Assembly: GCA_945911685.1 (NCBI GenBank)
Contig: CAMEAW010000018.1
Coordinates: 1 to 34,521, forward strand
Length of the DNA stretch: 34,521 bases
Source of the DNA: Bordetella parapertussis
Lineage (GTDB): Bacteria > Pseudomonadota > Gammaproteobacteria > Burkholderiales > Burkholderiaceae_B
Direction of reading: 5' to 3'
The notes below the pieces were generated by a model. It was not told the origin of the DNA. It was given only the letters and a program-made list of their open reading frames with translations, and searched no databases. Within the stretch, counting starts at the first letter, position 1. The number at the start of each line of letters is the position of its first letter. A program made the translations under genes and the position numbers. Below are positions 1 through 34,521 of the stretch, piece by piece.

Positions 1-153
1 CCGGGCTTTGGCAAACTCATCATTGATGCCGTGTTTAATCGCGACTACGCAGTGGTACAAGGCGTCGTGCTTGTCACTGCAACCACCTACATCATGCTCA
101 ATTTATTTGCAGATATGGCCTACTTTATGTTGAACCCACGGCTGCGCAAATAA
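1..153 (+). CDS. ABC transporter permease (DppB/OppB-like), C-terminal fragment
   Basis: The window opens inside this gene. Fifty codons are read in frame 1 and end at TAA 151-153. The residues include a hydrophobic stretch (VVLVTATTYIMLNLFADMAY) followed by NPRLRK at the end. This is the usual tail of DppB/OppB/GsiC permeases, whose last helix is followed by a short positive end such as DPR(I/V)R. The stop codon overlaps the start of the next gene (TAATG), which is typical of dppB-dppC pairs. It would form half of the inner-membrane channel for peptides, nickel or glutathione-like substrates. The substrate cannot be told from this fragment. Confidence 0.8.
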   Translation, partial: PGFGKLIIDAVFNRDYAVVQGVVLVTATTYIMLNLFADMAYFMLNPRLRK

Positions 154-1046
154 TGAATCCCGTCACAACAACCAGCCCAACGCTTGCGCCTCCTGCTCTT
201 AAAAAAGAGCCTGGGCCTTGGCTACGCGCTTGGCGCAAACTGCAGCGTAATCGCAAAGGTATGTTTGGGCTGTATGTCGTACTACTATTTATTGTCATGG
301 CACTTTTTGCACCACTGATTTCGCCTTTTGATCCGATCGAAGCAAGCTGGAGCGCGATTCGCAAGGCGCCTACCAGCACGCATTGGTTTGGTACCGACGA
401 ACTTGGCCGCGACGTGTTGGCGCGTGTCATCTGGGGTGCACGCGCGTCGCTGTTAGCAGGCGTGGTGTCTGTGGCGATTTCGCTGCTCACTGGCGTCACC
501 ATTGGGATGTTGGCGGGCTTTTTAGGCGGCACTGTGGATAGCCTGATCTCACGCGCAACCGATGCGTTTTTAGCCTGCCCTTTCTTGATTCTTGCGATCG
601 CTCTCGCCGCGTTTTTAGGGCCTAGCCTCACTAACGCCATGATTGCCATTGGGGTATCTGCCTCACCCATTTTTGTACGCCTCACCCGCGCGCAAGTTTT
701 ACAGATCAAGGTTGAGGATTATGTTGAAGCGGCACGCGCGGTGGGTTGTCATCCGTTTCGAATTGCCATATCGCATATCTTGCCTAACGTGACAGCGCCC
801 TTGATCGTGCAGGCGTCTTTAGCGATCGCGTCAGCGGTCATCGCAGAAGCCAGTTTGTCATTTTTAGGTCTTGGCCAACAACCGCCGGATCCGAGCTGGG
901 GCAGTATGCTCAATACGGCGAAAAATTTTATGGAGACCGCACCTTGGATGGCGGTGTGGCCAGGCCTGGCAATTTTTGTATTGGTGCTGTCGTTTAACTT
1001 GTTGGGCGATGGCTTGCGTGATGCGCTTGATCCGAAACATCGGTAA
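153..1046 (+). CDS. ABC transporter permease, DppC/OppC family
   Basis: This 297-residue inner-membrane permease has the standard DppC length and layout. It has a positively charged N-terminus (RAWRKLQRNRKG) and a first helix at about residues 36-55. A periplasmic segment follows with HWFGTDELGRDVLARV, the OppC_N-type motif typical of this family. The remaining helices include the ABC-binding EAA loop (EAARAVGCHPFRIAISHILPN in part). The C-terminal LSFNLLGDGLRDALDPK is the classic family ending. The start overlaps the stop of the upstream permease, so the two are translationally coupled. The ATPases and binding protein are not in view. It could serve dipeptides, oligopeptides, nickel or glutathione. 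Confidence 0.93.
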   Translation: MNPVTTTSPTLAPPALKKEPGPWLRAWRKLQRNRKGMFGLYVVLLFIVMALFAPLISPFDPIEASWSAIRKAPTSTHWFGTDELGRDVLARVIWGARASLLAGVVSVAISLLTGVTIGMLAGFLGGTVDSLISRATDAFLACPFLILAIALAAFLGPSLTNAMIAIGVSASPIFVRLTRAQVLQIKVEDYVEAARAVGCHPFRIAISHILPNVTAPLIVQASLAIASAVIAEASLSFLGLGQQPPDPSWGSMLNTAKNFMETAPWMAVWPGLAIFVLVLSFNLLGDGLRDALDPKHR

Positions 1047-1079
1047 GCTCGTGATCTGTACTTTGCCTGGATCGCTTAA

Positions 1080-1487
1080 TTACTGAGCGTTAATCTTTTG
1101 GCTGATTTTTTGCTCTTGGGCATCCAATCGCTCTGAGATTCGATCGAGTCGATCAGCTGTTTTAGCAAATTGAGTCGCCATGACCTTACCCGAGTCATAG
1201 GCTGCCAACAGGGCTTGCATCGTAGCCACGTTTGCTGCGTACAGCCCGATGACCGACGCCACCCCTGTCGTAACTACTACGTACTTCAGGGTGGCGATTT
1301 GGCCTCTGATTGCGGCCGACTCTTTGTGTATTTGACTAAAGGTCTCTTCGTTACGCGCATCCCGCTCATCCATTCGAGCAATCTGAGCACCGATCTGGCC
1401 TTTAATATCAGCTACACGAGCATCTGTGCGTGCTTCGATTGCCTCCAACCTTGCATTCAACACTGTATTCACCGTTCGAAAAGCCAT
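1080..1487 (-). CDS. hypothetical coiled-coil protein with one membrane helix
   Basis: I do not recognise a named family. The 135 residues begin with a long charged heptad-like region (about residues 10-62, rich in Ala, Arg, Asp, Glu and Gln). One hydrophobic segment follows (about 68-92, YVVVTTGVASVIGLYAANVA). A second amphipathic coil at about 105-132 ends the protein (RLDRISERLDAQEQKISQKI). The helix-TM-helix plan resembles small DUF1640-like or phage-associated coiled-coil membrane proteins, but that is only an analogy. A good ribosome site (GAGGT, five bases before the ATG) supports this start. It is convergent with the ABC permease gene and stands alone. Confidence 0.6.
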   Translation of the reverse strand: MAFRTVNTVLNARLEAIEARTDARVADIKGQIGAQIARMDERDARNEETFSQIHKESAAIRGQIATLKYVVVTTGVASVIGLYAANVATMQALLAAYDSGKVMATQFAKTADRLDRISERLDAQEQKISQKINAQ

Positions 1488-1611
1488 TTTTACCTCTACA
1501 AGTTTCGCATAGTGAGCACTCTACCGACCCACACGCCAATGAACAAGTAGAAAATGGTAAGCAAATGTAATACTCTTTCAGTATCAAACAAAAATTAACG
1601 AGACAGCTTTT

Positions 1612-3387
1612 ATGAACCTTGGTCAACCCGCTTTTGTTGCCGCACCCCTTACACCTGATCACGCCCTTGCTACCCAATGGCTCAGTCAGTTTGAGGCTAC
1701 GCTCGCGCAGCTAGATAAACCTGGTATCACAGCCTTATTTGACACCGACTGCCACTGGCGCGACTTGTTTGCCTTTACCTGGTCGATCACACCAAGCGAA
1801 GGCGTCGACAATATCGCAAACTTGATCTTGATCAAGCAAGCCAGCGTCAAGGCACGCGACTTTAAACTGGCCGAAGGTCGTCAAGGGCCTCGACGACTCA
1901 AGCGGATTGGTGTCGATGTCATTGAGGTCTTGTTTCAGTTTGAAACAGACATCGGCCACTGCTATGGCGTACTTCGCTTGTTAGCCAGCGATCCGTCAAA
2001 AGCTTTTCAGCTCCTCACCAGCCTGAACGAACTGACAGGCTTTGAAGAGCAAACCGGCAAGCGTCGCCCCACGGGTGCGGCCTACTCGCGTAACTTTGGT
2101 GGCACGAACTGGCAAGATCAACGCGTTGAAAGCCAAGCCTACAAAGACCGCGAACCGACCGTTTTGATCGTTGGCGGTGGTCAGTCTGGTTTAAGTGTCG
2201 CAGCCTCGCTTGTCTTGTTAGGGATCGATACTTTACTGATCGACAAATATCCACGCATTGGCGACAGCTGGCGCAAGCGCTATCACTCGCTCGCCCTACA
2301 CAACATCACCGATCTCAATAATTTGCCACACCTGCCGTTTCCGCCGCACTGGCCTTCATACTTGCCTAAAGACATGCTGGGCAACTGGCTTGAAGTCTAT
2401 GCGCAAACGATGGACATCAATAACTGGACGAATACTGAGCTTGGCAGCGCCACGTACGATGAGAGCGAAGCTCGCTGGACAGCCGTGCTACGTAACAATG
2501 ACGGTACCGAGCGTACCGTGCGCCCACGCCATTTGATTTTTGCAAACGGCTTGGTAGGTAAGCCAAGCATGCCTGATCTACCAGGGCTCAAAGACTTTAA
2601 AGGCGAAGTCATGCACACCAGCGCCTTCACAAGTGGCGCTGCCTGGAGCGGCAAAAAAGCACTGGTGCTGGGCACAGGGACAAGCGCGCACGATGTCGCG
2701 CAAGACCTACATAGCAACGGTGCAGACACAACGATCATTCAGCGCGGTTCAACCACCGTGGTGAGTATCGACCCAAGCCTGCATCTCACCTATGGACTGT
2801 ACGATGGCATCACGATTGCTGATGGCGACTTACTTTCAAGTATCAACACCCTGCCTGTTGCCAAGCGCAACTTCAAACAAGTTAGCGTCCGCATGGTCGA
2901 TCTCGACAGAAAGCTGATCGATGGCCTGATTGCCCGCGGCTTTAAGTGGGACCAAGGCGAGGACGATACCGGCTACCAGTTGAAGATTCGTACGCGGTAC
3001 GGTGGCTATTATCTGAACGCTGGCTGCTCAGATCTAATCGTCAGCGGCGACATTGGCTTGTTGCAATTCGATCAGATCGAACGCTTCGCACCTGAAGGCG
3101 CGCTCATGAAAGATGGTTCGATTCAGCCAGCTGACTTGTTGATCATGGGAACAGGCTATGTCCCTCAAGAAGTGGTCGTCAAAGAGTTACTCGGTGCTGA
3201 GATTGCTGAAAAAGTTGGCCCAGTTTGGGGTATTGCACCTGATGGCGAAATGAACAACATGTGGCGCCGCACCCCGCAAGAAGGCTTATGGTTTGTAGGC
3301 GGCAGCTTTACTAACTGCAGAATCTACTCGCGCTTTGTAGCTATGCAGATTAAAGCGATTGAAGAAGGGTTGATACCGCGAAGCTAA
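1612..3387 (+). CDS. flavin-containing monooxygenase-like FAD/NAD(P)H oxidoreductase with extra N-terminal domain
   Basis: The gene encodes 591 residues. Residues about 1-165 have no nucleotide-binding motif and look like an NTF2/SnoaL-type domain. The FAD Rossmann motif GGGQSG is at 188-193. The FMO fingerprint FxGxxxHxxxF is seen as FKGEVMHTSAF (329-339), and the NADPH-binding GTGTSAHD lies at about 354-361. A late GTGYVPQ is typical of the family. By family this would be a cytosolic FAD- and NADPH-dependent oxygenase for soft nucleophiles or ketones; the substrate is unknown. Such fused NTF2-FMO proteins occur in proteobacteria. The gene stands alone between divergent and convergent neighbours, and its ribosome site is weak. 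Confidence 0.85.
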   Translation: MNLGQPAFVAAPLTPDHALATQWLSQFEATLAQLDKPGITALFDTDCHWRDLFAFTWSITPSEGVDNIANLILIKQASVKARDFKLAEGRQGPRRLKRIGVDVIEVLFQFETDIGHCYGVLRLLASDPSKAFQLLTSLNELTGFEEQTGKRRPTGAAYSRNFGGTNWQDQRVESQAYKDREPTVLIVGGGQSGLSVAASLVLLGIDTLLIDKYPRIGDSWRKRYHSLALHNITDLNNLPHLPFPPHWPSYLPKDMLGNWLEVYAQTMDINNWTNTELGSATYDESEARWTAVLRNNDGTERTVRPRHLIFANGLVGKPSMPDLPGLKDFKGEVMHTSAFTSGAAWSGKKALVLGTGTSAHDVAQDLHSNGADTTIIQRGSTTVVSIDPSLHLTYGLYDGITIADGDLLSSINTLPVAKRNFKQVSVRMVDLDRKLIDGLIARGFKWDQGEDDTGYQLKIRTRYGGYYLNAGCSDLIVSGDIGLLQFDQIERFAPEGALMKDGSIQPADLLIMGTGYVPQEVVVKELLGAEIAEKVGPVWGIAPDGEMNNMWRRTPQEGLWFVGGSFTNCRIYSRFVAMQIKAIEEGLIPRS

Positions 3388-3452
3388 GCCAGAGGGCCGA
3401 TGCGGATAGCTTATAAAAATCCTGCTCTCATTTATCTCGAGTGCGCACTGGA

Positions 3453-3716
3453 TCACTCGGACCAGCCCTCGAAGGGGTCTCGCTGTTCTAAATCTTGTTC
3501 TCGTTCGATTTTTGAAAGAAAATCCTTCGGAATAACAGCGGCAGCTTGCGCGATAAAAAAGGTATCCCACGAATCTGACTTTGCAGCTTGGAGGATCTCG
3601 ACGGTGTCGATAGATAGGCACATAGACGTCTCGCTTTGTGTCAATAACAGTGCCTCTATAATGCCTGAATTCATCCGGCACATGTGTTTCTGGATGTAAC
3701 GAACAGGCTTTGTCAT
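3453..3716 (-). pseudogene. decayed VapB-like antitoxin
   Basis: No intact frame exists, but three frames read in order resemble a VapB antitoxin. First comes SLFVTSRNT, like the usual LFxSNRxQAVR start. Next, in another frame, comes VPDEFRHYRGTVIDTKRDV, like LPxEFRF-G-V. Then in a third frame comes VEILQ through SWDTFF, PKDFL and EREQDLEQRDPFEGW, which matches the VapB tail (WDxFF, DFM, ERxQxxxQER). At least two frameshifts are needed to join them. I see no VapC toxin in the 65 bases downstream before the FMO gene. The 5' end now abuts the divergent pirin gene. The last frame alone is an open 89-codon ORF that might still be annotated as a protein. This is inferred from motif memory, not from an alignment. 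Confidence 0.5.
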
Positions 3717-4416
3717 GCTCACTCTCAGAAAATCTCAAGACCGTGGTTATGCAGATCATGGCTGGCTGAAAAGCTTTCACTCTTTTTCGTTTGCCGGTTA
3801 CCGCGATGCCGAGTTTATGGGCTGGGGTAATCTGCGCGTCATCAATGAAGATCGCATCGAGGCGGGTCAAGGTTTTGGCGAACATGGTCACCAAAATATG
3901 GAGATCATTAGCTACGTGCTTGCAGGTGAATTAGCGCATCGTGACAGCTTGGGCAACGTCAAAGGCATCCCACCAGGTGATGTGCAACGAATGAGTGCGG
4001 GCACTGGTGTGCAACATAGCGAATTCAATCACGCAAAAGGGCAACAGACTCACTTTTTGCAAATTTGGATTTTGCCTAACCAACAAAATGTGAAACCAAG
4101 CTACGAGCAAAAGACTGTACCTTCGCAAAAAAAACAAGGTGCACTCGTTTTGATTGCGTCTGCTGAAGGTCAGGAGGATGCCGTCAAGATTTACGCTGAT
4201 GCGAAACTTTATGCAGGCTTGTTTGAGCAGACTCAAACAGCAAGCCTCACGCTTGACTCAACCCGTAAAGCTTACGTTCACCTGATCAAAGGTGAGCTTA
4301 AGGTGAACGATATCAGCCTAAGCGCGGGCGACGCCTTGTTTGTCTCGGACGAAACCGCGCTGACTCTCACCGACGGTCACAATGCTGAAGTTCTGATCTT
4401 TGACTTGGCGGCTTGA
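3715..4416 (+). CDS. yhhW: pirin family protein (YhhW-like bicupin)
   Basis: This 233-residue cytosolic bicupin matches E. coli YhhW in length and motifs. It has DHGWLKSFHSFSFA near the N-terminus, then FMGWGNLRVINEDRIEAGQG, then the metal-binding cupin segment HGHQNMEIISYVLAGELAHRD. The family signature RMSAGTGVQHSE(F/Y)N follows. The canonical HPH metal motif is HGH here; both histidines and the glutamate (ME) that ligate metal remain. YhhW has quercetin 2,3-dioxygenase activity in vitro, and its physiological role is unclear. The gene converges on the GST gene with only two bases between the stop codons. Confidence 0.92.
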   Translation: MLTLRKSQDRGYADHGWLKSFHSFSFAGYRDAEFMGWGNLRVINEDRIEAGQGFGEHGHQNMEIISYVLAGELAHRDSLGNVKGIPPGDVQRMSAGTGVQHSEFNHAKGQQTHFLQIWILPNQQNVKPSYEQKTVPSQKKQGALVLIASAEGQEDAVKIYADAKLYAGLFEQTQTASLTLDSTRKAYVHLIKGELKVNDISLSAGDALFVSDETALTLTDGHNAEVLIFDLAA

Positions 4417-4418
4417 GT

Positions 4419-5096
4419 TCATTTTCGAAAATCGCGAACGATTTTTCCGTTTGCCACAGCAGCCTGTTCGTACTCTGGTTTGCGCCAAGTTTCAAGCAAA
4501 GCCTCAGCGTACCAGCGCTGCATGCTTGGCAGACTCAGCATCCTTTCAACATATGGCTGGGCCTGCTGGCTGAGCTGCAAACCATAGCTTTGCACTCTAA
4601 AAATGACAGGGGCAAAAAACGCGTCGACGATGCCATATTCTTTGCCGGCAAGATAAGGGCCACCAAATTTTGCAAGCCCTTCAATCCATAAAGCGTCGAT
4701 GCGCTCAACGTCTGCCCGCAAGCCTTCATCGATTTGCTCAAGCGCCACACGAATACCACAATTCATCGGGCAAAGGCTACGAAGCGTCTGAAACCCCGAA
4801 TGCATTTCGGCTGCCGCACTGCGCGCCCAAGCACGAGCGGTCGTATCGATAGGCCAACAGCCGGGGTGTTGCTCCGCGACGTACTCGCAGATTGCGAGCG
4901 AATCCCAGATCAATAACCCATTATCTTCAAGACAAGGCACTTTGCTTGTGGGCGAGAACGCTTTAAACGCTGACGGTTGTGACCCAGCCGCAAAAGGCAC
5001 CAACACCTCTTCGAATTCGATGCCGCGCGCTTGCAAGAGGGCCCACGGCCGCAACGACCAAGACGAGTAGTTTTTATTTGCGATATATAACTTCAA
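4419..5096 (-). CDS. glutathione S-transferase family protein
   Basis: The 225 residues have the normal GST length. An N-terminal thioredoxin-fold domain (about 1-80) starts MKLYIANKNYSSWSLRPW, where the Ser residues at 11-12 are candidates for the glutathione-activating residue. It continues to SPTSKVPCLEDNGLLIWDS, with the cis-proline (VP) and the glutathione-binding (E/D)S region. The all-alpha C-terminal domain includes PYLAGKEYGIVDAFFAPV, the GST N-capping/hydrophobic staple region. It would conjugate or reduce with glutathione in the cytosol; no substrate can be inferred. It is divergent from the MFS gene across about 100 bp. Confidence 0.9.
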   Translation of the reverse strand: MKLYIANKNYSSWSLRPWALLQARGIEFEEVLVPFAAGSQPSAFKAFSPTSKVPCLEDNGLLIWDSLAICEYVAEQHPGCWPIDTTARAWARSAAAEMHSGFQTLRSLCPMNCGIRVALEQIDEGLRADVERIDALWIEGLAKFGGPYLAGKEYGIVDAFFAPVIFRVQSYGLQLSQQAQPYVERMLSLPSMQRWYAEALLETWRKPEYEQAAVANGKIVRDFRK

Positions 5097-5199
5097 CTTG
5101 AACCCCTTTTCTAGACGACCTGAGTCAATGGCATCGAAGAATTAGTTTATATTGAAAAAACCAAAGATTCTCTGACTCTATAAGAATACGAAGCCGTTC

Positions 5200-6384
5200 A
5201 TGCGCCTCATCCTAGCTGCGACCTTTGCCAACCTTCCCTTCGGTACAATTTACGCTTTCAGCGTGTTTCTGAAGTCGATGGAAGCCATGCTGTCGCTAAC
5301 CCGCTCGGATATGGGCGTGATCTTTGGACTCTGTACGGTCATGTTTGCAACGGGCATGAATGTCGCGCCCGCGGTGTACACCCGACTCTCAACTGGGGCA
5401 GTTCTGCTGATCACCTGTTTCACCGGGGCTCTAGGCTTGGCGCTAGCCTCACAAGCTCAAGGGTTTTGGTCGCTGCTCTTTGGATACGCCATCCTTTTCG
5501 GGCTAGGGGGTGGCGTCGCATTTACCACTGCCCAACAAATCGTCAACCTCGTGCCTACCAAACACCGTGGTTTGGTCAATGGCTACGTGGTGGGTTTGTA
5601 TCCACTCGGGGCGATGCTTGGTGCACCCTTGCTGGGCTGGTCGGTCGAACTGATGGGCTTGCGGCAGACCCTATTGAATTTGGGGCTAGTCGTGCTGATT
5701 AGCGGTCTTATCGCAGTTTGGCTCACCGGCTTACATAGCCACATCCCAAAAGCGAATGCCAACGCCACTACTGCGACTAACCTTGAGGCAAACAGGCAGC
5801 AATCTTATTTGGGAATCACCCAATGGCCGTTGTTTTTGAGAATCGCCATCGTATTTTTCTTAGCAGCCTCTGCCGGCTTAATGGTCATGAGTCAGTCTGC
5901 CGGCATCGTTCAGTCTTATGGCGGCGGCACTCAATTTTCGATCGGAGCGACCTCTTTCATCACAGGCATGATTGCTGCTGCACGTATCACCGGCGGCTGG
6001 CTGATGGATCGCTTTAGCCTCAGACAAGTGATGACGGCTGCTCATATCTGGTCGTTAACCGGTGCTCTGATGCTGACGATATGGCCAAGCCCAGAAGTTG
6101 CTTTGATTGCCCTGGCCATGGTGGGGATGGGTTACGGCTTTGTCTCTGGCTCAACCGCCGGTGGCATTGGCATGCACTGGCCCACAGCCCAATTCGGCAT
6201 CGTGGCCAGCAGAATATATATCGGCTGGTGCGTGGCGGCCGTGTGCCTACCGGTTTTAGCAGGGTGGCTGTTTGACTGGAGCAATACCTACCGCTCTTCA
6301 ATCTGGATCGCGGCGGCCGTGAATGTAGTCGGCATCGGTTTTGCAATGCGCTTGCCGAAGAGGCCTACTCAGATGCCCAGATAA
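5200..6384 (+). CDS. MFS transporter, oxalate/formate antiporter-like
   Basis: This 394-residue polytopic protein has about 12 hydrophobic helices and a central loop at about 184-200 (KANANATTATNLEANRQQ). The N-terminal FANLPFGTIYAFSVFLKSM resembles the first helix of the OFA (oxalate:formate antiporter) subfamily. The GGGVAFTTAQQIVNLVPTKH segment fits the helix 4-5 region of MFS carriers. An in-frame stop at 5173-5175 closely limits any upstream extension, so the protein begins almost directly with helix 1. No strong ribosome site is visible. It probably carries a small carboxylate or related anion across the inner membrane. It ends three bases before the convergent Bug gene. Confidence 0.82.
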   Translation: MRLILAATFANLPFGTIYAFSVFLKSMEAMLSLTRSDMGVIFGLCTVMFATGMNVAPAVYTRLSTGAVLLITCFTGALGLALASQAQGFWSLLFGYAILFGLGGGVAFTTAQQIVNLVPTKHRGLVNGYVVGLYPLGAMLGAPLLGWSVELMGLRQTLLNLGLVVLISGLIAVWLTGLHSHIPKANANATTATNLEANRQQSYLGITQWPLFLRIAIVFFLAASAGLMVMSQSAGIVQSYGGGTQFSIGATSFITGMIAAARITGGWLMDRFSLRQVMTAAHIWSLTGALMLTIWPSPEVALIALAMVGMGYGFVSGSTAGGIGMHWPTAQFGIVASRIYIGWCVAAVCLPVLAGWLFDWSNTYRSSIWIAAAVNVVGIGFAMRLPKRPTQMPR

Positions 6385-6387
6385 CAC

Positions 6388-7347
6388 TCACTCTGCCGTA
6401 ATTTTCAACTCACGTATTAGCTTGGTGAACTTGGCCGCGTCTTGCTGCAACGTCTTGGCAAAGCCTGCTGGCGTTGAAGTTACCACTTCAACACCGATCG
6501 CAGACATCTTTGTACGGACCTCTGGTAACGCAACAATACGGTTGATTTCAGTGCTTAACCGCTCAGTGATCTCTTTGGGCAGATCCTTCGGGCCAAAGGC
6601 ACCGTACCACACGACCAACTCATAACCAGGTAGGGTCTCGGCAACCGTTGGCGTGTCAGGCAATTGCGGTGATCGGGCGCTTTCAGTCACTGCGAGTAAT
6701 TTCAGTTTGCCTGATTTCACATGCGGCAGGGTTTGTGTGCCCGCACCGAACAACACTTCGGTCTGACCCGCCACAGTATCAAGTACCGCGGGTGCCCCAC
6801 CCTTGTAAGGGATGTGCGTCATCTGTATGCCAGCGGCAAGTTCAAACAACACCGCACTAATGTGATTCGTTGAGCCTGCTCCGGCCGAAGCAAAATTCAA
6901 TTTCTTAGGATTAGCCTTGGCATAAGCAATGAGTTCAGCCACGTTATTGACTGGAATCTTGGGGTTAATCACGAGCGTATTGGTCACAAACGCCACCAAA
7001 GAAATCGGTGTGAAATCATCAACCGGTTCAAAGGGCATGGATGAGAACAGCGCTTGATTCATTGCATGCGTGCTCATCGAGCCGACAAGCAAGGTGTAAC
7101 CGTCTGGTTTGGCCTTGGCAACAAGATTTGAACCAATGTTGCCCGAGGCACCTGCCTTGTTTTCGACAATGAATGTTTGGCCAAGCGAGCGCGTCAGGTA
7201 GTCTGACAACATACGGGCCAAAATATCAGTTGAGCCGCCGGGCGCCCAAGGCACAATCAGCGTAACTGTGCGGTCGGGCCAGGCGGCCTGAGCAGGAGCA
7301 ATGCCAACGAGGGCCACGCACAAAATAAAAAATATTTTTTTAAACAT
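6388..7347 (-). CDS. Bug-family periplasmic solute receptor (TTT type)
   Basis: This 319-residue protein has a cleavable signal peptide (MFKKIFFILCVALVGIAPAQA-A). The Bug signatures follow: WPDRTVTLIVPWAPGGSTD, then VENKAGASGNIG, then AKPDGYTLL. In this family these loops bind carboxylates in the periplasm through main-chain and water contacts. No TctA/TctB membrane genes accompany it, which is common for Bug genes in Bordetella and relatives. It is the last gene of a minus-strand unit with the gamma-glutamyltransferase gene, two bases downstream of it. The ligand is unknown; the context suggests a glutamyl or amide-type acid. Confidence 0.93.
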   Translation of the reverse strand: MFKKIFFILCVALVGIAPAQAAWPDRTVTLIVPWAPGGSTDILARMLSDYLTRSLGQTFIVENKAGASGNIGSNLVAKAKPDGYTLLVGSMSTHAMNQALFSSMPFEPVDDFTPISLVAFVTNTLVINPKIPVNNVAELIAYAKANPKKLNFASAGAGSTNHISAVLFELAAGIQMTHIPYKGGAPAVLDTVAGQTEVLFGAGTQTLPHVKSGKLKLLAVTESARSPQLPDTPTVAETLPGYELVVWYGAFGPKDLPKEITERLSTEINRIVALPEVRTKMSAIGVEVVTSTPAGFAKTLQQDAAKFTKLIRELKITAE

Positions 7348-7349
7348 CG

Positions 7350-9218
7350 TTAACGTCCTACCGCGTAACCTTGCATGCCACGGGGATTCGCAGCTGCACG
7401 TAATAATAATCTACCATTCAAACCCGGCTCACGTGTGCAGGCCGACATGCGCCCTTCAGACCACTCTGCACCGACTTTTACCTCGTGCCCAGCGTCGCGC
7501 AACGCTTGTAGCGTGCCCTCTGGAAAACGTGACTCTAAGGTGATTTGGTTATAGCGCAACGAGCGCGGCCAAAACGAAATCGGAAAATGATCCACGTGCC
7601 ACGCCGGATATTCGATCGCCTCTTGAAGATTCATACCGTACACCGCATGGCGCAAAAAGAATTCAGTACTCCATTGATCTTGTTGATCACCGCCCGGGGT
7701 ACCAAACACCATATACGGCAAGCCGTCGCGCAGCGCCATCGAGGGCGATAAGGTGGTGGTGGGTCGCTTACCCGGCATCAGCTGCCCATGCACGTTGTCA
7801 TCAAACCACGTCATTTGTAAACGCGTACCCAGCGAGAAACCCAAGGCAGGAATCGCTGGGCTTGAAGATAACCAACCACCTGACGGCGTAGCCGAAACCA
7901 TGTTGCCTTTCGCATCAATCACGTCGATGTGACAGGTGTCTCCGATGAAGACCTCTTTCTTGGCCCATTCACTGACAGGTGGCAACGCTGCGAAGGTCGG
8001 TTCACCCACACCAAAGCGCGTATCTGACACTTTTAGCGTGCGCGCTGCCGCCTCAAGATCAGGCAGCTTTGCCTGACGCCCGCCGGGCTGACCCGCTTCA
8101 AACAATTTGGCGCTCAGTGCTCCGATACGCGCATAGCGAGCTTTGCCATATTCGTCTGACAACAGCTCTGCCATTGGGATCTTCGCAAAAAGCGGATCAC
8201 CGTACCAAGCCATGCGATCAGCCATCGCAAGTTTTGTGGCCTCAGCCACGCGATGTACAAATTCAGCGGAATCAGGCGCAAAATTCTCAAGACCTGCGTG
8301 TTTCAGAATGGATAGCTGCTGCAACATGACCGGGCCCTGTGACCACGGGCCACACTTGGCCACGGTGTAACGACCAAATTCAACAGTGTGTGGCTCTTCA
8401 TACGTTGGCGTCCAGTTTGCGAGGTCGTCGTAACGTAACAAGCCGGTGTTGCGTTCACCCGTCGTGTCACGTATCGGTTGGTCGGTATAAAACTGATCGA
8501 TTTCTTGCGCGATGAAGCCCCGATAAAAAATCTCAAACGCCGCCTCGATCGTGCGTACGCGATCACCTGCACCGACTGCTGCGGCCTCGGTTAACAGACG
8601 CGTGTACGTCTGCGCGATCGCTGGGCTTTGAAACAATTCACCTGGCTTCGGTATCTTTCCGTGAGGAATCCACACATCAGCTGAGGATTTCCATTCGGAC
8701 GCAAATAAACTTTGCACAGCCAAAATCGCTTGCACCGTGCGCGGCAATATCGGGAAGCCGTCGCGCGCGTAGGCAATCGCTGGCGTCATGACTTCAGCCA
8801 GCGTCATCGTGCCGTAATCACGCAGCATTGTCAGCCAGGCACCAAATGCCCCAGGCACCGTAGCAGGCAGCAGCCCGATGCCTGGCACAAGCTCTAACCC
8901 CAGCGCTTTAAAGTAGGCGCAGGTCGCTAATTTTGGCGCAGGCCCCTGTCCACAGAGCACTCGCATGCGCTGCTCTTTTTCAGACCACAGCATGATCGGC
9001 ACTTCACCACCGGGCCCATTCAAATGGGGCTCAACAATTTGCAAGACAAAGCCACCAGCAACCGCTGCATCGAAGGCATTGCCACCTTTTTCAAGAATGC
9101 CCATTGCAGTTTGCGAAGCAAGCCAATGGGTCGAAGCCACGACCCCAAAGGTGCCGACGATCTCGGGGCGGGTGGTAAAGGTCGCGTCTTGCGCTGCGGA
9201 TTTATTTGCTACGGTCAT
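7350..9218 (-). CDS. gamma-glutamyltransferase family protein without signal peptide
   Basis: This 622-residue Ntn-hydrolase is of the GGT family. The N-terminal part has EKGGNAFDAAVAGGFVLQIV and NGPGGEVPIMLW. The autoprocessing site is GDTCHIDVIDAKGN, with the candidate nucleophile Thr428 followed by Cys where most relatives have Thr-His or Ser-His. The small subunit carries MVFGTPGGDQQDQ, the substrate-pocket glycine loop. There is no export signal: the protein starts MTVANKSAAQDATF. It should therefore act in the cytoplasm, unlike E. coli GGT. It lies between two Bug receptor genes with gaps of only five and two bases, so it probably acts on what they import. It could be an acylase or amidase rather than a glutathione hydrolase. 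Confidence 0.88.
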   Translation of the reverse strand: MTVANKSAAQDATFTTRPEIVGTFGVVASTHWLASQTAMGILEKGGNAFDAAVAGGFVLQIVEPHLNGPGGEVPIMLWSEKEQRMRVLCGQGPAPKLATCAYFKALGLELVPGIGLLPATVPGAFGAWLTMLRDYGTMTLAEVMTPAIAYARDGFPILPRTVQAILAVQSLFASEWKSSADVWIPHGKIPKPGELFQSPAIAQTYTRLLTEAAAVGAGDRVRTIEAAFEIFYRGFIAQEIDQFYTDQPIRDTTGERNTGLLRYDDLANWTPTYEEPHTVEFGRYTVAKCGPWSQGPVMLQQLSILKHAGLENFAPDSAEFVHRVAEATKLAMADRMAWYGDPLFAKIPMAELLSDEYGKARYARIGALSAKLFEAGQPGGRQAKLPDLEAAARTLKVSDTRFGVGEPTFAALPPVSEWAKKEVFIGDTCHIDVIDAKGNMVSATPSGGWLSSSPAIPALGFSLGTRLQMTWFDDNVHGQLMPGKRPTTTLSPSMALRDGLPYMVFGTPGGDQQDQWSTEFFLRHAVYGMNLQEAIEYPAWHVDHFPISFWPRSLRYNQITLESRFPEGTLQALRDAGHEVKVGAEWSEGRMSACTREPGLNGRLLLRAAANPRGMQGYAVGR

Positions 9219-9223
9219 GGTGT

Positions 9224-10264
9224 TTAATTCGCCTTGATCCCGGCTTGCTTCGTGACCGGGCCATACAGGTCAAAGTCACGCTTGATTTCAGCAGCAAAAT
9301 CCGAAGTAGACCCCGAGGCGGCGATGATGCCGTAGCCTTGCAATTGTGTCTTGACTTCGGGTTCAGCTAACACCGCATTGATTTCGACATTCAATTGCTT
9401 GACGATCCCGTCAGGCGTATTGGCCGGCGCCAGCACGCCAACCCACGAATTTAACTCGACGCCTTGCACCCCCGACTCAGCGAAAGTGGCGACGTTTGGA
9501 AAGACCACCGAACGCTTTGGGCTGGGCACACCGATTGGGATGAGGCGACCCGCTTCGAGAAATTGTGCGACAGAGGACGCCGAGGCAAAGGCCAAGGGAA
9601 TATGCCCAGCCACCACATCGGCCGCTGCCGGGCCACCGCCCTTGTAAGGCACATGCACCAGATTCGCTCCTGATTGCTGTTTGAGTAGCTCTCCGGCCAC
9701 ATGCGTGATGCTGCCACTGCCAGACGTGCCAAACTCAAGGCCCTTGCCATTTGTCTTTGACAAGGCAATCACCTCTGCCAAGGTTTTCACGCCAACTGAC
9801 GGATGCGCCACGATAATGATGATCGAGTCACCCACCTTAGCAATCGGCGCAAAATCATTTAACGCATCAAATCCGGTGCGCTCGTACACGTGTGGATTAA
9901 TCACCAACGTACCGTCTAACGCCAGCAATAGCGTATAGCCATCGGGCGCTGCTTTAGACACCAATTGGGCGCCAATATTGCCTGACGCGCCCGGTTTGTT
10001 TTCAACGATCACTTGCTGATTTAAACGTTTTGCAAGTGCGGTTGCAACGATGCGCCCGCTTACGTCAGTCACGCCACCTGGAGCAAAGGGCACGATCAAA
10101 CGGATCGGCTTATTGGGATAAGACTGCGCTTGAGCACTGGATGTCGCGAAGAGTGGCGTTGCTGCAAACAGTAACGTTAGAAGACGGCGAGCCAACCGCG
10201 GTAGCGCAGGACCACCCAGTTTAAATAACTTGGCGCGAAAAATTAATTGAACAGTATCTTTCAT
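9224..10264 (-). CDS. Bug-family periplasmic solute receptor
   Basis: I place the start at the ATG at 10264 (346 residues). A GTG nine codons further upstream also fits the frame, but the ATG has an AGGA box about 11 bases ahead. After an unusually long N-terminus (about 45 residues with a twin-Arg-like RLARRLLTLLF segment) come SSAQAQ and the mature start YPNKPIRLIVPFAPGG. The Bug motifs VENKPGASGNIGAQL, APDGYTLLLALDGTLV and HVPYKGGGPAAADVVAGH are all present. It is the first gene of the Bug-GGT-Bug unit, five bases before the GGT gene. The ligand is unknown. The mature domain differs clearly from the Bug protein encoded at 6388-7347, so the two may bind different acids. Confidence 0.92.
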   Translation of the reverse strand: MKDTVQLIFRAKLFKLGGPALPRLARRLLTLLFAATPLFATSSAQAQSYPNKPIRLIVPFAPGGVTDVSGRIVATALAKRLNQQVIVENKPGASGNIGAQLVSKAAPDGYTLLLALDGTLVINPHVYERTGFDALNDFAPIAKVGDSIIIIVAHPSVGVKTLAEVIALSKTNGKGLEFGTSGSGSITHVAGELLKQQSGANLVHVPYKGGGPAAADVVAGHIPLAFASASSVAQFLEAGRLIPIGVPSPKRSVVFPNVATFAESGVQGVELNSWVGVLAPANTPDGIVKQLNVEINAVLAEPEVKTQLQGYGIIAASGSTSDFAAEIKRDFDLYGPVTKQAGIKAN

Positions 10265-10427
10265 GAAGTCAGTAATCCTAGCGGGTGACACGATATTTTA
10301 AGCCCTAACTTAGAACATCGTTGAATTCAAGGCTGTGGGAGAGGCCGACACACTGCACGTCAATTTTGAAGCGTGTGGGCATTGAGCGCAGCGTAACTGA
10401 TTCTGGCGCCCTGCTCTCGGGCAGGTA

Positions 10428-10455
10428 TTGACATTTTTACAGTGACAGCTATAAA
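10428..10455 (+). promoter_or_regulatory. sigma-70-type promoter for the PEBP gene
   Basis: A perfect -35 box TTGACA (10428-10433) is followed after 16 bases by TATAAA (10450-10455), one base from the TATAAT consensus. Transcription would start near 10462 and leave about 70 bases of leader before the PEBP start codon. This is seen in the sequence; activity is inferred. Confidence 0.65.
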
Positions 10456-10532
10456 TACGGGATTCAAATCAACCCTCTCAACAAACAATAGTCGTTTTTT
10501 TATCACCCCCATCAACTCTACCGGAGTCCTGT

Positions 10533-11090
10533 ATGAAAATCGTTCTTAGTTCTTTAGCATTCATGGCCCTTGCAACTGTTTCACACGCAGAGACCTTTAC
10601 GCTCAGTAGCCCAGATATCAAAGCCGATAGCGTGATTGATAAGAGGTTTGAGTTCAATGGTTTTGGGTGTTCAGGTGAAAATATGTCTCCTGCACTCAGT
10701 TGGAAAGGCGCACCGAAAGAGGCAAAGGCTTTCGCCGTAACTGTGTATGACCCTGACGCTCCGACTGGCTCGGGTTGGTGGCACTGGCTGGCAATCAATA
10801 TTCCGGCCGATGTTCAGGCATTAGCCGCAAATGCAGGCGCTATTGGTGGTGCAAACTTGCCCAAGGGCGCTAGCCACGGTCGTAGCGACTTTGGTTTTGC
10901 GGGCTGGGGGGGCGTATGCCCACCGCAAGGCGGCAAGCCGCATCGTTATATTTTCACTGTTCATGCGCTTAAAGCCCCGTTAGAAGTTCCAGCTGATGCA
11001 ACGGCTGCACTGACTGGCTATTTCATGGGTATGAACACAATTGCCAAGGCGAGTTTCACGGCAACCTATAGCCGCGCGGCTGCAAAGTAG
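10533..11090 (+). CDS. YbhB/YbcL family phosphatidylethanolamine-binding-like protein, periplasmic
   Basis: The 185 residues start with a signal peptide (about 1-19, ending VSHA-E). The PEBP-fold signature follows: FGCSGENMSPALSW, then VTVYDPDAPTGSGWWHW at about residues 71-86, and HRYIFTVHAL near the end. In bacteria these proteins have the Raf-kinase-inhibitor fold with an anion pocket (the DPDxP and HxY loops). The physiological ligand is not established. The start has a purine-rich box (ACCGGAG) about seven bases upstream. It is a single-gene unit with its own promoter and a hairpin downstream, shared with the convergent CoA-transferase gene. Confidence 0.92.
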   Translation: MKIVLSSLAFMALATVSHAETFTLSSPDIKADSVIDKRFEFNGFGCSGENMSPALSWKGAPKEAKAFAVTVYDPDAPTGSGWWHWLAINIPADVQALAANAGAIGGANLPKGASHGRSDFGFAGWGGVCPPQGGKPHRYIFTVHALKAPLEVPADATAALTGYFMGMNTIAKASFTATYSRAAAK

Positions 11091-11118
11091 TTGGCTAACA
11101 CAGCATCCTCATTTACGC

Positions 11119-11146
11119 GCCTACCAACCTAGCGGGGTTGGTGGGC
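11119..11146. terminator. hairpin between convergent genes, likely bidirectional terminator
   Basis: The left arm CCTACCAACC (11120-11129) pairs with GGTTGGTGGG (11136-11145), nine of ten positions, around a six-base loop. It sits exactly between the stop of the PEBP gene and the stop of the leftward CoA-transferase gene. No T-run follows in either direction, so it may act as a transcript end or RNA-stability hairpin rather than a classic intrinsic terminator. Confidence 0.5.
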
Positions 11147-12351
11147 TACGTGGAAGCGCGACCTAACCCACCCGCAGCCCTAAGTGCTTCAATTTCACTA
11201 GTCGTCATCCCCAGCACATCGCTGAGCACAACCTCTGTATGTTCACCCAACGAGGGCGAAGGGGTGCGCACCGATCCAGGTGTCGCTGACATACGAATCG
11301 GCACGCCGACCACGCGCACATGACCCGCGCGCGGATGCACCATATCAACGATCGCACCACGCGCAACAACCTGCGGGTGCTCAACAACTTGTTTCACGTT
11401 ATTGATCGAGCCCATCGGGATGCCTGCACCGACGAGGATGGCTTCCCATTCGTCAAAACTGCGCGTCAAGAAAACCTCTTGCAGTCTGTCAATTAACGCT
11501 TTGCGGTTTTGCATGCGTGCGCTGTTTGTGGCAAACCGAGGATCATGTGTCATGTCAGAGCAACCGATCAGCGGGCAAAACTCAAGCCATAACTTATCGC
11601 TACCTACCGCTAAAGCCAGGTCTCGTGTTTTTGTACGAAAGGTTTGATAGGGCAACAAGGCTTTATACGCTGTGCCCATCGGGCCTGCGATGGTACCTGT
11701 CGAAAAATAATCACCGATCATCGTGCTCAGCAACGAGAGTTGGCCTTCTAGCATCGAGATGTCGATCGACTGCCCCACCCCGGTAGCGTCTTTGGCACGC
11801 AGGGCCATCATGATGCCGAGCGCGGCATTCATGCCCGCCGTCAGATCGGCGATCGACACACCCGCGCGCGCGCCATGCCCACCCTCGTCGCCTGTCGCAC
11901 TGATCATGCCGCTTTCGGCCTGTACGATCAAATCAAGTGCTGGGCGGTCACGATAAGGGCCGTCTTGCCCAAAGCCTGAGATTGAACAGTAAATGATGCC
12001 GGGGTTACGCTTACGCGCCACCTCATAATCAACCCCTAATTTGACCAGCGTACCTGGGCGAAAATTTTCAAGCACCACATCGCAACGCTCGACCATCCGC
12101 AAAAAGGTCTCTTTACCCTCGGCGTTTTTTAGGTCAAGCACAATGCCTTGTTTATTACGATGAAGCCCAACAAAATAATCGGTTTCACCACCGGGCAATT
12201 TTGTGCCCCAAGCGCGCGCGATATCACCTTTGCCTGGCGGCTCGATCTTGATGACTTGTGCGCCATAGTCGGCCAGCATCGTTGAGCAAAAAGGCCCCGC
12301 CAAAGCATGACTAAGGTCAAGGATTTTGAGGCCTTCAAGTGGTAGTTTCAT
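11146..12351 (-). CDS. CaiB/BaiF family (family III) CoA-transferase
   Basis: This 401-residue protein has the family opening LEGLKILDLSHALAGPFCS and the conserved KIEPPGKGD. It also has NKQGIVLDLKNAEGKE and VLENFRPGTLVKLG, the usual CoA-binding and interdomain segments. The aspartate that forms the aspartyl-CoA anhydride in formyl-CoA transferase is expected in SIADLTAGMNAALG (about residue 168). The reaction would move CoA between carboxylates in the cytoplasm without ATP. It is the last gene of the seven-gene leftward unit, 16 bases after the fused 3-oxoacid CoA-transferase gene. It probably activates the acid captured by the Bug receptor encoded two genes upstream. The donor and acceptor are unknown. 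Confidence 0.93.
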   Translation of the reverse strand: MKLPLEGLKILDLSHALAGPFCSTMLADYGAQVIKIEPPGKGDIARAWGTKLPGGETDYFVGLHRNKQGIVLDLKNAEGKETFLRMVERCDVVLENFRPGTLVKLGVDYEVARKRNPGIIYCSISGFGQDGPYRDRPALDLIVQAESGMISATGDEGGHGARAGVSIADLTAGMNAALGIMMALRAKDATGVGQSIDISMLEGQLSLLSTMIGDYFSTGTIAGPMGTAYKALLPYQTFRTKTRDLALAVGSDKLWLEFCPLIGCSDMTHDPRFATNSARMQNRKALIDRLQEVFLTRSFDEWEAILVGAGIPMGSINNVKQVVEHPQVVARGAIVDMVHPRAGHVRVVGVPIRMSATPGSVRTPSPSLGEHTEVVLSDVLGMTTSEIEALRAAGGLGRAST

Positions 12352-12367
12352 GAGTATCTTCTGTGAA

Positions 12368-13762
12368 TTAACTTGGCTCCATCACCGTAAGATCTGGTGA
12401 CACAGCAAAGTCAATCTCGCCCATCGCCTTAACTTCTTCAGGTGTAAAGCCTGGTGCAATCGCCTCAAGCACAAAACGATCATTGACCCAATGCAATACC
12501 GCCAAGTCAGTCACTAACCAATCTACGCACTCGCGACCTGTCAGTGGGTACTTACAACGACGCGGCAATTTGGTTCTGCCCTTGCTGTCAGCGTGTTCCA
12601 TGACAATGATCAGCTCGACTTCACCAGAAATCAAATCCATCGCGCCGCCAATACCACCGCGGCGGGCATCGGTAATGCTCCAGTTCGCGACGTTACCGTC
12701 TTGATCGACCTCATACGCACCCAGAATGACGGTATCAATATGGCCGCCGCGGGCCATTTCAAACGACATCACACTTTCAAAGAATGACGTGCCGGGCACG
12801 GCCTCGACAAATTGACCGCCTGCGTTAAAGACATCGGGGTCGACTGCATCACCCGACACAATGCCGCCGTAACCTAGCACACCGTTTTCAGCGTGTAGCC
12901 AGACACCGCGACCACCCAAAAAGTTTGAGACCTGCGTGGGGATGCCAACGCCTAGGTTCACATAGGTGTTGTCTTTCACAATCTTCGCTGCATTTTTTGC
13001 AATGCCGTTGCGCGTCAGAGCTGGCTTACCGTTATAGGTACGCGCGCTGTCCGCTGGGCGCTTTTCTGCACGCGTTAACGTTTTGACATCGACCATATCG
13101 GTAATCTTTAATACGCGCGAAATAAAGATACCGGGCAAATCAATCAGCTCTGGAGGCAACTCGCCGACTTCAACGATTTCTTCAACCTCAACAATCGCAA
13201 TCTTTGCTGCTTTAGCAAACGCTGAATTAAAGTTGGCGCTACCGCCACGAAACTGCACATTGCCCGCACGATCAGCGCGATAAGCGCTCAAAAAGGCATA
13301 GTCCACCTGAATGGCATGTTCAAGGACATGTGGCTTGCCGTTGAAATAACGAACATCCTTGCCGTCAGCCAAGTCAGTATCGACCCCGGTTGGCGAATAA
13401 AACGCTGGGATGCCAGCGCCGCCAGCGCGGCAGCGCTCAACCAAAATACCCTGAGGTACGAGTTCGACATCAAGCGTGCCGGCTGCGATTCTTTTTTCGC
13501 CTTCGGTTTGCATTCCGGCTCTGATTGAAAACGCAGCAACCAGTTTTTTAACCTGATTGTTTTCAACTAACAGCTGACCTTTTTCACCGGCGGCGCCAAG
13601 CGAGTTACAGACCAAGGTCAAGTCTGTTGTACCTTTGTCGCGCAAAGCGAAAATCAGGTTATTCGGGAAACGATGTGCCAATCCAAATCCAGCGATCGCG
13701 ACACTTGCGCCCGCTTGAATATCTGCGATTGCCTGTGCGGCTGAGGCAACTACCTTATCCAT
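12368..13762 (-). CDS. fused alpha-beta family I CoA-transferase (3-oxoacid/acetate CoA-transferase type)
   Basis: The 464 residues contain both halves of a SCOT-type enzyme. The alpha part (about 1-225) has GASVAIAGFGLAHRFPNNLI and the LVPQGILVERCRAGGAGIPA signature. After a short linker the beta part (about 248-464) has YVNLGVGIPTQVSNFLGG and the active-site AENGVLGYGG, with the glutamyl nucleophile predicted at Glu292. Family I enzymes pass CoA through a glutamyl-CoA thioester. The fused form resembles mitochondrial SCOT and some bacterial acetate or propionate CoA-transferases, while the second copy in this cluster is split into two genes. It lies between the Bug gene and the CaiB-type gene on the minus strand. 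Confidence 0.93.
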   Translation of the reverse strand: MDKVVASAAQAIADIQAGASVAIAGFGLAHRFPNNLIFALRDKGTTDLTLVCNSLGAAGEKGQLLVENNQVKKLVAAFSIRAGMQTEGEKRIAAGTLDVELVPQGILVERCRAGGAGIPAFYSPTGVDTDLADGKDVRYFNGKPHVLEHAIQVDYAFLSAYRADRAGNVQFRGGSANFNSAFAKAAKIAIVEVEEIVEVGELPPELIDLPGIFISRVLKITDMVDVKTLTRAEKRPADSARTYNGKPALTRNGIAKNAAKIVKDNTYVNLGVGIPTQVSNFLGGRGVWLHAENGVLGYGGIVSGDAVDPDVFNAGGQFVEAVPGTSFFESVMSFEMARGGHIDTVILGAYEVDQDGNVANWSITDARRGGIGGAMDLISGEVELIIVMEHADSKGRTKLPRRCKYPLTGRECVDWLVTDLAVLHWVNDRFVLEAIAPGFTPEEVKAMGEIDFAVSPDLTVMEPS

Positions 13763-13810
13763 ACTGATCCTTTGTTCATAAGTTCACTGACTCGAACTAA
13801 GCCTTAGGGC

Positions 13811-14767
13811 TTAATCCATCTTAATATTCAAAATCTTGTTCAGCTCGGCCAATTGACGCTTTTCTTCAATCATCGCGGCCAAAAACTGTTGCGGGTTGAG
13901 CATTTTGAGCACTGAACCCGAAGCCTCGACGCGGGCACGCACTTCAGGTTGCGAAAAATACTTCACGCTCGCATCGTACAACACACGCACAACTTGATCA
14001 GGCGTGCCAGCGGGAGCAAGTAAACCATACCATGAGCCTGTGTTGTTGGGCATGCCTTGCTCATCCATGGTCGGCACCTCGGGCAAGGCCTTGGCACGCG
14101 TCTGAGAAGACAAGCCAATGGCGCGAAGCTTGCCCGACTTAATATGTGGCAGCATGGCCGATAAATTTAAGAAGGAAACGTCAACATGCCCGCCCAACAT
14201 ATCGTTGACAACTGGTGTGGCCCCTTTATAGGGCACGTGGGTCATTTTGATCTTCGCTTCAATTTGAAGAATCTCGCCCGCGAGATGGGTTGAGCTACCC
14301 GTACCGCTTGAACCATAGGTCATGACTTTTGTTTTGGCTAACTCGATGAACTCTTTGACGTTGGTGGCTTTGATGTGGGGACCAATCACCATCACATTTG
14401 GCACATCAATCAGCATCAAAATTGGCAAAAATTCTTTAATGCCGTCGTAGGGTGGATTTGAGCTAAAGACGGGCACTGCAGTGTGAGGCGCACCGGCGCT
14501 GGCCAACAGCGTATAGCCATCGGGGGCTGCTTTGGCGACAAAGCCTGTTCCAATCGAACCACTTCCCCCACCTTTTGTTTCGATCACAAAGGTTTGCCCT
14601 AGCGCCTGCGACAACCCGTTCGCAAGCTCACGGGCGATCTGATCAGCAGGGCCGCCTGCGGGGTAAGGCACAATCATTTTGACTGGTTTGTCAGGGTAGG
14701 TTTGCGCAGCCGCGAGCAAAGGCGCGAAAGCCATCGTCAAAAGAACCGCCCGTAAGATTTGCTTCAT
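13811..14767 (-). CDS. Bug-family periplasmic solute receptor of the catabolic cluster
   Basis: The frame is open to 14806, but I choose the ATG at 14767. It has AAGGGG about seven bases upstream and begins a proper signal peptide (MKQILRAVLLTMAFAPLLAAA-Q, 318 residues). Family motifs are YPDKPVKMIVPYPAGGPAD, TKGGGSGSIGTGF, APDGYTLLASAGA and HVPYKGATPVVNDMLGGH. The first loop of this group normally reads ENKxGASG; here it is ETKGGGSG, so the ligand contacts may differ. It is co-directional with the MBL hydrolase gene upstream and the fused CoA-transferase gene downstream, which points to import of the substrate of this cluster. Confidence 0.93.
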   Translation of the reverse strand: MKQILRAVLLTMAFAPLLAAAQTYPDKPVKMIVPYPAGGPADQIARELANGLSQALGQTFVIETKGGGSGSIGTGFVAKAAPDGYTLLASAGAPHTAVPVFSSNPPYDGIKEFLPILMLIDVPNVMVIGPHIKATNVKEFIELAKTKVMTYGSSGTGSSTHLAGEILQIEAKIKMTHVPYKGATPVVNDMLGGHVDVSFLNLSAMLPHIKSGKLRAIGLSSQTRAKALPEVPTMDEQGMPNNTGSWYGLLAPAGTPDQVVRVLYDASVKYFSQPEVRARVEASGSVLKMLNPQQFLAAMIEEKRQLAELNKILNIKMD

Positions 14768-14841
14768 TGTCATCCCCTTTTTAATTTTCTTAACCCTGAC
14801 CAGCAATACCCTAAACCAACGCGCAACGCGCTTGTTTTGAA

Positions 14842-15741
14842 TTATTCGCCACGTGCTTCAGGCTCGACAGGCTCGAAGCGATAACCTTTTGCGCTGTCGC
14901 CACGCACATAGCCACAGTGTGGCCAACCGAAGTGCACCGGAAAAATCATAGCGTTTCGCTCAGCAGCACGTTTAAGAAACAAGGCTCGTGAAGCGCGCGC
15001 CTGCTCAGCGTGCGCATCAATCCAAGTGTTGATGTGCGGCATCGCAATCTGCAAAGGGCTGTGCATCACATCGCCGGCAAAGATCGCTTCTTGCCCCTTT
15101 GACTGCAGCCGAAAGTGCAACGAACCAGGCGTGTGACCCGGCATGGCTTCAGCCTTCAAGCAACCCGCCACTACATCGCCATCATCGATTAGATCAATCA
15201 AGCCCAATTCATATAGCGGCAGCACGCTATCTTCAAACGAACCACTGATCACACCCTTATCGCCATTTTTATATGCCGCATGTGCAGCTTCAAAATCAAC
15301 GCGTGGCATCAAGTGGCGGGCATTCGGAAACATCGGCTCCCAGCGACCATCCACCATGCGCGTACCCCAACCCACATGATCCGGATGAAAGTGCGTGACG
15401 ATCACATGTGTCACGGATTTTGCGCTTGCGCCCGCCGCGTCTAGCCAGAGTGGCGTCAAGGTGTTGAGCATGTTCATCCGCTCTGACCCGCGCTTTTTGT
15501 GATTGCCAACACCCAGGTCAATCACGATCACGTTATCGCCCATGTGCATCACCCACAACTGCATGGCAACGATAAAGCGCTGTAGCTTAATGTTGTAGTG
15601 ATGTGGGGCAAGCCATGATAGGTGCGGCACGATCTCGCGCACATCTAACTCAGGAAACACAAAATCAGCCGCGTGCGTCGGGCCGCTATATTCAATGACG
15701 TTATAAATTTTTGCGTCGCCAACGTGACGAGAGTAGATCAT
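14842..15741 (-). CDS. MBL-fold metallohydrolase (lactonase-like)
   Basis: The 299 residues carry the complete metal site of the metallo-beta-lactamase fold. HFHPDH is at 117-122 (His117, His119, Asp121, His122), with His203 in PGHTPGSLHF, Asp224 in FAGDVMH and His270 in PVHFGWPH. Two zinc or iron ions would activate water for hydrolysis. The overall pattern is like bacterial lactonases and related hydrolases and unlike beta-lactamases; no signal peptide is seen. Within this catabolic operon it may open a lactone or hydrolyse a thioester or ester intermediate. An AAAGGC box lies about ten bases ahead of the ATG. Confidence 0.9.
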   Translation of the reverse strand: MIYSRHVGDAKIYNVIEYSGPTHAADFVFPELDVREIVPHLSWLAPHHYNIKLQRFIVAMQLWVMHMGDNVIVIDLGVGNHKKRGSERMNMLNTLTPLWLDAAGASAKSVTHVIVTHFHPDHVGWGTRMVDGRWEPMFPNARHLMPRVDFEAAHAAYKNGDKGVISGSFEDSVLPLYELGLIDLIDDGDVVAGCLKAEAMPGHTPGSLHFRLQSKGQEAIFAGDVMHSPLQIAMPHINTWIDAHAEQARASRALFLKRAAERNAMIFPVHFGWPHCGYVRGDSAKGYRFEPVEPEARGE

Positions 15742-15842
15742 GTGATGCCTTTGTAGTTTTAATATTGCTATACCAGTTTAACGAACCGTCAGCCCAAGCA
15801 AGACTACTCATGCTCAAGCTAGCGGTCGCAAATCACTTAATC

Positions 15843-16568
15843 CTACTCTACCAAACGATAGGTCAATCGCCACTTCGTATCGCGCTTTTGCCAAGGTGGT
15901 GGTCCATCCGAGAAAGAATTACCACCAGGATCAGCGCTTAATCTATCTTTCATAAACGACTGGGCCGATGCCTCATCCTTGATGCCGTACATCGCCAAAA
16001 AGTTTGGTGCACCGGGCTCGGGATGAAGAAAGGTACGCATATTCTTATAGCGTGCGCCGCTGACAAATCCATAGCCTGCTAATACTTCTGGCACATGAAT
16101 TGTGTTGTAGAACTCATTGAATTGCGCTAACTCAGCTTCACCTGACCCTGCGGCAGCGTTCATCCCGACCAGATACATGTACGGCGAAGCGGACACTTGC
16201 GCAGCTTGAGGATTATTTAATACGTGCTGCCACATCAAACGCCACTTGGTACTGCGCTTTTGCCAAGCCGCAGGGCCATCGCTATAGACCGGTCGCCCGT
16301 TTGCTGGCCCATCATTACGCGTGATGTAAAGTTGTGCCGCCTCTTTGCTTTCAATATCGTATGCGGCAATAAAGCGTGGCCCACGCGCACCACGTGTGTC
16401 GTCTTGCGCAAGCTCGTAACGGCGCCCATACAAAAAGCCGGGATTACCCGCCAATACTTCGGGTTTATGGACGTTTGAGTAAAAGTCATTAAACGCTGCA
16501 ATATCTGCAGCACTCGTATCGGCGGGGATATCCATGCCGACCCAATAGGTGTAAAGCGCGTCGCTCAT
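15843..16568 (-). CDS. tandemly duplicated small-domain protein (ferredoxin-like fold suspected), catabolic cluster
   Basis: The frame runs open to 16622, but the ATG at 16568 has AAAGGA seven bases ahead and lies clear of the upstream gene. The product is 241 residues of two obvious repeats, about residues 5-116 and 129-239. Each reads YxYxVGM, then FNxFYxxxHxPEVLAG, then GxRY, a FxAxYxI strand and finally SDGPxxWQKRxTKWRL. A repeated H(K/V)PEVL and the WQKR-TKWRL end are near-identical between halves. The size and the hydrophobic pattern suggest dimeric alpha-beta barrel domains (EthD- or DUF4286-like), which bind or isomerise small acids, but I cannot name the family. It lies 16 bases after the DUF35 gene, in the same transcript. 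Confidence 0.85.
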   Translation of the reverse strand: MSDALYTYWVGMDIPADTSAADIAAFNDFYSNVHKPEVLAGNPGFLYGRRYELAQDDTRGARGPRFIAAYDIESKEAAQLYITRNDGPANGRPVYSDGPAAWQKRSTKWRLMWQHVLNNPQAAQVSASPYMYLVGMNAAAGSGEAELAQFNEFYNTIHVPEVLAGYGFVSGARYKNMRTFLHPEPGAPNFLAMYGIKDEASAQSFMKDRLSADPGGNSFSDGPPPWQKRDTKWRLTYRLVE

Positions 16569-16584
16569 TTTTTTTCCTTTGCCG

Positions 16585-16986
16585 TCAGGCCAATTTAAAC
16601 ATTGGGATCGCAGGGCCCTCATCGCTCGGCTTAAAGGTCACCTCAACCTTCTGCCCGCAACGAATCGTATCCAAGTCGCAATCAACAATGTTCGTGAGCA
16701 TCGTGATGCCTTCATCAAGCGTGACATAGGCAATGGCATACGGCACTGGGCCCGACGTACGCGTGACGCTATAGCTGTACACCGTACCCGTACCTTTCAC
16801 TTGTTTAAATTCTGTTTTATCGCTAAAGCAAAACGGGCATAGCGCACGCGGGTAGTGATGATATTGTTTGCAGTCGTTGCAATACTTCATCATCAACTTG
16901 CCTTGTGTGGCCGCATCAAAATAAGGCTCATCGCCATAGTTGAGCTTTGGGGCAGGGATTTTTCTGTCTTGATAGGGTGTGGTCAT
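16585..16986 (-). CDS. DUF35 OB-fold / zinc-ribbon protein, partner of thiolase-like enzyme
   Basis: The 133 residues include a rubredoxin-like zinc ribbon with Cys36, Cys39, Cys50 and Cys53 (CNDC...CPFC). An OB-fold follows, with GTGTVYSYSVTRTSGPVPYAIAYV in two parts and a late CGQKVEVTF. DUF35 proteins bind acyl-CoA or form complexes with thiolase-like enzymes and MaoC hydratases. Examples are the DUF35 domain of ChsH2 bound to the steroid aldolase Ltp2, and archaeal HMG-CoA synthase complexes. The gene is four bases downstream of the thiolase-like gene, whose end supplies its ribosome site (AAAGAGAG). This strongly suggests a complex of the two. Confidence 0.93.
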   Translation of the reverse strand: MTTPYQDRKIPAPKLNYGDEPYFDAATQGKLMMKYCNDCKQYHHYPRALCPFCFSDKTEFKQVKGTGTVYSYSVTRTSGPVPYAIAYVTLDEGITMLTNIVDCDLDTIRCGQKVEVTFKPSDEGPAIPMFKLA

Positions 16987-16990
16987 GGCG

Positions 16991-18148
16991 TTACTCTCTT
17001 TCCATAATCAATGTGGCACTGCCGTGACGGGTACTGAGCGAGCCGCCGGTTCCGTGCGCCAAGGCAATATCGCAGTTTTTAACTTGCACTAAGGGATGGG
17101 CTTCGCCGCGCAATTGGCGTACAGCCTCAATGATTTTGGTGATGCCGCCACGGTTCACCGGATGGTTGTTACACATCCCACCGCCATCGGTATTGAAGGG
17201 CAATTTTCCTACCCCAGAAATCAAGTTGCCATCCATCACAAACTTGCCACCCTCGCCTTTTTTACAAAAGCCCAGATCCTCAAGCGTCATCACCACAGTG
17301 ATCGTAAAGCTGTCGTAAATTGAGGCGTACTTGATGTCGCTAGGCTTGACGCCGGCTTCGGCAAAGGCAATTGGACCCGAACGCACCGCACCGGTATACG
17401 TGATATCAATCTTGCCACCCATCTGACCCTTAGGTGATTCGCCCGCGCCAATTAACTTCACTAACGGACGTTTCAACCGTTTCGCAACCTCTGGGCTCAC
17501 CACGATGACCGCACCACCACCATCGGTCACCACGCAGCAATCCATGCGATGCAGTGGGTCTGCAATCAAAGGCGAATTCACAACGTCTTCGACCGTGACC
17601 ACTTTCTTTAAGTAAGCGTTAGGATTGTGTTGCGCATGGTGCGATGCAGAAACCTTGACCCAAGCCAGTTGTTCGCTGGTGGTACCAAACTCATACATAT
17701 GACGCATTGCAGCAAGCGCGTATAAATTTACCGTGACAGGCCCGTAGGGCATTTCAAACGGGGTATCTGGGATGGCGGTATCCAAGTCACGCGCGATCGT
17801 GCCAGGACGCCCAAACCCTGCACAGGTAATCAAGGCAACGCTACACTTGCCCGCCGCGATGGCTTCAGCCGCATGCGCGACTAAATACATGTAAGACGAG
17901 CCGCCGGTGTTGGTCGAGTCAGAGTGCTTAACTGTCAACCCCATGTAGTCAATCATATTGATGCCACCCAGGCTACCAGGCGCGTCGGTCGAGCAATAAT
18001 AACCATCGACGTCGTGAATGGTCAGGCCGGCGTCTTCAAGCGCCCCCTTGGCGCATTCAGCGTGCAAGTGTGCCAACGACATATTTGTGATTTTGCGAGC
18101 CGGGTGCTCAAAAATCCCGGCGATATAGGCCTTGCCTTTGATACTCAT
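16991..18148 (-). CDS. thiolase-like protein of the SCP-x/Ltp2 type lacking the nucleophilic cysteine
   Basis: The 385 residues have the SCP-x thiolase layout: an N-terminal KAYIAGIFEHPARK, the pairing region DVDGYYCSTDAPG and the late HPVNRGG and AHGTGGSLSTRHG loops. At the place where SCP-x thiolases have NNCxTGS, this protein reads NTGGSS, so the acyl-accepting Cys is probably replaced by Gly83. The SCP-x motif HDCF is YDSF here (Tyr278). His329 in NNHPVNRGG is kept. This combination, with a DUF35 gene next door, recalls Ltp2-type retro-aldolases rather than true thiolases. It may cleave a beta-hydroxyacyl-CoA. It is the first gene of the leftward unit, has an AGGGA box and faces the palindrome upstream. 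Confidence 0.88.
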   Translation of the reverse strand: MSIKGKAYIAGIFEHPARKITNMSLAHLHAECAKGALEDAGLTIHDVDGYYCSTDAPGSLGGINMIDYMGLTVKHSDSTNTGGSSYMYLVAHAAEAIAAGKCSVALITCAGFGRPGTIARDLDTAIPDTPFEMPYGPVTVNLYALAAMRHMYEFGTTSEQLAWVKVSASHHAQHNPNAYLKKVVTVEDVVNSPLIADPLHRMDCCVVTDGGGAVIVVSPEVAKRLKRPLVKLIGAGESPKGQMGGKIDITYTGAVRSGPIAFAEAGVKPSDIKYASIYDSFTITVVMTLEDLGFCKKGEGGKFVMDGNLISGVGKLPFNTDGGGMCNNHPVNRGGITKIIEAVRQLRGEAHPLVQVKNCDIALAHGTGGSLSTRHGSATLIMERE

Positions 18149-18168
18149 TGTGTTGTCCCTGTAAATCT

Positions 18169-18228
18169 TTTGGTTTAAACCAAATATTAGAACTGGTCGG
18201 CTGTCAGCCTCGTCTTGGTTTTATACCA
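18169..18228. promoter_or_regulatory. perfect 16-bp palindrome and a second dyad in the divergent control region (putative operator)
   Basis: TTTGGTTTAAACCAAA at 18169-18184 is a perfect palindrome, 20 bases upstream of the thiolase-like start codon. A related imperfect dyad TGGT-N5-ACCA lies at 18216-18228 (TGGTTTTATACCA). A further short inverted repeat, GGTAC-CTA-GATACC, lies at about 18302-18315, before the rightward gene. The 181-bp region separates the two halves of the catabolic cluster, so a single dimeric repressor or activator could control both. No regulator gene is present in the cluster. The dyads are seen directly; their function is inferred. Confidence 0.5.
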
Positions 18229-18329
18229 CTCAAATCACGCCTTTTGGCAGTGGTTTTTCTTTTTTCACCGAAAAGGATTTTTTGCTCTAAGCTATTGCTT
18301 AAGGTACCTAGATACCACTTGGAGACAAT

Positions 18330-19127
18330 ATGCCAGAGCAGTCATCACCATTACTTAGGTCGGTGCACGAGGGCGTCATGACGCTTGTCATGAATCGCCC
18401 AGAGCGTCTCAATGCGCTCAGCCCAGAGCTCTATGACCAGCTCGCGCAAGCGCTGCTTGAGGCCAAAGACAATCGGCAAATCGGAGCGATTGTGCTGACT
18501 GGCGCAGGCACCGCTTTTTGTGCGGGTGGCGATGTGGCGCGTATGGCCAACTCACCCGCAGAGACCCTATCGTTTGAGCAAAAGGTCGTGCGCCTGCGCC
18601 GGCGCAATCAAATTACCGAACTGCTTCACACCCTGCCCATTCCAACCATCGCGATGATTCGTGGCCCCGCTGCAGGCGCCGGACTGTCTTTAGCGTTGGC
18701 CTGCGATTTTCGGTATGCGGATGATTCGGCAAAATTCAAAACGGCTTTCATCAACGTTGGGTTACCTGGCGATTTCGGCGGGCATTATTTTTTACCGCGT
18801 ATCGTCGGTTTTGCGAAGGCTCGCGAGCTGTATTTGCTATCGCCCGCACTCGGTGCGCAGCAAGCGCAAGAGTTGGGCATGCTGACCGCCTTGTTTTCGC
18901 GCGACCGCCTTGAACCGGAGGTCACTGCAATCGCCCAAAAACTTGCCAACGGCCCGCGACAAGCCCTCGCGCTCATGAAAGACAACTTAAACCAAGCCTT
19001 GCAAAACACCTTAGATCAAACGCTGAATCAAGAAGCCATTAATCATGTGACCGCCACGCTCACCGCCGATCACAAAGAGGCAGCCCAAGCTTTTATTGAA
19101 AAACGCCCACCAAAATTTGAACACTAA
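18330..19127 (+). CDS. enoyl-CoA hydratase/isomerase family protein (PaaG-like active site)
   Basis: The 265 residues have the crotonase fold. The two oxyanion-hole segments are GTAFCAGGDVARM (about 60-72) and RGPAAGAGLSLALACDFRYA (111-130). Neither catalytic glutamate of a true hydratase is in its usual place. The region that normally holds the second Glu reads KTAFINVGLPGDFGGHYFLP, with Asp148. This is the pattern of PaaG- and delta3-delta2-isomerase-type members, which use an aspartate. So double-bond isomerisation is more likely than hydration. It is the first gene of the rightward unit, and the start is preceded by TTGGAGAC. It diverges from the thiolase-like gene. Confidence 0.92.
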   Translation: MPEQSSPLLRSVHEGVMTLVMNRPERLNALSPELYDQLAQALLEAKDNRQIGAIVLTGAGTAFCAGGDVARMANSPAETLSFEQKVVRLRRRNQITELLHTLPIPTIAMIRGPAAGAGLSLALACDFRYADDSAKFKTAFINVGLPGDFGGHYFLPRIVGFAKARELYLLSPALGAQQAQELGMLTALFSRDRLEPEVTAIAQKLANGPRQALALMKDNLNQALQNTLDQTLNQEAINHVTATLTADHKEAAQAFIEKRPPKFEH

Positions 19128-19213
19128 CTATCCATCAATATTTGTATCGCCATCGAAGTCGGACATCATTTACACAACTATTCTTATCAATATTTCAAGG
19201 AACCTAGTCAATC

Positions 19214-20113
19214 ATGAGCCGCTTATGTGAAGGACGCGTCGCAATCGTTACCGGCGCTGCACGTGGAATCGGGCGCGAATACGCCTTGCAATTAGCCGCT
19301 TGCGGAGCCAAGGTCGTTGTCAATGACCTCGGGGTATCCAGAGAAGGGCTGGGGCGAGACACCTCAGCCGCGCAACAGGTGGTTGACGAAATCAAAGCTG
19401 CCGGTGGCGAGGCCATCGCAAACTGTGACGACGTCTCTGAGTGGAAAGAGGCCGAGCATATGATCCACAGCACGGTCGAGCACTTTGGCAAGCTCGACGT
19501 TGTGATTAACAATGCGGGCATTCTTCGTGATCGCATGCTCGTCAACATGGAAGAAAGCGAATGGGATGCTGTCATCAAAGTTCACTTAAAAGGAACCTTC
19601 GCACCCTGCCACCACGCCGCCGTGTACTGGAGGGCGCAACAAAAACTCACCGGCGAACCTGTGAACGCCAGGCTCATTAACACTACGTCATTTTCAGGCT
19701 TGCTCGGTAACATTGGGCAAAGCAATTATGGCGCAGCCAAAGCAGGGATCGCTGCGTTCACCATCATCACAGCGCGCGAATTAAAGCGCTATGGGATCAC
19801 GGTGAATGCCATTAGCCCTCATGCACAAACACGGATGACCGAAAGCTTACGTGAGCGCACGCCTGAAGAAATCGCGCAGCGGCATCCTCGTTGGATCGCC
19901 GCGGCTGCAACGTGGTTAGCCAGTGCTGAAAGCTCTGAAGTCACCGCTCGAGTGTTTGAATTAGGCGGTGGTTTTCTTGCAGCGATGGAAGGCTGGCATC
20001 GCGGGCCCCAAGCCGAACCGATCGACAACCCGAACGCAATCGGCACCGTCATGCTGGACTTGGCACGGCGGGCGCGACGCAATGCGGATATGCGCGGTAA
20101 CGATCTGGATTAG
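19214..20113 (+). CDS. SDR family 3-hydroxyacyl-CoA dehydrogenase-like oxidoreductase
   Basis: The 299 residues carry all the SDR marks. The cofactor loop TGAARGIG is at 13-20, Asp38 (NDLG) points to NAD rather than NADP, and NNAG is at 99-102. The Ser159-Tyr172-Lys176 triad is seen as NTTSFSGLLG and NYGAAK. The sequence VVVNDLGVSREGLG with the (F/Y)GAAKxGI site resembles the dehydrogenase domain of peroxisomal multifunctional enzyme 2 and its bacterial relatives, which oxidise 3-hydroxyacyl-CoA. The protein has about 50 residues after the usual SDR core. It starts 86 bases after the crotonase gene (AAGGAACC box) and two bases before the CoA-transferase subunit A gene. Confidence 0.93.
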   Translation: MSRLCEGRVAIVTGAARGIGREYALQLAACGAKVVVNDLGVSREGLGRDTSAAQQVVDEIKAAGGEAIANCDDVSEWKEAEHMIHSTVEHFGKLDVVINNAGILRDRMLVNMEESEWDAVIKVHLKGTFAPCHHAAVYWRAQQKLTGEPVNARLINTTSFSGLLGNIGQSNYGAAKAGIAAFTIITARELKRYGITVNAISPHAQTRMTESLRERTPEEIAQRHPRWIAAAATWLASAESSEVTARVFELGGGFLAAMEGWHRGPQAEPIDNPNAIGTVMLDLARRARRNADMRGNDLD

Positions 20114-20115
20114 TC

Positions 20116-20787
20116 ATGATCAATAAGCGTGTTGACTCAATGGCGCAAGCTATACAAGGTATCAAGGATGGCGATGTACTGCTGATTGGCGGTTTCGGTA
20201 CGTCTGGCCGACCCGCTGAGCTGTTGGCCGGCGTCTTTGACTTAGGGGTGAAAGACCTTACCTTAGTGGCGAATAATGCAACGACCGGCACCGACGTCAT
20301 AGCGGATCTGATGCGAGCCAATCGAGTCAAAAAGATGGTGTGTTCGTTTCCGCGCGCCTTGGTCGGAAAGACTATCTTTGATGAACTGTACAGTGCGGGC
20401 AAGATCGAGCTTGAATTGGTGCCTCAGGGTACCTTGGCTGAGCGCATTCGAGCAGGTGCGGCTGGCATCGGTGGTTTCTTTACGCGAACGGCCGCGGGTA
20501 CCGAGTTAGCGCGCGGCAAAGAAACTCGCCTCATCGATGGACAAGAATACGTTTTTGAAAAACCACTCGTCGGCGACGTCGCGCTGCTTCAAGCAAAGAA
20601 AGGTGACCGCTGGGGCAATCTGGTTTACCACCGTGGCGCACGTGTCAATAACCCTATGATGGCCGGCGCAGCAAAACTGGTCATTGCGCAAGTCGACGAG
20701 TTTGTCCAATTAGGCGAACTCGATCCTGAACACATCATCACACCAGGCGTCTTCATCGACCGAGTTATTGAAATCAAACGGCGCTAG
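20116..20787 (+). CDS. 3-oxoacid CoA-transferase subunit A
   Basis: The 223 residues match the alpha subunit of PcaI/ScoA-type family I CoA-transferases. Features are GDVLLIGGFGTSGRPAELLAG, the LVPQGTLAERIRAGAAGIGG signature, TAAGTELARGKE, and the C-terminal VQLGELDPEHIITPGVFIDR. It starts two bases after the SDR gene. The protein ends with FIDRVIEIKRR. The DNA immediately after it repeats this end in another frame, which suggests the gene has acquired a new 3' end by recombination. It should pair with the subunit B encoded just downstream, moving CoA from succinyl- or acetyl-CoA to an acid, or the reverse. Confidence 0.94.
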   Translation: MINKRVDSMAQAIQGIKDGDVLLIGGFGTSGRPAELLAGVFDLGVKDLTLVANNATTGTDVIADLMRANRVKKMVCSFPRALVGKTIFDELYSAGKIELELVPQGTLAERIRAGAAGIGGFFTRTAAGTELARGKETRLIDGQEYVFEKPLVGDVALLQAKKGDRWGNLVYHRGARVNNPMMAGAAKLVIAQVDEFVQLGELDPEHIITPGVFIDRVIEIKRR

Positions 20788-20792
20788 GTACG

Positions 20793-20867
20793 TTAATCGA
20801 CCGTGTCATTGAGATAAAAAATGAAGTCTCTCTTACTTTTTACTGCGAGGCCATACAGAAAAAATGA
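20793..20867 (+). pseudogene. remnant 3' end of a second subunit A gene
   Basis: Frame 3 from 20793 reads LIDRVIEIKNEVSLTFYCEA and ends IQKK-stop at 20865-20867. It repeats the end of the intact subunit A, FIDRVIEIK. The two DNA copies (20751-20778 and 20792-20819) agree at about 22 of 28 positions, with most differences at silent third positions. The stop codon of the remnant overlaps the subunit B start as ATGA, the normal coupling for such gene pairs. It therefore looks like the tail of the original subunit A, left behind when the rest was replaced. It has no start codon and is not expected to make a protein. Confidence 0.6.
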
Positions 20868-21565
20868 AAGGGTTAACTAGAAAAGATATTGCACGTGTCG
20901 CAGCAGAAGATATCCCCGAGGGTTACTGCGTGAACCTCGGCATTGGTTTGCCGACCATGATTGCGGATTACATTCCCGAGGGGCGTGAGGTATTACTGCA
21001 GAGTGAACAAGGCCTGCTCGGACTTGGACCCGCACCCGAGCCCGGGCAAGAAGACGACGATGTCGTCGGTGCCGGCAAGTCGCACCTGACTCTCTTAAAG
21101 GGTGCCTCAGTGTTTAGTCATAGCGATTCTTTTTTAATGATTCGTGGCGGGCACATCGACATCGCCTGCTTAGGCGCCTTTCAAGTCGCCGAAAATGGCG
21201 ATCTCGCCAACTGGTCAACTGGCTCTTTAACTGAAACACCAGGGGTGGGCGGCGCGATGGACCTTGCAGCGGGCGCGGCCAGCGTCTGGGTGCTGATGGA
21301 GCATTGCCAGAGGGATGGTGCACCTCGGCTGCTAGAGCGTTGTGCTTATCCCTTAACTGGCCACAAGTGTGTCACCAGAATTTATACAAATTTTGCCTTA
21401 ATCGAGGTCACTCCACAAGGCTTCGTCGTTCAGCGCATCGCCGACGACATTGACTTTGATTCGCTACAGAAGCTGACCGGCGCCACGCTGCATCTCAGCC
21501 CGACCTGTCAACCCTATCGACCTCACCTCATCGCAAACGATGGCGCGTTGAGCGTTACACCGTAA
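20864..21565 (+). CDS. 3-oxoacid CoA-transferase subunit B
   Basis: The 233 residues match the beta subunit of family I CoA-transferases. They include CVNLGIGLPTMIADYIPEG, the active-site LQSEQGLLGLGP with Glu48 as the predicted CoA-thioester nucleophile, and MIRGGHIDIACLGAFQVAE. The nucleophile motif is SEQG rather than the usual SENG. GVGGAMDLAAGA and LTGHKCVTRIYTNFALIEV follow. The start codon overlaps the stop of the subunit A remnant. The intact subunit A ends 76 bases upstream, so direct translational coupling with it has been lost. The best ribosome box (GAGG) is about 13 bases away, which is weak. It is followed by the NMO-type gene after 12 bases. Confidence 0.93.
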   Translation: MKGLTRKDIARVAAEDIPEGYCVNLGIGLPTMIADYIPEGREVLLQSEQGLLGLGPAPEPGQEDDDVVGAGKSHLTLLKGASVFSHSDSFLMIRGGHIDIACLGAFQVAENGDLANWSTGSLTETPGVGGAMDLAAGAASVWVLMEHCQRDGAPRLLERCAYPLTGHKCVTRIYTNFALIEVTPQGFVVQRIADDIDFDSLQKLTGATLHLSPTCQPYRPHLIANDGALSVTP

Positions 21566-22546
<981 letters not shown>

Positions 22547-22691
22547 ATGTCTTCTGACAACAACTTGTATGACACAAAAGCGTGCCTAACAATTGATCGC
22601 GTAGCTGGGTTATTTTTAAAGTTAGAACCACACACCGTCGCGCGACACTTTTCTATCTACTCAACTAACAACAAGATCTCAGGAGTCAGCT

Positions 22692-23147
22692 ATGCTTGAA
22701 GTCGAATTTCCTTCAGATATGAAGCAATATGTTGGTCAAAAAGTTGGCAGCAGTGATTGGCTGACCGTAGACCAAAAACGGATCGATGACTTTGCTGCGG
22801 TCTCGGGTGACCACAACTGGATTCACATTGATCGCGAGCGTGCCAAACAACAAATGCCTGATGGTAAAACAATCGCCCACGGCATGCTCACGCTGTCTCT
22901 CGTCACCTACTTGGCCAGTCAAATTGTTCGGATTAAGCAACGCTCACGCGGGGTCAACTATGGCCAAAACAAAGTGCGCTTCGTCAGCCCCGTGCAATGC
23001 GGCGCTCGCATTCGCTTACACCGAACGCTCGAAAAATACGACGAGATCGAGGGCGGCGCACGGCTGACGTATAGCAACACCGTTGAAATTGAAGGCGTTA
23101 CAAAACCCGCACTCGTGGCAGAAACGCTTACCGTTGTTTACAGGTAA
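22692..23147 (+). CDS. MaoC family dehydratase (hotdog fold)
   Basis: The 151 residues have the hydratase-2 signature FAAVSGDHNWIHIDRERAK. The catalytic Asp40 and His45 stand in the DxNxxH arrangement; the usual Pro after Asn is Trp, as in NodN-like members. IAHGMLTLSLVTYL forms the central hotdog helix. The enzyme would add water to a trans-2-enoyl-CoA in the R direction. It complements the crotonase of the cluster, which seems built for isomerisation. A strong AGGAG box lies eight bases ahead. The 145-bp gap before the gene is AT-rich in its middle and contains no ORF I can support. Confidence 0.92.
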   Translation: MLEVEFPSDMKQYVGQKVGSSDWLTVDQKRIDDFAAVSGDHNWIHIDRERAKQQMPDGKTIAHGMLTLSLVTYLASQIVRIKQRSRGVNYGQNKVRFVSPVQCGARIRLHRTLEKYDEIEGGARLTYSNTVEIEGVTKPALVAETLTVVYR

Positions 23148-23251
23148 AGCGATACAACAGCACGCAGAGAAAGCACCTCAAGCGCGACAGTTCGCAGAGT
23201 CAACACCACAGCACTTCATCGCAGCACCATGACATACCCACAGGAGGCAAT

Positions 23252-24214
23252 ATGCGCATTCCACGTTTGATCCTAAGTTCTGTCCTGTCTTTTTTCACGA
23301 CGCTTGCATGTGCGCAAAACTTTCCGACTCAACCGATAAGATTGCTGGTGCCCTATGGACCAGGCTCGGGCACCGATGTCATTGCAAGACTGTTAGCTAA
23401 GCTTGCTGGCCCAGAACTCGGCCAGTCTCTCATCATAGAAAATAAACCTGGTGCCAACGGCACGCTCGGTGCGAGTCAACTGATCAATGCAAAACCAGAC
23501 GGTTATCTGTTGAGTATTGTGCCGGTCGGCATCTTTCGCCAGCAGCACGTCGTGCAAACCAACCTCGACCCTCTCAAACATCTCACCTTCATTAGCTCGC
23601 TAGTGGATTACAACTACCTGATTGCGGTGCGGGCAGACTCACGCTGGAAGTCTGTCAAAGAACTCGCCGTAGATGCCCAAGCACATCCGGGCTATCCCTT
23701 TGGCTCACCCGGTATTTTTAGTACACCTCAGTTATCGATGGAAGCCTTTGCCAGAGCCGGAAACTTCAAGGTCACTCACGTTCCATACAAAAGTGCGTCA
23801 GACATCGTCACGGGCTTAATGAGCGGCCAAGTCGATATCTTTATCGGAGCAGGTTCGCCAGCGCTTGACGGTTTTATTAAAGACGGTCGAGCCCGCCTAC
23901 TTGCCAGCCTGTCAGAGAGGCGTCTTGAGTCCTATCCAAACGTACCAACGTTAAAAGAAGAGGGTTTTAATGTAGTGGCGCTGTCGCCATTTGGTGTGGT
24001 CGGGCCGATTGGCATGGATCCGGCCATTATCAACAAGCTGGACCGCGCTTTTGCCATAGCGATTAAGAATCAAGAGTTTAGCGATATGGTGAAAAGAAAC
24101 TTGATGGAAATTAAGTATATGGGGCCAAAAGAATATCAAGAGTACGCTGAGAAGACAGCAGTGCTCGAAAAAGAGCAGATGCAACTTTTGCTGAAATCAA
24201 TGCCCAAGAACTAA
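23252..24214 (+). CDS. Bug-family periplasmic solute receptor, end of rightward unit
   Basis: This 320-residue protein has a signal peptide (about 1-21, ending ACA-Q), and AGGAGG sits just ahead of the start. The family signatures are FPTQPIRLLVPYGPGSGTD, IENKPGANGTLGASQL, AKPDGYLLSI and HVPYKSASDIVTGLMSGQ. The first loop reads GPGSGTD where other Bug proteins here have (A/P)xGGxxD. It is the second receptor in this cluster. The two catabolic half-operons each carry one, which suggests two related substrates or one broad class of acids. It converges on trxC with four bases between the stop codons. Confidence 0.93.
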   Translation: MRIPRLILSSVLSFFTTLACAQNFPTQPIRLLVPYGPGSGTDVIARLLAKLAGPELGQSLIIENKPGANGTLGASQLINAKPDGYLLSIVPVGIFRQQHVVQTNLDPLKHLTFISSLVDYNYLIAVRADSRWKSVKELAVDAQAHPGYPFGSPGIFSTPQLSMEAFARAGNFKVTHVPYKSASDIVTGLMSGQVDIFIGAGSPALDGFIKDGRARLLASLSERRLESYPNVPTLKEEGFNVVALSPFGVVGPIGMDPAIINKLDRAFAIAIKNQEFSDMVKRNLMEIKYMGPKEYQEYAEKTAVLEKEQMQLLLKSMPKN

Positions 24215-24218
24215 GCTT

Positions 24219-24650
24219 TTAACCCGCGTCTTGCATTGCGCGCTGTACAAACTGCTCAAGCGATGGCGCAGGTAACGCCCCACTGACGCGCGTCAGTTCT
24301 TTGCCTTTTGAATAGGCCGCCAACGTCGGGATTGACCGAATGCTTAGTCGTTGCGACAGCGCTTGGTTCTCTTCGGTATTGACCTTAACGTGCAGCGCTT
24401 CATTGGTGTGTTTGAGCGCACTAGCCTGAAAGGTTGGCGCAAACATCTTGCACGGGCCGCACCACGAGGCCCAAAAGTCGGCGATGACCGGCAGTGGCGA
24501 CTGGGCAGTTAACTCACCAAACAATTGCTCATCAACCTCAAGTGGGGCTGACAATAAATCCTTTTGACACGCGCCACAAATTGGCTGGCTCGCCAGACGC
24601 TCAATCGCAAGCTGATTGGTCTTGTGGCAATGAGGGCATGGGATTTTCAT
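24219..24650 (-). CDS. trxC: thioredoxin 2 (TrxC)
   Basis: The frame is open to 24695, but the ATG at 24650 starts the canonical TrxC N-terminus MKIPCPHCHKTN and has GGAG about ten bases ahead, giving 143 residues. Cys5, Cys8, Cys25 and Cys28 form the zinc site special to thioredoxin 2. The thioredoxin domain has the redox motif WCGPC (Cys64, Cys67), then KVNTEEN and the cis-Pro loop IRSIPTLAAYSKGKE. It reduces protein disulfides in the cytosol and is often part of the peroxide response. It stands alone on the minus strand. Confidence 0.95.
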   Translation of the reverse strand: MKIPCPHCHKTNQLAIERLASQPICGACQKDLLSAPLEVDEQLFGELTAQSPLPVIADFWASWCGPCKMFAPTFQASALKHTNEALHVKVNTEENQALSQRLSIRSIPTLAAYSKGKELTRVSGALPAPSLEQFVQRAMQDAG

Positions 24651-24742
24651 GAGGTGGCTCCCAAAAGTAAAGGATGATTTGAGGAAAAAGGTCAAAAATA
24701 AAGTGTCGTGTGCTGAATAAGAGCTGATACTTGCGCCGCGTC

Positions 24743-24782
24743 AAAACTTATTATTACGCTACATAAAAACTCATTATTACGC
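24743..24782. repeat. pair of 17-bp direct repeats upstream of trxC
   Basis: AAAACTTATTATTACGC (24743-24759) and AAAACTCATTATTACGC (24766-24782) differ at one base and start 23 bases apart, about two helical turns. They lie 93-132 bases upstream of the trxC start, in a 230-bp AT-rich gap that otherwise holds no gene I can support. A weaker third half (ACAAATTCATT) follows. They could be paired binding sites for a regulator on one face of the DNA; this is only inferred. Confidence 0.45.
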
Positions 24783-24880
24783 GCATTACAAATTCATTGG
24801 TTATATGATGCCAAAAAATCAAAATTCAAGGCTTCGTTTTCGACGAATCAAATCCTTACGAAGCGCCAGGCCTTGTGCCT

Positions 24881-26899
24881 TTATGGACCAGCCCTGTTAT
24901 TCAAGTACTTTCCAAGCCCTAGGTCTTCGAGCTTTGCTGACTGCGTCGCCTGTAGATCACGCATCAGTTTTGCGATGAAGGTCGCGTTCAAGTGATGGGA
25001 GTCACTGATAAAAGGTACACCCTGCGCTTGAGTTGGACAGCTCGTTTTATCTTCACGGCAAGTTAAGCCGATCATATCGACGTACGCAAACTGAAGGCCC
25101 TGCGGATAAAACGGCAAACTTGCTAGACTTGTTTGTTTTTTTGGATAATCCGCGAACGCCATACACACCTCAGCTTGGCGACCCGTTCTGTACATCAATT
25201 TTTCACAACTCGCATATTGATCAGGATCAAGCTGAAAGTAATTTCCAAATATAAAGAAATCAAAGCCACTGTTTTTTTTCTTTAGTTCGCGGACTAGATC
25301 AAATCTAAATTTATTGACGTCGTACTCAAAAGGCCGATAGCTCACCAACATGACTGCCGCGAGCCTTTTAATCACGTTTGGATCATTCATCAACAATTCA
25401 AAAGGCTGGCAGTAACGTTCAAATTTTTGTTCGCTAGCCTTTGCGATAATTTTTTCAGCTGTAAAACTGAGCTTACAACCCAGATATGAAACTGAAACAA
25501 CGTCATACTGCTTCACATCCATCACGGTACTGAGCCCAACAGACCAGTTGGGGTTGTACGAGTCACCCACAATCAAGACCACAGGCTTGGTCGATCGGCC
25601 GGACTCATCCCCAAGGTAGTTTCGATAGTTCGCAACCAGCTTTGCCTCAAGAGTGCGCGCTTCAGAGGTATATAACGCGTCAGCCTGCTTGACGTTTTTA
25701 CGAAACGGAAAGCCTCTTTCATTAAACGTGCCCAAGCCCACTAAACCAAGTACGAGCATCAACACAACGAGAACAAATACCTTTAAGCCACCGTTCTGAC
25801 CGAAGCGAATCGGTCGTTCAATCAACCGGTAGGTGAGCCACGCCAGCGCAACTGAAAGCACGATTAATCCTAGGCGGACCGAAAAGCTAGGCGGGCTTGC
25901 CTCAACAATCCAGGCAAAACTAAGAAGCGGCCAGTGCCACAGATACAGTGGGTAACTAATCAGGCCAAACCACACCAGAACTTTATGAGATAAGATTTTT
26001 GTATTGAGCAATGCACGAGGCCCAGCGGCCAATATAAAGGCCGTACCCAACACGGGTATCAGCGCCCACTTCCCTGGAAACTGAAGATCTCGGTTAAAGC
26101 GGATCAGGCTATAGATCAAAAGAATAAAGCCTAAGCAAGAGAGCGCATTGGCCATCCGTTCACGCATACGCACTGGGTCGACGACAGTTTTCTGACGCCG
26201 ACAGCACTTGTCGATAAACATTACAACGTCGGCCAAGCCATCTTTTTTATAAAGCGAGCACCATGCTAAGCCGCTGCCAATCAGAAGCTCCCAAATCCGC
26301 GTTTGCGGTGAGTAAAACGTGGCCACCACGTCACTTTTTATGCCAGTGATATTCAGATAAAACGACAAGGCTGCAAGAATGAAGGTCAGGACAAAGAATG
26401 AAAATCTTAACTTTGACGCCAGCCACAACAACAACGGCCAAACAATATAGAACTGCTCTTCAATGCCTAAGCTCCACAAATGAAGCAGCGGCTTGGTGTG
26501 GGCCGAGTTATCGAAATAGCCAGACTCGCCCCACAAGACAAAGTTTGAGATAAATGCAGCACCGGCCGCAATATGCTGACCTAATTGAGCATATTCATCC
26601 GCGAGCAGAATGAACCATCCGGCGAGGTAAACAGCGACTAAAACAACCAGTAAGGCCGGAAAAATTCTCTTAATTCGACGCGCGTAAAAATCAAGAAAAT
26701 TAAAGGTACCTAGATTTAGCTGTTCGAAAATAATTCGGCTGATAAGATAACCAGACAACACAAAAAAGACATCAACACCAATAAAGCCGCCTCTAAAAAT
26801 CTGCGGAAAACCATGAAACAACACAACCGATAAAACCGCGATCGCGCGCAGACCATCAATGTCTGGCCGATAGGTTGAGTGTGTAAGGTTTGAGGGCAT
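24881..26899 (-). CDS. OafA/YrhL-type membrane O-acyltransferase with C-terminal SGNH domain
   Basis: The 672 residues combine an AT3 membrane domain and an SGNH esterase-like domain. The N-terminal YRPDIDGLRAIAVLSVVLFH has the catalytic His of the family. FFVLSGYLISRIIFEQL and HTKPLLHLWSLGIEEQFYIV follow, with about ten helices to residue 390. The periplasmic part has GDSYNPNWSVG at about 443, with the nucleophile Ser, and DSHHLN at about 631-636, with the catalytic Asp and His. Related proteins O-acetylate LPS O-antigen or other glycans at the inner membrane. The gene lies 28 bases downstream of the FkbM methyltransferase gene, so the two probably modify a surface polysaccharide together. 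Its codons look more AT-rich than those of the catabolic cluster. Confidence 0.93.
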   Translation of the reverse strand: MPSNLTHSTYRPDIDGLRAIAVLSVVLFHGFPQIFRGGFIGVDVFFVLSGYLISRIIFEQLNLGTFNFLDFYARRIKRIFPALLVVLVAVYLAGWFILLADEYAQLGQHIAAGAAFISNFVLWGESGYFDNSAHTKPLLHLWSLGIEEQFYIVWPLLLWLASKLRFSFFVLTFILAALSFYLNITGIKSDVVATFYSPQTRIWELLIGSGLAWCSLYKKDGLADVVMFIDKCCRRQKTVVDPVRMRERMANALSCLGFILLIYSLIRFNRDLQFPGKWALIPVLGTAFILAAGPRALLNTKILSHKVLVWFGLISYPLYLWHWPLLSFAWIVEASPPSFSVRLGLIVLSVALAWLTYRLIERPIRFGQNGGLKVFVLVVLMLVLGLVGLGTFNERGFPFRKNVKQADALYTSEARTLEAKLVANYRNYLGDESGRSTKPVVLIVGDSYNPNWSVGLSTVMDVKQYDVVSVSYLGCKLSFTAEKIIAKASEQKFERYCQPFELLMNDPNVIKRLAAVMLVSYRPFEYDVNKFRFDLVRELKKKNSGFDFFIFGNYFQLDPDQYASCEKLMYRTGRQAEVCMAFADYPKKQTSLASLPFYPQGLQFAYVDMIGLTCREDKTSCPTQAQGVPFISDSHHLNATFIAKLMRDLQATQSAKLEDLGLGKYLNNRAGP

Positions 26900-26927
26900 G
26901 GCTAAAAAATAGGCTTCAGAGGGCGCG

Positions 26928-27881
26928 CTAGCGCATCATTTCCCCGCGCCGGGCAACCTCTTCTCCAAGCAGTGAAGACAGGGCAGTGAGTTGTGTGGGA
27001 TTGAAGGCTCCCACCAAAGTCGGGTAGCTTGAGCCATGTAGGATGTGACGGTACATCACGTGGTAAGCCGCGTCTTGATCATGCAGATTTCTTGCATCTT
27101 TTTTATCGTAAAAAGAAGGCAGCAGCTCGCGATGAAGGCGATCACGCAGGTTGCTCGTGTAACGCATATCCACCGCATACAGATACGGAAAAACGCCGCG
27201 CAGAAAATCAAAGAAATCTGGCACCGAGGTGCGCTGAAACGCATTTAGGCACCAGTGATTTAGTTCTAACGCCACAATCGGCTGATCACGCGCGATGGTC
27301 GCGGCAAGGCCCTCAATGACGCTCTGCTCAAAACCCTCGACATCGATCTTAATAAAATCGACTTTGGCGATTTGACGCTCACGGATGAAGTCATCTCCCC
27401 GAGCGATGGTGATGTGTTCAACTTGATGCCCTTCAGAGGCGCTCGTCAAGTTAGACACAAAACCGCCAGAGCGGTTGTTCGGCGCAAAGGTCAACTCAAA
27501 AGTACCTGCTTCTTTACCTAGGCCGAGGTTGATTGGTTCAACATTGTTCAGTTTGGCTCTCTGCACGTTCTCAACAAGCCAGCGGTAGGTGGTAGGAGAC
27601 GGCTCAAAACTGTAGACCTTGCTGGCACGGCTGCCAAACAAAAGTGAGGTACAGCCGATATTTGCACCGATATCCAGAACCGTGTCAGTAGGTTGAAGCA
27701 ACGATTTAAAGAACGAGACCATTTCAGGCTCGAACTCCCCCTCAACATGATCAAGATAGTCATCATCCGACGAGACGCTGTAGAGTTTTCCGTCAATCTT
27801 CGTGCGGACCACTCGCTCTTCTGACGAGCCAACGTTGGCCCGCGGGCGTAATAGAGATATAACTTTAGCGAGGCGTTTCAT
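26928..27881 (-). CDS. FkbM family SAM-dependent methyltransferase
   Basis: The 317 residues have the SAM-binding motif TVLDIGANIGCTSLLFGSRA (about 88-107). They also have VYSFEPSPTTYRWLVENVQ and the FkbM hallmark DFIKIDVEGFEQSVIEGLAA. FkbM enzymes methylate hydroxyls on macrolides, sugars and lipids. Beside an OafA-type acyltransferase, glycan O-methylation is likely, but the acceptor cannot be seen. The C-terminal about 90 residues are outside the core domain and unfamiliar. It is the first gene of a two-gene minus-strand unit. The 341 bases to the next gene hold the yybP-ykoY riboswitch and, in the first 180 bases, no gene that I can see. Confidence 0.92.
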   Translation of the reverse strand: MKRLAKVISLLRPRANVGSSEERVVRTKIDGKLYSVSSDDDYLDHVEGEFEPEMVSFFKSLLQPTDTVLDIGANIGCTSLLFGSRASKVYSFEPSPTTYRWLVENVQRAKLNNVEPINLGLGKEAGTFELTFAPNNRSGGFVSNLTSASEGHQVEHITIARGDDFIRERQIAKVDFIKIDVEGFEQSVIEGLAATIARDQPIVALELNHWCLNAFQRTSVPDFFDFLRGVFPYLYAVDMRYTSNLRDRLHRELLPSFYDKKDARNLHDQDAAYHVMYRHILHGSSYPTLVGAFNPTQLTALSSLLGEEVARRGEMMR

Positions 27882-28061
27882 ACGGGCTCAATTAACGTAA
27901 CCGACGGTTGGTCGCAAGCTTAACCGATGCTGTGGTGCCGAGCATGACGATTGAGCAACCCCCGTCCAGTACTCAAGACGCCATAAGGCAGCGTCAGTGA
28001 AGATATCCATACCGTGACTATGGTTTTAATTAACTCGCTCAAAACACGTGATAAGCTGATT

Positions 28062-28180
28062 TCACTTGAAGGGGAGTAGCCTCAGCACCAAAGGCCGTCA
28101 ATACGAGCCGATGTTTTCGACATCGCTCCGGTCTGGTGAGCAACCTTAGACAACGGTTGCGGCAAGACCTTCGATTCGCG
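28062..28180 (+). ncRNA. yybP-ykoY manganese riboswitch
   Basis: All conserved blocks of the yybP-ykoY class are present in order. They are GAAGGGGAGTAGC (28068-28080), CGTCAATACGA (about 28096-28106) and GGCAAGACCTTC (28161-28172). The P1 stem is GAAGG (28068-28072) with CCTTC (28168-28172). The internal hairpin GATGTTTTCGACATC (about 28109-28123) also fits. In this class Mn2+ binds at the junction of the two coaxial stacks and raises expression; the E. coli alx leader (PRE) is of the same type. The gene just downstream is an alx homologue with its ribosome site 32 bases beyond the element, so control of translation start or of an overlapping terminator is likely. Confidence 0.9.
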
Positions 28181-28222
28181 ATGCGCCAACCGGCCGTCGA
28201 ACTAACGTTTCGGAGAGTCAAC

Positions 28223-29176
28223 ATGGAATCAATTGGTAGCTGGTGGATGTGGACAAGCTTTGGTGTCTTTGTAGTGATCGCTTGCGTGGTCGATTTGCTT
28301 GTTCTGCAAAAAAAGGGAGACGATCGTGTCTCAATAGGTCAGGCGCTCAGGTGGTCAGCGCTATGGGTTGCGCTAGCACTCCTTTTTAACGCTCTATTGT
28401 GGTGGTATCTCGACGGAGAAGCCGGGCGTGAAGTCGCGAATGCAAAAGCCGCACAGTTTTTTACCGGCTACCTGATTGAAAAGTCCCTGGCAGTAGATAA
28501 CATTTTCGTGTTTCTGATGTTATTTACCTACTTCGCCGTCCCTGCAGAACTGCAGAAGCGGGTATTGATCTTGGGTGTGATTGGCGCGATTGTTCTGCGT
28601 GCCGCGATGATTCTGGTCGGTGCTTGGCTCATCAAAGAGTTTCACTGGGTGCTTTACCTCTTCGGTCTTTTTCTGTTGGTGACCGGTATCAAAATGCTGA
28701 TATTTGCCAACGCTAATTCTGACCTCGAGAACAACCCCATTCTGAAATGGATGCGTGGACACATGAATCTGACCCCTGATTTTGATGGTGAAAAATTCTG
28801 GGTAACCCGGCAGAACGTAAGGTTTTATACGCCTTTGTTCGTCGTCATGATTCTGATCGGTATCACCGATGTGGTTTTTGCGGTCGACAGTATTCCTGCG
28901 ATTTTTGCGATCACAGACGACCCGTTTATCGTGATGACCTCGAATATTTTCGCGATTCTTGGTTTACGCGCAATGTACTTTCTACTCGCGGATCTCAAAG
29001 ACCGCTTCGATTTGCTGACCTATGGCCTGGGCGTGATTCTTGTGTTCGTTGGCACCAAGATGCTCATTGTTGACTGGGTCAAGATCCCTGTTGGAATATC
29101 GCTAGGGGTCGTTGGCGCAACTCTTGTGGTGGCGGTGATCGCGAGTCTTCTGACGAAACCAAAACAGACGGCTTAA
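28223..29176 (+). CDS. alx: TerC family integral membrane protein (Alx-like Mn2+ exporter type)
   Basis: The frame is open from 28136, but that would overlap the riboswitch. The ATG at 28223 has GGAGAG six bases ahead and starts a hydrophobic helix, giving 317 residues. It follows E. coli Alx closely: WWYLDGEAGREVA, then FLTGY-type FFTGYLIEKSLAVDNIFVF, then FAVDSIPAIFAIT and SNIFAILGLRAMYFLLADL. About nine helices are visible. The two acidic membrane motifs EKSLAVDN and DVVFAVDS are typical of TerC/Alx proteins. The family protects against manganese overload and alkaline stress. The leader riboswitch fits that role. Confidence 0.94.
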   Translation: MESIGSWWMWTSFGVFVVIACVVDLLVLQKKGDDRVSIGQALRWSALWVALALLFNALLWWYLDGEAGREVANAKAAQFFTGYLIEKSLAVDNIFVFLMLFTYFAVPAELQKRVLILGVIGAIVLRAAMILVGAWLIKEFHWVLYLFGLFLLVTGIKMLIFANANSDLENNPILKWMRGHMNLTPDFDGEKFWVTRQNVRFYTPLFVVMILIGITDVVFAVDSIPAIFAITDDPFIVMTSNIFAILGLRAMYFLLADLKDRFDLLTYGLGVILVFVGTKMLIVDWVKIPVGISLGVVGATLVVAVIASLLTKPKQTA

Positions 29177-29189
29177 GCCTGTCTGCTCT

Positions 29190-29218
29190 GAAGGGGCGTA
29201 GCAAAGCCACGCCCCTTC
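29190..29218. terminator. perfect 10-bp hairpin between convergent genes, likely bidirectional terminator
   Basis: GAAGGGGCGT (29190-29199) pairs perfectly with ACGCCCCTTC (29209-29218) around a nine-base loop. It lies between the alx stop and the stop of the convergent gamma-glutamyltransferase gene. There is no T-run on either side, so the mode of termination is uncertain, but the position fits a shared transcript end. Confidence 0.6.
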
Positions 29219-29226
29219 ACCCGACG

Positions 29227-30831
29227 CTACCGCGCGTAAACAACGCCAGCCCCACCCCTTGGGTCAGCACCGCCGCGCATACGCCCACCGATAGTTGAAA
29301 TCACGTGCGCACGCGACATGCTGGGCTCAAAGCTGTGCGCGCTTTGGTGAACGATATGACCTGATGCACGTAGCTCTTTAACCACCGAGCGAGATACTGT
29401 AGCCTCTGTGTGTATACCCAGACCCTCGCAATGAATACGTGGGACGGTAACCGCCTCGACCGGTGACATCCCAAAATCCACCACGTTCAAAATCGCCTGC
29501 AAGGTGGCGCTAATAATCACACTCCCCCCAGGCGCACCGGCTAACAGCACAGGCTTGCCGTCCTTGAGCAACATGGTAGGTACCATCCCGGTCGTGCGTG
29601 CTTTACCGGGGGCCATCGAATTCTTTTTATTCGGGACGGGATCAAATAGCTTCATCGAATTGTTGTAGTTAAAACCTAAGCCCGGGGTGACAACGCCCGC
29701 GGCGGTGCCGAGCGTATGGGTCATCGACACCGCATTACCCTCGGCATCCATGACACACACATGCGTGGTGCAACCTGGTGGTGCCTCTTCTTGGCCACCT
29801 GCATACTGGCCCGACTGAATCCGTTCAGCCCAATACGCTGCACGCTTTTTAGAAATCAGCATCTCGGTGGGGACGTCTGCAAAATGTGGGTCGCCTAGAT
29901 AGGCGTTGCGATCAACGTGGGCGGCAGCCATTGCGCGCGCCACTAAATCGATGTGCCGTGCCGAGCCATGATCGAGCGCACTCAAATCAAAATGCTCAAG
30001 AATCTGCAACATTTCAATCAAGGTTGCACCACTGCCGGGTGGCGGGTTAGAGCGCACCTCATAACCTCGATAGGATCCCACCAAGGGCGCACTTTCTTCG
30101 GGTTGGTAATCAGCCAAGTCTTGGCGGGTTACAAAGGAACCATTGGCTGCTAGGTCGCGGGCGATCTCATCGCCGAGCGCACCTTGATGAAATTCGCGCC
30201 AACCCCCTTTTGCGAGTCGCTCTAGCGTGCGTGCATAGTCAGGTAGGCGCATCACATCGCCAACCTTGAACAAACGCCCCTCGGGATGCAAATACACACG
30301 CGCGCATTCGGCGGTTTTGCGAATACGAGTCAGGCCATCCGGAATACCGGGTTGGGCATAACCGCTCCAGACGCTTGCCAAGTTTGGAGTGACCAAGATC
30401 CCTTCGTTCGCTTGTGCAATCGCCGGCGCAATCAAATCAGCCCAAGACATAGACCCAAGCTTTTCGTGAAACAAACCGAGCCCGGCGGGTGTGCCGGGCG
30501 TCATGATGGCGGTATAGCCAATCTCGCTTCGGAAGTCATCGAACAAGCTGTAGCCAGAAATTGGTGTGCGGCCCTTGCAATCTTTTTCCCACATATCCGG
30601 GCGTACGTTAGAGCCCGCGCGATTATAGAAATCGATCATCCCACTCGTGCCGGTTGCTGCATGAAAGTAGTGCAAGGTCCCCATACCGCCGAGGCCGCAC
30701 ATAAAGGGGTCATTGACCATTTGCGAAAATGCAGTGGCCAACGCAGCATCAAAAGCGTTGCCGCCCTTCTCGAGGATTTCTGCCCCTACCTCGGCAGCGC
30801 GCGGCTGCGGACATACGACAACGCCTTTCAT
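29227..30831 (-). CDS. gamma-glutamyltransferase family protein (second copy)
   Basis: The frame is open to 30897, but the ATG at 30831 has GGAG five bases ahead and begins KGVVVCPQPRAAEVGAEILEKGG, the usual family N-terminus (534 residues). FMCGLGGMGTLHYF is in the large subunit. The processing site GCTTHVCVMDAEGNAVSMT has Thr355 as the predicted nucleophile, with the usual Thr-Thr-His. The small-subunit LLAGAPGGSVIISATLQ is the glycine pocket. There is no signal peptide, so it should be cytoplasmic. It is distinct from the gene at 7350-9218, which is nearly 90 residues longer and has Thr-Cys at this site. It stands alone, divergent from the arsenic operon. Confidence 0.9.
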   Translation of the reverse strand: MKGVVVCPQPRAAEVGAEILEKGGNAFDAALATAFSQMVNDPFMCGLGGMGTLHYFHAATGTSGMIDFYNRAGSNVRPDMWEKDCKGRTPISGYSLFDDFRSEIGYTAIMTPGTPAGLGLFHEKLGSMSWADLIAPAIAQANEGILVTPNLASVWSGYAQPGIPDGLTRIRKTAECARVYLHPEGRLFKVGDVMRLPDYARTLERLAKGGWREFHQGALGDEIARDLAANGSFVTRQDLADYQPEESAPLVGSYRGYEVRSNPPPGSGATLIEMLQILEHFDLSALDHGSARHIDLVARAMAAAHVDRNAYLGDPHFADVPTEMLISKKRAAYWAERIQSGQYAGGQEEAPPGCTTHVCVMDAEGNAVSMTHTLGTAAGVVTPGLGFNYNNSMKLFDPVPNKKNSMAPGKARTTGMVPTMLLKDGKPVLLAGAPGGSVIISATLQAILNVVDFGMSPVEAVTVPRIHCEGLGIHTEATVSRSVVKELRASGHIVHQSAHSFEPSMSRAHVISTIGGRMRGGADPRGGAGVVYAR

Positions 30832-30907
30832 ATGAACTCCCTCGATATACGATCTACGGTACATGACCGATAATAAATTGTCATCATTTGGCAACATAAT
30901 TCCATTA

Positions 30908-30923
30908 TTCTAGATCTTTAGAA
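30908..30923. promoter_or_regulatory. putative ArsR operator
   Basis: TTCTA-GATCTT-TAGAA (30908-30923) is a perfect 5-bp inverted repeat with a six-base spacer, 15 bases upstream of arsR. A possible -35 box TTGGCA (30888-30893) with a 17-base spacer would place a poor -10 (TAGATC) inside this dyad, as expected for a self-repressing arsR. The repeat is seen; the function is inferred. Confidence 0.4.
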
Positions 30924-30938
30924 ATATTTGATCGAATC

Positions 30939-31259
30939 ATGGAAGAAAAAGACGTAATTGCCGCACTCGCCGCGCTAGCGCAACCAAGCAGGTTACGCAT
31001 CTTTCGCCAACTCGTCGAAGTCGGTCAGGCTGGTTTGACCCCCGGAACACTTGGCGAGAGGTTGGACATACCGCCAGCGACCTTGTCTTTTCATCTGAAA
31101 GAACTGCTCAATGCTGGGCTACTTGAGCAAACGCGAGAGGGCCGAAGCCTAATCTACAGCACCCGTATCGATCATATGACTGGCCTGATCGACTACTTGA
31201 CTGAAAATTGCTGTCAAGGTGAACCCTGCCTTGTTTTGAAGACCGCTTGCAAAGGCTAA
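30939..31259 (+). CDS. arsR: ArsR family arsenic-responsive repressor
   Basis: The 106 residues form a winged-helix repressor. ALAQPSRLRIFRQLV is the family N-terminal helix, and PATLSFHLKELLNAGLLEQTREGR is the recognition helix and wing (written in two parts as PATLSFHLKEL and LNAGLLEQ). There is no CVCDLC metal motif in the DNA-binding region. Instead the C-terminus has NCCQGEPC with Cys91, Cys92 and Cys97. This recalls the C-terminal As(III) site of Acidithiobacillus ferrooxidans ArsR. Arsenite would release it from DNA. It is the first gene of arsR-arsC-acr3. Confidence 0.92.
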   Translation: MEEKDVIAALAALAQPSRLRIFRQLVEVGQAGLTPGTLGERLDIPPATLSFHLKELLNAGLLEQTREGRSLIYSTRIDHMTGLIDYLTENCCQGEPCLVLKTACKG

Positions 31260-31329
31260 AGGATCAACCCTAAGAGATTTCACGCCACCAAACCCGCGTT
31301 AACACTCATACATACTAATGGAGCCATCA

Positions 31330-31839
31330 ATGGTCTCGAAAATTTATAACGTATTGTTTATCTGCACCGGCAACTCGGCGCGCAGCATCATGGCTGAAGC
31401 GATTCTCAACAATCTCGGTAACGGTAGGTTCATCGCTTACAGCGCTGGTAGCCACGCCTCTGGAAAAATCAATTCTTACGCTTTAGATCTCATTAAAAGC
31501 AATAACCTGCCTCATGCACACCTACGAAGCAAGAGTTGGGATGAGTTTGCTCAACCAGATGCACCTGAGCTTGATTTTGTCTTCACGGTTTGCGATAAAG
31601 CCGCTGGAGAAGTTTGCCCTGTCTGGCCCGGCCAACCCATGACTGCACACTGGGGGGTCGAAGAACCGTCTGCCGTTAACGGCACTGAGGAGGAAAAGAC
31701 AAAAGCGTTTTCTACGGCGTATCGAATATTGCACCGCCGTCTTTCTTTGTTCACCTCTTTACCCATTGATAAGCTTGATAATCTTTCATTGAAGCGCGAA
31801 TTGGACATAATTGGCACCGTTAAGGTTGATGGGGCGTAA
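31330..31839 (+). CDS. arsC: arsenate reductase, low-molecular-weight phosphatase type (thioredoxin-coupled)
   Basis: An ATG at 31318 is in frame, but the one at 31330 has GGAG six bases ahead, so I prefer it (169 residues). The P-loop CTGNSAR (Cys12-Arg18) begins the catalytic site. The second and third redox cysteines are in VCDKAAGEVCPVW (Cys88, Cys96). The usual HWG(F/L)DDP loop reads HWGVEEPS. The protein reduces arsenate to arsenite in the cytosol using thioredoxin. It is about 30 residues longer at the C-terminus than the S. aureus pI258 enzyme. It lies 70 bases after arsR and six bases before acr3. Confidence 0.9.
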   Translation: MVSKIYNVLFICTGNSARSIMAEAILNNLGNGRFIAYSAGSHASGKINSYALDLIKSNNLPHAHLRSKSWDEFAQPDAPELDFVFTVCDKAAGEVCPVWPGQPMTAHWGVEEPSAVNGTEEEKTKAFSTAYRILHRRLSLFTSLPIDKLDNLSLKRELDIIGTVKVDGA

Positions 31840-31845
31840 CAGCAC

Positions 31846-32913
31846 ATGGTTAATAAAAGCGATCTCAGTGCCAAAAAAACTGTTAGCAACGCGATGAGCA
31901 CCTTTGAAAGATTTCTGACTGTTTGGGTCTTCCTCTGCATCGTCGCGGGTATTGCGCTGGGTCGGCTTTTCCCGAGCGTGTTTCAGTCGATTGCCCAAGT
32001 TGAAATTGCACAGGTCAATCTGCCGGTGGGGGTTTTAATTTGGGTGATGATCATCCCGATGCTTGTGAAGGTGAATTTTTCGTCGTTAGGCGAATTACGT
32101 CGGCATAGTCGAGGCATTGGGGTCACGCTCTTTGTGAACTGGCTCGTCAAGCCCTTCTCGATGGCCTTTCTAGGATGGCTGTTCATCCGTCATTTATTCG
32201 CCGACCTGTTGCCGCCAGATCAGCTCGATAGTTACATCGCTGGCTTAATTCTGTTGGCCGCAGCACCCTGCACCGCAATGGTGTTTGTGTGGAGCCGACT
32301 CACAGGTGGGGATCCACTCTTTACGCTTTCACAAGTCGCGCTAAACGATTCAATCATGGTGGTTGCGTTTGCGCCGCTGGTTGCGCTCTTGCTTGGCATT
32401 TCTGCCATCACCGTTCCTTGGGACACCTTGTTGACTTCGGTTGTTCTGTATATCGTGGTGCCGGTGTTGCTGGCTCAGCTTTGGCGCAAGGCCTTACTCA
32501 AAAAAGGCGAGGCTGCGTTCGATGCTGCAATGATAAAGATCGGGCCTTGGTCCATCGCAGCTTTATTAGCCACTTTAGTCTTGTTGTTTGCGTTTCAGGG
32601 CGAGGCGATCCTTAAACAACCACTGGTGATTGCGCTTCTCGCCGTACCCATCCTGATACAGGTCGTTTTTAATTCTGCGCTGGCGTACTGGCTAAACCGT
32701 TTAGTCGGAGAAAAACACAGCGTCGCATGCCCGTCTGCGTTGATTGGCGCCTCTAATTTTTTCGAGCTTGCCGTCGCAGCAGCGATTAGTTTGTTTGGCT
32801 TGCAGTCAGGTGCCGCCTTGGCAACCGTCGTGGGTGTGCTGATAGAAGTGCCCGTCATGCTGGCGGTAGTTTACGTAGTAAACAATTCTAAACAATGGTA
32901 CGAAAGAAGCTAA
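31846..32913 (+). CDS. acr3: Acr3-type arsenite efflux permease
   Basis: The 355-residue protein has ten likely helices. The family hallmark APCTAMVFVWSRLTGGDP carries the conserved Cys that is essential in Acr3 proteins. GVLIWVMIIPMLVKVNFSSL, VNWLVKPFSMAFLGWLFI and CPSALIGASNFFELAVAAAI are also typical. It exports As(OH)3 from the cytoplasm by the proton motive force. The start lies six bases after the arsC stop, with a poor box of its own, so it is probably translated by coupling. Several Met codons in the first 17 residues make the exact start uncertain by a few residues. Confidence 0.95.
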   Translation: MVNKSDLSAKKTVSNAMSTFERFLTVWVFLCIVAGIALGRLFPSVFQSIAQVEIAQVNLPVGVLIWVMIIPMLVKVNFSSLGELRRHSRGIGVTLFVNWLVKPFSMAFLGWLFIRHLFADLLPPDQLDSYIAGLILLAAAPCTAMVFVWSRLTGGDPLFTLSQVALNDSIMVVAFAPLVALLLGISAITVPWDTLLTSVVLYIVVPVLLAQLWRKALLKKGEAAFDAAMIKIGPWSIAALLATLVLLFAFQGEAILKQPLVIALLAVPILIQVVFNSALAYWLNRLVGEKHSVACPSALIGASNFFELAVAAAISLFGLQSGAALATVVGVLIEVPVMLAVVYVVNNSKQWYERS

Positions 32914-32967
32914 GTTCGGCATCGCTTGCACCAGTACGACATCGCAAGCATAGGCATAAATCACAAG

Positions 32968-33381
32968 CTATTTTTTCCCCGTACAAGAAAAGTTTTTGAG
33001 CTCTTGCTCAACGCTTCGCGGATTGATGGCTTTCCACGGCCCATAGATTTTTTGTGTATTGACCACAGTGCCGCGGCCCATACGCTCGTCAAACAGCTCA
33101 ATCGTGTAGATCCTCACACGATTATCAGGGCAGTTATATTGCGCCTTGATCACTACAGAATGAAATATGTGCCCTTCTTCATTACGCATCTTGCGTTTGT
33201 AGTCAAGCATCTCTGCCACATTCACAAACCTATCCATTTGAATAAGCTCGCTGCGTTCGGTATAGGTAGTGAGGGTTGCGTCCTCATGCATACTCAGCCA
33301 CTGCGCTTGGGCGCGGTCACCGAAGAGCCCATGCAACAGCACCAACACACAGAACATCAAAACGGTCGCGCTATATCTCAT
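32968..33381 (-). CDS. secreted protein, surface-adhesin E-like
   Basis: The 137 residues begin with a clear signal peptide (about 1-26, ending RAQA-Q). The mature part is about 110 residues: DATLTTYTERSELIQMDRFVNV, then an alternating YNCPDNRVRIYTIELF strand region, then YGPWKAINPRS and a C-terminal ELKNFSC. The two Cys residues (in NCPD and at the end) could form a disulfide. The pattern matches the small periplasmic family called surface-adhesin protein E in beta-proteobacteria (CNP1-like). Its function is not established. It converges on acr3 and stands alone. Confidence 0.75.
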   Translation of the reverse strand: MRYSATVLMFCVLVLLHGLFGDRAQAQWLSMHEDATLTTYTERSELIQMDRFVNVAEMLDYKRKMRNEEGHIFHSVVIKAQYNCPDNRVRIYTIELFDERMGRGTVVNTQKIYGPWKAINPRSVEQELKNFSCTGKK

Positions 33382-33644
33382 GCTTTTCCTTTTCAGAGAC
33401 TAAAACTGATGTCGAAGTCCTACACGGCGCACAACGCTTTTGGCTAACTTAAACTTTGCATAATTATTGGTGCACAACGCATAGGCAAAATTTATCAGTT
33501 TTAGCGTGCTGGATCACTCATAAACCTTGGGGGATTCTTTCTTAGCAGCTTATTCGAGCACTTCTATGTGAGCGGAATGCGCGGGCGATCACTATCTTAA
33601 GTATGAGTTCTAGGCAACTCTGCAGATTATCGAGTCATTTATAT

Positions 33645-33673
33645 TTGACATTTGATATCACTATTGATACCAT
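33645..33673 (+). promoter_or_regulatory. candidate hicAB promoter with overlapping dyad
   Basis: TTGACA (33645-33650) is followed after 17 bases by TACCAT (33668-33673). The spacer contains the 8-bp palindrome TGATATCA and a further TTGATACC half, which are plausible HicB-binding repeats. Transcription would begin at or next to the hicA start codon at 33680, leaving almost no leader. The 298 bases from 33382 to 33679 contain no gene I can support. Confidence 0.45.
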
Positions 33674-33679
33674 TTACTA

Positions 33680-33929
33680 ATGAGTACAGTTGAAAAAATT
33701 CTCGAACAAATGCGCACTGAACCTGCCAATGTGCGCTTTTCCGAGCTACAACGTGTGTGCGAAACCTATTTTGGAAAACCCAGGCAAAACGGCAGTAGTC
33801 ACGCCATCTACAAAACGCCATGGCCTGGAAATCCGAGCGTCAATATTCAAAACAACAAAAGAAAAGGTAAAGGCTTATCAAGTTCGACAAGTCCTTCTTG
33901 CCATTGAGCGTTTAGGAGCTAAGCCATGA
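33680..33929 (+). pseudogene. hicA: HicA-like toxin gene with a +1 frameshift
   Basis: The first frame reads MSTVEKILEQMRTEP, then GKPRQNGSSHAIYKTPWPG and NPSVNIQNNKRK. The GSSH with catalytic His and the KTPWPGxPxVNIQ strand are typical of one HicA branch. It then runs into 10 unrelated codons and a stop at 33907. The proper ending KVKAYQVRQVLLAIERLGAKP continues in the next frame to TGA 33927-33929. One extra base in the A-rich run at about 33858-33870 (AACAACAAAAGAAAAGG) accounts for the break. The restored stop overlaps the hicB start as ATGA. HicA normally cleaves mRNA. The gene may be dead, read by frameshifting, or an assembly error. Confidence 0.75.
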
Positions 33930-34252
33930 ACATCAATCACTACACCTATCGAGTCACCTGGTCTGCCGAGGACAACGAGCACGTTGGTTTGTGCACAGAG
34001 TTTCCCTCGCTCTCCTGGCTTGCAGCTTCCCCTGAAAAAGCGCTTTCCGGTATCCGCCGAGTCGTTGGCGAAGTGGTTGCCGAAATGACCGCCTGTGGCG
34101 AACCCATCCCACAAGCACTTGCTGAAAAGCACTACAGCGGCCGCTTCATGGTTCGGGTGCCATCGCAGGTGCATCGTAGCCTTGCTACCGAGGCTGCTGA
34201 TCTAGGTGTGAGCATCAACCGCTTAGTATCGGCTAAATTGGCTCTCTCATAA
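33926..34252 (+). CDS. hicB: HicB-like antitoxin
   Basis: The 108 residues have the two HicB domains. The N-terminal partial RNase H fold reads YTYRVTWSAEDNEHVGLCTE, then FPSLSWLAASPEKALSGIRR. The C-terminal ribbon-helix-helix reads SGRFMVRVPSQVHRSLATEA and SINRLVSAKLA. HicB neutralises HicA and represses the operon through the RHH domain. Its start overlaps the stop of the full-length hicA frame (ATGA). The antitoxin frame is intact although the toxin frame is not, the order of decay expected in a losing toxin-antitoxin pair. Confidence 0.92.
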   Translation: MNINHYTYRVTWSAEDNEHVGLCTEFPSLSWLAASPEKALSGIRRVVGEVVAEMTACGEPIPQALAEKHYSGRFMVRVPSQVHRSLATEAADLGVSINRLVSAKLALS

Positions 34253-34361
34253 CCGCCAACGCTCACCCCCCGTTAAAGGGGTAGAGCCCAACAAACTGGA
34301 ATCTGTTCGAACGGCTTCGAATCAGTTTGAAATAGTTTTGGCGGGTCAGCCCTGACAACAT

Positions 34362-34404
34362 CAAAAACCGCCTGAGGTGCTGAAATCTCAGGCTTTCGGT
34401 TTTG
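34362..34404. terminator. intrinsic terminator-like hairpin after hicAB
   Basis: GCCTGAG (34370-34376) pairs with CTCAGGC (34387-34393) around a ten-base loop. It is flanked by AAAACC on the left and TTTCGGTTTTGG on the right. Read leftward the stem is followed by GGTTTTTGATG; read rightward by TTTCGGTTTT. It could end transcripts from both sides, and the minus-strand T-run is slightly better. A second hairpin, TTCGAA-CGGC-TTCGAA, lies at 34306-34321. Confidence 0.6.
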
Positions 34405-34428
34405 GTTTGCGGGAGGGATATTAATCGC

Positions 34429-34521
34429 TCAGGCAACGCTAACGCAGTGAGCTTGTATATCTACTTTCATCGTTGATTTGAGAGCAGAAAAAATTGCAGC
34501 CAAGTTTGTCATGGTCGGATT
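34429..34521 (-). CDS. possible C-terminal end of a minus-strand gene running out of the window
   Basis: The minus strand is open from the window edge to TGA at 34429-34431 (30 codons, ending IQAHCVSVA). I recognise no motif. An internal ATG gives MTNLAAIFSALK, so it could also be a small peptide or a chance frame. The only support is a terminator-like hairpin in the right orientation just downstream. Confidence is low. Confidence 0.2.
   Translation of the reverse strand, partial: NPTMTNLAAIFSALKSTMKVDIQAHCVSVA

Follow-up and report, generated by a model that had tools for sequence, protein, structure and literature searches.

The window, the whole stretch of 34,521 nucleotides that was analyzed, has 14 ORFs at 11146-24214 in its ORF list, seven on each strand, which form two runs diverging from a 181-bp intergenic region (18149-18329). 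The first-pass annotation had described fourteen genes in two diverging runs; this layout held up in the ORF list, with two starts corrected, as did the family names in Pfam and NCBIfam. The locus is a conserved composite catabolic locus built of known families, with an uncharacterized lyase subtype. Its genes and two candidate operators are as follows.

11146..12351, minus strand: CTIII, class III CoA-transferase, CaiB/SUGCT-like, with Asp169 (PF02515)
12368..13762, minus strand: ABfus, fused A-B class I (3-oxoacid) CoA-transferase (PF01144 twice; TIGR02429 and TIGR02428)
13811..14773, minus strand: Bug1, TctC-type periplasmic receptor (PF03401, 205.6 bits)
14842..15741, minus strand: MBL, lactonase-like metallo-hydrolase with HFHPDH at residue 117 (PF00753)
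15843..16568, minus strand: DUP, tandem ferredoxin-like repeat, single-chain dimeric alpha+beta barrel
16585..16986, minus strand: D35, DUF35 protein with ChsH2-type zinc ribbon and OB fold, two CxxC (PF01796, PF12172)
16991..18148, minus strand: THI, predicted Sal/Ltp2-type thiolase-fold C-C lyase with Gly83, YDSF at 278, and NNHP at 327
18169..18184, no strand: perfect 16-bp palindrome TTTGGTTTAAACCAAA, candidate operator, 21-36 bp before THI
18303..18316, no strand: near-palindrome GGTACCTAGATACC, second candidate site, beside ECH
18330..19127, plus strand: ECH, crotonase of PaaG/isomerase type with Asp in GLPGDFGG
19214..20113, plus strand: SDR, short-chain dehydrogenase, PRK07791-like, with YxxxK at 172
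20116..20787, plus strand: CTA, 3-oxoacid CoA-transferase A subunit (TIGR02429, 304.3 bits, cut-off 128.5)
20864..21565, plus strand: CTB, 3-oxoacid CoA-transferase B subunit (TIGR02428, 271.8 bits, cut-off 243.55)
21578..22546, plus strand: NMO, PA1024-type FMN protein
22692..23147, plus strand: MaoC, hydratase with SGDHNWIHID motif, Rv0130-like (PF01575; 2c2i, 124.7 bits)
23252..24214, plus strand: Bug2, TctC-type receptor (PF03401)

The 38-bp overlap between DUP and D35 is a start-site artefact; because most of its closest homologs have 241 aa, the DUP start was moved from 16622 to M19, which gives a 241-aa protein at 15843-16568. For Bug1, inspection of the sequence makes M12 or M14 (about 14773) a likelier start than the TTG at 14806. 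Pfam assigns the left run to CoA_transf_3, fused CoA_trans A-B, TctC/Bug, Lactamase_B, DUF4286, OB_ChsH2_C plus zf-ChsH2, and Thiolase_C_1, and the right run to ECH_1, adh_short, split CoA_trans A and B, NMO, MaoC, and a second TctC/Bug; neither a regulator nor an acyl-CoA dehydrogenase was found among the 14 proteins by Pfam. All 14 are real genes under selection, with dN/dS of 0.003-0.122 at dS of 0.16-1.84 in the 53 scorable of 56 comparisons (14 genes in four near relatives). The gaps concern NMO, which is without a match in L004, and Bug2, which has a match of only 30% in L003 and L004. Expected motifs are present in all ten proteins inspected for them, the thiolase nucleophile being the sole absence.

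The A and B subunits are of the ordinary 3-oxoacid type, as had been noted from the sequence at first pass. CTA and CTB exceed the class I family cut-offs, and the catalytic Glu is found in CTB within SEQGLLG at 47 (aligned to 3cdk_B). It is also kept in ABfus, in AENG at 291 (AENGVLG); the A half of this fusion passes its cut-off (209.1 bits versus 128.5), and the B half falls below its own (225.8 versus 243.55). The best solved relative of CTIII is succinate--hydroxymethylglutarate CoA-transferase (9br7, 295 bits, DLTAG aligned with DLATG), and its match to the succinate-glutarate CoA-transferase model NF052585 (315.4 bits) lies below the curated cut-off of 750.

ECH is closest to 6sl9 and 3hrx, with the Asp aligned, and matches Escherichia coli PaaG (4fzw_C) at 162.6 bits. 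The label "NMO-type flavoprotein" given at first pass is right at the level of the Pfam family, and the closest relative can now be named: by sequence match, NMO resembles Pseudomonas aeruginosa PA1024 (2gjl/6e2a, 422 bits over 317 residues), with 206.7 bits to the best FabK and 253.7 bits to the FabK model TIGR03151, below its curated cut-off of 453.1. PA1024 is an NADH:quinone oxidoreductase according to PMC10033279. The PDB relatives of MBL are an organophosphorus hydrolase, a dihydrocoumarin hydrolase ancestor, and an AHL lactonase. DUP, modeled by AF2 at a pLDDT of 91.3, has two invariant pairs, H34/E37 and H158/E161, in a 36-sequence alignment. It matches 13 of 399 Burkholderiales genomes at E <= 0.001 and gives weak matches in 8 of 33 other THI-bearing genomes (best 9.6e-9); as the match is strong in only one of the 399, DUP was dropped as a marker of the locus.

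The THI-D35 pair

The best solved relative of D35 is ChsH2(DUF35) (6ok1_B), and the nearest fold for THI is that of the bile-acid retro-aldolase Sal. The site of the nucleophilic Cys of thiolases is occupied by Gly83 in THI and by Gly in 90/90 aligned sequences. Tyr278 of the YDxF/Y motif is likewise kept in 90/90, position 280 is Ser in 89/90 and Ala in one, and Cys326 is kept in 88/90. The absence of the nucleophilic Cys and the presence of the Tyr in YDxF/Y are the marks of Sal/Ltp2-type retro-aldolases, and THI is probably such an enzyme. The earlier description of THI as "thiolase-like" is therefore apt for the fold and, given Gly83 and YDSF, probably not for the activity.

Within this family, THI differs from both subtypes. 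The Sal (C5 side-chain) subtype has an essential Cys in YDCY where THI has Ser280, and the Ltp2 (C3 side-chain) subtype has YDHF and an acid Tyr344. In the CtSal-CtShy(DUF35) bile-acid side-chain aldolase (9MYR), YDCY and Gln352 stand where THI has YDSF and His329, and D35 of the window, unlike the DUF35 protein there, carries no fused MaoC domain. In the TcLtp2-ChsH2(DUF35) cholesterol side-chain aldolase (6OK1), YDHF and the acid Tyr344 compare with YDSF and a His in THI. This His329, which aligns with the histidine of the thiolase GHP motif, falls near the place of Ltp2 Tyr344 in an alignment read by eye, with a gap close by. From these motifs, and from gene adjacency for the partner, we predict that THI is a DUF35-bound C-C lyase with a motif set unlike that of Ltp2 or Sal.

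Genes of this kind also occur on plasmids. THI has matches of 60-80% in 35 of 72,556 plasmid records; of the 25 best matches, 16 carry the name "thiolase domain-containing protein." Should the YDSF group prove to be lyases, these endings of beta-oxidation are misnamed and a step of C-C cleavage is overlooked. An OB-fold gene directly follows THI in 6/7 annotated plasmid regions and lies about 5 kb away in Variovorax WDL1. Nearby genes vary from region to region and include acyl-CoA dehydrogenases, MaoC, crotonases, SDRs, CoA ligases, and Bug receptors. Other THI-DUF35 pairs carry YDAF instead of YDSF (L023:19172-20730, L171, L172, L177, and L185), and in L171, L172, and L023 the DUF35 protein of these pairs has lost most of its zinc-ribbon cysteines.

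Distribution and separability of the two halves

Relatives were collected by a contig scan of genomes with THI as query, which found 286, of which the best 80 were taken. Gene-neighborhood maps and counts rest on tblastn; ORF-caller neighbor lists proved unreliable in high-GC loci and were not counted. Both halves, or the parts of them within contig reach, lie on one contig in 9/9 near relatives (L001-L009) among these 80. Of the nine MAGs, four have Alcaligenaceae as their title and two have Bordetella parapertussis, and the host group is apparently a freshwater Alcaligenaceae lineage. MAGs titled Bordetella parapertussis that carry the locus or a relative of it (L002, L008, L017, L019, L027, L035, and L043) have titles that look doubtful.

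Beyond this clade the halves part. Loci with 91-94% THI identity (L010-L021) have the left half or a part of it, and the right half does not adjoin; L016-L018 lack MBL, Bug1, and CTIII, and L020 (Zwartia vadi) has only THI-D35. With SDR as the marker of the right half in 23 genomes (E <= 1e-90), matches were found in 9/9 genomes of the window group, 3/3 sister genomes (G010-G012), and two outgroups, and in 0/9 of G013-G021 (91-93% THI identity). Three of these nine are from isolates, namely Zwartia panacis, hollandica, and vadi; Z. hollandica, without an SDR match, does have THI, D35, DUP, and ABfus. NMO is present at 78-81% in 8/9 of G013-G021, and in the five loci of this type that were viewed (L103-L107) the other right-half genes are absent alongside it. 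In the three sisters the right half is on a contig other than that of THI; G012 carries the six right-hand genes in the same order on such a contig, and the MAG contigs of G010 and G011 are too broken to show all six together. A left half without SDR and the separate right six of G012 lead us to regard the halves as modules that were joined in one lineage. In the SDR tree, most of the sequences that group with the window group are from Bordetella and Achromobacter, and the sisters fall with those of Cupriavidus, Pigmentiphaga, and others; support for this split is 87/93, below the starred level.

The 181-bp intergenic region aligns end to end across the window and eight relatives. The TTTGGTTTAAACCAAA palindrome is found with two or fewer changes in 9/9 near relatives, and within three changes in 0/21 other loci (L010-L030) searched upstream of THI; at the ECH ends of L102, L171, and L172, no shared operator was found within three changes. 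An operator common to the unlinked relatives was accordingly rejected. A promoter scan of the region gave fewer matches than shuffled sequences and was therefore given no weight. In L007 the same intergenic lies upstream of THI, followed by the first 22 codons of ECH and then directly by the start of SDR (L007:1-410), which may be a deletion or a MAG fault.

Composition also varies within the clade. The right half lacks NMO in L002 and L004, so that this gene is dispensable there. An ortholog of Bug2 was not seen in four of the seven near relatives whose contig passes MaoC: it is present in L005, L006, and L009, absent from L003, L004, and L008, and in L002 a different receptor-like gene takes its place. 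In L003, CTA has a dS of 1.5-1.75, as do both CTA and CTB in L004, versus 0.2-0.9 for most neighbors. The raised dS, the missing Bug2 orthologs, and the loss of NMO suggest piecewise gene replacement. Four ORFs (230-638 aa) sit between ABfus and CTIII in L009.

The right-hand operon was followed further through NMO, which has 55 places in 45 of 399 Burkholderiales genomes at E <= 1e-60; 20 places, mostly the best-scoring, were fetched. Two of these 20 (L171 and L172) hold an operon ECH-SDR-CTA-CTB-NMO-MaoC-DUF35-THI. L185 has NMO with another THI-D35 and with SDR and ECH at 39-45%, L177 has NMO with a THI-D35, and no THI was found in the remaining 16 of the fetched places. In L171 and L172 the THI that closes the operon belongs to the other, YDAF type; the two copies are 82% alike, and nothing in 21 genomes (G001-G021) resembles them by more than 54%. 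Because these operons end in DUF35-THI, the right half of the window lacks a pair that is found elsewhere.

Two modules and alternative readings

The single fourteen-gene pathway proposed at first pass is not borne out: the genes do not go back to one ancestral pathway, and the two halves are modules that can occur apart. The expectation, set beforehand, that they would occur together in related genomes holds within the immediate clade and fails outside it. What does stand is CoA-thioester chemistry with C-C cleavage as a step. We propose, with about even confidence, that two catabolic modules of separate origins, a retro-aldol module on the left and a beta-oxidation-like one on the right, came to lie head to head in a single, apparently freshwater, lineage of Alcaligenaceae. 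In the left module, a Bug receptor would capture a carboxylic acid, MBL, perhaps with DUP, would open or rearrange a lactone form, and CTIII or ABfus would load CoA. THI-D35 could then split a beta-hydroxyacyl-CoA into a shorter acyl-CoA and a carbonyl compound by a retro-aldol reaction, with Tyr278 as the base and without an acyl-enzyme, and the second CoA-transferase might recover the released oxo-acid. The right module would proceed by activation (CTA/CTB), hydration (MaoC), oxidation (SDR), and PaaG-like isomerization, with an FMN NADH:quinone oxidoreductase. As this operon, in some other Burkholderiales, ends in its own DUF35-lyase pair, the left pair may stand in for the missing one. We can only infer such coupling, because G001-G021 carry 2-7 THI-like matches per genome. 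The locus would then exemplify the merger of two catabolic operons around a conserved new intergenic region, one of the two being without the terminal enzyme pair that it has elsewhere.

The halves could instead be catabolic operons of unrelated function that have only a divergent promoter region in common, with no role for the left lyase in the right module. We consider this possible but rather doubtful. The left half without SDR in nine genomes, the separate contigs of the three sisters, the presence of one Bug receptor per half in the window, and the further THI-like genes in every genome searched are all consistent with it; linkage and the intergenic region with its 16-bp palindrome are nevertheless kept in 9/9 near relatives despite dS of 0.16-1.84, and the right operon lacks the DUF35-THI pair that it carries in L171 and L172. 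A different question is whether THI-D35 is a true thiolase. BbsAB is the benzoylsuccinyl-CoA thiolase that acts with the BbsEF CoA-transferase in the anaerobic toluene pathway, and the Bbs gene set, like the window, has a DUF35/thiolase-fold pair together with a crotonase, an SDR, and a class III CoA-transferase. A CoA-transferase would then activate a 3-oxoacid for thiolysis by THI-D35, a reading to which the matches of D35 to NCBIfam BbsA (42.5 bits) and of THI to BbsB (158.8 bits), the alignment of His329 with the GHP histidine, and the retention of Cys326 lend something. We judge it unlikely, as both matches lie far under the curated cut-offs of 250 and 750, and the nucleophilic Cys and HDxF of SCP2-type/BbsAB thiolases are replaced in THI by Gly83 and YDSF, which corresponds to HDAF in BbsB and a Pyrococcus thiolase. 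The 14 proteins also differ from the Bbs set in having no acyl-CoA dehydrogenase.

The right half also resembles the mycobacterial HIP set for steroid C/D rings (ipdAB, ipdC, echA20, and ipdF) in its kinds of family: crotonase, SDR, A and B subunits, and a FabK/NMO-like FMN protein. That it is this set or a close cousin is very improbable, because IpdAB lacks the catalytic Glu (Gly57 in RHA1, according to PMC5380842), which CTB and ABfus keep, so that IpdAB is excluded; moreover, the 422-bit match places the FMN protein with PA1024. No described pathway with this gene set was found in the open-licence literature searched, in keeping with the first-pass view. In places the deoxyribonate pathway, compared by description only, includes a thiolase as well as a lactonase and a CoA-transferase, and the term "OB-fold" does not occur in the available text of PMC6365646; nitronate monooxygenase, MaoC, and tricarboxylate go unmentioned in that of a dicarboxylate RB-TnSeq study (PMC12543098). 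Neither was retained as a match.

For the left module of our proposal, a more specific and quite speculative substrate, which we hold to be a slim prospect, is a 3-hydroxy-3-substituted dicarboxylic acid resembling 3-hydroxy-3-methylglutarate. Along this undescribed bacterial route, CTIII (best solved relative: the SUGCT HMG CoA-transferase) would form the CoA thioester, THI-D35 would perform a retro-aldol split like that of HMG-CoA lyase with a thiolase fold and a new Tyr-Ser-His type of site, and the SCOT-type ABfus would reactivate the 3-oxoacid set free.

THI, D35, and ABfus are contiguous in Agrobacterium vitis. Among 399 Burkholderiales genomes, THI is near ABfus in 2 of the 20 fetched of 21 ABfus places, the 21st, Zwartia G014, having THI; some fetched stretches end close to ABfus (e.g. 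L232), so that a few THI may be missed in this count. A fixed THI-D35-ABfus triple was rejected on this count, and the case for any fixed pathway is weakened because ABfus is mostly away from the lyase elsewhere. Elsewhere, as at L240, L241, and L245, ABfus orthologs neighbor a luciferase-like monooxygenase or an alpha/beta hydrolase; by clustering, either gene is found in 6/20 loci, possibly as another catabolic set.

A separate cluster on the minus strand of the window (6388-10291) holds a gamma-glutamyltranspeptidase-like protein (7350-9218) between two TctC/Bug receptors (6388-7347 and 9224-10291), and it also adjoins CTIII in L004.
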